Assembly: GCA_947646735.1 (NCBI GenBank)
Contig: CANTFK010000528.1
Location: 1-64,000 of the forward strand
DNA length: 64,000 nucleotides
DNA from: Peronospora farinosa
Taxonomy: Eukaryota; Oomycota; Peronosporomycetes; Peronosporales; Peronosporaceae
Direction: 5' to 3'
Below the pieces are notes generated by a model that was not told the DNA's origin, searched no databases, and was given only the letters and a program-made list of their open reading frames with translations. Each line of letters starts with the position of its first letter. The first letter of the stretch is position 1. Shown piece by piece: positions 1 to 64,000 of the stretch. Position numbers and translations under genes: made by a program.

Positions 1-178
1 AAACCCTAAACCCTAAACCCTAAACCCTAAACCCTAAACCCTAAACCCTAAACCCTAAACCCTAAACCCTAAACCCTAAACCCTAAACCCTAAACCCTAA
101 ACCCTAAACCCTAAACCCTAAACCCTAAACCCTAAACCCTAAACCCTAAACCCTAAACCCTAAACCCTAAACCCTAAA
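1..178. repeat. Distal telomere tract (AAACCCT)n
   Basis: About 25 perfect tandem copies of AAACCCT from base 1. This is the C-rich strand read 5' to 3' from a chromosome end, so the window starts at a left telomere. The tract passes into degenerate telomere-like sequence (CACCCAACCCCTAAACCCC) at the outer edge of the Penelope-like element. The TTTAGGG repeat type is shared by plants and oomycetes. Confidence 0.97.
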
Positions 179-381
179 CACCCAACCCCTAAACCCCAAA
201 CCTAAAACCTTATACCTGATATCATCGATTATAACAGGTATCTGTTTTGCGTCTCTAATAACTGTCAGACTTTATAACTGATACTATCGCTTTGAGCGGG
301 TATTTGTTATTGTTAGACTTTCAAACCTTATAATTGATACTATCTCTTTGAACGGGTATTAATTTTTGGTATCAATAATAT

Positions 382-558
382 GATTGGCTTAAAAATTAAC
401 ATTTTGATTGGCTTAAAAGCCGAATACATGATTGGCTTAAAAATCCTACATATTCGATTGGCTAATAAGTCACCTATCTGATTGGCTTAAATGTCATCAA
501 TTTGATTGGTCCAAACCTAATAAATAATGATTGGACCAAAAGTCAAAATTTTGATTGG
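382..558 (+). promoter_or_regulatory. Periodic GATTGG (inverted CCAAT) array
   Basis: Eight GATTGG hexamers start at 382, 406, 430, 456, 480, 504, 529 and 553, a spacing of 24-26 bp. Several are followed by CTTAAA. GATTGG is the reverse of a CCAAT box, the NF-Y target. The array lies upstream of the ribozyme and ORF1 and recurs at 4549-4725 in the second pLTR, so it is a candidate promoter or enhancer. Role inferred. Confidence 0.5.
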
Positions 559-734
559 TTTAAAAATTAAACAGATTATTTGGTCACAAAATCAAAAATT
601 TAACATAATTTAACAAAATTTGTTTAATTCTATCATATTTATCCTTTCGGCACATTGTCTTAAAACTACTATGCTATGTTTTAAGCGCTGTTGTAAGCCA
701 GCTCAAAAATTTGACTGGTTCACATACGCCGAAA

Positions 735-816
735 AAACACGTGGGAATTCTCACTGATGAAGGCTACCCAGCCGAAAGGAAAGGTCACTTTTGATTTTCC
801 TTTGAGATACGTGTTT
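735..816 (+). ncRNA. Type I hammerhead ribozyme (5' pLTR)
   Basis: The catalytic core CTGATGA is at 754-760 and GAAA at 774-777. Stem II is GGCT 762-765 with AGCC 770-773 and an ACCC loop; A761 is a single extra base. Stem III is AGGAAA 777-782 with TTTCCT 796-801. Stem I has an inner helix TCTCA 749-753 with TGAGA 803-807, an internal loop, and an outer helix ACACGT 737-742 with ACGTGT 809-814 that extends two more A-T pairs. Predicted cleavage is after T802. All conserved core positions that I can place are present. Hammerheads in pLTRs are known for Penelope-like elements. Confidence 0.85.
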
Positions 817-917
817 GTATTCAGTAGCCTAGTTATATTCTATATTTTAGTTTTTTACTAGGTTTATACTGTATACTGTATACTTTGTATACTCTGGTAT
901 TCGAAGGGAAGTTGACC

Positions 918-1907
918 ATGTCTACCTCGGTAGACCCAACCCTAAACCCTCCTCGACACCCCGTCGATTTAAGCTGCGATCCGGTGAGGCCTTCGAACCC
1001 TCCGTTGATTGCGCTGCCACTCTTCCTGGATGAGCATATTACTGCCTCCTATAGGAAGAAGGTGACCCTTAATGGCAAGATCAAAGCCAAAAGGGCCGCC
1101 ATTCAAAAGTTGACGGAGCATGATGCCAATGGCACTTGCCCCAAATCGCTTCAGATTTCGCATCAGATGACCTTTTCGGATGGTCTTCGCGAATCTGATC
1201 CTGAATTTGTGAAAATTCAAAGCGAATATTTTGAGGAGATTAAATCTCGCTACCTCAAGCAGGCAACTGCTATTGCACTCAAAGTGCAACATGAGGAACT
1301 CAGAACTCTCAACTTGCAATTTGGAAATTTGGATACAGAATTTTACAATAAAACTTGTGAATTTTTTGATACCCAACAAACTGCCGCCTATCCCACTGTA
1401 CCTCTAACAAAGGGCATCGCATCAGGACGCGAAGTGGGATTTCGCGATCGGTTTTCAGGGGAATTCCATTTTCCGTATTTGGTCGAATTGGCCAAAGACA
1501 AATATTGCTCTAAATGGTCCCATTATCTAGATGGTCTAAATGATCGTCTAGCTCTAATGTCCATTAAAGCCAAAGCCCTCGAGGCTAAGCGTGCCGCTGC
1601 TGAAGACACAGAAATGGGTCTTCCAGACGAGACTAAGATTAAAGATCTTGTGTCGAAAGTGGCTGACGCCAAGTTCAAAAAACTTGAATCAATGATCCGT
1701 GGCCTGTCTAAATCCAGCCCGGGTCCCAAGTCGCGTCAAAAAAACCGCCCAGCCGGGAAAAAGACCCAGTCACCCGGCAAAAAACCCAAACCGAAACCCA
1801 AACCTCGCGCAAAAGGCGCCCCCGGCGGTCACACTGGGCAAAACAAGCGAAAACGCGCCGGGCAAATTTCCGGAAGCAAAAACGCCAAGCCAAGAAACAA
1901 GCACTAA
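918..1907 (+). CDS. PLE ORF1, basic-tailed protein
   Basis: 329 codons from an ATG at 918 in an ACCATG context. The frame is open further upstream but only with non-ATG codons. The first residues (MSTSVDPTLNP) are encoded inside the pLTR, and DPTLNP is read from telomere-like DNA. The body is charged and probably helical. The last 60 residues are a Lys/Pro/Arg-rich tail likely to bind nucleic acid. The RT frame is open, without an ATG, from before the ORF1 stop, and a slippery heptamer at 1739-1745 links the two frames. No database family is recognised. PLE ORF1 proteins are poorly conserved, and a role in RNA binding or RNP assembly is inference. Confidence 0.75.
   Translation: MSTSVDPTLNPPRHPVDLSCDPVRPSNPPLIALPLFLDEHITASYRKKVTLNGKIKAKRAAIQKLTEHDANGTCPKSLQISHQMTFSDGLRESDPEFVKIQSEYFEEIKSRYLKQATAIALKVQHEELRTLNLQFGNLDTEFYNKTCEFFDTQQTAAYPTVPLTKGIASGREVGFRDRFSGEFHFPYLVELAKDKYCSKWSHYLDGLNDRLALMSIKAKALEAKRAAAEDTEMGLPDETKIKDLVSKVADAKFKKLESMIRGLSKSSPGPKSRQKNRPAGKKTQSPGKKPKPKPKPRAKGAPGGHTGQNKRKRAGQISGSKNAKPRNKH
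1739..1838 (+). promoter_or_regulatory. Candidate -1 frameshift signal joining ORF1 and RT
   Basis: The heptamer A_AAA_AAC lies at 1739-1745 in the correct ORF1 phase (codons AAA 1740, AAC 1743). A 6-nt spacer is followed by a perfect 6-bp stem, GCCGGG 1752-1757 with CCCGGC 1773-1778. The loop bases CCCAGT 1765-1770 can pair with ACTGGG 1833-1838, giving a pseudoknot. The -1 frame is open without a stop from 1745 through the RT. Confidence 0.7.
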
Positions 1908-3832
1908 AAGCAGATTTAGTAGTTAAAACTCCTTTAATACAGCTTAAGTCTTCAACTAAAACTAATGTTTTACGTTTATTCGGTAATCGTCCGGTGTTTA
2001 CTATTAATCACCGTGTCACAAATTTAGCATTTCATGACCTTACCCCTCCGGGCACGAACCTTCCTAACGGTCTGTCCAAATTATTAGGTCTCAGCTTTAA
2101 ATTTTGTCCAACACCACCCCGAATTAAAACGGCAGCCTATTTGGCTGGGTTCGATTCACTTATGCGTTCTATTAAAATTAACGCTGCTTTTCGTGATAAA
2201 CCGGATCGCACATATGCAAAACAAATCTATGTACCGAATCCGTCATGGAAACCCCCGGAATTAGCTAATCCTAATTTTATGCAATTCCTTATGCATACTC
2301 GTGGCATCCTAAAAGATAGCTTAGACTTATATAAATTTCGTCATAGCTTTAATTTGCCACGGCGTAGTCGACAAATGCTTGGTGAGCTTCGTCGTAAAAC
2401 TGACCTTAAATTCTTGGCGACCGACAAAAATCTCGGTCCCGCTGTCATGTTAACGGAACAATATATCCGTTGGTGTCTTGAACATCTTCGTTCTGACAAT
2501 ATTTACTTACATTATCCCAAAATTCCATTGCGTGCATTACAACGCATGGTATTAAATTGGCACTTCAGGGTATCTAAAAAATATCCCGAATTAGTAAGAA
2601 ATATCAAGATAGTTATACATACTATTGATACTACAATACCGGCTCGGTTTTATGGAATGCCTAAAATTCATAAAACTCCGATGGGATTTCGCCCAATTGT
2701 AGCATCTATTAATTCACCCCTTCATGGCTTATCAAAATGGATAGATTATATGCTTCAGCCATATATTCTAAACTGTAGCCATATCCTTCAAAGTAGTAAT
2801 CGCTTACTACCACAGTTAAGCGACCTACAAATACCCTCTGATTCGCTCTTGACAACCTGGGATGCTACTTCCCTCTATACGTCCATACCGAATTCAGAAG
2901 GATTACGAGCAATATCATGGTGGCTACGGGACTCTAAGTACCGTGATATCATCTTAGAAGGGATAACCATACTTATGAACCATAATTGGTTTGAATTTGG
3001 AGACACTTGTTGGCGCCAAACCCGTGGTGCTGCAATGGGTACACCCGCTGCTCCTAGTTATGCTAACTTATATTTAGCATACTACGAGATAAATGTACTA
3101 TTTCCAATGTTCAAAGACTCTTTGGTTTTCTATACCAGATATATTGACGATGTATTCATCATATTTTCAGTTGATACTTCGCGTCTCTGGTATTATAATC
3201 GCTTTAAAGCTGTCATGTCGCGTACCTTTCCGGGTATTAAGTGGACGTCACCATCCCAATCACTAGATTTAGGTATGACACCTCCACCGCAAACAGCTGA
3301 TTTTCTTGACTTAACTATTACTCTCGAAAATACTACAATTTTTACGCAAACTTATCAAAAAGCGTTAAATTTGTATCTTTATCCCTGTCCTACCAGTGCT
3401 CATCCGCCTGGTGTATTTTCAGGGTTAATTCATGGCTTAATCCGCACATATTTTACTCAAAATACGAAACTTGATGATTTTAAATCAACTTTGCGTTTGT
3501 TATATACGCGGTTACGTGCCCGCGGATTTTCGGAATATTTCCTAAAGAAAACATTTACATCAGCGTATGCTAAATGTCGCCAACCTTCTACTAATAGTAA
3601 GGATGGCATGCGAATTATTCCGTATAAAATCACTTTCGACTCTAACGGCCCTCGCCAAAAGACACTTAAGAAAATGATTAAATTTCGCCAACTTCAACGT
3701 CTACTAATAAGACAACGCCTTGGTCGCTTAGTTATTTGCTATAAACGCCCACATAACTTAGCATCATTATTAATTCGTGCTAAAATTCAGCCTGAATTTA
3801 AACCAAGTCCAAAAGAACTTTTAAATCTTTAA
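1745..3832 (+). CDS. Penelope-like reverse transcriptase, endonuclease-lacking
   Basis: About 695 codons in the -1 frame relative to ORF1. There is no ATG before roughly 140 residues in, well inside PLE-conserved sequence, so expression by frameshifting from ORF1 is favoured. PLE signatures in order are TDKNLGPAV, FYGMPKIHKTP with RPIVAS, WDATSLYTSIP (first catalytic Asp), RGAAMGTPAAP, RYIDDVF (catalytic DD) and ADFLDLTI. After these come the thumb/linker with HPPGVFSG and the conserved KRPHNLASLLIRAK. The protein stops soon after, with no GIY-YIG nuclease, which is the mark of PLEs that use telomere ends as primers. The frame is fully open and the catalytic residues are kept. Confidence 0.9.
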   Translation, partial: PPSREKDPVTRQKTQTETQTSRKRRPRRSHWAKQAKTRRANFRKQKRQAKKQALKADLVVKTPLIQLKSSTKTNVLRLFGNRPVFTINHRVTNLAFHDLTPPGTNLPNGLSKLLGLSFKFCPTPPRIKTAAYLAGFDSLMRSIKINAAFRDKPDRTYAKQIYVPNPSWKPPELANPNFMQFLMHTRGILKDSLDLYKFRHSFNLPRRSRQMLGELRRKTDLKFLATDKNLGPAVMLTEQYIRWCLEHLRSDNIYLHYPKIPLRALQRMVLNWHFRVSKKYPELVRNIKIVIHTIDTTIPARFYGMPKIHKTPMGFRPIVASINSPLHGLSKWIDYMLQPYILNCSHILQSSNRLLPQLSDLQIPSDSLLTTWDATSLYTSIPNSEGLRAISWWLRDSKYRDIILEGITILMNHNWFEFGDTCWRQTRGAAMGTPAAPSYANLYLAYYEINVLFPMFKDSLVFYTRYIDDVFIIFSVDTSRLWYYNRFKAVMSRTFPGIKWTSPSQSLDLGMTPPPQTADFLDLTITLENTTIFTQTYQKALNLYLYPCPTSAHPPGVFSGLIHGLIRTYFTQNTKLDDFKSTLRLLYTRLRARGFSEYFLKKTFTSAYAKCRQPSTNSKDGMRIIPYKITFDSNGPRQKTLKKMIKFRQLQRLLIRQRLGRLVICYKRPHNLASLLIRAKIQPEFKPSPKELLNL

Positions 3833-4343
3833 AACTAAGTAATGTTTTAAATATTTAAATTAATGTTGAAAAGAGATATATAAATATAAAATAAATATAA
3901 AAAATATATATGAAGTTGTGTGTACAAACTCCGTACAGCTGGGATGTGTATGAAGCTCGAAAATATTCGAGTTCAGGACACCGTCCCGCCCCTAAAATAG
4001 GGGGCTTACCGTACCAAGCGTTTGTACGACCAACTAATTTCCCCGGGAGCGCACGGCCTCAGTGATCCTACATTCCTGGGCAATGGGAATGCGGTATCAC
4101 ATCGTAGGCGCAGTGGCACATTTGGGGAGCCCAAGTTAGGACGTTCCACCGATATGGTAAATTGCACTTGATCTTATCCCGAAATGGGACGAGAAGGCAT
4201 GATTTTTTGACCCATATCAAGCTTTAGCTTATAGACACTCTAGTACCCACGCGTACAAGTGGCAATATATAATGGGTCATTTTACCCATTTTAGTACCCA
4301 ATTCCAATTTGGGTACAGTGTGAGGCCCAGTTTTGGCTGGGCC
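3833..4343 (+). other. PLE 3' region dense in hairpins
   Basis: No coding sequence. It holds perfect or near-perfect hairpins: CTCGAA/TTCGAG 3956-3971, GCCCC/GGGGC 3988-4005, a CATTCC/GGAATG hairpin around 4069-4090, and GGCCCAG/CTGGGCC 4324-4343. The last ends exactly where the second pLTR begins. This is likely a structured RNA region recognised by the RT or marking a processing boundary; function inferred. Confidence 0.6.
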
Positions 4344-5117
4344 AACACCCAACCCCTAAACCCCAAACCTAAAACCTTATACCTGATATCATCGATTATA
4401 ACAGGTATCTGTTTTGCGTCTCTAATAACTGTCAGACTTTATAACTGATACTATCGCTTTGAGCGGGTATTTGTTATTGTTAGACTTTCAAACCTTATAA
4501 TTGATACTATCTCTTTGAACGGGTATTAATTTTTGGTATCAATAATATGATTGGCTTAAAAATTAACATTTTGATTGGCTTAAAAGCCGAATACATGATT
4601 GGCTTAAAAATCCTACATATTCGATTGGCTAATAAGTCACCTATCTGATTGGCTTAAATGTCATCAATTTGATTGGTCCAAACCTAATAAATAATGATTG
4701 GACCAAAAGTCAAAATTTTGATTGGTTTAAAAATTAAACAGATTATTTGGTCACAAAATCAAAAATTTAACATAATTTAACAAAATTTGTTTAATTCTAT
4801 CATATTTATCCTTTCGGCACATTGTCTTAAAACTACTATGCTATGTTTTAAGCGCTGTTGTAAGCCAGCTCAAAAATTTGACTGGTTCACATACGCCGAA
4901 AAAACACGTGGGAATTCTCACTGATGAAGGCTACCCAGCCGAAAGGAAAGGTCACTTTTGATTTTCCTTTGAGATACGTGTTTGTATTCAGTAGCCTAGT
5001 TATATTCTATATTTTAGTTTTTTACTAGGTTTATACTGTATACTGTATACTTTGTATACTCTGGTATTCGAAGGGAAGTTGACCATGTCTACCTCGGTAG
5101 ACCCAACCCTAAACCCT
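4344..5117 (+). repeat. Right (3') pLTR of the PLE
   Basis: Second copy of 177-950. It again carries the GATTGG array (4549-4725) and the hammerhead. It stops inside what would be ORF1 codons, at the telomere-matching AACCCTAAACCCT, and continues as perfect AAACCCT repeats. Confidence 0.93.
4902..4983 (+). ncRNA. Type I hammerhead ribozyme (3' pLTR)
   Basis: Same sequence as 735-816, shifted by 4167. The core CTGATGA is at 4921-4927 and predicted cleavage is after 4969. Two ribozymes in the same sense would cut a long transcript into 4167-nt units (803-4969). Confidence 0.85.
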
Positions 5118-5445
5118 AAACCCTAAACCCTAAACCCTAAACCCTAAACCCTAAACCCTAAACCCTAAACCCTAAACCCTAAACCCTAAACCCTAAACCC
5201 TAAACCCTAAACCCTAAACCCTAAACCCTAAACCCTAAACCCTAAACCCTAAACCCTAAACCCTAAACCCTAAACCCTAAACCCTAAACCCTAAACCCTA
5301 AACCCTAAACCCTAAACCCTAAACCCTAAACCCTAAACCCTAAACCCTAAACCCTAAACCCTAAACCCTAAACCCTAAACCCTAAACCCTAAACCCTAAA
5401 CCCTAAACCCTAAACCCTAAACCCTAAACCCTAAACCCTTAACCC
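5103..5445. repeat. Internal telomere tract (AAACCCT)n
   Basis: About 48 perfect AAACCCT copies between the PLE and a LINE-like fragment, same orientation as the terminal tract. The last unit is altered (TTAACCC) and directly abuts protein-coding-like sequence at 5446. This is the former chromosome end to which the PLE attached. Confidence 0.95.
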
Positions 5446-5462
5446 AGAGGAAGTGGAGCGTC
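5446..5462 (-). pseudogene. Distal remnant of LINE-type RT tail
   Basis: Read on the minus strand, these bases encode (V)TLHFLW. That continues in frame and sense from the fragment at 11076-11710 on the far side of the copia element. The homology ends abruptly at telomere repeats, so the gene was broken here. Confidence 0.55.
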
Positions 5463-5669
5463 TGTTGGAAACCGCACCTACTTTAGATACAGAGAAAGTA
5501 AGCTGAAGTTGCAGTTGCAGTTGAAGAGGTAAGTTGAAGTTGAAGAAGTTAGTTTAAGAAGATTCTAGAGTGATTGTCTGAGGTAGTCATGAGTGCAGTA
5601 CAGGCAGTCCTAGATTTACCTTAAAATCAACAAGTTGTTTGTGAGTGCGTTCGAGTGCGAATTCCGTTA
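5463..5669 (+). repeat. copia 5' LTR
   Basis: 207 bp, near identical to 10869-11075. It contains an internal GAAGTTGAAGTTG-type short tandem repeat. Confidence 0.85.
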
Positions 5670-5670
5670 G

Positions 5671-5685
5671 GGTTATGAGCCCAAC
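5671..5685 (+). promoter_or_regulatory. copia primer-binding site overlapping gag start
   Basis: GGTTATGAGCCCAAC lies one base after the LTR. Its complement matches an initiator-tRNA-Met anticodon stem-loop (GGGCTCATAACC) rather than a tRNA 3' CCA end, like the tRNA-half priming known for Drosophila copia. The gag ATG (5675) lies inside it. Confidence 0.6.
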
Positions 5686-8600
5686 TACACATCGGCTACG
5701 CGGTGCTATAGGACCGTCGAGAACACCAAGACCAAACATGTCATTATCGTCAGACTCTGACAGCGACACAGGCAAGCGTAAAGGCTTTAAAATCGGTCAG
5801 GGGTCCAGTTCGCTGGAACGGAGACGACTGGACTTTCTACAAGCATGCCATGATTAATGCTTTCGAGGAGAGCTTATTGGATCAGATCGCTATCGGAAAG
5901 GAGACTTTGGACGATACTTGGAATGCTGAACAGAAAGGTGAATTCAAGAAGAAGCAAGCGAAGATCAAGATATTGATTCAAGGATCGCTTTCGATGAAAC
6001 TTGCGAAGCAAGTGATGATGAAAGGGACAGGCACGGAGATGTGGTCCGAACTCGTATCGATATATGAGGGCAAGACAAATCCTGCTATGACCGCGCAGAA
6101 GGTGTATCGCTTACAAGGCGAGCTACACAGGACTCACATGCGTGGAAAGGGCAACGTGCGAAGCCACCTACACAAGCTTTTTGATATTAGAAATCAACTT
6201 GCGGATTTAGGCTCGCCCGTGAATGACTTGCAGATGGTGGATCGAATGCTGCGAAGTCTTCCGGCACTAACGTGCTATGATGAATTACGACGCAAAGTCT
6301 TATTCAGCTCTAAAATGACGAAGTACACACCAGAGCTACTTCGAGAGATGATCATTACTGCTGAATCGAGAAGTGAAGACTGGGAAGGTAATATCTTCGG
6401 CTACAAGGAGCAAAAGAGGACCCAGGGCACGCACGGTGGCAGTAAACAAGGTAGGGGGCCACACAAACCTTTGGACAAGAAGCCAGCAACCAAGACAAGG
6501 AGCGATGGTTGTTATAATTGTGGTGGGGATCATTTTAAACGTGATTGCCCGGATCTGGATGGAAAGAAGAACGCAAGAACAAATTACGCGTGTTCAGGCG
6601 GGACACCATTAGAACAAGGAGTCAAAGAAAATCGGGACGATGAAAGTGAAGATGCACAAAAGCGTGAAGTCGTGATTGGAGAAGTTGTCAAGCTTGTCGA
6701 TAAAGACTATGAACCTTGTCGATGGTACTTTGACACGGGGTCCAATGCACATATCACAGCGTGCAAAGAGTACTTCATGACGCTGCAAAGCATGGAAGAT
6801 AGCGAGTGGAACCCAACTATCTCGGAGTTTGCTGACGGCGTCGATGCCAAAGCGGAAGGATTTGGGACTATCCTTCTTGAAGTTATGGTTGACGAGCAAT
6901 TGGTGATGTTGATGATTGAGGATGTTTTGTACGTCCCAAGTCTTGGCTGCAACCTTTTCTCACCTGGGTTATCACTAGACCAAGGATTTAAGATGACGTG
7001 GGAAAATGATGCGCGATTGTTCGGAATGATGAAAGATGGAGCAGAGGTGATTCGAACGTCTTATGAAAACCACCTGTGGACATTTTTGACTCACAACATC
7101 AGCAGTTGTGTGAACATAAAGGGCCGCATTAAAGACAAGAAAACAGTATTTGCAAACTTTGCTGTTACGGATGGTGTTGCAGACATTGACGTCTGGCATG
7201 AAAGACTTGGACATGTATGTCCAGAGTACATCAGGCTGATGGTTGATCGTGGATTAGCAAAGGGTATCATGCTTCAACGCCGGGGTAAATTTGACTGTGC
7301 GGATTGCCACTTCGGCAAGCAACGCAGAAAGACATACCGTAAGACACTCGACAGGAACATCACGAGAGTGAATGATGTTATTTTCGCTGACTTACTTATA
7401 CCTGGGGTGAGTAATGGATCACCATATTCCGCGGTTCTAGTGGTCATGGATGGCTTCTCGCGCTACGTGAAGACCTATTTGTTGAAGTCTAAGACCGAGG
7501 GCGAAGTGAACCAACATATAAAGAATTATATAAAGTGGGCTGAGCGACAACATGCAAATGGAGTTGATCGAATCATTTCTCGTGAATTAACTGAAGGTAA
7601 TGCAGACCAACAATGTTTGGTACGTCAAGTACTGACTGACAAGGGACAAGAGTTCTGCAATGGGACGATGGAGACCTGGTATACCGAACATGGAATCGTG
7701 CACACTAAGGTTGGTCCAAAGGCGTCTCAGCTAAATTTGGTGGAGCGAACGCATCAGACACTGATAGGAATGGTAAAGACAATGATGCACCAGTCTGGAT
7801 TCCCGAAGTCCTTTTGGGTGCACGCACTAGAAAATGCTGTGTATGTAAAGAACAGGGTGTACTGCAAGGGTGCAGGATGCACGCCTTATGAAACCGTCTT
7901 TGGGTCAAAACCGGACATCCATCACGTGAGATCGTTTGGCTCATTAACCTACTGCCATGTCCCAGTGTCGAAGAAGAGAAAATTAAATATGAACTGCAGA
8001 ATGGGTTTTCTGCTAGGCTACCGAGAGGATGTTGTCGGTTGTCACGTGTATTTCCCGACGGAACACAAGAAAGGCTTCGTATCGGACGTGAAGATCAATG
8101 AATTAGTCAAATACAAGGATCGCTATGAGAGCTCATACCCCACAAAGGTCAAGAAATGGCTGCATACGTTGAATGAGTCACTGGAGGAAGGCGAGCTTGT
8201 TGCATATGCGGATGATGACCAAGACAGCGCTTCCCAACGAGCCGAATATGACATTGAATCAGAGCAGCGCGTATGCAGTAATGTTGAGATGGTCTCGTCT
8301 AAAAGCAGCCTAGATGAGGCTGATCGAAATGTATGGAATGACATGGTATCGTACAGCGAAGCAGTAAACGACAGCGAAGTGAATGAGAGATATGACGAGA
8401 AATTAACGAGTATCGATCGACGTACATGGGACGACATACTGCAAAATAGCCGTCTACCCGATTACGAATCGTCTAGTGAAGTACAAGAAGGAGAAACTGC
8501 CATATCGGATGTCGATCAAGAGAAGGAGTTTTCGGTCCAAGTTGCAGAAAGTCTCAGCACAGAAAATGAACATGACTCCGAAGACGATGAAGGATATAGC

Positions 8601-10853
8601 TGTGGAGAAGATGATGTCGCATATTCAGACATAGACAACGCAGAGAGTGATGAATACGCTGAAGACGAGGTGGCGAAGTCTAGCATCGCAGAGCATGATG
8701 GTGACGAAAACGATGGAGTTGCTATCGCACGGGCTGACACTAACGAATTTGACAGCGACGAAGGTGATTTAGATGACATATTGGATCGTCACATTATCGA
8801 ATACGACATCGGAGATAGTAAACTTGATTACGATTGTGATGTGGAGGATATCGAGTCAGTGGGTCACGTTACGGATCTGGTCTCAGTCGATGACGCTGGA
8901 TATGACTCCGGTACAGATGCAAAGAAGTGGGACTATCTCTTCGATCCAAATGATGAACGTGAAGCTTACGACGATCAAGTTACCGAGCGACAATTGACAA
9001 TCCCATCAAATCAACTGATTGGTCATATACACCCTAGAGACGAAGAAATTCGACGGACGCGCGACAAGAAGCGTACTCAGTTACAAGCAAAACGACTGAT
9101 GGTTGCTGCAGCACGGCGCTCAAAGCTTCTGAATAGTGAAGAGCAACAACAGCCCGAAAGGTTTGAGGATTACAAGGTGTATTCTGCATTCAAGACCTTA
9201 CATGAGGATAGCCGAGGCAGACGTGGATTGCGCGCAACAGACGTCAAGATACCAAAGAATTACAGGCAGGCTATGCGATCGAAGCATGCTAAATTATGGC
9301 GAGAGACAATGGACATGGAGATTGATGCTCTGAGAGCAAAAGAAGTACTGAGACAAATTTCGCGGTCAGAGATGCCGACTGATCACCGAACCATCAACAC
9401 GATGTGGGTTTTTGCCGTGAAGACGGATCACTTGGGCTACGTGGTGAGATTTAAGGCACGCGTTGTTGCACGAGGTGACAAGCAGCGACCGGGTATCGAT
9501 TTCAAGGACACCTTTTCTCCTGTGGCACGCATGGCCACGTTTAGGATGTTTATTGCGGTGTGCATCATACGGGACATGGTAATATACCAGGGTGACATTA
9601 ACACAGCCTACCTAAATGCAACATTAGGCATAAAACAGTATCTGGAAGAAGTTGAGGGCTACCCGTGTGAAGACAAAGGGATGATATATGTCATCGACAA
9701 GGCATTGTATGGACTACGCCAGTCAGGAAGAGAGTGGAATACGGAGGTGAATAGCTGGTTTATTGATTATGGATTTAAGCAGTGTAAAACGGAGCCATGC
9801 CTCTACTTCTTTGACCGTGATGGCATATTTGCGATCGTCCTCCTCTATGTGGATGATATTTTGTGCGCAACCAAGAACGCGGAGTTCAAGCAGGAAATGT
9901 TCAAGAGGCTTGACAAGAATTACGGGCTAAAGGATCAAGGCCTACTTAACACATATTTGGGTGTGCAAGTTGAGCAAACGAGTGACGCTATTAAAATCCA
10001 CCAGAAGAAGTATTGTGAAGAGATTATTGAGCGCTTTGACTTTAGTAAGGCTCATTCAAGCCGAATCCCAATGGAAACAAACATGCGTCTGACTGTAGAG
10101 GATACAGATACGGATCGGCGGAAGGAAGTTCCCGCAAACGGGAAGTTATTTCCGTATTGCGAGCTAATCGGATCGCTCATGTACCTGACGTCTTGCACCA
10201 GACCAGATCTCGCATTTTCCGTCGGACAGCTCAGCCGCTATGTGCAAAGCCCAACGCAGCAGCATATAGGCGCTGCAAAAAGAGTACTTAGGTACTTAAT
10301 TGGTACTAAGGGTCAATGCATTGTGTACTCTCGAAACAAGGCAGAGGAGAAAGCAAGACTAATTATTGATGGCTATTGTGACTCAGATTGGGGAAACGAC
10401 CCTGATACGCGTAAGTCGATCACCGGTTTTGTGCACTGCCTTGCTGGGGGGCAATTTCGTGGGCTTCTAGACGCCAGACAATTGTGGCCCAATCAACTGC
10501 AGAGGCGGAATATGTCGCCGCGTGTGAAGCTTGTATGGAAGGCCAAGGACTCCGAAACGTCCTGATACAAGTGTTCCCTGAAATGGAAACTAAAATTCGT
10601 ATGGGTATCGACAATCAAGCCGCCTTTGTAATGGCAACGAATCCGACCTACAGCCGCAGAACAAGGCACATTGAGCTTCGCTGGCATTACGTCCGAGATC
10701 AAGTTGCGAAGAAAAAATGTGGATTTGTGGAACGTCAAGACCGATGTCAACCCATCCGACATTATGACGAAACCTCTGGCAAGCGACAGACTTGAGAAGT
10801 TATGCGCTATGATCGGTTTATCTAAGCAGCAGCTATCCAAAGTGACGGACTAA
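5675..10853 (+). pseudogene. copia gag-pol polyprotein, three frame breaks
   Basis: Starts at ATG 5675 (MSPTTHRL...). The frame shifts at the GGGG run near 5800, after which NGDDWTFYKHAM continues, and 5850-10565 is one long open frame. Domains: gag; CCHC knuckle CYNCGGDHFKRDC near 6508; protease WYFDTGSN near 6720; integrase zinc-binding HERLGH with CADC; the DDE core ending NLVERTHQ; a long acidic linker 8160-9000; RT with FSPVARMATFR and LYVDDIL near 9843; RNase H with CDSDWGND. The frame breaks again at a G6 run near 10446 (ISWASRRQTIVAQSTAEAEY follows) and at an A6 run near 10710 (VDLWNVKTDVNPSDIMTKPL follows). All three breaks lie in homopolymers, so sequencing error is possible and the copy may be intact. 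Confidence 0.9.
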
Positions 10854-10868
10854 CTTTGGAGGAAGGCG

Positions 10869-11075
10869 TGTTGGAAACCGCACCTACTTTAGATACAGAG
10901 GAAGTAAGTTGAAGTTGAAGTTGCAGTTGAAGAGGTAAGTTGAAGTTGAAGAAGTAAGTTTAAGAAGATTCTAGAGTGATTGTCTGAGGAAGTCATGAGT
11001 GCAGTACAGGCAGTCCTAGATTTACCTTAAAATCAACAAGTTGTTTGTGAGTGCGTTCGAGTGCGGATTCCGTTA
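10869..11075 (+). repeat. copia 3' LTR
   Basis: 207 bp matching 5463-5669 with few substitutions, preceded by the polypurine stretch ending at 10868. Confidence 0.85.
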
Positions 11076-11710
11076 GCTTCACCGCGCGAAGCGTGTGCCA
11101 GACGTCGTAGACCACATCTACGCTGGTAATCCACTCCGTCAAGGACGTGTAGCTTTGTTAATAGTACAATGTCTAACAATGTCGCGCGTAGCCGGAAGAA
11201 AGGTGACATCAGTCGGTGAGCATGCTCCCAGAGCTGGACTGCGAGTGTGCAATCGAAGAACAAATGCTTCTCGGTCTCGATGGCGCCGAACCCAACACGA
11301 ACGCAAAGACGAATGCTCGGGTTGGTCGCCTCCAGGAACTTGAAGCGCGAGCGGACTGGCAGAAGACGGAACGCCAGGCGAAATTGAAGATCTGCAAACA
11401 CGGGGAGCAAGATCCTCTGAGGTGCTTGCTGTACTTCACGTGAGTCCGGATCATCCCCACATCAAAACGCTGGGAGTGGATCGTCATCGGATGCTGCTTT
11501 GTCGGTGGCTTTGGTGACCACACGATGCGAAGCAGCGCAGACTTCGAGATTGATGGCATGAAGCACACCTTATCGCCACTGCTGCAACCGAGATATGGAG
11601 AGGGTGGCGTCGACTGCTCTCTGGCTGTACAACCATATGCGTCGCTCCGAGTCTCGCAACGATCTGGGTTGCCTCCACGTGTAACGGGGCTAGAACGTAC
11701 CGTCACTAGC
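11076..11710 (-). pseudogene. LINE-type RT C-terminal fragment (zf-RVT-like)
   Basis: On the minus strand the sequence encodes FADLQFRLAFRLLPVRSRF, then a C...C...EKHLFFDC zinc-binding motif and LAVQLWEH. This resembles the C-terminal zinc-binding tail of non-LTR (LINE) reverse transcriptases. Upstream and downstream parts are in other frames (EWITSVDVVYDVWHTLRAV is readable after one frame change). No RT core is present. The copia element lies within it, and the remaining 17 bases are at 5446-5462. Confidence 0.6.
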
Positions 11711-11759
11711 TTACACGCGCGCTCGAGGAAGACTCAAGCCCAAGTATTAGGTATTAAGT

Positions 11760-12021
11760 AAGTTTAACTCTGATTTTCATTTTGGTTTTAATTCGTACTA
11801 ATTACGAAGATTTTAGTCGTAATTATTTCGACAGTGTTCACGCCTTTCGGGAACCACACAATTTCAGGTTGATTTATCATTGGTCCATATTGGGGACTTT
11901 AGGCCCAATAATAAACCAATAATAAATTACCAAGCTGTGCCCGCTATTCGGGCCCAGCACCTGTCTACATATGTAATTGTTTATTCATGTTAATACTATG
12001 TGTGTAATGTAGCCCATTACA
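11760..12021 (-). repeat. Element A 3' LTR (end approximate)
   Basis: Starts (minus strand) with the inverted repeat TGTAATG-GGCTA-CATTACA at 12021-12003, comparable to element B's LTR start TGTAACGGG-GTGAG-CCCGTTACA. The far end is uncertain because no second copy is present. Confidence 0.5.
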
Positions 12022-12034
12022 TCACCCCCTTCTC

Positions 12035-13607
12035 ATGACAGCACTCACCAACCGTGAGTGCTCAACTGTCGAAAACCCTTCGCCCACAAACGAACAAGCA
12101 ATGTCCGGAGACTCAAAACCCAATCCAGCAGGACGCCCAAGATACATCAGCGGGAATGCATCAACCAGCATCATGGCGCGGCAGCTCATACCTTGGTCGC
12201 TGTACGACTTGTCCGGAGCTCACGCTCCGGACTCACTGGACATGATGCGGGAATACTTCCGCCGATTTCGAAAACTGCGCGGGAAAGGTCTTGATGGAAT
12301 CGAGCATGAAGCTCTACAACGTTCTTGGTGCGCCTTTATCCATCGTTGGAATCGGATGCTCGAGGATGGTAGAAGCTTCCAGTTATGGCTCGCCAATCGA
12401 GAGGAGCTTCGCGCCGATCACTCTATCGGCGCGCTACGCGAAAGAGTGTGTGAGGAAGCTTGGAATGAGGACCGTCTCTGCTTCGTCCATGTCAATGAAG
12501 GATGCCAATCTTGTGACTCGACTCCACGCCCAACTCATGACGAATGGCGACGACACATCGCTGAGTGTCCACTCAGCGATCGCGAACGAAGTTGAATTGC
12601 AAAGTATGAGCGAAGTCTGAGCGAACGGAGAAGCGCAGTTATTCGTGGTGCGCCCCGCTGGCGGCACCACTCGCGACAGCGGAGTCAATCTCCGCGGGAT
12701 CATCAGCGCAGGGCAGCGACACGTTCGCCTGCCCGTCCAGCTTGCGCGATTCTCGCCTCGCAATCGTGATATGTATTCACCGCGACATTCTCGATCACGG
12801 CATCGATCTCGTTCGCGACATCGTTTTGTCGTTCGCGACATCGTTCTCGTTCGCGTCATCGTTCTCGTTCCCGACGACGTGGATCTCCTTATCGCTCTCG
12901 TTTGTCACGAGAGCGTTCGCGTGCTCGCCCGCCTTGGAATAGTCCGACTTCGTGGCTTCATACGACAGAACCACATCTGGAACGTCACGAAGGAGCGAGG
13001 AACGTGGTTCCCATGTATCCTGCTCGGGAGGGAATCCAAGCCAACGTACTCGGTACCTACGCGCGGATGGAACCGCACGCTTCTCATGAGCCGACTGCAG
13101 TAATGGTTGTGTGAGGGTCCTCTTGACCCACAATGCGGTCTACAATCCAGCGCACCTGTCCCTCCGCGTCAACAAGCGGAGGAGGGCCCTCGCGATGGTA
13201 GTGCTGGCGTCCTGGTTGCTCAGGACGATGTTGATCAGGCCGTGAACATAGCTGCCGATGCTCAGCTGGAGGCTGAGGCTGCCAGTGAACGTGCTGCCCG
13301 GGCGGAGAAGACTTCGAGTGAGAACAGACAGTCGAACCGTGAACTGCTCGAACGGATAAGGGTTCTGGAGCGCCAGGTGCTTGGTCAGGTCCAGACGGGA
13401 TCGAGGCCCCGCCCCATGTCATCGGCGCGTCGAGCACGACGGGAAGGCCGTTCGACTTACGAACCCCTGAAGCCGGCGTCGGAACCAAACCGTGAAGCGT
13501 GGCCGGACGATATTCCTTCAGCCGCCCGACATAGAATGTCGGGTGGAGTCGCAGTGAAGAGGGGACGTCGAGTGTATAAGCGTCGCCAATTGCCTTCAGA
13601 ACCTTGA
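12035..13607 (+). pseudogene. Antisense ORF of element A (aORF-A)
   Basis: Opens with an ATG at 12035, 13 bp inside the LTR, and runs against pol. The first part (12035-12595, 186 aa) has a tryptophan-rich helical section and a C-x2-C motif (GCQSCDS). The next frame (about 12645-13103) has an SR-rich stretch (SRSRHRSRSRHR). The part at about 13200-13607 is a clear coiled coil (LEAEAASERAARAEK, NRELLERIRVLERQVL) with a basic tail. The latter sections lie antisense to the pol chromodomain and linker. The frame changes at least twice. No known family is recognised. Equivalent convergent frames exist in elements B and D. Confidence 0.6.
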
Positions 13608-14911
13608 ATGGACCGATGAAGCGTGGCGCGAGTTTACTCGCGCCTAGGTTAGTGACCGCTGGGTCCCTTAGACCCTCTGTAGACAATAATACACGGTCAC
13701 CTTTCTCAAACTTGCTCATATTCTTTCAACCATGTTGTCAGCGTTCTCCTTCTGTAGGTCTACAGCAGTTTGTAGTGCGTCGCGTACAAACCTGGTGATG
13801 GCTTGACGTTGGAGTATGAATTCCGACACGGCCATGTCATCAATTGGTCGCGCCGACTCAATCGGCGCGTAGCTGGCAGTAGGCGAACGCTCACCCGAAG
13901 ACGGGTCAATCAATGTCTGCGCAGCCCATCGAGCTAATGGGGACGCCACGTCTGGTGGCGTCAAAGCAGCAGTCTTCGCCTTGGATTGGGTTACTACATT
14001 CGCGCTCAAAATACCGTGAGCTGCACTCGATCCTTGTTTATCACCTTTATCCCCCCCAGAGTGGAGCCACTAGTTGTTGTGGGTCGCCCCACGGCCAGGA
14101 CAGTAGGAACACGAGGGTGACGAGCCGAATTTACAAAAAATGGCGTCAACCCTGTAGAAGCGTGTACGGCGTCGTTGAGTGCGAACTCAGCGAGTGGTAA
14201 AAATGCACTCCAACTTGTAAATGACGTAGCATAGCTTTGAAGAACATCTTCAAGGACCCGGTTCACGCGCTCGGTCTGCCCATCCGTTTCCGGATGGGCC
14301 GCAGTCGACATCAGCAGTTTTGTCCCGAGGAGCTCGAAAAGTGACGTCCAAAATGCGGACGTAAATCGCGGATCACGGTCCGAAACAATGTTTTCTGGAA
14401 GGCCATGATGACGGAACACCGCGTCGATGAAGTGCGCCGCGGTCTCTGCCGCGGTGACCTTAGCGTGAACAGGCACGAGATGTGTCATCTTGCTGAATCT
14501 GTCAACAAAGACCAAGATGCCCGTTCGAGCTTGGCTATCGGGCGCAAGCCCGAAGATAAAGTCCATCGAAACGGATCTCCAGGCCTCTGCTGCAATTGGC
14601 AACGATCGAAAGGGAGCCTGTGACGATGGAGATGGCTTCACACGCTGGCATATTTCGCACGTTCGGATCCAGTTGCGTACCCACTTATACATGTGAAGCC
14701 AGAAGAAGTCTCGAGACACAGCCGCGAAAGTCTTTCGCGGCCTAAATGGCCGCCAGCAGGAGCATCGTGATACTCGTGAATGATTCTTGCACGCAAATCC
14801 ATGTCATTGGCAATCACCGTGCGAGGAGAATCGAATTGGTCGATTCTATACAGAAGCAAATCGCCGTCTAAACTGTATCGATGAATATGGTCGCGCTTGG
14901 TACGGGATAAT
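12795..14911 (-). pseudogene. Element A pol 3' half: integrase to chromodomain
   Basis: Minus-strand order: RNase H/integrase linker (IIHEYHDAPAGGHLGRERL) from 14911; integrase zinc region CEICQRVKP; DDE core with SMDFIFGLAPD, IVSDRDPRFTSAFW and HPETDGQTERVNRVLED; the C-terminal KGDRVLLSTEGL with RFIGPFKVL and HPTFYVGRLKEY; a long linker; and a chromodomain RYRVRWLGFPPEQDTWEPR near 13060-12990. Frame breaks occur near 14690, 14008, 13716 and 13130. The catalytic Asp and Glu positions are readable. The element is truncated by B at 14911. Confidence 0.85.
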
Positions 14912-15367
14912 TGTAACGGGGTGAGCCCGTTACATAATATTGACACTTATATGAAGTGTCAATAAAAATATTATTATAACTAATAATATTTGACAATATT
15001 ACCTTTTCTTATAATATTGTTCCTAGATCTCCTTGAAGTTGGAGATGCCCTCTCATTGGTTGATGTGGGCCATCATATCAACCAACGCGCTGACCAATGA
15101 CCGATGGACGCGCGCAATGAGTGGAGGGCAAGTCGTCAACATACATAGTTGTAGTTAATATAGTTAACATAGGTTATAACAGATTAGTTTTATTAGATAA
15201 TTAACTATATTAAATACAGTTTTCTTTTCCCTTTCAACTAAGCGTTTGTTTAGTTGATAAGCTTCATCTGCTCACGTGTACGTGAGGTTCTGAGACACCT
15301 GCTTTCACTGTAATCAGTGAAAGTAGACTATACTGTAATCAGTATAGTCGGAGGGTGCCCCATTACA
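14912..15367 (+). repeat. Element B 5' LTR
   Basis: 456 bp, TGTAACGGGG...CATTACA. It contains a run of perfect hairpins: TGTAACGGG/CCCGTTACA 14912-14934, TTGACACTT/AAGTGTCAA 14940-14962, CTTTCACTG/CAGTGAAAG 15302-15323 and GACTATACTG/CAGTATAGTC 15326-15349. The first 163 bases recur at 21610-21772. Confidence 0.85.
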
Positions 15368-15369
15368 CC

Positions 15370-15386
15370 TGGTAGCACTTCGTGGT
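15370..15386 (+). promoter_or_regulatory. Element B primer-binding site
   Basis: TGGTAGCACTTCGTGG follows the LTR after CC. The complement ends in CCA as expected for a tRNA 3' end. The tRNA identity was not determined. Confidence 0.5.
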
Positions 15387-15414
15387 CCGTTCAGCGACCA
15401 CCGCACCATCCGCT

Positions 15415-16374
15415 ATGGAATCAGCGGGTGATGAACGTCATCACGCAACGCGTGATGATTTCCGCCTTTTGAGTGACCTCGAATGGAATGCGGTTCAGCG
15501 TATGGCTGAAACCATCGGCAACCCTGCCGTTGGTGCCATGTTGCTCTCTCTTAGCGGAGACGACCAACATGCAACCATCGCCAAGTTCATACAACATGAA
15601 CTTGACGAAGTTGTAAAGAAACTCACCTTGCTAGAAGAGCAAGGTTCTCAACAGGTTGAACTGTTGAGAGAACAAGGCGCTCAACAAGCTGACTTGTTGA
15701 TGCAGCAGGGTGCTCAACAGTCTGAACTATTGAGACAACAGCAGGCTAGTGCTGTTGCTGCCGGGTCGACGTGTATACGTCGACCCGAGTCCTTGAAGAT
15801 TGATGTCTCCAAGTACAAGGCAGTCGAAGGCGACTCCTTGTTAAGATGGTTCGTCGAGCTCGACGATGCCATTGAGGCTCGTCGCATCGATGACGATGCG
15901 ATGAAGGTCAAGTTCGCCATGTCAAACTTGGCAGGACGTGCCAAAGCTTGGGCCTTAGGGCTCAAACTGCACGACCCATACGTTTTCCCAACGTATGACG
16001 TCTTCAAGGCGCGGCTCAAACACACGTTTGAACCGCCTCGCGCCGAATTCAGGGCTCGGGCTGAGCTCCTGGATTTGAAACAGGGTAAGCGTGATATACA
16101 CGCTTACGCCCAACACGTAGGATACCTCGTTAGCTGTATTGTACTGAACCCAATAGATGAACACACGCAGGTTACTGTGTTCATCAAGGGTCTGACAGAT
16201 GGTCCTGTCAAGACCCACCTGTTCCGCTTGGAACTAGAATCGATGGATCAAGCTATCTCTGCAGCGGACAGGAGGACTTTAGCCTGCAACAGGCTCACGT
16301 CCACTCGGGGTCCTATCGTCCACCGAGACGACAGGAGGGCGGAGGTCCAGAACCAATGGACCTCTCCTATGTAG
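15415..16374 (+). CDS. Element B gag (frame lost before zinc knuckle)
   Basis: 319 codons from ATG 15415; upstream in-frame starts are non-ATG. Residues 60-125 hold a glutamine-rich repeat (EQGxQQxELL units). The capsid-like domain follows with SLLRWFVELDDAIEARRI, AGRAKAWALG and HAYAQHVGYL. The frame breaks near 16340. The correct continuation (PMDLSYVESERPRSPGY) then meets TGA near 16408 and a TAA inside the zinc knuckle KCNRCQKLGH-stop-AYEC near 16446. Typical Ty3 gag, now truncated. Confidence 0.8.
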   Translation: MESAGDERHHATRDDFRLLSDLEWNAVQRMAETIGNPAVGAMLLSLSGDDQHATIAKFIQHELDEVVKKLTLLEEQGSQQVELLREQGAQQADLLMQQGAQQSELLRQQQASAVAAGSTCIRRPESLKIDVSKYKAVEGDSLLRWFVELDDAIEARRIDDDAMKVKFAMSNLAGRAKAWALGLKLHDPYVFPTYDVFKARLKHTFEPPRAEFRARAELLDLKQGKRDIHAYAQHVGYLVSCIVLNPIDEHTQVTVFIKGLTDGPVKTHLFRLELESMDQAISAADRRTLACNRLTSTRGPIVHRDDRRAEVQNQWTSPM

Positions 16375-16648
16375 AGAGCGAGCGACCTCGCTCTCCAGGG
16401 TACAAGTGATTGCAAAAGTGCAATCGCTGTCAGAAGTTGGGCCACTAAGCTTATGAGTGTAGTGCCCCACGCCCAGTTTCTCGTAACACTGGGAGTGACG
16501 ATCGACCGTCTGCCAAGAAGGGCCAGAGACGTGGGTCCCACGTTGCTGCGAAATCGCAACAACGTGGTGGAACATCAAAAAACGGTCGGGGTCAGTAGAG
16601 GCGGAGCGCCCTACTGATCCAGCAACGTCAAGAAAGTTCGCGGGACTC

Positions 16649-19600
16649 TTGACGAAGGTTGCTCCCAACACACAGTCACTGTGTGTTGCCGCTCCCAGTG
16701 ATGAGGTATCCCTCATCACATTGAAGATCGAGAACATGTCACTTCGCGCCCTAGTTGATTGTGGGGCTTCGAACAACTTTGTTCGACGTCAATCGCTAGA
16801 TGATCGTAGGCTCAAATATGTTGAGCGCGAGACCCCTCCAACGAGGATGACGGTGCGCCTTGCAACGGGCGCATCCGTAACAGTAAAGAAACGTGTAGTG
16901 GGAATTCACTACACGCTTGAAGGTAAAGAGTACGATGATGATTTCATCGTACTTGATCTGGATGACAAATTTGATGTCATCCTAGGATTACCATGGCTCA
17001 GAAGGTACGAGCCATGGGTCAGCTGGCAGCATCGAACCGTGAAGATGCCTGCCGCTCGTTCATCAGATGGCCATCTGATGAACGTCTTGGAGCGTTCAAA
17101 AGCGTGTGAATGTACTACGAGTGAGTGTGATAGCCTCACTTGTGGTTCGGTCGTTAGTACGACTGCACAAGAACTCAGCGTGACAGACAGTCACGCTGTG
17201 GAGCAAGCTGACGGCGGCTGTGCACAAGCACAGGCAGCGCCGAAGGTCCACCACCCGAATAAGTCGAGTGGACCGGGACATGAATGCTCGCCTAGAGGGC
17301 AGCATTCACCGAAGAGTAAACCGGTTGCCCAGAAGCGGCAACACGGTAATCCTAGATCAACTGGAGAGTTGATCGTAGAGGATCTCGCTGTGGTTGCGCC
17401 ACCACAGCTAGAGGAAGTCGATGGAACAAGTTTCATCGAGCCTGCGGGAATAAGTCCCCAGGAAATAATCACTGAGGGAATAAGTCCCCAGTGCCCTGAG
17501 GGAATAAGTCCCCAGGAAGTAACGGAGACGTTGAACGTCTTGGTTAATGACGGATCAAACGTAGGCGCTTATACGCTTGATCTGATCGCGCCTCCGATGT
17601 TAACTTCGGAGATAACTCAGTTGTCTACGCTAGAACTTAAAAGGTTCTTGCGTGATCTGCGTAGTGGCAAAGTCAAGCAGATCTGTGTGCTCGTCGCAGA
17701 GGACGAGTACATGACTGACATTCGGTCAGCAACAGTTTTTGCCGAGAACGAACGGGTTCTCAGCAGCTCATCAATGGGCGAGAGTGTCCTTGATGAGAAG
17801 ACTCGGATTGAGCGATATACATCGCAATCCTGGGAGTCGCTGAAGTCAAATCCTTTGTACAAGGATTTGGTCGAATTCAAGGATGTATTCCCTGAATCCG
17901 TTCCGTGCGAGTTGCCTAAGGATAAAGGTACTCGACACGAGATCGACCTTGTTCCTGGCACAAAATATTGTGTCATGAAGCAGTGGCCACTGCCTCGGGA
18001 ACAGGTAGAGGAGATCGACAAGTTCTTTGCCGATCGCCTAGCAGCGGGCCATATGAGGGAGTCAACTTCACCTCACAGCTCTCCGACCTTCTGTGTACGT
18101 AAGGCCACAGGAGGGTGGCGGATAGTGCACGCGTTCAATAAGTTGAACGCTGCAACGATACCGGCACAAACGCCGATACCGAGAAAGGACGTAATCGTAG
18201 ATGGTATGTCTAAGAGTACCATCTTTTCGTCCATGGATCTGATGGATGTTTTCTATCAGATCCTAATGCGTGAACGGGACATCCCGTACACAGCAGTGAG
18301 CACTCCTAGTGGTATGCTCTGTGAATGGTTGGTGATGCCGCAAGGGCTCAGTAATGCACCAGCCACATTAATAGATGTGTTTCACATCTATTGAGACCGG
18401 TGCGCGAATTCGCACCGAGTTACTTCGATGATGTGTTCGTCCATAGTCGAGCTATGGACGGGAAAACAGACGTGGAAGTCCATAGACTCCACGTCCGTAA
18501 GGTTCTTACACTTATGCGCGAGCATAAGTTGTACGCCAACCTCAAGAAGTGTATATTCGCAGCTAGTGAAATATCACTTCTTGGGTGCATCGTCGGAAAG
18601 AACGGAGTACGCCCTGATCCAGAAAAGATCAAGGCGATCACCGACTGGCCAGTGCCAGTCGATGTCAAGGGACTAAGGAAGTTCCTTGGGCTAGCGGCGT
18701 ACTTGCACAAGTACTCGCGCAACTACGCCGAAATGACAGTACATCTTTCTTGTTTACTCAAGAAAATGTAAAGTGGAACTGGAACGCTGATTGTCAGCGT
18801 TCCTTTGAACGTATCAAGCAAAGCTTGATGCAATCGCCAGTATTGGCGATTGCCGATCAAGACAGACCATTTCATGTGGTCTGTGACGCCAGTGATTTTG
18901 CATCGGCTGCGCACTGATGCAATATGATACAGACGGCGCAGAGCGTGTCGTCTGTTATCAATCGCGTCAGCTGCAACCGGCCGAGCGCAATTACCCGGTG
19001 CATGACAAGGAACTCCTTGCCATGAAGTATGCACTGGCTAAGTTTCGCGTCTATCTCTTAGGATATAGACCGTTCATTGTATATACAGACCATGCGTCAC
19101 TACGCACGGCTGTAAATAGTCCACACCTCTCGCAACGAATGGCGAGACGGTTGTCGTTCTTCGCGGAGTACAACTTCTTCGTGGAGTACAAACCGGGACG
19201 ACTTAACGTCGTCGCCGATGCTCTTTCACGTCGGCCTGACCTAGAGCCGACTGTGCAATCCGACAGTGGGACTCGCTCGAGCGAGAACCAATCGGGCTCT
19301 TGCTCATCACGCGACGACGTTATGGTCGACGCGAAAGTAACCGAAGTCGTACCATTCGACTTCGGTGAAGAGGAAGAAAGTAAGAGCGATGACGCTCTTA
19401 CTGATAACGATGCTGAAGATGTCAGCATCGTTCGAGGTATCACAAGTGAGAACAGTAATGTTCTCGCTGAATTAGTAACCGATATCTCTGCAGTGCACTC
19501 ACAATGCACTGCAGCCAAAAGCAACGAGTCAGCTGAGGATTTCCTGCTGACTCGTGAAGCGGTAGTCCGTTTCGTGCAAGACTCCATCGCAGAAGCGGTG

Positions 19601-19873
19601 GATAAGCAAAAACGAAACGCAGACAATAATGGAAGGGCAAATGCTCAGACATTTATTGAAGGTGATTTAGTTTTACTGTCAACAGTAAACCTACCTAAAC
19701 ATGTAGTGACTAACGTGGGCAGCAATAAATTGTTGCCCAAGTACATCGGCCCGTTTCGTGTATTGCGCCGCCTAGGCAACGTATACGCGATCGAGTTGCC
19801 ACGCAGGATGCGTACGCATCCTACGCTTTACGTGGGACGTCTTCGTTCGTACGTTCAGTACGCGGCTTCTTGA
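16649..19873 (+). pseudogene. Element B pol: protease-RT-RNase H with integrase deletion
   Basis: Protease LVDCGASNNFVRR (Cys in place of the usual Ser/Thr after the catalytic Asp) and FDVILGLPWLRRYEPWVSWQ. A long linker follows with three copies of EGISPQ. RT has WPLPREQVEEID, GWRIVHAFNKLNAATIP, SMDLMDVFYQI, MPQGLSNAPAT, YFDDVFVHSRAM and ADWPVP-like connection motifs. A one-base loss near 18368 breaks the frame, and two more occur near 18770 and 18903. RNase H has YPVHDKELLAMKYALAKFR and VYTDHASLRTAVNSPHLS to ADALSRRPD. It is followed directly by the integrase C-terminal EGDLVLLSTVNL and KYIGPFRVLRRLG, so the zinc and DDE parts are deleted. Confidence 0.88.
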
Positions 19874-20155
19874 ACGACGAAGATAGCCATTACTCTCAAG
19901 AATCCCCTTCAGATTCTTGTTGTCACGCGATACCTGGTCGTGTAGAGATGAGATCGTCCCATGATATCGGACGATCTCCTGACGAGCTGTCGCCAGCTCG
20001 TTACTCAGAGAATGAAGCCGCCGTTCATTCTTTAATAGTGCGGCAGCATTGTTTGCCCGAGACTTTCTCATGGTCAAACCCAAGCTGTCGCACAATGTTC
20101 TCTAAGCGGCGACGCTTATCCCGTTCGTGATCAACATCACAACGGAGCTCACGAG

Positions 20156-20176
20156 TTTAGGGTTTAGGGTTTAGGG
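20156..20176 (+). repeat. Interstitial telomeric repeat (TTTAGGG)x3
   Basis: Three perfect TTTAGGG units inside element B, in the orientation opposite to the chromosome end, between the integrase C-terminus and chromodomain. They are flanked by GAG and TAAACCC. They may mark a repaired double-strand break. Confidence 0.85.
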
Positions 20177-20206
20177 TAAACCCGTCTAACTCAGCAGCCA
20201 AGTCCG

Positions 20207-20500
20207 ATGAAAGAATCGGACAGGGTTTTCCCTCCACCACCGCATTCGCTGGTGGACTCCCATGGCGGGAAGCGCTTCCTCGTGGAACGCTTACTAAAGC
20301 ACCGCGAGGTGAAGGGACGTCGGACGAGTTATCTTGTCCGGTGGCGTGGCTATCCGCCTTCGGCGGATAGCTGGGAACCTCGGGCCCAACTGATGGCCGA
20401 CGTTCCCGGCCTTGTCGAACAGTACGACAAGGGACACCCGATGGTGAAGGAACATCGGAAAACGAGCGCCCAGCGCGCTCTTAAAGGGATTGCAAAGTAG
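20207..20500 (+). pseudogene. Element B chromodomain
   Basis: Encodes FLVERLLKHREVKGRRTSYLVRW-type sequence followed by GYPPSADSWEPRAQLMADV and PGLVEQYDKG. This is a chromodomain with the aromatic cage-like YLVRW and SWEP motifs. In intact chromoviruses it is the C-terminus of pol and directs integration to marked chromatin. Here it is separated from pol by stops and the telomeric insertion. Confidence 0.8.
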
Positions 20501-21609
20501 CAATCCCTTCACGCATCTCAGAAGAGATGCGAGCCCTCCACCAGGGCTCAGTAAGGAGGTACGCCTCCTTAGGCGCTCTTGACGAGGTGCTCAGGCACCC
20601 CGGGCATGGGTCGCCCCAAGAGAGGCATAACAGGCCTGCCTCTCTAGATAAACGGTGCAAACGATAGCATTCACCGGACGTACTTCGTTTCTGAAACTTA
20701 GTGCGGCTAGCAAAAGTCTTTGAAACCAAGCCTCTTTCCCAACGTTTAAAACGTTGGTGATAAACGCGTTCCAAGATTGGAGGAACGCGTCAGCCTCACG
20801 CTTCTTGTGTGGGCCATACCATCGTGTTCAAGAAACACATCGATGTAATAATCGTTCTGCGAAAGTTCTATGCACTGGCGTCAAGGCCATGAAGCTTTGA
20901 CGCATCAAACAACGGTATGGGGAACCGTTCGTTGGTCTTTCCAGACCAACGATCAAGCAGATGCTTGGGTAGCATCCATGGCTTGCGATCAGGAGCAAGA
21001 CGCAATACGTTGCGGTCTAAAGCCTCCTGCGTGGTGTCAACAGAAGTACCGACACCACGAGCATTAGTGTCAACAGAAGTACCGACACTATGAGCATTGA
21101 TGTCAGTTGACATCACCCTTACGGTCCCCACCCGAGTCACTATCCTTCGACTCGTTTGGAGAGTCGTCTGATTCATCAGACGACCCGAACATTTCACGGT
21201 ACATTGATTCACTCAATGTACCACGATCCCTCTTCGTAACATTCGACGACGAGGTATCACCCCGGGAAAAGCCCGGGATGACTTTGAGCCGGATGCGTCA
21301 TCCGACTCACCAGAGTAGTCAACGACTAACTCTGGGTCAACATCTTCACGTGGCGAAGCGCTACGTGAACCTGCAACAGGCGTCGCAGGCTGATGTTGAC
21401 TTCCAGCAGACACATTAGTGTCTTCTGGCTGAGGCTGTGATGCCTCAGTAGCGGCTGCACGCCTGTGTGCAGCCGAGCTCTTGGCTGCCTTAGCAGCGAC
21501 GCGCATTGACTTTGTCATAGCGTAATTGTTGAATGAAAGAAAATTTAACAAGTGTTCTTTCCCATAGTTTCTAAACAGTCACTAACGTGACTGTTGGTTG
21601 AGGGGGTGA

Positions 21610-21772
21610 TGGAACGGGGTGAGCCCGTTACATAATATTGACACTTATATGAAGTGTCAATAAAAATATTATTATAACTAATAATATTTGACAATATTAC
21701 ACTTTCTTATAATATTGTTCCTAAATCTCCTTGAAGTTGGAGATGCCCTCTCATTGGTTGATATGGGCCATC
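21610..21772 (+). repeat. Element B 3' LTR, truncated
   Basis: Matches the first 163 bp of the 5' LTR with few changes (TGGAAC for TGTAAC at the start). It is preceded by the polypurine GAGGGGGTGA and ends at GAT(A)TGGGCCATC, where element C pol begins. Confidence 0.85.
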
Positions 21773-24700
21773 CAGAGGGAGACCTCAAGAAGTCTATATT
21801 AGGACGTAGGTCCTATATCGACGACATTTTGGTGACCTCGGAGTCATGGGATGACTTATGCGTGAAAGTGGAACGACTTTTGGAGGTGTGTGACAAGTGG
21901 AACTTATCGATCAGCGCGGTTAAGAGCTCATGGGGCTGTCAAAAGGTAGATTACCTTGGCCACCAAGTATCAGCGGAAGGGCTGGAGGCCCACCCTAAGG
22001 ACCTTCAGTCCTTGGTGGACTTACCGTTGCCCACTACCCTGAAATCTATGCAGTTGTTTCTCGGGAGTCTTAACTATTACAGTCGGTTCCTGGAGGACTA
22101 CGCCATTTATGCATCCATCCTGTACGAATTAAGGGAAGTGGATTACCACGTATTACGAAACCGGATAAGCAGGACTGGGGACATACAGGGAGATGACCAG
22201 GAGGAGGACCGATGGGCCCGGGTGCAGGTAGCATTTGCTATGTTAAAGAATAAGATCGCCACTGCCCCAATCCTCCGCCATTTTGATCCAGACCGGGAAC
22301 CCGTCATTATTGTCTATGCTAGCGAGTGGGCCATCTCGGCATCCCTGGTGCAGGAATATGAAGGGGTTTATATGCCGGTAACTTTCACGAGTCGGACTTT
22401 GAAGCCAAATGAGATCAACTATGGGCTGGTGGACAAGGAAGTGCTGGCGCTATTGCGAATACTAGACCTTTGCTACACGTCACTGGTCACCCGACCTATC
22501 AAGGTCTTGACCCGACACTCAACGCTGGCGTGGATAGTCCGGTCACCGGGTCTACAAGGTCGCCTGGGAAACTGGGCTGCACTCCTGTCTCAATGGACGT
22601 TAGAAGTGGTTAAGTGCAAGAAGGGCGAAGATGAAATACTGGGAACATTAGCGGCAAGCATTACGCCTCGCGAAAATGTGGACTCTATTCTATCTTCAAT
22701 CGCCCCCAAGAGACATCCGCGCCAAGCTATCACGGTGGTTCCTCCTACAGTCGAACCTGAGGAAGTCTTGTACGTGGTCAGTTTCGATGGGTCTGCACGA
22801 GTTAAGCGTGGGGGAGGAGCCTGCAGTGCTATTGTGTGGCAACTCCCGGAATGGACGGTAGTCGCCGCTGCTTCCCGGTATTGACTGAAGCGACAGTAAA
22901 TGAGGCAGAGTATGAAGGCCTATTGTTGGGCTTCCTTCTACTGGAGAACCTGGAGCGTAGACGTCTAGTAGTGTGTGGAGATTCTAACCTGGTCGTGCGA
23001 CAGATGCGAGGAGAAATCGAGTGTAAGGCGCAGGGCCTGACAGTACGACGGGCGAAGGCCCTGGAAAAACTCAGGTCCTGGCCCGTTCACGAGTTTCGAC
23101 ACATGAAGCGCGAATGGAACCAAAGTGCAGACCGTCTCGCTAACGCGGCCCTGCAACAGCAACGAGGGGTCGAAATAATACCTGAGGAAGAGTGGAAAGA
23201 CCTCGAAGAGATTAATCGTCTGCCTGAACTCTTGGTACCCAAGAATCCCAGCCCAGCAATGCGAATTACGGCTGTCACGAGGTCTCGGGTCCGGTCCAGG
23301 ATGCCGACAGAGGTTGTGCAAGAAGAGGTGGTGCAACGGATACGAATTGAGCGAATTTCGGCTGCCCAAGACGAAGAAATGTGGATACGGGATTTGAAGC
23401 TCTACTTACGGGGTGAGTGGGGCGGTTTACCCTCAGAAGTGGCGTTGGCATGCGGCAAGATCGAGACGAATTACGCTTTGGATGATGACGGACTTCTATT
23501 GTATTGCCCGGGTCTGGGGACAGCTGAAGAGGATCGCGATGGGTGGATCCGGCTAGTGATACCCGAAAGCCTACAACAAGATTTTCTGCACCATTACCAC
23601 AAGAGTCTTGAAGGGGGACACCAAGGAATCGGCCGCACATACCAGCGGATACGAAGGCATTTCCATTGGAGAGGGTTGTTTCGAAGTGTACAGCGCTTCG
23701 TTGGTACTTGTGTCGACTGCGAGACCGGAAAAGGTGGACCCACCTTACGAGGGAAGACCCCAGGGAATGTTCGGGCAACCTACCCATTTCAGGTCATCGC
23801 GATGGATCATATTCCATCGTTGCCCAAGTCGTTCAAGGGAAACACGGAGCTGTTGATATGGGTGGACCTGTTTACTGGTTATGTAATTGCTAAGGCCAGC
23901 TCGTCGAGGTCGGCCCAAACCGTGGCAGAAGGGTACGAAGAATGTGTATTTCGAAGGTTTGGGGCCAGTGAGGCGATCCGACACGACAGGGAACCAAGTT
24001 TCATGTCGGATTTCTTTCGCGCTTTCAACCGCATGATTGAGCAAAAGCAGCGGGCCACAATGGCCTACCGGCCGCAGGCCAATGGAACTGCGGAAAGGAT
24101 GGTACAGACGATCACCCGAGCTATCAAGATGTATGTGTCGGAGGTGGACCAGAAAGATTGGGATGCATATGCGGAACGGCTCACATTTGCGCTGAACACG
24201 GCGCAGGACCGGGTCCGAAAAGAGACTCCATTCTACCTGGTGCATGGTTGGGACGCACGAAGCACGTTGGAGGCCACTATACCGCTGGGTAGTACTAGGC
24301 GGCGTGACGGTGACCCCCGCCGGTGGCGATATGGCGTACAGCGACAGTATCGCCGGGCAAGGGAACAAGTCAACGAGTTATTGCGATCGGCAATGGAAAG
24401 TCGAGCCGAGATCCACAATGAAGATGTGGCGGATAGCATGATTGAGGCAGAATCTCAGGTGTGGTTGTATTTAGACCGGGTCAAGGAAGGCTATGCCCGA
24501 AAATTGGCCCACCTATGGCATGGTCCATTCCGAGTACGAGAGATGGTGGGGGACCATGCAGCTCGCCTGGATATCAGTGGGACCGATTACCGCATTTACC
24601 CGTTGGTGCACCTTTCGAAGTTGAAGCTAGCTCGGCAATATCTCGACAGACCGAATACGGTGTTGGTGGTGGACGAAACAGATCGAGTGGATTTTGACGA

Positions 24701-24946
24701 AGCCCTGCTACCAGAGGATAGCTGGGATGCGGAGTTGGAAGACAATGAGTATGAAGTGGAGATGATTCTTGACAAGCGCATGGGAAGGGAAACTCGGTAT
24801 GGTCGTATTCAATGTGCAATGGAAAGGATACTCCGATCCGTCGTGGGTAGACGAGGTGGACCTCAATTGCGGTGGACTACTCGAGGACTACGAACGCAGG
24901 CAAGTCACTCGGAATAGTTTTGAGGTGATGCAGAGCCATGAGGAGT
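21773..24946 (+). pseudogene. Element C pol: RT, dual RNase H, integrase, chromodomain
   Basis: Starts at HPEGDLKKSILGRRSYIDDIL (catalytic YIDD). First RNase H: PVTFTSRTLKPNEINYGLVDKE. A second, archaeal/plant-type RNase H follows: VSFDGSARVKRGGGACSAIV, then a one-base loss near 22881 changes frame, then ATVNEAEYEGLLLG, VCGDSNLVVRQMRG and NQSADRLANAAL. Integrase: HHYHKSLEGGHQGIGRTY, CVDCETGKG, IAMDHIPSLPKS, IRHDREPSFMSDFF and RPQANGTAERMV. The C-terminal part includes HGPFRVREMVG and VHLSKLKLAR. The chromodomain (VEMILDKRMGRETRYGRIQ) is broken by an 11-bp deletion near 24815 and is readable again as DPSWVDEVDLNCGGLL. Confidence 0.88.
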
Positions 24947-25211
24947 AGAGGGGAGAGTTTGTCTTGGGAAGGCCAATATGATGCAAGAAGGAGGTGGTAT
25001 GTGTTGCATGCACAGAGATTGGTCAAGTCATGTATTCGAGAAGTGCAGCAGAACAAGAAGAGTGAAGTATTGCTAACCTGTAGAGGACACCGAGGGACTA
25101 CCTACCTAAGATATGGCACCAAAGAGGAAAATTGAGAATGTGCTAGGGATTTCGAGGTGAAATGGCATTATCTCGGCTTATTAAGGATGCACTTAAAGCT
25201 AGTGATAACCC

Positions 25212-27582
25212 TCAGGCGGTGTCGGGTGGAGAAAACTTGCCATGGAGACGGGGAACCCCGAAAGCGGGATGCTCGTGGATGTTCTTGTGGTAAAAGATGC
25301 GCCACGGTTCGACATCATCCACCACCTGCAACGCCTCCATAATCCCCGGTTGAAAACTCTCCTGGTTGACCCTTGGGGTCCAGTAAGACAGCTGACGCGT
25401 GGGGGTAACGGGCTGGAAGAAGGGGTACAGCAGGATGTCCAAGTCACAGTGACCTGCTACCATCCCCTGCAGGACCTTCTTCAGCACTCTTATCCAAGCC
25501 TGTGTCGCCTTGGCCCGTCGTTTTTTCCTGGCGTTGTAAATGCGGGAGACGTACGCACTGCCGGAACGAAGAGCTATGGAGAAATGAAGACGGTGCCGGT
25601 CCTCCCACAGACTCTGGCGCGATGCGTCTACGTAGGCATCGTGGAGCTCCACCAGTCCAACAAACCAGCCGTTTACGGGGAACGAGAGAGGATACTCGGA
25701 CTTCGTCTGCTGCTCCCATGGGCGCGAGTTCATCAACAGCCGGAGCTGAGACTCCGTTACGAGACTATTAGTCTCGCCCAGGCGGTCCTTGGATCTCTTG
25801 TCTAAAGGGGGGGCCCGGACCCATCCACGAAGCTGGAAGGGTTATGCGGGACCACAGGTCTTTCACGCTCAATTGCGAGATCGCAAGGGGGCCTACCATA
25901 GAGACGGGCCATGGGGCAACGTCTTCGGTCTTGAACAAACTTGGCTGGGCATATCCCGGAATGGATGGGCCCCAGGCGTTGGAACCAGCGGGACCTTTGG
26001 ATGCTGGCACCCCTTGATCATCAGAGTCGAGACTCTCAGTATCGGACTCAGAAGGACCGAAAAGCTGGATGAACAGGTCGGAAGGAGGCGTGGGCGTCTT
26101 TTCCGAGCTGGAAGAAGCAGCAGGTGACGTCTGTACTTCGGGAGGAGGCTTGGCCATTGGTTTCCCAGTGGACCCCGCCGGTTTAGGAAGAGGCTTGGAC
26201 GTTGGTTTCCTAGTGGACCCCGCTGGTTTCGTTGGTTTCCCAGCAGACCCCGCCGGTTTTGGAAAAGACTTGAACGTTGGTTTCCCAGTGGACCCCGCCG
26301 GTTTTGGAAGAGGCTTGGACGTTGGTTTCCCGGTGGACCCTGCCGGTTTCGTTGGTTTCCCAGTGGACCCCGCCGGTTTCGTTGGTTTCCCAGTGGACCC
26401 CGCCGGTTTCGTTGGTTTCCCAGTGGACCCCGCCGGTTTAGGAAGAGACTTGGACGTTGGTTTCCCAGTGGACCCCGCCGGTTTAGGAAGAGACTTGGAC
26501 GTTGGTTTCCCAGTGGACCCCGCCGGTTTGGGAAGAGGCTTGACTTTTGGTCTCCCAGTGGATCCCACCGGTTTGGACTCCGTTGATGTTGGGAGAGGAC
26601 CGGACTTGGATGTCCCAGTAGATCCCACGGACGTCGAAGAAGGGCCGGATGTCGTTTTACGAGATAAGTCCACCACCTCTGGAGCGGGTTTCCCCACGGA
26701 AATCACCGGGCTACCACGACGACGAGAGGCACGTGACCGAGCCATCGCCGCTAGCAGAGACTCATCGCTGCTACTGGACTCGTCTTCAGGGGAACTTGGG
26801 GCACGGGTGGTCCGACGCTTCTTCGATGAGGAAGGGGCTGGAACTTCGGCAGCAGGAGACCGAGATCTTTTAGCCCTGGAAGGTCCTGGGACCTTAGTCT
26901 TAGGCGAGGCAGATCTATCCGCGGCGCTCCGAGCTACGGCCAGCTGTTTCTGGAGTTGGTCCCGTTGGCAGGCGACTTGCTTCACGAGAGATTTAGAGCG
27001 GGCCAGCTCATCTCGAAGTAGTGACACTTGAGATACAGTGGACCGAAGATCGGCCGTGGTGGTATCCAACTTGGCCTCCAGCTCTTCTATCTGGAGTGTG
27101 AAGCTCGTCACCGTGGCCTCATACTGGCCCCTCCAGTACCGAATCTTGGACCGAGACGCTTCAACTTCAAGCCGATAATCCTTCCGGGTGGCGAGCGCAT
27201 CTCGGTATTCCGCAATGGTTAGCTGGTCGGTTTCATGATCGCGGACGAGCTTCCGAATTCGAGCCTCGATCCGGGGAAGATCAACTTTTCCAAGTCGAAC
27301 GACCTCGTCCACGCGACTCTGCAAGTCTTGGGCCCGGCGATGCTCAGCCTGATAGGCCTGCTGGAGGGCCCTATGATTGTCAGCAAGGGTCTCCATAACT
27401 TGGGCTCGTTCCATCGCCAGCTGGATCGCTTCCCACGCCCGGGTAACACTCGCATAATCGGGGGGCTCTCCGACAAGGTCTACAGTCGGAATGACCAAGG
27501 CAGGGTCAGGTCCAGGCAGTGGAGGGGTAGACAAACGGCCAGGTGCTGGGGGTTCGTCGGAGAAAGAACTGGAAGAGGCCAC
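25212..27582 (-). pseudogene. Antisense ORF of element C (aORF-C), group 2 type
   Basis: Minus-strand ORF of about 604 codons (27582-25768), then one frame break near 25770 and a further 174 codons to 25212. The N-terminal third is a coiled coil (MERAQVMETLADNHRALQQ, IRKLVRDHETDQLTIAEYRD, LEAKLDTTTADLRSTVSQVS). A basic, serine-rich NLS-like section follows (RAKRSRSP, SSKKRRTTRAPSSPEDESSS), then about a dozen repeats of KPAGSTGKPTSKPLP. The C-terminal domain has IPGYAQPSLFKTEDVAPW, LHDAYVDASRQSLWED, YNARKKRRAKATQAW, GHCDLDILLYPFFQP and VPRLHGKFSP. It is homologous to aORF-E and aORF-G2. No in-frame ATG is seen at the N-terminus (the open frame begins GTG). No known family recognised. Confidence 0.75.
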
Positions 27583-28442
27583 TGGTAAATAAAGGGTGGG
27601 TGAGTTGGTGAATACGAAAGATCGTCAAGCACATGGACACCTACTTATATGTTAAGGAGACGGGACAAGGATGCACGGGGTCTTGCCGCAGTTCGGAAGA
27701 CCAGCGCGCAGGGGACAGCTGTGGAGAAGTGCCAGAGAAATGGGGGGCCCTTCGTAGTTATTATAATAACTGGCGGGAAAGATCTCGGTCACTCTCTTGA
27801 ATGAGTGACAGGGAGTGACCAGGGTCCCGAACTGGTCCAAGGTCCCGAGTTCGGAGAAGATACTAGGATGCCCTACACTACAGACCAAAGGACCAGTGCT
27901 GCTAGGACAGCTTAAGTTGACCCCAGGTAACAGGTGGGTCCCAGACAACAGGTGGACCCAGGTGACCGGTGGACCCCAGGCAACAGGTTGACCCAGACAA
28001 CAGGTGGACCCAGGTGACAGGTGGACCCCAGGTAGCATGTGGACTCCAGGCAACATGCGGACCCCAGGTAACAGGGGCCCAGGGGTACCAGGATACTAGG
28101 GCCCAGGGGCCTAGGGGTGCCAGGGTACGGGGCCTAGGGGTACCAGGGTGCCGGGGCCCAGGGGCCTAAGGGTACCAGGATACTAGGGCCCAGGGACCTA
28201 AGGGTACCAGGGTACCGGGGCCTAGGGGTACCAGGGTGCCGGGGCCCAGGGGCCTAAGGGTACCAGGGTACCGGGGCCCAGGGGTACCTAGGGGCACTAG
28301 GGGTACCAGGGTGCCGGGGCCCAGGGGTACCGAGGCCCAGGGGTACCGGGGCCCAATGTCCGAGGGTGCAGAACCGGTACACAGAATATCGAAGATTACA
28401 GAAAGTACAGGGTACCAAGGAGCCAGTCCTTCCTCCAAGAGT
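27583..28442 (-). other. Leader of aORF-C with GC-rich tandem repeats
   Basis: No gene. 27900-28080 is built of CCCAGGTGACAGGTGGA-like units. 28075-28370 is built of about 24-bp GGGGCCTAGGGGTACCAGGGTGCC-like units rich in GGTACC and CCTAGG. Parts recur inverted at 60040-60380 beside element E, so this is element sequence. It lies between the aORF start and the 3' LTR and may hold its promoter. Confidence 0.65.
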
Positions 28443-29071
28443 CGGCACGTGGCACTTTCCAGATCAAAGGGTTAGGGTTAGGCAAGAAAAGCATACAGAG
28501 AATAAGATAAATAAACACACTCGAATTTGCATTACACGTGGCAGCTTTAAGCGCGCCTCCTAAGCTTCTCCGTCGCTACACCTCTTCCGGGCGGGATACC
28601 CTTTGGCCCCCCGACGTCCAGCAGGTGTTAGACGGCTCAAGCAACGCAAGTTGAACCTCAGGATAGTTGGCCTGAGGTGTCAAGTAAGTGTCAACACTCT
28701 ACGACCCGCTACAGGAAGTGGTTTCCCTACGGGGAAGAACACAAAGGGGTCCAAGGACCAAGAACAGTCAGCCACCAAAGGGGTACATAGTACCAGGTGC
28801 ATCGCTATCGACTAAGTCGATTGAGCCCAAGAGACCCGGTCCCAAGTAAAGTATATCCACTCGGGGACCACCAAGTCCAAGTCTTATACAAAGACCAAGT
28901 TTAAGTCTTCTACGTCAACCGAGGAGCAAGACCAGCCAAGCCGACGGGTACACAAGGTGAGACCCAAGGCCAATACGACACGGTATCGGGGTACCCCCTC
29001 CGTAAGTCGGCAGTCCGGCGCTGTGTGTGTTTGTGGATCTCCTACGTTGTTTGAGAATCCACTCCACCATA
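28443..29071 (+). repeat. Element C 3' LTR (type L1)
   Basis: About 629 bp, homologous in reverse to 47957-48588 and 59297-59927. The internal CGGGGTACCCCCTCCG motif is present, and the end is CTCCACCATA. It is followed by a (TA)n stretch at 29070-29090. Confidence 0.85.
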
Positions 29072-29427
29072 TATATATATATATATATAACCAATCAGTA
29101 GTTAAGTACATATTTAGTTATAATTAATTAAATATAGCTCAGTCTTGAATTTACTTAAACGAACACACCACGCATGAGAAGTTGAGATCCTTCTGCGTGA
29201 CGTCGGTGTTCTAAGTGTTAAGAAGTTCGTTGCACTCTCGCTTAAGCGAGAGGCAACTGGTGGTACGACTGCTTAAGCGAGAGGCAACTGGTGGTACGAC
29301 TGCTTAAGCAGTCGACCAACCTCCCAACCACCCTCGCACGCGAAGGTAAGACGGTATAACCGCTTCCTCGCTTGTGCATAAGGTGTGTGCTCGTAGTACG
29401 AGGCAACTTCGTAGAAGTGCCCGTCTA
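29072..29427. other. Spacer with TA microsatellite and small duplication
   Basis: No gene seen. (TA)n at the start, AT-rich sequence, then a directly repeated segment at 29250-29310 (GCTTAAGCGAGAGGCAACTG twice) with palindromes CTCGCTTAAGCGAG and GACTGCTTAAGCAGTC. Confidence 0.5.
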
Positions 29428-30577
29428 CACTTGAACTTCGCTACACAACTCTCTTCGACGGGGGACCAAAGTTCATCCCTTCCCGGAACAGTGAGTAATA
29501 TAGAACAAGTCCCTCTTGGGTGACGGAGTCGTGCCACGTAGATCGCAAATTGAGTAGTATTTAATATAGTCCTGTCCTTTTAACTCCTTAACTCTATCCT
29601 TGCCTGAAGCTCTGATTCCTTGCGTCGACTGGTCTGATCTTTGTATTAACTGGTCAGGCGTGGCTGAACCCCGAGGGGCCGAGGTCGACCGATGAGGGAC
29701 CGGGTCGACCGATAAAGGACCGTGTCGACCAATGAGGGATCCAGGTCGACCAATGAGGGACCTGGTTGACCAATGAGGGACCCGGGTCGACCAATGAGGG
29801 ACCCAGGTCTACCGATGAGGGACCGGGTCGATCGATGAAGGACCGGGTCGACCAATGAGGGATCCAGGTCGACCAATGAGGGATCTGGTCGACCAATGAG
29901 GGACCCAGGTCTACCGATGAGGGACCCGGGTCGACCAATGAGGGACCCAGGTCTACCGATGAGGGACCGGGTCGATCGATGGAGGACCGGGTCGACCAAT
30001 GAGGGATCCAGGTCGACCAATGAGGGACCTGGTCGACCAAGGAGGGACCCAGGTCTACCGATGAGGGACCTGGTCGACCAATGAGGGACCCAGGTCTACC
30101 GACGAGGGACCGGGTCGACCAATGAGGGACCCAGGTCTACCGACGAGGGACCGGGTCGACCAATGAGAGACTCAGGTCAACCAACGAGGGACCGGGTCGA
30201 CCGATGAGGGACCAGGTCGACCGACGAGGGGCCCATGTCTACCGATGAGGGACCGGGTCGACCAATGAGGGACCGGGTCTACCGATGAGGAGCCGAGGTC
30301 TACCGATGAGGGACCTGTTCGACCAATGATGGACCGGGTCGACCAATGAGGGGCATGGTCGACTCCCTTCGGTACCGGTTAAACAGTACCCTGGTAATGA
30401 ACTCTCCTTTGTTTGTCTTTCACATTCTCAGCCAACTGTCGCTTCACTGTGAGGTTACCTTTATCTCCGGTCCCTTCTATCTGGTGCGTGGTCCCTTCTC
30501 CCTAGTCCACGGCCCCTTGCCCTTTCAATCCAACTGGCCCCTGGGTTCTTCACAATTTAGGAAAGCACTTCACCACA
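29428..30577 (-). repeat. Partial type L2 LTR with minisatellite
   Basis: Matches element G2's LTR from the segment CACTTGAACTTCGCTACACA to the terminal CACTTCACCACA (30577). It contains an expanded minisatellite at about 29683-30350. The 5' part of the LTR is missing, and its end joins integrase coding sequence of element G4a at 30578. Confidence 0.8.
29683..30350. repeat. 20-bp minisatellite GAGGGACCGGGTCGACCAAT
   Basis: More than 30 imperfect 20-bp units, many with the palindrome GTCGAC. Shorter arrays of the same unit sit at 35965-36220 and 47120-47330 within the L2 LTRs. Reading frames through it (repeated RSTRSLIGRPGSL) are artefacts of the repeat. Confidence 0.9.
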
Positions 30578-31484
30578 CTACTATGACATATCGACCTCAA
30601 GCGAATGGAACGGCAGAGCGGATGGTACAAATATTGACGCGAGACTTGAAGATGTATGTAACAGACGTAGGTCAAAGGGATCGGGAAGAATACGCAAAGA
30701 GATTAACATTTGCGCTTTATACCGCCCAAGATCGCGTCCGAGGAGATACCCTATTCTACTTGATTCACGGCTGGGATCCGCGATCAACATTGGAAGCCAC
30801 CTTACCATTGGGAAGCACGAAACGACGTGATTCGGAGCCACGGAGATGGCGGTATCATGTACAAAGCCAATACCAACGTGCAAGAGCTGGAGTGAACGAC
30901 CGTCTCAAAGTCGCGATCCAAGATCGGGCCGAACAGCATAATGCTAATCCGGAAATACATGGGATCGCAAAGGGATCACAAGTATGGCTTTATTTAGATC
31001 GAGTGAAAGATGGATATGCCAGGAAATTAGCTCACATGTGGCACGGACCATTTAGAGTTGCGGAATTATGTGGAAAACACGTTGTACGTTTGGAGATCGC
31101 GGGTACGCCGTATCGTTTATTCCCAGTGGTGCATATCTCGAAGTTGAAACGAGTGAGGAAGTTCCCGGATCGCCTAAAACATTTGTTGGAGTTGAGAAAA
31201 TGTGTGTTGATGAAGCCATGTTACCGGAAGATAGTTGGAATTGCAGTTTAAATCCCGACGAATTTGAGGTGGAGAAGATTGTGGATATGCGATCCGGAAG
31301 AAAGACTCGCTACGGCAGAATACATCGAGAATTTCTTGTACAATGGAAAGGGTTCAGTGACCCTTCCTGGGTTGACGAGGTAGATTTGAATTGTGGTGCC
31401 CTATTACAGGAGTTTGATCGCGATCGGGCAAGCAGGAAACGTTTTGAAGTATTGCAGTCGCATGAAGAAGGAACGGGTGGATAA
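30578..31484 (+). pseudogene. Element G4a integrase C-terminus and chromodomain
   Basis: Starts mid-integrase at MTYRPQANGTAERMVQ, followed by AKRLTFAL, HGWDPRSTLEATLPLGS, WLYLDRVKDGYARKLAHMWHGPFR and VVHISKLKRVRKFP. After a frame break near 31180 the chromodomain region reads VEKIVDMRSGRKTRYGRIH, FLVQWKGFSDPSWVDE and LNCGALLQEF. A group 2 relative that is distinct in sequence from C, E and G2. The 5' part was replaced by the LTR fragment. Confidence 0.85.
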
Positions 31485-32722
31485 TGACGATCGAGTTGTT
31501 TTGGGGTGATACCATATGCAAGAGTGTTGTATAGGGTGGTAGATAAGGAGTTTATGTATGATGGGTATAGCGATCGAAGTTCAGGGAGGCCGGATCGCCG
31601 CTGAAAAGCCCAAGAAAGAAGACAATTTCGGAGATGATTAAAGAAATGGAGTGACAAAATGGAATTGTATTGAACGACTGAGAGGTGTTACTAGTTCACA
31701 AACACCTCGAGGAACATTTATCGGACAGGCGGTTCACAGCCAGATCGACACTGTATGTCGCCTACCAGTGTAGGGGACGATTGTGGTTAAGTCGATTTGA
31801 GAATTTTGGCTAAGTCCATACAATAATTTTCTCGATAAATCCAGAGCCGAATTATCGGGACTTTTCTCGCCAACGGTTGTATCCCTTTCCCATAACGGCC
31901 GGATCCCTTTCTCATAACGGTTGGATCCCTTTCTCATAACGGTTGGATCCCTTTCTCATAACGATCGGATTCCTTTCCCATAAATGTCGGATCCCTTTCT
32001 CATAACGGTTGAATCCCTTTTCCCCATTAAGTCACTTACTAAAATGACTTATTGGGTGTGATGAAGTCGATCTCAATTCATGGACGATCGAATGGAAAAG
32101 CACCGTGGGTCCAAGATTGTTTATTTGTTTGTTCAATAAAACGAATGAAGAAGGGATCAATGGTATCGAAGACGATTGATGATATGGATTGAAATATACT
32201 TAAGGTGAAGATACATGACATGGATCACGATTCCGAATTATATTTGAATGATCATGGAATAGATCACCGTTTGAATTATACTGGATTCCTGTATTGGCTA
32301 TTCCAATTGGATGGATTGAATTTGTACGGATTATAAGCGAATGTGGAATAGTGGAATTGCGCGAAGTGTGGATCGCAACTGTGGAGAAGCGAAGGAGCAA
32401 TATTTCGCAAAGTGTGGATCGCCCAATATTAAATGTGGTCCACACCTTGTAGATTGACCGCGATCTGCCATAGCGACCGTGACCGCGATCCGTCATTGCG
32501 ATCCGTCGACCGCGATTCTCCATAGCGATCCGTCAACCGCGATCGGTCGACCGCGATCCGTCACCGCGATTTGTCAACCGCGATCCTCCATAGCGATCCG
32601 TGACCGCGATCCGTGACCGCGATCCGTCATCGCGATCCGTCATAGCGATCCGCCATAGCGATCCGTCGACCGCGATCCGATATATGTGGTCCACACATTG
32701 AGATCTGATTTTTCCGAAAGGG
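31485..32722 (+). other. G4a 3' untranslated region with two minisatellites
   Basis: No credible gene on either strand, and no antisense ORF like those of C, E and G2. An array of GGATCCCTTTCTCATAACG-like units is at 31865-32030. Repeats of GCGATCCGTCGACC-like units are at 32455-32690; short minus-strand frames here only translate the repeat. Confidence 0.6.
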
Positions 32723-33353
32723 CAACACGTGGCAGTAGATCCTAGTCTACAGATAGGCAGAATCGTAGGTTTTGGTATGTGATTATTTAACATTAGATAG
32801 TTCGATTTTACTTTTAAGACACGCAAGCTTCTCTTCCGGGTGGGATAATTTTGGCCCCCCGACGACTCAAGAGCATCTGCTACGCCTCGACACAAGTGAT
32901 ATCCCTGGATTGTTTGGACAGGGATTACAAGAATTGTCAAAACAAACAACTCCCCCTCGATTGGACGCAGCACAACAAGAAAAGGACAAGGTACAAGATC
33001 GCGAGACGGCTCAAGTGGTCAGAAGATCAAGTATATCAAGTGGATCAAGTATCTACATTTTTGGACAAGGCGATTTCAAGGAATATCAAGGCGACTCAAA
33101 TAGAGTACCGCAAGAACAACTGCGATCGCGTGAAGATTTCCGCACGGTCGAACCCCAACCTATCCCTAACACAATCAAGTTCAACATCGACTCAAGTCTA
33201 CCGAGAAGAGAGCAACCCGCCCTACCGACGGGTACATAAGATGAGGAAGGCTATACACACGGAATCGGAGTACCCCCTCCGATAGTCGGTTGTCTGGGCG
33301 CCAGTGGAGAGTTGGGATCACATCAGAAATTTTGTGAACCCCGCTCCACCACA
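32723..33353 (+). repeat. G4 LTR
   Basis: About 630 bp from CAACACGTGGCAG to CCGCTCCACCACA. It shares the ACACGTGG start, the GGAGTACCCCCTCCG-type internal motif and the CTCCACCACA end with L1. It separates G4a (left) from the protease of G4b (right), so gag is missing from G4b. The left edge is inferred from the L1 alignment. Confidence 0.7.
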
Positions 33354-33389
33354 GTCGTAAGAGTTTATGAATATGCCCGATCGCTTGCA

Positions 33390-35256
33390 AAAATGGATCT
33401 CAAGTTAGCACCAGGTGAATCACGGGGATATTGGAAATATCATGCCCCAGGAAAATGGTTCAAGCAAGCCAAGGCAACGGGCAAAATCAACAATGAAAAG
33501 GCGATTATGTTGTTTGATTCTGGAGCCGAAGTCTCAATCGTCGACACCACCTTTGCTCGTAAGGTAGGATGTGTCATTGACGAGAGTTAGAAGCAAGAAT
33601 GTGTTGGGATTGGTGAGAACACATATGACGGACGGTCGTACAAGAATCAAGATCACGCTGAATGGATCATTAGTCTATTATTTCGATGCTTGGGTAGGAG
33701 ATCAAGTAGGTCAAGACGCGATCCTAGGAATGGATTTTATGGTCCCAGCTGGAATACGCCTGGATTTAGCCAATGGAACACTTTGTCTGCCCGACGAGGT
33801 CAGAATACTTTTAAATGGACGAAGACCTCCGAATCGGGCGACCATACAAGCGATCACAGTTACAGATCACATGTGGTGATCCCAGTGGGTAAATCGACCA
33901 AAGTGAAGATCGGAGTTAGTCCTCCTAAAGCCAAGATCTGGGTAAGGCGCGATCGGAAGTGGGTACCTACAGTAACTACGGGACCAGGTCAGATCAAGTA
34001 TCTACAGCTAACTAATGTCAGCGATCAAGAAGTGACTTTAAGTCATGGATCACCATTAGGTTGGTGGATGGTCGCTGATATGATACCTCGGTCCCCAGGA
34101 TATGTCTCGGTGGGTTCGCGTCGGTATAACGAATGGCAGACATTAGCGTTCGAAGCGACAACGGATCGAGAAGAAGAACTACTGGAAGAATATACTGGAC
34201 CGCTAGTGGATCATCCTTCATACCCTACACCGAAGAGGATCTTAACACGCTCAAAAGAGGAAGCAGAAGAAAGGACTACGGAAACGGTGAAACTCACGAC
34301 ACGATTCAATGATGAACGCGATGCGATAAGAGAAATCGGTGGCAACAATGTAGAAGATCTGTTGATCGAAGATGAAAGTGAACAAGTAGCGCAATCTTCA
34401 TGGGTAATCAATGCGATCAGAGGGATTTCAACTGTCGATCACGCGCAAGGGCCGTGGGGTGAAGAAAATTACACTGACAATAACTGCACACAGGAATGTA
34501 TGGAACGCGATCCGACAATTAATGACCGCGATCTGGCCGATCTGGTAATCAATGACCCCGAGGACCCCGATCCGGTAATCACTAATCGCGAGCTTGCCGA
34601 TCCGGTAGTTAATGACAGCGATCTGGCCGATCCGACAATCACTGATAGAGATCTGGCCGATCCGACAATCACTGACGGCGATCTGGCCGATCCGGTAATT
34701 AATGACCGCGATCCGGCCCATATGGGTCGTGATCTGCGAGAACAAGAGTAAGACAATGATACTACGACTATCAGCGACGAATTTATTCTAGCGGAGGAAG
34801 TGTAAAGGTTAAGCCTGAAGACTCGATGTATTATCACGAGAGTGGTGAATTGTATGCCGAAGACGTGGATCAGCATATGGCTGTCTTGCCTGAGATTGTG
34901 TCATCCACCGAAGAAGTTACAATTGATGATATCCAAGTGGGCGATCCGGGAGTTCCTCTAACCAAGGACCAAGAAGGTCTTCGGCAATTGATTTGGGCGA
35001 ACCTACACTTACTCATGGGCAAAGGAAATGCGCTTCCTCCTGCAGCTCGATTTGGGCGAACCTACACTTACTCATCGGCAAAGGAAATGCGCTTCCTCCT
35101 GCAGCTCGAGGGGCAGTATGTGACATTGATGTTGGTGAAGCAAACCCGATCGCGCAACGAGTACGACCGGTCGCTCCCAAATTTTGCGAGAAGTTAGCTG
35201 ACTTGATCAAAGGATTACTATCAGCCAGGATTATCCAGCCGTCGACATCACCATGG
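33390..35256 (+). pseudogene. Element G4b protease region to RT start, broken
   Basis: Protease section GESRGYWKYHAPGKWFKQ, LFDSGAEVSIVDTTFARK, then a stop near 33588 and frame changes, then AILGMDFMVPAGIRLDLANGT and PGYVSVGSRRYNEW. A repeated acidic linker follows (NDRDLADPVI-type units, 34510-34730). IDDIQVGDPGVPLTKDQEG, QLIWANLHLLMGKGNALPP and the RT entry region IIQPSTSPW end at 35256, where G2's LTR starts. A 59-bp direct tandem duplication (34990-35048, 35049-35107) adds a further frame break. Confidence 0.8.
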
Positions 35257-36414
35257 TGTGGTGGAGTGGGTTCTCAAAATTGTATGATGAAACCCCAAAC
35301 CACTCACTGTGCCGGACTACCGACTGTCGGAGGGGGTACCCCGATGCCGCGTATGAACCTTCTCTCACCTTGTGTACCCGTCGGCTGGCGGGTTGCACTC
35401 TTCGGAGGACTTGGTGACGATGTAGATGTCTGCCTTGAGGGAGGTATACCTGGGGGGCCTCGAGTGGATATGCTTCACTCGGTGGGCCGGTAGGTGGCCA
35501 CTCGATCGACCTTGTCGAAAGTGGGCTTAGAGCCAAATTCTTCAGGGGCGCTTGTCGTCCCTGGCCTTTTCCTTCTTGTTTCAGGGGTATTAACCACCTG
35601 ACCTTTACTTTTCTCCCGGACCTTGAGGTGAGGGAGACCGCTTCCGATAGCGGGTCTTGGGGGTGTTTCTACTCGAACGAGCTCACAGGCCAAATATATC
35701 CTGGAGCTCTATTCACCCTTGAACTTCGCTACACAACTGTCTTCGACGGGGGACCAAAGTTCATCCCTTCCCGGATTAGTGAGTAACTTAGAGCAAGTTC
35801 CTCTTGGGTGACGGAGTCGTGCCACGTAGATCGCAAATTTAGTAGTATTTAATATAGTCCTGTCCTTTTAACTCCTTTACTCTATCCTTGCCTGAAGCTC
35901 TGATTCCTTGCGTCGACTGGTCTGATCCTTGTATTAACTGGTCCGGAGTCGCTGAACCCCGAGGGGCCGAGGTCGACCGATGAAGGACCGGGTCGACCAA
36001 TGAGGGACCCAGGTCAACCAACGAGGGACCGGGTCGACCTATGAGGGACCGGGTCGACCAACGAGGGACTGGGTCGACCGACGAGGGACCAGGTCTACCA
36101 ATGAGGGACCCAGGTCTACCAATGAGGGACCGAGTCGACCAACGAGGGACCCAGGTCGACCGATGAGGGACCCGGGTCGACCAACGAGGGGCCAGGTCGA
36201 TCAATGAGCGGCCATGATCAACTCCCTTCGGTACCGGTTAACCGGTACCCTGATACTGATTTTCTTCGGCGGATCCTGCGGATTGTCCTCCATTAACGGT
36301 CGCTCCCCTTCGAGGCCCCTGTCTCTCTGGTCCCCTGTCCCTGACCCACGGCCTATACTCCGCATCCAACTGGAGTCTGGGACCTCCACATCACAAAATT
36401 AGCACTTCACCACA
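35257..36414 (-). repeat. G2 3' LTR (type L2)
   Basis: 1158 bp, plus-strand reading TGTGGTGGAG...CTTCACCACA. It carries the conserved CGGAGGGGGTACCCCGAT motif near 35330 and the minisatellite at 35965-36220. Homologous to 46411-47520; the length difference lies mainly in the minisatellite. Confidence 0.88.
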
Positions 36415-36460
36415 GCCGCCCCCTGCACTTGCTCAACCGTACAACGGATTGAGCACGCGC

Positions 36461-38422
36461 ATGCCTTCACTTCCTTCGTCACGTAGGTCCTTCATTGTCC
36501 CCTTTGTAGCCCCTCCACCTCTAACTCGTGTCTGTCCAGCCATGTCTTCCCCTGGTTCTGATCCACCGTCTGCTGACCCACCGTCCGCTGATCCACCGTC
36601 TGAAGAGCCGACCTCGGTCTTCCCAGCGCCTTCAATCGCCCCTGGTTTTAACCCCTCATCTGCTGGCCCACTGTCCGCTGACCCACCGTCTGAAGAGCCG
36701 ACTTCAATCGCCGTCGCGCCTTCGGTTGCCTCTCCATGTAGAGAGGCGTCCTTGGCCGACCTTCCTGGGCCGGTGTCTTCGCCGTTGAGTGCTGCTGAAA
36801 CTGTTGTCGTTCACAGCTCGCCTGTTTCCACCGCTTTGCCTCCTGCCGAGACAGCAGCTTCTCCTGTCACGCCGACCCCCATGGTTGACCGTCCGTCTTC
36901 CGCACCCGTCAACGTACGGGCAGCTCTGCGGGAATTGCAAGCTCTCGCGGACGCCCATTCCCGCCGCATCGAAGACTGCGAGGGTCGGCTAGGTGTCCTT
37001 CCCCCTTCGGCCGCCTTGTTGGCCACTCGTTGTGAGCGGTTGGAGGAGGCACTGCGCGACAAGTCCCGGCTGGTGGCCCAACTTCGCGAAGCTCTCCAGC
37101 GCTAGACTGCACTGGTGGACCGTCTGAGATGGAAGGTCGACCACATCCGAAGCCGGTACTCGCTTCTCGCCGCAGAGCTCGACCATGTCGACTTCTCTGA
37201 CGGGCCACCTCCGGGACCAGCTACTCCTTCGACAGCTTCGCCCCCGGCCGCATGTTCCCCTTCACGGCCGGCGAAAGCTCTTGGTAAACGGTCCCGGCGG
37301 CCGTCACCCCGGGTACCCGCCAAAGCCCCCAAGCTTCCGAAGCCCGACGCTTCTGCGATGCCACCGTCGGCGGTCTCTGGTGGTCGTTCCCCTGTCGTGC
37401 TTGAGTCTTCGGACGACGACCTCAGCGACGACAGCGAGACCCTTCGGGCGGCTCTGGCCAAGTCTCGTTCTGCTAGTCGGCGCCCTGCCAGTGCGAACCC
37501 TGTACGTCTTCCGTCGACGTCCACTCCTCCATCGAGGACCCCTTCGGCTACCGGTCTCTCGTTGAAACGGGCGATGTTCGGGACATCGGACTCGGAGACC
37601 GAGTCGTCTGCGGAGAAAAACAAGAGTGCGCCTCCTGTCGCGGACAAAACTTCGCCCCTTCTGGCCGACTCCAGCCTGCTTCCCAGAGACGCCATGATCC
37701 CCGGATACATACCTTTTCCGCCGCGGAAGTGGCACCTTGGCCGGTCGACCTGGCCAATTCGTGGTGCATTGTTACAATTGTCTTTCACAGACTTGGTCGA
37801 CCAGCTGGATCTACCTTGGGGTTGGTTTGTCCCTCCGGACGGAAACCTCGACCGCCCTCCCAAATGGAAGAGGTCGTTGGTGAACCCTCCAATGATCCAG
37901 AGATTGCTCGCGGCGGAACCTTGGGTGGAAGCTCGTGTTCCCATGCAGCCCGTGTCCTTCCGACCTGTTTGCTGGTTCGCCCAGTTGGCAGCGGCCTACA
38001 TCCAGTTTGACGAAGAGCATAGTCAAGCTCTTTGGGAGGCGACCCACTGCTTGTGGATCTCCAAGGACCAAGCGCGAGCGAACTCTTTCCTCGCGTCCTA
38101 CTACAACGCGCGGAAGAAGCGTCGGAGTCGGGCAACTCGAGCTTGGCGGGAGGTGGTCGACCTCATCTTCATTGGGATGAGCAAGGGCCACTGCGATCTC
38201 GACATTTTCCTGGACCCCCTCTTCCGTCATCTTCCTCGAACCCGCCGTGTGGTTTATTGGTTCCCTGGTCGTGAAGAGGGGTCGGACCCGGTCGACCTGC
38301 TTGAGGCCCTTCGGGTGTCGGATTCCGCGTGGCCGTGGCTCACCCAGTATCGTTTGTCTTCTGTGCCCCATCCTGGCGCTCTAGTTCCACGCCTCAAAGG
38401 CAAGTTTGGGCCATCCGTTTAG
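36461..38422 (+). pseudogene. Antisense ORF of element G2 (aORF-G2), one stop
   Basis: A single frame from ATG 36461 to 38422, interrupted only by TAG at 37103-37105. The N-terminus has SADPPSEEPTS repeats. A coiled coil follows (VRAALRELQALADAHSRRIED, CERLEEALRDKSRLVAQLREAL), then SR/KR-rich linkers (ALGKRSRRPSPR, ALAKSRSASRRP). The conserved C-terminal domain has MIPGYIPFPPRKW, RGALLQLSFTDLVDQL, SQALWEATHCLW, YYNARKKRRSRATRAW, GHCDLDIFLDPLFRHL and VPRLKGKFGP. It starts 47 bp inside the 3' LTR and converges with pol, whose chromodomain ends at 38731. Same C-terminal domain as aORF-C and aORF-E. Product unknown. Confidence 0.8.
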
Positions 38423-38730
38423 GTCTTCCCTTGAACATGAATCTTATTTTCTCTTCGATCCTATTTTTTGTGCTTGTCCATCTTCTATCTCCCCTTGCCA
38501 TGCTTTCCTCTGTTCCAGGTGATCTTGGCAATCTTCCTCCTTCGTTCTCCATTCTCCTATACCCCTAACTCTTGGAAATTCAAGGCCGCCCCGCAGGCGA
38601 CCCAAGTCTTACAGCGAGGGGCTGGGCCGACCATTGAGGGAATCGGTCTACCTTCTAAGAAACTTGCTACCGCCGGCTAGTTTTCATGGCTTTGCATTGC
38701 TTCGAAACGGTTATGGCTTGTCTTCTTGCG
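38423..38730. other. Gap between convergent aORF-G2 and pol
   Basis: 308 bp with T-rich stretches (CTATTTTTTGTG near 38462) and no gene seen. Probably the overlapping 3' untranslated ends of two convergent transcripts. Confidence 0.4.
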
Positions 38731-41700
38731 CTAGAAGTCCCGGAGTAAGGCTCCGCAATTCAGATCCACATCGTTCACCCACGAGGGGTCAGGGTGTCTC
38801 TTCCATTGCACGAGGAAATCTCGTTGTTGCCTCCCATACCGAGTCTTTTTGCCTGTACGACTCTCTGAAATTTCTTCGACTTCATACTCGCCCTCTTCCA
38901 ATTCCCGCACCCAGCTGTCTTCTGGTAACAGACATTCATCGAAGTCGACTCGATCTGTTCCATCCACTTTCAGCTCGCTATTAGGTCGATCGGGGAACTC
39001 TCTGACGGGCTTGAGCTTGGAGATGTGCACAATTGGGAATAGTCTGTATTCTGTACCTCGTAACTCCAGACGTACTGCATGATCTCCGACTAACTCCTGG
39101 ACTCGGAACGGTCCGTGCCATAGGTGGGCCAATTTTTTGGCGTACCCCTCCTTCACTCGGTCTAAGTATAGCCATACCCGGGCCCCTGGCTGAATTTCGT
39201 GGCCGACTACCCCTTCATTTTGTGCTTGCACCCGAGCCTGACTAGCCGCCCGTAAATTCTCGTTGACTTGGTCTTTTGCTCGCTGATAGTGACTCTGAAT
39301 CCGATATCTCCATCTCCGAGGTCCTGATTCTCGACGTCGAGTGTTCACCACCGGTAACATAGTCTCAAGAGTGGTCCTAGCATCCCATCCATGTACCAGA
39401 TAGAACGGTGTTTCCTCCCGTACTCTGTCTTGAGCCGTGTTTAACGCGAACGTTAATCGTTCCGCGTATTCTCTCCAGTCTCGCTGTCCCGCGTCGGCTA
39501 CGTACATCTTGAGCGATCTCGTTAGAGTCTGGACTATTCTCTCCGCAGTGCCGTTCGCTTGAGGTCGGTAGGCCATGGTCGCTCTCTGACGTTGACCCAC
39601 CATACGACTGAACGCTCGGAAGAAGTCCGACATAAACCTCGGCTCCCGATCGTGACGGATCATCTCACTGGCACCAAAACGGCGGAAAACGCATTCTTCA
39701 TATCCCTCAGCTACTGTCTGGGCTGTCCGTGACGCACTTGCTTTAGCCATCACATAACCTGTGAACAGGTCGACCCAGATCAGTAGTTCCGTATTTCCTA
39801 TATACGACTTGAAGAGAGATGGTATGTGGTCCATCGCGATAATTTGGAAGGGGTACGTCGCTTCAACATTCCCCGGAGACTTCCCTTGTAAAGTGGGTCT
39901 CCCTTTCCCAGTCTCACAATCCATGCACTGACCCACATATTTCTGAACACTCCGGAACAGACCCCTCCAATGAAAATATCGTCGGATCCGATGATAAGTA
40001 CGCCCGATCCCCTGATGGCCGCCTTCCAAACTCGTATGATAATGATGGAGGACGTCGGCTTGGAGACTCTCAGGTATCATCAATCTGGCAGTTATGTCTC
40101 GGTCGTCTCCCTTGATTCTCTGGCCGGGGCAGTACACCGCCAGTCCCTCTTCACTTATCTCGTAATCCTCCGACATTTTGCTGCAGGTTCTGGCCGATTC
40201 CACCGACAGTTCATTCCAGTCTCCTTGCAAATATGCCTTCAACTCGCGTATCCAGCTCTACTCTTCTTGCGCATCTCGGATCCTGTCCATCCGGAGTTGT
40301 TGTACCACATCTTCGTGCATGACCTTTCCCGATATTTTGACGGGGAACCGTGACCTCGTCACCGCGAATACCTTGACCGACTGACCCCGGTCTCTAGGGA
40401 CCAACACCTCTGGCAGCCGATTGATTGCTTCTAGACCTGGCCACTCTCCTCTCGGTATCGACTCGACCCCTTGCTGCTGATGTAAAGCCGCACTGGCCAA
40501 CTGGTCTGCGCTCTGATTCCAGTCTCGTTTCACATGTAAGACTGCATGGGTGGGCCACGACAGGAGCCTACTCAACCCCTTGGCCCGCAACGGGGATAGA
40601 CCTGAAGCTTTGCATTCAATCTCTCCACGCATCTGTCTTATAACCAGATTGGAGTCTCCACAAATAATCAAACGCCATCTCTCCATTGGCTCCAACAGGT
40701 CAAAACCCAGTAACATGCCCTCATATTCAGCTTCATTCACCGTAGGCTTGTCGAGATATTTCGATGCAGCTGCAACTATAGTCCATGCAGGGAGTCTCCA
40801 CACAATAGCGCTGCAAGCACCTCCCCCTTGTTTCACCCGGGCCGACCCATCGAAACTCATCACGTACAGTTCTTCATTTAGTTCCACTGTGGGCGTCGGT
40901 AGGTCGACCACTTGCCTGGATTGCTTCTTGGGATCAATTGACGCCAGAATTGAGTCCACATTCTCTCGAGGCGTGATGCTGGCTGCTAACACCCCCAGTA
41001 CCTGGTCCTCGCCTTTCTTGCATTTCACAATCTCCAAAGTCCACTGTGACAACAGAGCGGCCCAGTTTCCTAAGCGACCTTGCAACCCCGAAGACTTCAC
41101 TAGCCATGGTAGTGTAGAATGCCTCGTCAGAACCTTGAGAGGTCGGGTGACCAACATCGTGAAACAAGTTTCCAATATCCGTAACAACGCCAGCACTTCC
41201 TTTTCTACTGTGCTATAGTTCACCTCGTTTGACTTGAGGGTTCGGTTCGTAAACATTACCGGCATGTACATGCCGTCGTAATTTTGCACCAACGACGCCG
41301 AGATAGCCCAATCACTTGCGTAGACAATGATGACCGCCTCTCTAGCCGGGTCGAAATGTCGTAGGATGGGCGCCGTAGCAATCTCGTTCTTGAGCATGGC
41401 AAACGCTACTTGTACCTTCGACCATTTTTCTTCGTCGTCTTCCTGGGCCGCCACTTCCTCGTTAGCCTTCAATTTGCACCTCCAAGCGTGAAAATCCACC
41501 TCTCTCAGTTCGTAAAGGATCGACGCGTATATGGCATAATCTTCGATGTACCTGCTGTAGTAATTTAGGATTCCTAGAAAGGACTGCATAGCCTTCAGCG
41601 TTGTCGGTAGAGGTAGGTCGACCAAAGACTGAAGATCTTTTGGGTGGGCCTCTAGTCCCCCTTTGGAAACTCGATGTCCAAGATACTCGACCTTCCGACA

Positions 41701-43875
41701 TCCCCACGTACTCTTGACGGCAATGACCGAAAAATTCCAATAGTCACACACGTCTAGCAGCCGCTCCACTTTCTGGTATAATACGTCCCACGATTCGGCC
41801 GGAACAAGTATATCGTCAATGTATGATCGTCGACCCAATACAGAGAGGCCCGATTTTGCATCGGGTTCCCCTGTTGCGAACAAATCCTCTGTTTCCTCTG
41901 TGGCCGCCCCTGGCGAAATCCGTAGGAATCCATATAACGCATTATCCAACAACCTTTGATATATCTGAGGCGCATTCTTAAGCCCAAAAGGCATCCGAAG
42001 CCATTCAAATAATCTTAGTGGAGTAACGAAAGCTGAGATTAGTCTCGCCCTTTCGGTCATACTGACGACCCAAAAACCACTCGCCATATCAAGGGAACAA
42101 TACCATAAAGCCGTGTCCAAATCTTCCAGTAATTCGTTAATCAACGGCATCGGGTATACCATGAGCTGGGTGAGATCATTCACCAACCGATAGTCGATAC
42201 ATAATCGAATATCGACCCCATTCTTCTTCACGATAATTACAATTGGGCTGGACCATGGCGAGGTGGAAGGCTGAATGATCTTTGCTGATAAAAGTCCCTT
42301 GATCAGGTCGGCTAGCTTCTCTCTGAATTGAGGGGATACCTTCCGTACGCGTTGCGCGATCGGTCTTGCGTTCCCCACATCGATATCGCATATCGCTCCT
42401 CGGGCGGCCGGGGGTAAGGCGTTACCTTTGCCCATCAGCAGATGTCGTTTCTTCCATATTATTTGTCGCAACCGGTCCACCTCTTCGGGAGTGTTCCCAT
42501 CTGGATCTGGAATCTGTATATCTTCTAACGCAATGCCTTCGGATGAGGGGTCCACTTCCGGTACGACCGCCCACCCTGGCCTTATGTCCTCGGCCCAAAG
42601 TTCTCTACTCTCGAAAGAACACACCTGGTCATCTGCCTGTAACAAGTCTACCGGTTTGACTTCCTTCTCATTGGTGGTGGTCACTGTATGTAGATCTTCT
42701 TCAAATACACTCCGATTTTGGGCGGTCCCCTCCTGCCAATTCACCCTCTCTTCGCACAGTTGTTCTTCACTGTCGGGTACCGGTTGGTGCGTTATATTCA
42801 TCATTGGGGTTGGGGCCTGCGGTCGCTGTAAGATGTGTGACGGAGTATTATACTCTGGTCTCTCCACTAGTGGCCCCTCTTCCTCTTCCGTTGGGTCGAC
42901 CTGATGGTCGACTTGGTCGGTGGTAAATTCATAAGCCAGATTTAGCCATTCCGCATATCTTCGAGAGCCTACCGAGACAAACCCTGGCGTTCTCGGAACT
43001 TGCTCCCTAGTCAACCACATACCTACCTTGGTATCTTCATGCAATGTTAAGGGGCGAGGGCTGACATTGCTTATCTTCAAAATCGGTCGACGTCCTATCC
43101 CTTGTATCATGGTGGTCACCCATCGTTCACCCCTCGTGACCCACAATTTCCACTGTTCTGAGGTCGACCTTTTGAGAGGCACTTCCGTACATCCTCCAAC
43201 GGATATCTGTACATACCGACCCAATTTCACATCCGATACTCGCGTATTATACAGTGTCCTTCGCCCAGTCAACTGTACCCTGACCTCATCGGGGAGGCAG
43301 AGAGTTCCGTCGGCCAAGTCTAATCGGATACCGGCTGGAACCATGAAGTCCATCCCCAAAACTGCATCTTGGCCTACCATAGGGCCTACCCACACCTTAA
43401 AGATGTACACCAAGTTCCCATTCAGAGTGACCTTGATGCAAGTGCGTCCCTCCGTGGTGTATACGGCTTCCCCAATACCAATACATTCTTGTCGTTCACT
43501 TTCATCAATTTGGCAGCCTACCTTACGAGCAAAGGCGATATCGAGAATGGATATCTTGGCACCAGTATCGAACAACAAATTTGCATGGTCGTTGTTGACC
43601 TTTCCAGAGGCTTTCGCTTGCCTGAACCATTTAGTAGGGGCGTGGTATTTCCAGTAACCCCTAGACTCGCCTGGCAATAAGTACAACTCCATTACTGAAC
43701 TTTCTCGAGCAAAACTATTAGGTTCATTCAAAGAAGCAACATGGACCACAGGGTAATTTCCAATCTTCGATATATTTTCAATCTTAACTGGAATACCCGT
43801 CCCCTCCTTGGGCTGTTTCTCCACATATGCAAAGATGCAACAATTAGAACGCTCGGCTCGTACCAGATTCAAACC
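38731..43875 (-). pseudogene. G2 pol: protease-RT-RNase H-aRNase H-integrase-chromodomain
   Basis: About 1,715 codons in one frame with one TAG at 40260-40258, between the second RNase H and integrase. Order: protease LLFDTGAKISILDIAFARK near residue 100; RT with SPIVIIVKKNGVDIRLCIDY, CSLDMASGFWVV, MPFGLKNAPQIYQ and YIDDIL near residue 683; first RNase H with NRTLKSNEVNYSTVEKE; second archaeal/plant-type RNase H SFDGSARVKQGGGACSAIV, NEAEYEGMLLG, CGDSNLVIRQMRG; integrase HHYHTSLEGGHQ, CMDCETGKG, MDHIPSLFKS, HDREPRFMSDFF, QANGTAERIVQ; chromodomain VEEISESRTGKKTRYGR, FLVQWKRHPDPSW. It lies in the -1 frame relative to gag and has no ATG at its start. Confidence 0.92.
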
Positions 43876-43886
43876 TGGCGAGCGTC

Positions 43887-46410
43887 CTAATTTGCCATCT
43901 TCTCGAGTTTCTCCGGGAAAATTCCTGCATGCTTTGCCGGGTTATACCATTGACGGAACAAATTGTAGAACTCCTCCATCTGGCACTTCCCAATCTCGTG
44001 AATCTCTCCACAACCCCGGCATACAAACAGGCAGCGGTCAGACGGGTGACCTTTCCTTCCACAGCGGTCGCAGGTCAATCTTTTCCAGCAATTCAGATCT
44101 CCATGTTTCTTGGACCCGCAATAAGCACATCTCGTGTTTGGGGTCGCTGATGATGGGCCGGGTCGCTGGTCTACCGCCTGGCGATGTTGGTCGGCCTCCC
44201 TAGTCGGTAGATTCTTTGAGAACCACCTCACACCTGGTTCCCTCCCTGCTTCCTTCTCCATAAGGTAGACTCGTCTTAGATCTCCCTCATTCTCCGAGGA
44301 GTCTGGACTGGAATCTTCAGAGCTCGAGTCTTCCAGGGGCGTCCGTACTGCATGTATGGAGCGGCGGTTCATATCTCTCGGCCTGTCTGGTAGTGCCGGT
44401 GCCTTCTGACGAAACTTGTTTGATCCAAACAGCATCTTGCCTAGTCTTGCCTTCGTCCGCTGACATGCTGTCAATACTTCCGCCAATTCTTCTACATCCG
44501 CCAGACGCAGCATAGTCAACTTGTCTGCTAGCTCTGGGTCGTCCACCGTCAAAATGTAGTGATCGACATGATCCTTCTGAATCTTGGGCGACCCATCCTT
44601 AATCTCCATCTTCGCCCTGAGTCCAAGCACATTCAGGCGGTACAGATAATCCAGCAGGGTCTCTTCCGACCTTTTCTTCGCATGGTAATACTGACGGGCG
44701 ACAGGTACCCCCGTGCCACAGAACCGAATCATGAATTCTTGCATTAGGTCCTTCCAGTTTCCTCGGACTGAGCGACCCAGTTGACGATACCAATTCTGTG
44801 CCGGCCCAGTCAGCAAACCTCCAAAAACAAGACATCGTTCGTCATCTGGTGCTTGGTCTCTTATAAATGCTGTCTTGACCGTCGATACCCAGCTGCGCGC
44901 TCTGTCTTCGTCTTGGTCTCTTCCATGAAATTCTTTAAGATCCGAGGTCGCCGAGAGTTTGATGCAAGGGACCATACTTAGTATCTGTCCCAACGCTGCG
45001 TTCGCCATCATCGACTGAGGTCCCCTCAAATCCATGTTGTTAGGGTCGAACTCACAGGAACCGACGAATTCCATATCGACGTCGGTCATCGTGTGGCCTC
45101 TTGGCATTTGTATGCCTGGATGCTGGTCATGGTGAGCGTTCGCCCTTTGCGCCTCTGGTCTTCCTCCTGCTGCATTCCCGTTAGGGTGTGCCCGCGGTAC
45201 TTGGCGTTCATTCAAAAATCTTGCCATCGACGCGTCGAAGAGGGTCTGCAGATTACCTACCGGGTAGGTAGGCCCTTCCCTTCAGCATCTTCGTCACGGG
45301 GCAGAGCAAATTCCAACTTTTTTCCTTGCTGATTTCCCATTGGCTGAAAATCGGAATGATTTTCATTCTTGCCACGCGTCGCCGTTTCAAGACCATTTGA
45401 CTCCTGCTCCGCGCTGCGCGCTCGGGCCTGGAGTAGCGCCGCCCCAGTTGGGCCTAGGGGCATCCTAGTGACCGATCCAGTCGAGGACGATCCTGGGGAC
45501 CACGGAGCTGCTGCCATATAATCGCTTGACGTTAGGTGTTGGGATGGGCCTTGATTCGCCCCTGGGTGGCCGGCGGCTCCGTCATGTGAGGATACACCGT
45601 GATGTCTTGAAGCGTCATCTGGCTGTCCTTATCCCGTGTTCGTGTGTTTGTCGTCAGAGGTGGGTGTTCCTTTGTTGGCGTGGTACCGACTAGGATTGAC
45701 AGACGCTTGTGTATATGCTCTAACGCTTTTGTGATTCTTTCGAGTCCCAGGGACAGCAGGTCGTCCGGGTCGAACCGACCTGCGACCATGTTCGCTTCAC
45801 GAAGCATGGTGACCAGCGCTGTGATCGCGTCCGTGACGGTTTGCAGCCGTGGTAGGGTCGACACCGGCCCAGTGAGTTGACCCAGCTGCCGGATCTCCAG
45901 GATCTTCGCGACGGGGTCGCTCTCCAGGAACGCGTTCAGCTTGCGTTGGTGGTAGGCCCTCGTGACATCAGCGTCTGTCCATGACGCCAGTCCTGCCTTC
46001 TCGGGGCCTATCGACTTGGTGTTTCCGGGTGCCTTCATCCGGAACTTGTTCGGCTTGGATTGCGCGATCTTGTTTTGTTGTTTTTTTGGGGACCTTAGCC
46101 TCTCGGTTTTCACCGTCGGCTGATGGTCCTCTGGATCATGATAGGCGTCATGACCCAAGGTGTCCTCAACGAGGACATAGGGAGGGTATTTAGGTTTTTC
46201 TTCAATGAATTCAACCTCGACCATGTTGACCGGGCCCCTCCCAAGGCCCGGTCGGTCCTTCGACCCTTTGTTTGTTTCTTCTTGAGTCACTGGCTATCGG
46301 TCTTCCAGTGACTCTTCGGTCTTGTGCTCCTTCTTGACATGAACATCTTTATCATCTTGGGACTCGCGGTGAAATCCCGCGTCTTCCGAAGATCCGGGCA
46401 CGCGTACCAT
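43887..46410 (-). pseudogene. G2 gag with three zinc knuckles, frame-broken
   Basis: Starts at ATG 46410-46408, inside the primer-binding site and directly after the LTR (MVRVPGSSEDAGF...). Sections are 46290-45532, 45517-45257 and an intact 446-codon frame 45227-43887. The capsid-like region has IKLSATSDLKEFHGRDQDED, GLLTGPAQNWYRQLGR and ARQYYHAKKRSEETLLDYLY. Three consecutive knuckles follow: CAYCGSKKHGDLNC, CDRCGRKGHPSDRC and CRGCGEIHEIGKC. The stop TAG at 43889-43887 is followed by an inverted repeat, and pol is in the -1 frame. Confidence 0.88.
46390..46409 (-). promoter_or_regulatory. G2 primer-binding site overlapping gag start
   Basis: TGGTACGCGTGCCCGGATC follows the LTR end CACCACA after a single A. 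Its complement ends in CCA, as for a tRNA 3' end. The A plus TG forms the gag ATG. Confidence 0.6.
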
Positions 46411-47520
46411 TGTGGTGGAGTGGGTTCTCAAAACTGTATGATGAGACCCCAAACCACTCACTGTGCCGGACTGCCGACTGTCGGAGGGGGTACCCCGATG
46501 CCGCGTATGAACCTTCTCTCACCTTGTGTACCCGTCGGCTGGCGGGTTGCACTCTTCGGAGGACTTGGTGACGATGTAGATGTCTGCCTTGAGGGAGGTA
46601 GACCTGGGGGGCCTCGAGTGGATATGCTTCACTCTGTGGGCCGGTAGGTGGCCACTCGATCGACCTTGTCGAGAGTGGACTTAGAGCCAAATTCTTCAGG
46701 GGCGCTTGTCGTCCCTGGCCTTTTCCTTCTGTTTCAGGGGTATTAACCACCTGACCTTTACGTTGCTCCCGGACCTTGAGGTGAGAGAGACCGCTTCCGA
46801 TTGCGGGTCTTGAGGGGTGTTGCTACTCGAACGAGCTCACAGGCCAAATATATCCTGGAGATCTATTCGCACTTGAACTTCACTACACAACTGTCTTCGA
46901 CGGGGGGCCAAAAATATATCCCTTCCCGGAACAGTGAGTAGCTTAGAGCAAGTTCCTCTTGGGTGACGGAGTCGTGCCACGTAGATCGCAAATTTAGTAG
47001 TATTTAATATAGTCCTACCCTTTTAACTCCTTTACTCTATCCTTGCCTGAAGCTCTGATTCCTTGTGTCGACTGGTCTGATCCTTGTATTAACTGGTCCG
47101 GAGTCGCTGAACCCCGAGGGGCCGAAGTCGACCGACGAGGGATCCAGGGCGGCCGATGAAGGACCCAGGTCTACCAACGAGGGACCAAATTGACCAACGA
47201 GGGACCGGGTCTACCGATGAGGGACCAAGTCAACCGACGAGGGACCGGGTCGACCAACGAGGGACCCAGGTTGACCGATGAGGGAACCGGGTCTACCAAC
47301 GAGGGGCCAGGTCGATCAATGAGCGGCCATGATCAACTCCCTTCGGTACCGGTTAACCGGTACCTTGATACTGATTTTTCTTCGGTGAGTCCTGCACTTT
47401 GTTCTCCGCCAACGGTCGCTCCCCTTCGAGGCCCCTCTCTTTTCCCTGACCCATGGTCTATACTCCGACTCCAACTAAATTCTAGGGGTCCCCATATCGC
47501 AAAAACAGCACTTCACCACA
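46411..47520 (-). repeat. G2 5' LTR (type L2)
   Basis: 1110 bp, homologous to 35257-36414, with minisatellite at 47120-47330. Confidence 0.88.
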
Positions 47521-47956
47521 TAAGTACCGCGATCCGATACTAATTATTAGTACCGCGATCTGATAGTAAAATGGTATTAGATCCGATCGAGGTAGCGATC
47601 CAGATCGCGGCGATATTGGAGTGGACCACATTACAAGATCTGGTTTTTACGAAGGGTGATACGTGGCAACAGATCCTGAGCTACAGATAGTCAAAATAAT
47701 AGGTTTTGGCATTTGATTGGTTAACATTAACAGAGTTCAATTTGCTTCTTAGTACACGTGTCGACTAAAGTAAATGAAGGTAGTTAACAACTTGATGGTA
47801 AATTGTAAAGTGATTACTTATAGGTCCTTAGTTCACAAAAAGCTACCTCTAAGCCCATCCTTTTGTAGAAGCTTCATCAATGACGTTAATTGATGACGCC
47901 ATTCCGTGACGTCTTACGATGACGTCACAAACACGGATACCTTACCGGCATGTGGG
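47521..47956. repeat. G4-type LTR/3' UTR fragment and unassigned sequence
   Basis: 47521-47760 matches the G4 region 32640-32820 in the same orientation (ACGTGGCA, AGATCCT, TACAGATAG, AGGTTTTGG blocks). 47761-47956 is AT-rich with a short TGACGTC-rich stretch (47880-47930); I see no gene in it. Confidence 0.6.
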
Positions 47957-48588
47957 TGTGGTGGAGCGGATTCTCAAACAACGTAGGAGAACCACAAAAA
48001 CACACAGCGCCGGACTGCCGACTTACGGAGGGGGTACCCCGATACCGTGTCGCGTCAACCTTGGGTCTCACCTTGTGTACCCGTCGGCTTGGCTGGTCTT
48101 GCTCCTCGGTTGACGCATAAGACTTAAAGACTTGGTCTTTGTATAGGACTTGGACTTGGTGGTCCCCGAGTGGATATACTTCAATTGGGACCGGGTTTCT
48201 TCAGCTCAATCGACTTAGTCGAGAGCGATGCACCTGGTACTGCGTACCCCTTTTGTGGCTGACTGTTCTTGGTCCTTGGACCCCTTTGTGTTCTTCCCCG
48301 TAGGGAAACCGCTTCCTGTAGCGGGTCGTAGAGTCTTGACACTTACTTGACACCTCAGGCCAACTATTCTGAGGTTCAACTTGCGTTGCTTGAGCCGTCT
48401 AACACCTGCTGGACGTCGGGAGGCCAAAGGGTATCCCGCCCGGAAGAGGTGAAGCGACGGAGAAGCTTAGAAGGGGCGCTTAAAGCTGCCACGTGTAATG
48501 CAAATTCGAGTTTGTTTATTTACCTTATTCTCTGTATGCTTTTCTTGCCTAACCTTCACCCTTTAATCTAGATAGTGCCCCGTGTCGA
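47957..48588 (-). repeat. Element E 3' LTR (type L1)
   Basis: 632 bp; plus-strand reading TGTGGTGGAGCGG...CCCCGTGTCG. Homologous to 59297-59927 and, inverted, to 28443-29071. Confidence 0.88.
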
Positions 48589-49019
48589 CTCTCGGAAGAA
48601 GAACTGGCTCCTTATTACCTTTACTTTCTGTAATCTTCGAAATTCCATGTACCGATTCTGCACCCTCGGACATTGGACCCCTGGACCCCTGTACCCCTGG
48701 GCCCCTGTACCCCTGGGCCTCTGGAACCTGTTTCCGGGACCTGGGGCCTGTGCTGACTCCGCACGTCTGGGTCCTTATATTCTTAATACGGCGGGATCTG
48801 GTGTATGGTTGTAAATCCGCGAGGCCGGGTCGTGGTCACTCCCTCGGGGAAGTGACCAGAAATTATCTTTCTCTCTGTTCCATTTCCCTAAAACTCCAAC
48901 TTTCCCTGGCACTTTACCACAGTTGTCCCCTGCGCGCTGGTCTTTCGAACTGCGGTAAGACCACGTGCACCCTTGTCCAAACTATTTGAATTAACAGTAA
49001 GTGATCCTACGTCGTTTGG
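48589..49019 (+). other. Leader of aORF-E
   Basis: No gene. It has CCCCTGGGCCCCTGTACC repeats near 48670-48725. 48810-48990 is similar to the inverse of the C leader (gag-distal GGTCACTCCCT..., TGTCCCCTGCGCGCTGG). Confidence 0.5.
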
Positions 49020-51361
49020 GTGGTTGCGTTCACCAACTCACACGTCTTGTATCCGTTAGTGACTTCTCGTAATCTTTTCACCGGGTTCCAAGCACCTGAC
49101 CGTTGGCCTTTTCCCGAGCTTCCTGTACCTGACCCTGACGAGGTCGCCCCGACCTTGGACCTTATTGGGGAGTCCCCCAATTATCTGGAGGTATCTCAAG
49201 CTTGGGAAGTTTTACGTGTCGCGGTGGAACGGGCCCAGTCCATGGAGACCCTCGCTGAGGAACACAGGGTCCTCACACGGGCCTACCAGATGGAACATCG
49301 CCGGACCGCGGAATTACAGCGTCGCGTAGACGACCTCACGGAATCCGAGGTGACCCATGTGCCCCGGATACAGTCTTGGGTCCGGAATCTGGTCCACGAG
49401 CATGAAGTGGACCAGCTGGCCATCGCCGAGTACCGGGATGCACTCGCCCAACGGGTGGACAATGTTCGGGAAGTGGAAGCATCCCGATTCCAGATCAAGT
49501 ACTGGAAGGACCAGTACAACGAGGCTGTCGAAAATTCTTCGGCTGAGATTCGGTCGCTTGAGTCCAAGTTGGACGCACTTCGCAGTCCTCAAGAACTGTC
49601 CAAACAAGTGTTGGTACTCCAGAAGGAGGTTGCCAACTACAAGAGCCGCGTGAAGACCCTCCTCCGGGAACGTGACCAGCTGCAGAAGCAGCTAACAGTT
49701 GCTCGAGGCACGGCGGCAAAATCGACTCCAGCCACGACCAAGGCCCGAAGTTCCAGAACGACGAAAAGGTCACGTTCGCCTTCAGCCAAGGCTTGGTCGC
49801 CCCTTAAGCCGAAGAAGCGAAAAGCCAATCGTGCCCCGGGGTCATCTGAGGCCGAGGATAGCAGTAGTGACGACTCGATGTTCGCCGCCATGGACAGATC
49901 GCGGGCTTCCAGTCGTCGCTCCGGCCCTGTACCCTTTACGTCAGAGGTCGGCCCCGAGGTCATAGACCTATCGACTAAGGCCAAGTCCAAGGTTCCCACT
50001 CCGCCTTAAAGGCCCCCATCCCCTCGCACCTGCCACGCAGCGTCTCGGGCGTCAAGGAACAAGAAGGCTCGAACGACGTACTCCGACGAGTTCTTAGAAA
50101 TGTTTGGACCAGACTCTGAAACTGAGAGTGACGAGTCTAGCCATGCTAAGCGTAAGCCACCAGCCAAAAGTTCCCGCCGCAAGGGCCCCGCCGGCAAGGG
50201 TCCAGTACCACCCAAGGGATCCAGCGGCAAGGGTCCAGTACCACCCAAGGGTTCCAGCAGCAAGGGTTTCGCACCATCCTCCAAGGGTTCCAGCAGCAAG
50301 GGTTTCGCACCATCCTCCAAGGGTTCCAGCGGCAAGGGTTCCAGCGGCAAGGGTCCAGCACCATCCTCCAAGGGTTCCAGCGGCAAGGGTCCCGCACCAC
50401 CATCCAAGGGTTCCAACCGCAAGGGTCCCGCACCACCATCCAAGGGTTCCAGCCGCAAGGGTCCTGCACCACCACCCAAAGGTTCCAGCAGCGAGGATCC
50501 TGCATCCACATCTGAGGGTCCCAGCCGCGAGGATCCGGTACCAACACCTGAGGGTCCTGCCAGCCAGGGTCCCACCCATGATGATTTCCCCGACCGTAAC
50601 ATCCACGGCTACTCCCTTCCTGGTTATGCGACGCCCAGCACGTTCGCCCCAGGAAGACGTTGCCCCCTGGTCGATTTCCCAGGTAGGGGCCCTCGTTATC
50701 ACCCAGCTGACGCCAGAGGAACTTTGGTCCAAGGTATCGCTTCCACTGTCTTGGGTGGGTGCCTCTGAAGACCAGAAGCCCCGAAGTCCCCCAATCTGGA
50801 GCGAAGCCCTCATGAAGGACTCTCAACTTCAGCTTCTGATGGACTCATGTCCTTGGGCCCAGGGGGTCGTGACCGTAACCCCTATTTCTTTTCTGGTGTC
50901 CGGCTGGTTCAGTGACCTCGTGAAGCTCCATGATACGTATGTCGATGCGTCACGCCAGAGTCTATGGGAAGACCGACACCGACTTCCACTTTTCTCCGAA
51001 CTCCGTACAAAGAGCCAATACGCCTCTCGGCTGTCCAATGCGAGGAAGAAACGGCGGGCCAAGGCGGTGAGGGCTTGGATGGACGTACTTGATAAGGTCC
51101 TGGAAGGGATGAAGGCCGGTCACTGTGACCTCGACATTCTTCTTGACCCCTACTTCCAGCCCATGATCCCGACCCGTCAGCTGACCGTCTGGTACCCAAT
51201 CGTGACCACGGAGGATCCTCAGTTGTAATTGTTGAGAGCTTTGCAGACCGCAGACGACACTGCCCCCTGTCGCGTGTTCTATCGCAAGAACATTCAGGAA
51301 CACCCCGCCTTCCAGGTCCCTCGTCTCTCCGGCAAATTTCGCCCGGACCGATACATAAAAT
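49020..51361 (+). pseudogene. Antisense ORF of element E (aORF-E)
   Basis: Frame 49020-50009 (coiled coil: VERAQSMETLAEEHRVLTRAY, LVHEHEVDQLAIAEYRDAL, SLESKLDALRSPQELSKQV; basic KRSRSPSAK; STEAEDSSSDDS-like acidic serine tract) ends at a TAA near 50007 and resumes in the same frame. A linker of SSGKGPAPPSKG-type repeats (50190-50560) follows, then a frame break near 50645. The C-terminal domain reads EDVAPWSISQVG, YVDASRQSLWEDRHRL, NARKKRRAKAVRAWMDVL, GHCDLDILLDPYFQP, then a TAA at 51226, then EHPAFQVPRLSGKFRPD. No N-terminal ATG in frame (starts GTG). Clear homologue of aORF-C. Confidence 0.75.
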
Positions 51362-51578
51362 GTTTAGTCAGCTAGCTTTCTGCTCCAACGCTTTTTCGGT
51401 AACTTCACGCTCCTTTTCTTTGAGCCTATTCCCATGGGCCCCTGTACCCCTAGGCCCCTGGACCCCGGTACTCTGGGCCTTTCACAATACTTCGCAATCT
51501 CTTTTGTGCTGTCGCACTCTCGAATATAATAACTTGACCTCCTTGTAAATGTATGACAAATACCGCCTCCTTCTTGCA

Positions 51579-54500
51579 TCATCTTGGCCTTCCCAAGATG
51601 AACTCTCCCCCATGACTCTGCATTGCCTCGAATCGGTTCCGAGTAGCCTGTCTGCGCTCATAGTCCCTAAGCAATCCTCCGCAGTTGAGGTCCACCTCAT
51701 CCACCCATGACGGGTCAGGATATCCTTTCCATTGTACCAGGTATTCACACTGGATCCGTCCGTACCGAGTTTTCCTTCCCATACGTCTGTCTAGAATTTT
51801 CTCCACTTCGTATTTGTCATCTTCCAGTTCCGCGACTCAACTATCTTCTGGCAATAGAGCTTCATCAAAATCCACCCGGTTCGCTTCGTCTACCACCAAC
51901 ACCGTATCTGGTCTATCCGGGTATTGCCGGACCAGCTTCAATTTTGAAACGTGTACCAACGGGTATATACGGTAGTCTGTTCCACTGATATCTAAACGAC
52001 CGGCATAGTCACCCACCAGTTCTCTCACTCGGAACGGCCCATGCCATAGATATGCCAGCTTTCGAGCATACCCCTCCTTGACCCGGTCCAAGTATAACCA
52101 GACTTGGGAATCCACCTCAATATGACCATCAACCACCTCCTCATTGTGGGCCTTGGCCCAACATTCCATCGCAGATCGTAATAATTCGTTGGCTTGTTCC
52201 CTCGCTCTGCGATACTGACGTTGTACGCTATATCGCCATCGACGGGGCTCACATTCACGCCGCTTCGTGCTGCCTAACGGTATGGTGGCTTCTAGAGTAC
52301 TTCGGGCATCCCAGCCATGTACCAAGAAAAATGGAGTTTCCTTTCGGATCCGGTCCTGGGCCGTATTCAACGCGAAAGTGAGCCTTTCTGCATAGGCATC
52401 CCAGTCCTTCTGATCTACCTCTGACACATACATTTTGATGGACCGTGTAATGGTCTGTACCATTCTCTCTGTTGTGCCATTGGCCTGTGGTCGATACGCC
52501 AGAGTCGCCCGCTGTTTCTGCCCAATTATGCGGTTGAAAGCACGAAAGAAATCTGACATGAAGCTGGGTTCTCTGTCGTGACGGATCGCCTCACTGGCCC
52601 CAAACCGACGGAATACGCACTCTTTGTAACCTTCTGCCACGGTTTGGGCCGACCTCGACGAACTAGCCTTGGCAATCACATATCCCGTAAACAGTTCCAC
52701 CCAAATCAACAGCTCGGTATTACCCTTGAACGACTTGGGCAAATATGGGATATGGTCCATCGCGATAACTTGGAACGGGCGGGTAGCTTGAATGTTCCCT
52801 GGACTTCTCCCTCGTAAGGTGGGGCCACCTTTGCCAGTCTCGCAGTCTACGCAAGTGCCAACATAGCGCTGAACGCTCCGAAATAAGCCTTTCCAATAGA
52901 AATGTTTCCGGATCCGTTGGTATGTACGACCAATTCCCTGGTGTCCCCCTTCTAGACTTGTATGGTAGTGGTGTAGAAAGTCTTGTTGTAGACTTTCCGG
53001 TATAACTAGCCGAATCAACCCATCACGGTCCTCGTCTACTGTTCCCTTGTAAGAGCAGTACAGAAGAAGATCGCCATCATCCAAAGCGTAGATCATCTCA
53101 ATCTTTGCACATGTAAATGCCACCTCGGCCGATAGACTACTCCAGTTGCCCCGTAGGTAAATCTTCAAATCACGTATCCACATCTCTTCATCTTGGGCTG
53201 CTGCAATTCGTTCGATCCTTATCCGTTGCACCACTTCCTCTTGCACGACTTCCGTTGGTATTCTGGATAGGGCCCGGGATCTCGTAACAGCTGTAACTCG
53301 CAATGCATGGTTCTGGTCCTTGGGTATTAAAAGCTCAGGTAGACGGTTGATTGCTTCGAGGTCCTGGAACTCTTCTTCCGGAACTATATCGACACCCTGT
53401 TGCTGGTGCAAAGCCACGTTAGCAAGTCGGTCTGCACTTTGGTTCCATTCGCGCTTCATGTGTAGAAACTCGTGAACGGGCCAGGACCTGAGTTTTTCCA
53501 GGGCCTTCGCCCGTCGTACTGTCAGGCCCTGCGCCTTACACTAGATTTCTCCTCGCATCTGTCGCACGACCAGGTCAGAATCTCCACACACTATCAGACG
53601 TCTACGCTCCAGGTTCTCCAGTAGAAGGAAGCCCAACAATAGGCCTTCATATTCTGCCTCATTTACTGTCGCTTCAGTCAAATATCGGGAAGCAGCGGCG
53701 ACTACCGTCCATTCCAAGATTTGCCACACAATAGCACTGCAGGCCCCTCCCCCACGCTTAACTCGTGCAGAACCATCAAAACTGACCACATAGAGGCTTT
53801 CCTCGGGTTCAACCGTAGGGGAACCACCGTGATAATTTGGGGGGTTTTTTCCTAGGGGTAATTGAAGACAAGATGGAGTCCACGTTTTCGCGAGGCATTA
53901 TGCTGGCTGCCAATGTCCCCAGTATTTCATCCTCGCCCCGCTTACACTTAATCACTTCTAACGTCCATTGAGACAGGAGTGCAGCCCAGTTTCCAAGGCG
54001 ACCTTGTAGACCCGGTGACCAGACCATTACGCCAGTGTTGAGTGTCGGGTCAAGACCTTGGTAGGTCGGGTGACCAGTGACGTGTAGCAAAGGTCTAGTA
54101 TCCGCAATAGCGCGAGCACTTCCTTGTCCACCAGCCCATAGTTGATCTCGTTTGGCTTTAAAGTCCGACTCGTGAAAGTTACCGGCATATACACCCCTTC
54201 ATATTCCTGCACCAGGGATGCCGAGATGGCCCACTAGCTAGCATAGACGATAATGACAGGTTCCCGGTCTGTATCAAAATGGCGGAGGATTGGGGCAGTG
54301 GCGGTCTTATTCTTTAACATAGCAAATGCCACCTGCACCCGGGCCCATCGGTCCTCCTCCTGGTCATCTCCCTGTATGTCCCCAGTCCTGCTTATCCGGT
54401 TTCGTAATACGTGGTAATCCACTCCCCTTAGTTCGTACAGAATGGACGCATAAATGGCGTAGTCCTCCAGGAACCGACTGTAGTAGTTAAGACTCCTGAG

Positions 54501-56818
54501 AAACAACTGCATAGCTTTCAGGGTAGTGGACAACGGTAAGTCCACCAAGGGCTGAAGGTCCTTAGGGTGGGCCTCCAGCCCTTCCGCTGATACTTGGTGG
54601 CCAAGGTAATCTACCTTATGACAGCCCCATGAGCTCTTAACCGCGCTGATCGATAAGTTCCACTTGTCACACACCTCCAAAAGTCGCTCCACTTTCACGC
54701 ATAAGTTATCCCATGACTCCGAGGTCACCAAAATGTCGTCGATATAGGACCTACGTCCTAATATAGATTTCTTGAGGTCTCCCTCTGGATGGCCCACATC
54801 GAACAGGTCCTCTGGTTTGTCAGAGCCCGGCTCTGAGGAAATCGTAAGAAACCCATATAAAGCATTATCCAACAGCCGCTGATAGATCTGCGGCGCATTC
54901 TTCAGTCCAAACGGCATTCGTTTCCACTCAAAAAGTCCGAGCGGGGTTACAAAGGCCGAGATTAAACGGGCTCGTTCAGTCATACTGACCACCCAAAAAC
55001 CGCTAGCCATATCCAGTGAGCAGTACCACAGGGCCTTATCTAGGTCTTCCAGCAACTCATTCACGAGAGGCATAGGATACACCATAAGCCGCGTTAAATC
55101 ATTCACCATCCGTTATTCAATGCACAGCTTTATATCCACCCCATTCTTCTTGACAATGATTACAATTGGACTGGTCCATGGGGAGGTGGAATGCTGGATT
55201 ATCTTGGATGACAAGAGGCCTTTTATCAGGTCTGCCAGCTTCTCCCTAAATTGAGGGGCCACCTTCCGTACCCGTTGGGCGATTGGCCGTGCTTTCCCAA
55301 CATCAATATCGCACACTGCTCCTCGATCCGCCGGGGGTAATGCATTACCTTTTCCCATCAGCAAATGTCGTTTTCTCCATATAATCTGACGGAGGCGGTC
55401 TACCTCCTCCTTTGGGGTATCACCGGAGTCTGGAATCGGGATGTCTTCCCACATAACTTCGTTCGTGGATGGGGTGACCTCAGGAATAACAGACCAATTT
55501 TTGTCGATATCCTCGGCACATAAGTTTCCACTCTCGTGAACACAGACCTGGTCATCAGGAGTATCTACTTCAGCCTTGATAATCGGTGGACCCTCTCCAT
55601 ATCGTTCCTATCCCTAGATGAGACTTCCGTGCCCACACTAGCTCCAGTTGGTTGACCTCCATCGAGGGCCTCCCCTCCAGACTCCTGATCTGATGGTAAT
55701 GACTCAGGGTCCCTCATAACAGGCTCGTGCACCACCGTTAATCACTGGCACTTGGGTCCCCGTCCGTAGCAACATCTTCTGTGGAGTCGTGTACTGAGGT
55801 TTCTCGACCATCGGACCTTGGTACAGTGGTTTCTGCATCCTCCTCGTCAGTGGTTGCTTGGTAGATTAGATTTTTCCATTCAGCGTACCTCCTAGAGCCA
55901 ACTGACACGAATCCTTGGGCCCGGGGAACCCGGTCCTTAGCCAGCCAAATGCCCAGCTTGGTATCCTCGTGTAGGATCAGGTCCTTGTCGCTCACATTAG
56001 TGACCCTCAAGAGTTGGCGATGTCCATGTCCTTGGATCATCGTAGTTACCCATATGTCTCCACGGGTCATCCATAATTTCCACTGGTCCGACGTAACCTT
56101 CTTCAGCGGAGCCTCGACATATTTTGTCGCCGGTAAATTCACGTACTGGCCCAATTTTACCTCAGAAATATGGCCACTATACAAGATCTTGCGACCTGTC
56201 AGCTGGATTCGAACTTCGTCTGGCAAGCAAATAGTTCCGTCCGCCATGTCCAAACGAATTCCAGCTGGCACCATAAAGTCCATTCCTAGTAGCACATCCT
56301 GGCCAGCCATGGACCCGACCCACACATTGAAGAAGTATACTAATACACCATTCAGTGTTATCTTGATCTTCGTTCGCCCTTCCGTGGTGTAAAATGCTTC
56401 TCCAATGCCCACGCACTCTTTTTTTCGCTTGTGTTAATCTGACAGCCTGCCTAACGAGCAAATGCGATATCCAAAATAGATATCTCGGCACCAGAATCAA
56501 ACAGTAGATTCGCACGAATATTGCTAACTTTCCCAGAGGCCTTGGCTTGCTTAAACCACTTTCCTGGGGCATGGTGTTTCCAGTATCCTCTTGACTCTCC
56601 CGGCAATAAATCCAATGTCATCATAGTCTCTCCTCGGGAATAAACGTGAGGTATACATGCATTGGCCACAGCAGCAACAGAATTAATGCAAAAGCCCGAT
56701 GTATTTCCAATCAATTCATCCAACTTATTGACCTTCCCCACGGGGTGTTTCTCCACAAATGCATGAATGTAACAACTAGAACGCTCGGCTCGTACCAGAT
56801 TCAAACCTGGCGAGCGTT
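51579..56818 (-). pseudogene. Element E pol, multiply broken
   Basis: Protease LLFDSGAEISILDIAFAR, broken at a T7 run near 56420, then MDFMVPAGIRLDMADGT and GFVSVGSRRYAEW. RT follows (WTSPIVIIVKKNGVDIKLCIE, then a stop, MVNDLTRLMVYPMPL, SLDMASGFWVV, YIDDIL). Then come a first RNase H, a second RNase H (SFDGSARVKRGGGACSAIV, NEAEYEGLLLG), an intact 540-codon integrase section 53459-51837 (HHYHTSLEGGHQ, CVDCETGKG, HDREPSFMSDFF, QANGTTERMVQ) and a chromodomain 51806-51579 (VEKILDRRMGRKTRYGRIQ, YLVQWKGYPDPSWVDE). At least seven breaks. Confidence 0.9.
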
Positions 56819-56830
56819 CTAATTTAACAT
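56778..56830 (-). promoter_or_regulatory. Gag-pol junction inverted repeat (element E)
   Basis: The gag stop TAG (56821-56819) sits at the foot of a hairpin. AGAACGCTCG pairs with CGAGCGTTCT (56778-56787 and 56811-56820), with inner CCAG/CTGG. G TTA AAT precedes the stop, and pol continues in the -1 frame. G2 has the same structure at 43849-43885. Candidate -1 frameshift signal. Confidence 0.5.
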
Positions 56831-59296
56831 CTTCTCCGCGGCCTCAGGCAGCTGACCCGCGTGTTTGGTCGGGTTGTACCACTGGCGAATCAGATTGTAG
56901 AACTCTTCCATCGGGCACTTGCCGACGTCATGAACCTTGCCGCAACCGCGACACACAAACAGGCAGTGATCGGCTGGGTGACCCTTCCTTCCACAGCACT
57001 CGCAAACGAGTCGCTTCCAACAGTCTAGATCCACATGCTTCCTAGATCCACAATGGGTACACTTTGTCGCGGGTGACCCTGGAACCACCTTTTGCCCAGG
57101 TCCCTCTGCCATACGTCGACTTCGGTCTGGGTCTGGGTCCTGATGATCCCGGGGGTCATCTGCGTTCCTCTCCCTGCCAGTGTAAGGCTTACTCGCCGCC
57201 GCATAAATTCTTCTGAGGTCACCTTCTCCCTCAGTCCCACTGGATCTGGACCCTTGGTCATTTTCACTTTCAGAAGTGGCTCGGATGACTTGGACGGGTC
57301 TTCTCAGCTGACTCTTGGTGTGGTCTGGAGTGGTTGGGGCCTTCTGGCGAAACTTACTGGACCCGAACAAGACCCTTCCTTGACGCGTCTTCGCTCTCTG
57401 ACGAGCCAGCAGGACTTCCTCCAGGTCGTCTGCATCAGAAAGTCTGAGCAATGTAAGCTGGTCCGCTAATTCTCGATTATCCAAGGTTTCCACGTAATGA
57501 TCCACGTGTTCACGCTTTACACTGGGGGGTCTACCCTTAATATCTAGCTTGGCCCTGAGCCCCGCCACGTTCAAACGGTACAGATATTCCAAGGTTGACT
57601 CATCGGTACTCTTTCTGGCGTGATAATATTGTCGGGCCACCGACACCCCCAAGCCGCAAAATTGTGCTTGGAACTCTCGCAGAAGCAATTTCCAATCAAA
57701 GCGTACCGTACGACCCAGCTGTCGATACCAATTCTGAGCTGGACCTGTGAGCAGGGACCCAAAAATGAGACACTTCTCGCTGTCTGGTGCCTGGTCTCGG
57801 AGGAAAGCCGTCTTTACCTTAGTGCTCCAGCTTCTGGCACGATCTTCATCGTGGTCCCTTCCGCTAAATTCCTTCAGATCCGACGAGGCCGATACCCTAA
57901 TGTGTGGAACAACAGTAGGGGGTCCTCCTGCCGTAGCCGTGGCCACAGTCGCTCGCGCTGAAGTCATCGGGAACGCCAAGTCATCTGGGTCGTATTCATC
58001 ATGGGTTGACCCCACAGATTCCATGTCCACATCCGGGATATCGCCTAGTGGTCCTAGGCGCTCAATCCGCTGGGAGGACCTGGGATGAACTGGTCCTTGA
58101 CCCTTCGTGGTTTGTCCCCTGTCCACTGCAACTTTTGTGGAGCCTTGCTCTTCAAGGAACTTGGTCATCGCCTTATCAAAGTACGACTGGAGTGCGCTAG
58201 GGGGAACTGACTCAGTCTTTGTTTCCTGATCCGTTTTTGTCCCCATCAACCTTGGCTCCACTTTGCACCGGGCTTCCGTCTCCTCCTGTGCTTGGCGCTG
58301 GACCCATGGGGTTGCTGTGTCCATATGGCCATCTCCGCGAACTCGTGCTTCTAACAACGCTGCACCAACTGGACCCAATTGCATTCGGTCCACCGTATCC
58401 ATCAGGGCCGACATCATAGATGAGGTGGCCGATTCGTATTGAGACCTTGGTGACGATTCACCGAGTGACCCAGCAGGAGAGCCCACACCAGGATCCACTA
58501 CTCCTCCATCTTGACGGGGTACTTCCTTTGGGGGGAACTCCCCCACCAACGTCTTGAGGTGACCATGCAGGGTCACTAAGGTCTTCTTCAAGGTCTCGAA
58601 CCCGAAATCGAAGAGGGTATCAGCAGTAAAGTTCCCAGCAGCCATCCCAGCTTCATGTAGTAGATTCATTACGGCCTTGAGGATCTCCAGGTCTGTGGTC
58701 GTGGTGGGAAGAGCCGTTATTGGGCCATGGACCTGGTCTAGTAGCTTGACCTTGAGCGTCTTCATCACCTGATCCTTTCGCAAATACGTCTTCAACTTGC
58801 TCTGGTGATATGCTTCTTCCAAATCTTCTTCTGTCCAGTCCTTACTAGCCACACCTTGGCTCTCCCCCGACTCGTTCGTCGTGTCTCCGCCTGTTGGTGC
58901 CTTCATCTTGGTATGCTTCTTTTGCTTGTTCTTGGGCACCTTTGGCTCTTGAGTGGTAGGTTGGGAGATTTGTTTCGGGGTCCCTTGTTTTTTAGCTTTC
59001 GCTGTCCAAATTGGGACCCCTGGACCATAATGTTTCACATGGCCCACGTTGTCTTCTTCAACGAAGACATAAGGGGGAGGATTTGGTGGCTTTTCTTCAT
59101 ATTCCACCTTGACCTCAATAGCAGAGCTCCTCCCCGGGCTCTGCAGGTCCTCCGATCCTTCTTCCTTCTTGATCACTGGCGATCCGGTTTCCAGTGTCTT
59201 GGTCGTCCCTTGGTCTATCTTGACCGATGTCTTTTCTTCTTCGTGGGACTCACGGTGAAATCCCGCGTCTCCCGAAGATCCGGGCACGCGCACCAT
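56819..59296 (-). CDS. Element E gag, intact
   Basis: 825 codons from ATG 59296-59294 (MVRVPGSSGDAGF), which overlaps the primer-binding site just after the LTR. The long N-terminal part is acidic and Lys-rich without recognised folds. The central capsid-like region has IRVSASSDLKEFSGRDHDED, SLLTGPAQNWYRQLGRTV and ARQYYHARKSTDESTLEYLY. Three C-terminal zinc knuckles follow: CTHCGSRKHVDLDC, CECCGRKGHPADHC and CRGCGKVHDVGKC. The protein is unusually long for a Ty3 gag. An internal ORF open over its full length, unlike pol, suggests gag alone may still be made. Confidence 0.88.
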   Translation of the reverse strand: MVRVPGSSGDAGFHRESHEEEKTSVKIDQGTTKTLETGSPVIKKEEGSEDLQSPGRSSAIEVKVEYEEKPPNPPPYVFVEEDNVGHVKHYGPGVPIWTAKAKKQGTPKQISQPTTQEPKVPKNKQKKHTKMKAPTGGDTTNESGESQGVASKDWTEEDLEEAYHQSKLKTYLRKDQVMKTLKVKLLDQVHGPITALPTTTTDLEILKAVMNLLHEAGMAAGNFTADTLFDFGFETLKKTLVTLHGHLKTLVGEFPPKEVPRQDGGVVDPGVGSPAGSLGESSPRSQYESATSSMMSALMDTVDRMQLGPVGAALLEARVRGDGHMDTATPWVQRQAQEETEARCKVEPRLMGTKTDQETKTESVPPSALQSYFDKAMTKFLEEQGSTKVAVDRGQTTKGQGPVHPRSSQRIERLGPLGDIPDVDMESVGSTHDEYDPDDLAFPMTSARATVATATAGGPPTVVPHIRVSASSDLKEFSGRDHDEDRARSWSTKVKTAFLRDQAPDSEKCLIFGSLLTGPAQNWYRQLGRTVRFDWKLLLREFQAQFCGLGVSVARQYYHARKSTDESTLEYLYRLNVAGLRAKLDIKGRPPSVKREHVDHYVETLDNRELADQLTLLRLSDADDLEEVLLARQRAKTRQGRVLFGSSKFRQKAPTTPDHTKSQLRRPVQVIRATSESENDQGSRSSGTEGEGDLRRIYAAASKPYTGRERNADDPRDHQDPDPDRSRRMAEGPGQKVVPGSPATKCTHCGSRKHVDLDCWKRLVCECCGRKGHPADHCLFVCRGCGKVHDVGKCPMEEFYNLIRQWYNPTKHAGQLPEAAEKMLN
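59276..59295 (-). promoter_or_regulatory. Element E primer-binding site overlapping gag start
   Basis: TGGTGCGCGTGCCCGGATC follows the LTR end after one A. The complement ends CGCACCA, tRNA-like. It differs from the G2 site at one base. Confidence 0.6.
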
Positions 59297-59927
59297 TGTG
59301 GTGAAGTGGATTCTCAAACAACGTGAGAGAACCACAAACACACACAGCGCCGGACTGCCGACTTACGGAGGGGGTACCCCGATACCGTGTCGCGTCAACC
59401 TTGCGTCTCACCTTGTGTACCCGTCGGCTTGGCTGGTCTTGCTCCTCGTTAGACGCATAAGACTTAAAGACTTGGTCTTTGTATAGGACTTGGACTTGGT
59501 GGTCCCCGAGTGGATATACTTCAATTGGGACCGGGTTTCTTGGGCTCAATCGACTTAGTCGAGAGCGATGCACCTGGTACTGCGTACCCCTTTTGTGGCT
59601 GACTGTTCTTGGTCCTTGGACCCCTTTGTGTTCTTCCCCGTAAGGAAACCGCTTCCTGTAGCGGGTCGTAGAGTCTTGACACTTACTTGACACCTCAGGC
59701 CAACTATTCTGAGGTTCAACTTGCGTTGCTTGAGCCGTCTAACACCTGCTGGACGTCGGGGGGCCAAAGGGTATCCCGCCCGGAAGAGGTGAAGCGACGG
59801 AGAAGCTTAGAAGGGGCGCTTAAAGCTGCCACGTGTAATGCAAATTCGAGTTTGTTTATTTACCTTATTCTCTGTATGCTTTTCTTGCCTAATCCTAACC
59901 CTTCGCTTTGGATGCTACCACGTGTCA
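59297..59927 (-). repeat. Element E 5' LTR, shared with a neighbouring copy
   Basis: 631 bp, sense reading TGACACGTGG...TTCACCACA. Homologous to 47957-48588. On its outer side lies the leader of another element, so it also served as that copy's 3' LTR. Confidence 0.88.
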
Positions 59928-60400
59928 ACTTGTGAAAGAACAACTGGATCTTTTAGGACATAGGAATTGTACCGGCTCTACACTTTAAAGAAGACCTGTA
60001 CCTATTATAAACTTATGTCACCTGGCCACATGGGGCCCGTGTGACTAAGGCTCAACAGGTCCCCTGGAGTCCACCGGTCACCTGGGTCCACCGGTCACCT
60101 GGGTCCACCGGTCACCTGGGTCCACCGGTCACCTGGGTCCACCTGTTGTCTGGGACCCACCTGTTATCTGGGGTCAACCTAAGCTGCTCTAGCAGCACTG
60201 GTCTTTTGGTCTGTAGTGAGGGACATCCTAGTACCTTCTCCGAACTCGAGACCTTGGACCAGTTCGGGGCCCTGGTCACTCCCTGTCACTCATTCAAGAG
60301 AGTGACCGAGATCTTTCACGCCAGTTATTATAATAACTACGAAGGGCCCCCATTTCTCTGGCACTTCTTCACACCATCATGATCTCACAAAGCAGACGAT
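59928..60400 (-). other. Leader fragment of a second E/C-like copy
   Basis: Contains four GTCCACCGGTCACCTGG units and a long stretch matching, inverted, 27700-28060 beside element C (for example TAGTTATTATAATAACTGG and AGTGACCGAGATC). In complete elements this lies between the 3' LTR and the antisense ORF. The copy is cut before its antisense ORF, near 60400, by element D sequence. Confidence 0.7.
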
Positions 60401-60420
60401 GAATCCACTTGCCCTCTTGA

Positions 60421-61755
60421 ATCGGGGTGGATCTTCCATCTCACGATAATGTGGATGAAGATCCATCCCTCATTGTAGACTACAATGAGACCACACCACT
60501 GCCATCACCCCAAAGTGGCGATGAGCATAGTGCATTGATGGGACATATGTCCCCATCATTCGAGGCACCCGTCCTTGAGGAAGCTTCTATGCTTCCTACA
60601 AGCGAAGGAAAACCCCCGTCGTCTGCGCCTACGAGCGCAGCGACTAAGACTGAGCGCGCTACTTCGAAAGGAGTAGTCGCGACTCAGTCAGATGTAACTT
60701 CTCAGGTTGATGTCTTGACAATCCATAATGGAAAGTCAGACTCAGGTGAGTGTGAGCTTAAAGCTCCACCAAGTACACCTTCGGCCTCACTAGCCCGCCG
60801 TCGCGAGGGCGGCTACGTGAGTGATGGCTTGCCACCAATGCCACCTCCATCTGAGTGGATGAACTCGGATGGGTCTAGCGCAGCGCTTTTGCAGCGTGCA
60901 ACTATAGACGCTCATAAATTTTATAGCGTCTTTCCTTTGTGGAAAAAGCAGGGCAAAGCACTTGGTCGTGCTTTCCCAATTCCATTCGTGCTGCGTTCTA
61001 ACGAAACAGTCGACGACTATGAAGCTGAACTTCGGCGCCGTGTTACCTTGCATGAAGATGCAACGAAACAGCGGTCGCAGCGAATAAGCTTCGCCATGAA
61101 GCGTGCGCATGAAATTATGGGCGGTAAGCGACCCCCAATTAATTCTCGCCACGCTTCTTCTGCTAGTCCTTCCGGACCTAGCAGAAAGAAGACAGCTGTT
61201 GCTGCTTCACATAAGCATCCACCAGCCCAGGCACGTCAACGCGCAAAGCGTCCACAGGCTCCCACGAGTCAAAGCTCGTTGGGTAACCCTTTCAATGGAC
61301 AAGGATTTGGAGCTTTCGCTTTACAAACCGGTGGGCCAACAGCCTTCCAACAAGGAAGCGCGTATTCCCTTCCGTGTCCACCAACACAGTTGGCGCCCGA
61401 TAGGAGCGGCGATTACGCCCACTTAATCGCGGCTGCCTATCCTGCTGCTGTTCAGTCGCAGACTGAGTCCGCTGCGCTGAAGAGGCAGGTGACAGATCTC
61501 GAGAGTCAAGTCTCGCGACTGACCTCGGATCTGCGCGATGTGAGGGCGAGAGACCGTCAGGGGTATGACCGCCTGAAGACCCGTTTGGACATACACGAGC
61601 GACTGGTGATGAGAGACCCGCGTCCAACGCAGAGTCTTCCTCGATCGCCGAGTCCTCTATCGCCTCGTTCGTATACGGGGAGCCTCTCGGCTTCCTCGTC
61701 GCCTGGTCGGCCGAGACGCTCGACTCATCTTCGACGTCACCATCGGTCTCGTTAG
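60421..61755 (+). pseudogene. Antisense ORF of element D (aORF-D), 5' truncated
   Basis: Open for 443 codons without an ATG at its start, because the junction at about 60420 removed the N-terminus. DEDPSLIVDYNE parallels DVDPELVVDYSG of aORF-B. Then a helical, charged middle (DDYEAELRRRVTLHEDATKQR), a basic KRPQAP region, a coiled coil (SAALKRQVTDLESQVSRLTSDLRDVRAR) and an SR-rich tail (SPSPLSPRSYTGS). From about 61200 to 61755 it runs antisense to the D pol linker and chromodomain, both being readable. No known family recognised. Confidence 0.65.
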
Positions 61756-64000
61756 ACTGATGCGGATATGTGATCTCTTCTGGATCAACATACCATTTCA
61801 GACGACCCACGTAAAATACGGGGTGCGTCTTCATATACGGTGGGAGAGTGAGCCTATAATTTAGGTCTCCAACTTCTTCAACCACTGTAAAGGGCCCAAT
61901 GAATCGGGGCAATAGCTTAGTAGTACCACCAGGTAGTACAGAATTGCATGTTTAGGTAGGGTAGCAGTACTTAATAGCACTTTGTCCCCCACACTAAAGT
62001 GTTCATTGTTTTTGCGACCATGCTGGTCTGCATATTGTTTTTGCTTGTCCTGTGCGCTTGCCATCGCGTCACGGACTTTACGTGTGATGGCTAATCGCTC
62101 ATCCACAAAGCGCTGAGCTTCGCTCACGCTTTTAGCATCCAGCTCGCCGATGACGCCGCCAAGAGGTCGTTCATGGGTCGACGCTGTTGATAACACTATA
62201 GTGTCATCATCGAGGAGCGCTGGCATTTCTTGCCGTGCCTCCTCTGTGACACCTATAGGTGACGTGACCACTGCTAAATTAGCAGTGTCACTAGGGCAAC
62301 CTTGGCCCTTTTTGGCGTTTGCACCGAGCGAAGTGAGGGGCCCTCCCCCACTAAGACTCGGGCTGCGTACAAACGAGACTGGCGTTCGAGGATGACGCAG
62401 TCCGTTAATGTAAATCGGTGTTTCACCCGTACTGGCGTGAACACTGTTGTTAATAGCGAACTCTACAAATGGCAATTGCTTGCTCCATTCTTTGGGAGTC
62501 GCTATTGTACGCAACACATCCGCCACGACTCGATTGGCCCGTTCTGTTTGGCCATCGGTCTGGGGATGATCAGCGGTTGACATGTGGAGCTTGCTACCCA
62601 GCAGCTCAAACACATGTTGCCAAAAACCCGACGTAAAACGCGGATCCCGGTCCGATACTATGGACTCGGGCATCCCGTGTAGTCGATACACGTGATCCAG
62701 GAACAAGAGGGCAGCCTCTTTTCCTGAGATCTTGGTGCTACATAATGCCAAATGCACCATCTTGCTCAGTCTGTCTACAAAGACGACGAGACACGTCCTG
62801 CCTTTATGGTCAGGTGGTAAGCCAAACATGAAGTCCAAACTGACCGACTTCCAACATTCAGTTGGAATCGGCAGTGGCTTCAGTGGCGCACTGTTCGAAG
62901 GTGCAGGCTTTATGCGCTGACACTCTTCGCAAGAGCGAATATAGTTGGCCACCCACCGATATAGGTGGGGTCACCAAAATTCCTCTGACACCCGTAAGAA
63001 TGTCTTTTCACGGCCCAGATGCCCACTAGATGGCGCATCATGGCACTCGTGAAGTATCATCAGCTTGAGATTTGTGTCATGAGGGACATAGATTCTCAAG
63101 GGATCACAGGGTGACAGTTGGTACCATAGCAGGCCATCACTGTAACTAAAGCGATTTATCTTCGCTTTGAGGTGCGACGGAAGGGTAACCTTTCGTCCAC
63201 CAAAATGATCCAACAGCAGGCGACAATGTTCGTCCTGACTGTAACACTTCTTGATATCGGATGCCATTGAGCTCGTCACATGGTAGGCCTTCATGGCTGC
63301 CAATGTTGACGACTCAACTTGTGCTTTCGCACGAGACACACTATCCTGGTGTCGTGCCTCGAAGTCTGGTCTGCGCGATAACGCGTCTGCCAAGACATTC
63401 GACTTACCCGGCTTATATTCAACTTTGAAATTGAATTCATAGAAGAATGTTAGCCATCTTGCCATTCTCGGCGAGAGGTGCGGTGAATTTATAGCGGTCC
63501 GCAGTGATGCGTGATCCGTATAAACCACAAAAGGTTCGGTGCCCAAGAGGTGCACCCGAAACTTCACAAGGGCATACTTAATTGAAAGTAGCTCCTTATC
63601 ATGCACAGGGTAATTCAGCTCGGCAGCTTTTAAAAGCCGAGACTGATAAGAAATGACACGGTCAACGCCGTTGTCATCCTTCTGCATGAGCGCGCTGCCG
63701 ATTGCAAAATTGCTTGCATCGCAGACGACGCTAAAGGGCTTATCCGCGTCTGGCAATGCCAAGACCGGTGCCTCTACAAGAGATTGATTCACTGAAGTGA
63801 ACGCATCTTCTTGTTCCTTTGACCAAGTCCATTCTGTATCCTTTTTCAAAAGGTCAGACAATGGCTTAGTCTACTCCGCATCATTCTTGCTGTACTTATG
63901 CAAGTAATTAGCGAGCCCAAGGAATTGGCGCAGATCCTTCACATGTCGTGGGACTGGCCATTCCTTTACAGCCTTTACCTTTTCTGGGTCTGCTCGTACA
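61200..64000 (-). pseudogene. Element D pol, RNase H to chromodomain (runs off window)
   Basis: Minus strand from the window end: RT/RNase H connection; RNase H FSVVCDASNFAIGSALMQK, YPVHDKELLSIKYALVKFR, YTDHASLRTAINSPHLS and ADALSRRPD. Integrase: HECHDAPSSGHLGREK, then a TGA where the second Trp of FWW is expected (62971), CEECQRIKP, SLDFMFGLPPD, IVSDRDPRFTSGFW and HPQTDGQTERANR. C-terminus: VGDKVLLSTATL, a frame break near 61930, RFIGPFTVVEEVG and HPVFYVGRLKWY. Chromodomain: FLVGRLLAHRF, then LVH, a TGA in place of Trp (near 61293) and KGYPTSFDSWEP. A TAG near 63867 also interrupts. Group 1 element. Confidence 0.85.

Follow-up and report, generated by a model that had tools for sequence, protein, structure and literature searches.

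An antisense accessory gene under frame-specific constraint before the 3' LTR of Chronos-like retrotransposons in Peronospora farinosa

Long open frames lie antisense to the pol genes of several LTR retrotransposons in a 64,000-nucleotide stretch of Peronospora farinosa DNA (contig CANTFK010000528.1, hereafter the window), and the question raised by this locus is whether such a frame (aORF) encodes a protein and what that protein might do for its element. One host, the G2 element, runs on the minus strand, with gag followed by pol between two LTRs (Table 1). A second RNase H (aRNH) follows the first in pol, an RVT_3 match behind RT_RNaseH with E 2.7e-9 in G2 pol and 2.5e-11 in the sister copy L025. 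The integrase is followed by a chromodomain (PF00385), whose match passes the cut-off in the pol of L025 (E 2.9e-6) and is weak in the window copy (E 0.019). Two catalytic aspartates of the first RNase H of G2 pol appear to be replaced, judging from the translation read against the canonical positions. Chronos, an oomycete Ty3 group of the Peronosporales, is described with the layout RT, degenerate RNase H, extra RNase H, integrase and chromodomain (PMC5348765), and the predicted domain order of the aORF host elements is that of this published group. Chronos is numerous in some plant-pathogenic oomycetes, with 1555 tabulated for P. infestans (Table 1 of PMC5348765).

Table 1. Features of the aORF-bearing elements in the window
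Feature	Position	Strand	Basis or remark
G2 element 3' LTR	35250..36414	-	ends CCACA; adjoins polypurine tract; 89% identical to 46406-47520
20/41-bp tandem array with GGTCGACC	35961..36208	.	in G2 3' LTR, upstream of aORF
aORF-G2, antisense accessory ORF, broken copy	36461..38422	+	TAG in frame at 37103-37105; out-of-frame stretch ~37690-37790
aORF-G2 predicted coiled-coil segment	36911..37180	+	read from sequence; weak coiled-coil family matches
aORF-G2 basic KRxR and acidic SxxxAA(L/M)xxSRxxxRR motifs	37286..37490	+	sequence comparison
aORF-G2 conserved C-terminal domain (NARKKRRSRA..AW, GHCDLDI(L/F)LDP, PRLxGKF)	37694..38419	+	comparison and structure model
G2 pol	38731..43941	-	protease, RT, RNase H, second RNase H, integrase, chromodomain
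G2 gag region, two frames	43887..46293	-	frames and Pfam scan
G2 element 5' LTR	46406..47520	-	LTR pairing, 89% identity with 35250-36414
aORF-C, broken	25212..27624	-	open 27624-25768; C-terminal domain in other frame, 25796-25356
C element 3' LTR	27720..29069	+	similarity to E LTR; no partner LTR located
aORF-E, broken	49005..51361	+	interrupted by a stop at 50007-50009, then shifts frame; C-terminal domain 50674-51225 onwards
E element 3' LTR	47957..48921	-	97.5% identity with 59297-59903 over 607 aligned bp; inner end judged by eye

Elsewhere the window contains a G2-like LTR (29427-30400) whose tandem array has about 17 units of 41 bp, joined to an integrase frame like that of a fourth lineage, F4. 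Its left end (1-5600) is occupied by a retroelement whose RT has a weak Pfam match and whose flanks carry 14-bp repeat arrays, followed by a Ty1/copia element at 5712-10565.

The first-pass annotation of the window had listed each of its three antisense ORFs under a single range. None is one open frame: in-frame stops or frame changes occur in each, so that aORF-G2, aORF-C and aORF-E are all broken copies. The displaced stretch of aORF-G2 is out of frame relative to protein P0001 and the other copies, and comparison with the reference copy L028 shows two indels not divisible by 3. The position assigned to the aORF, antisense between chromodomain and 3' LTR, was borne out, as pol lies downstream and convergent in 21 of 22 G2 loci picked by aORF match, the sequence of the remaining one (L045) being too short to score. 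In G2 the first ATG stands about 45 nt inward of the 3' LTR, convergent with pol, which makes the LTR the nearest place for an aORF promoter. A promoter scan with an oomycete initiator consensus did no better than background. Of its 16 bases, at best 10-12 matched upstream of the aORF in the 21 G2 copies that have the anchor word (one of the 22 lacks it), while the best site in E matched 11 and that in C 10; 255 background windows gave 9-14. The conserved N-terminal segment has no preceding in-frame ATG in five C copies (L021-L024, L051), where the first Met is residue 70, nor in eight E copies (L009-L013, L015, L017, L019). Donor-like (GTAAGT/GTAGGT) and acceptor-like (TTACCAG/CGTTAG) words occur upstream of the C and E aORFs, whose translation may possibly begin at a codon other than AUG or on a leader spliced on from the LTR.

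Read from N- to C-terminus, the protein consists of a predicted coil, a KRxR motif, an acidic SxxxAA(L/M)xxSRxxxRR motif, a repeat linker, the motif FGxSxSxxES and a domain of about 250 residues. Two of these linear motifs are additions to the first-pass annotation: the acidic residues followed by SxxxAA(L/M)xxSRxxxRR (with variants), and FGxSxSxxES. The architecture claimed there stands across families for the basic/serine section, the variable linker and the C-terminal signature, while the coil is read from sequence and gave only weak matches to coiled-coil families. The signature itself is shared in a looser form than claimed, as the fourth lineage reads RERKQRRSRSGPxW. KRxR motifs are present in the lineages read and in both Phytophthora proteins described below. 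The linkers are tandem peptide repeats unrelated from family to family, and their length between fixed points varies even among three young copies, at 126, 144 and 162 residues; with a young-family query, 13 coil matches and nine C-terminal matches were identical at 100%. A structure model of the C-terminal domain is all helical (pLDDT 71.8).

The protein had been said to belong to no known family, and Pfam, PDB-sequence and fold searches returned zero relatives. Scans of 14 aORF members gave no significant Pfam family of any kind; PF04195 (TRP28) was absent among families at E<=1, and Pfam scans gave no bZIP family. Two candidate identities were dropped. The acidic motif was considered as a ubiquitin-interacting motif, but the loose pattern also matches pol and the C-terminal domain; an env-like protein would be in sense orientation with transmembrane segments, and the constrained frame is the antisense one.

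How widely is this gene distributed? At least 108 matches to the G2-type aORF, many of them stop-free, are present in the 46.85-Mb assembly, and a search with aORF-E gave at least 150 (150 scored of 453 candidates), including the C, G2 and fourth types. The window families and two further lineages share its position and layout. An integrase search revealed a younger element group with long pol frames, in which a full aORF is present in two of three loci read; of 145 genome matches to the C-terminal domain of this young family, 15 belong to frames of 905-973 aa that no stop interrupts. Among named proteins, the nearest come from Peronospora effusa and P. farinosa. Similarly built relatives are known from Phytophthora nicotianae (P0011, with coil, KRAR motif and C-terminal domain, the acidic/SR motif not being recognised) and P. 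palmivora (P0018, with coil, KRSR, the acidic/SR motif and part of the C-terminal domain), and further relatives in P. matthiolae and environmental sources. In one environmental protein (P0008, 586 aa), RT and RNase H are fused in one frame to the aORF C-terminal domain; since the aORF is normally antisense to pol, this points to a chimera or an inversion.

Whether the frame is maintained as protein was addressed by pairwise Nei-Gojobori comparison of 22 G2 loci (20 picked by aORF score, L045 and the window copy). L041 was left out of the later alignments, A6 is without the poorly aligned P0014, P0015 and P0017, and both A5 and A6 are without P0008, P0012 and P0018. Across 231 pairs the aORF frame has a pN/pS of 0.42 and 23 stops in 22 copies, against 0.50-1.21 and 190-476 stops for each of the other five frames over the same DNA; G2 pol, in 21 loci, has 0.29, and two of its wrong frames 1.10 and 1.39. 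Counted from a later start codon over 210 pairs, the whole aORF gives 0.41 (codon bootstrap interval 0.35-0.49), the C-terminal domain 0.26 (0.18-0.39), the coil 0.41 (0.25-0.64), the middle 0.47 (0.35-0.66) and the weakly constrained first 115 codons 0.78 (0.50-1.25), all with intervals that ignore kinship because pairs share copies. In the other families, aORF pN/pS is 0.46 in E (66 pairs, 12 copies; other frames 0.62-1.44) and 0.37 in C (10 pairs, five copies; other frames 0.48-1.88), where one 100-codon segment stands at 2.77 on very few changes. The first-pass annotation had named a dN/dS near 1 as the outcome that would speak against its reading of a selected protein; the ratio lies below 1 and only the first 115 codons are without clear constraint. 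Constraint is specific to one frame, and the flanking parts are constrained while the linker changes. A selected accessory protein almost certainly exists.

Among the newest copies the aORF is less constrained than pol: the 27 pairs with the most similar pol give a ratio of 0.63 (0.45-0.88) for the aORF and 0.28 for pol. Eight of 22 loci have an aORF with neither stop nor frameshift, as against one of 21 for the longer pol (indels counted relative to L028), a comparison that favours the aORF because the loci were picked by aORF score. A 397-aa sense-strand frame opposite the aORF (L025:909-2099, same place elsewhere) is open in many G2 loci and was considered as the selected frame; it was rejected on its 190 stops in 22 copies over the whole aORF, on its higher ratio of 0.50, and on L045, where the minus strand holds no frame as long as 200 aa. 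We read its openness as mirroring the aORF.

Comparison between families separates the age of the gene from its rate of change. C and E have a dS of 1.12 in the integrase, 1.20 in the aORF C-terminal domain and 1.15 in the coil, with dN/dS of 0.04, 0.26 and 0.37 respectively; most other comparisons were saturated. For this pair, aORF and pol have thus been diverging over the same span of time, the aORF faster yet under constraint. Identity between families is 76-90% for the integrase and 34-62% for the aORF C-terminal domain, a rate of divergence expected of a factor that tracks a changing target; within F4 the C-terminal domains are 57-61% identical. C pairs with E, and the F4 copies group together, in both integrase and aORF. 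The nearest relatives of G2 are C and E in the integrase (81-85%) and F4 in the aORF (38-41%), a discordance that may reflect recombination between families.

These results bear on the two weakest explanations. That only antisense RNA matters, as dsRNA or siRNA with an incidental frame, would suit the convergent arrangement, and antisense RNA regulation has been raised for plant elements (PMC7264820), but frame-specific constraint and a dN/dS of 0.26-0.37 at dS above 1 leave it next to no credibility. Capture of a host gene as cargo would agree with the single predicted genes in Phytophthora; against it, several diverged families share one position, dS between C and E equals that of the integrase, the genome matches are repeated, and no host gene was found within the sequences searched, so that we regard it as very improbable.

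Five loci of the youngest group (L058, L060, L061, L062 and L063) retain the coil and have no C-terminal match. No break interrupts the alignment of L058 with L062 where the domain is missing (96.8% identity, 1575 columns), nor that of L060 with L063 (95.7%, 2754 columns), and three further pairings among these loci align end to end at 86-92% with more gaps; the unbroken alignments imply that one or more deletions were copied, with segmental duplication as an alternative. The integrases of all five lie in open frames of 856-1937 aa. The C-terminal domain thus appears dispensable in cis: it would be either dispensable or supplied in trans, and its loss in a multiplied lineage fits supply in trans.

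A candidate target in DNA is suggested by the G2 LTR array. Where 1.3 occurrences of the palindrome GGTCGACC would be expected, the window has 37; the G2 element and the G2-like LTR at 29427-30400 account for 36 of them, and the word is the most over-represented among G2 internal 8-mers seen at least five times. Variation at nine coding copies is lower than in matched windows (mean 0.0255 versus 0.044-0.052; P 0.011, 0.042 and 0.012 with three controls). Several facts count against a special role: five of the coding copies share one frame phase and encode Val-Asp, kinship links the G2 copies, and the genome as a whole is rich in the word, with 4283 occurrences where its reversed form has 1228. 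The LTRs of C and E also contain tandem arrays, built of units other than that of G2, and the words of these LTRs do not recur inside the C and E elements. We treat GGTCGACC as a putative aORF target and a lead only. On genome contig C3 (531-7937), copies of the word spaced by 41 bp form clusters that recur about every 720 bp, which looks like an LTR array turned satellite.

The aORF protein probably acts on the element itself, in the nucleus. Beyond the observed gene, its position, its selection, its modular conservation, the G2 motif enrichment and the multiplied copies without the C-terminal domain, we propose a model resembling the action of VANC, in which an accessory gene provides a nuclear, trans-acting factor for LTR chromatin that relieves or tunes silencing; as a whole it is tentative, and we give it somewhat less than an even chance. 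A promoter within the 3' LTR or next to it would drive the aORF in the direction opposite to gag-pol, and the aORF product would multimerise through the coiled coil and enter the nucleus. There the helical C-terminal domain and basic segments may act in trans on the chromatin of the element, probably by engaging family-specific tandem LTR motifs (in G2, the palindrome GGTCGACC), and silencing of the element's own family would be relieved or tuned, as by VANC, whatever the kinship between the two may be. A multiplied lineage with long pol frames and no C-terminal domain weighs against the model, as the domain may simply be dispensable. The narrower proposal, that the protein is a sequence-specific anti-silencing factor co-evolving with the LTR palindromes of its own family, a VANC-like counter-defence that oomycete retrotransposons evolved on their own and, after the extra RNase H, one more trait reached separately by Chronos and plant Tat, is in our judgement unlikely.

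Two other functions deserve consideration beside this VANC-like model. A replication or transport factor, binding element RNA or the pre-integration complex for nuclear import or export in the manner of Rev or Vpr, is doubtful, although it retains a modest share of likelihood: the basic ARKKRRSR helix and SR-like stretches would suit it, and the C-terminal domain is constrained as strongly as pol, but the integrase evolves far more slowly than the aORF, enrichment of a DNA palindrome is left unexplained, and copies without the domain have multiplied, which supply in trans would allow. Rather improbable, too, is a negative regulator. HBZ of HTLV-1 is an antisense product that dampens sense transcription, and an LTR-driven antisense nuclear protein could similarly limit copy number or host damage. 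Coil and basic motifs agree with such a role, as does the lineage that has long pol frames but has lost the C-terminal domain, a loss that might befall a brake, and strand and place are those of retroviral antisense genes (PMC11963269); yet Pfam scans gave no bZIP family, and a brake should be readily lost, yet 15 young frames are open.

How does the aORF compare with systems already described? The protein was rightly called undescribed, but its kind was not new, as antisense accessory ORFs are recognised at this position in Ty3 elements (PMC7264820, PMC11963269). The aORF encodes a real, selected accessory protein of an apparently new sequence family at a position where such genes are known. 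For Chronos, the figure legend names ORFs 1 and 2 only, so that the aORF is an extra, and the word 'antisense' has no occurrence in the main text of that paper (PMC5348765). Searches of the open-licence literature turned up no paper describing this accessory protein, or any antisense ORF in the LTR elements of oomycetes.

Parallels exist in plants. Tat/Retand elements carry antisense ORFs with TRP28 (PF04195) likewise between pol and 3' LTR, together with an extra RNase H; Retand, however, is not a chromovirus, and TRP28 is said to be confined to flowering plants (PMC11963269). The antisense ORFs of Grande (GENE23), RIRE2 and PvRetro13 have the same position in plant elements likened to ours by description, and GENE23 is reported to be nuclear with its own promoter; Boty of Botrytis, a fungal and thus non-plant case likened in the same way, has an antisense ORF before its 3' LTR (PMC7264820). 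HBZ and other antisense retroviral proteins are encoded by antisense genes of LTR elements (PMC11963269), with a nuclear regulator proposed, whereas the aORF lacks a bZIP match.

With antisense genes before the 3' LTR in Chronos as well as Tat, a second lineage is at hand in which to test what such genes are for, and near-identical open copies together with a natural lineage without the C-terminal domain provide ready test material. The extra RNase H is thought to have been gained independently by plant Tat and oomycete Chronos. VANC of VANDAL elements shares with the aORF conserved domains around variable regions of tandem peptides, and has family-specific tandem motifs in noncoding DNA (PMC5735166), a case that for the aORF is clear in G2 only. 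VANC belongs to Arabidopsis DNA transposons, and its binding and demethylation are experimental (PMC5735166), whereas for the aORF protein both are proposals. Should the aORF protein counter silencing, VANC would have a counterpart encoded by a retrotransposon.
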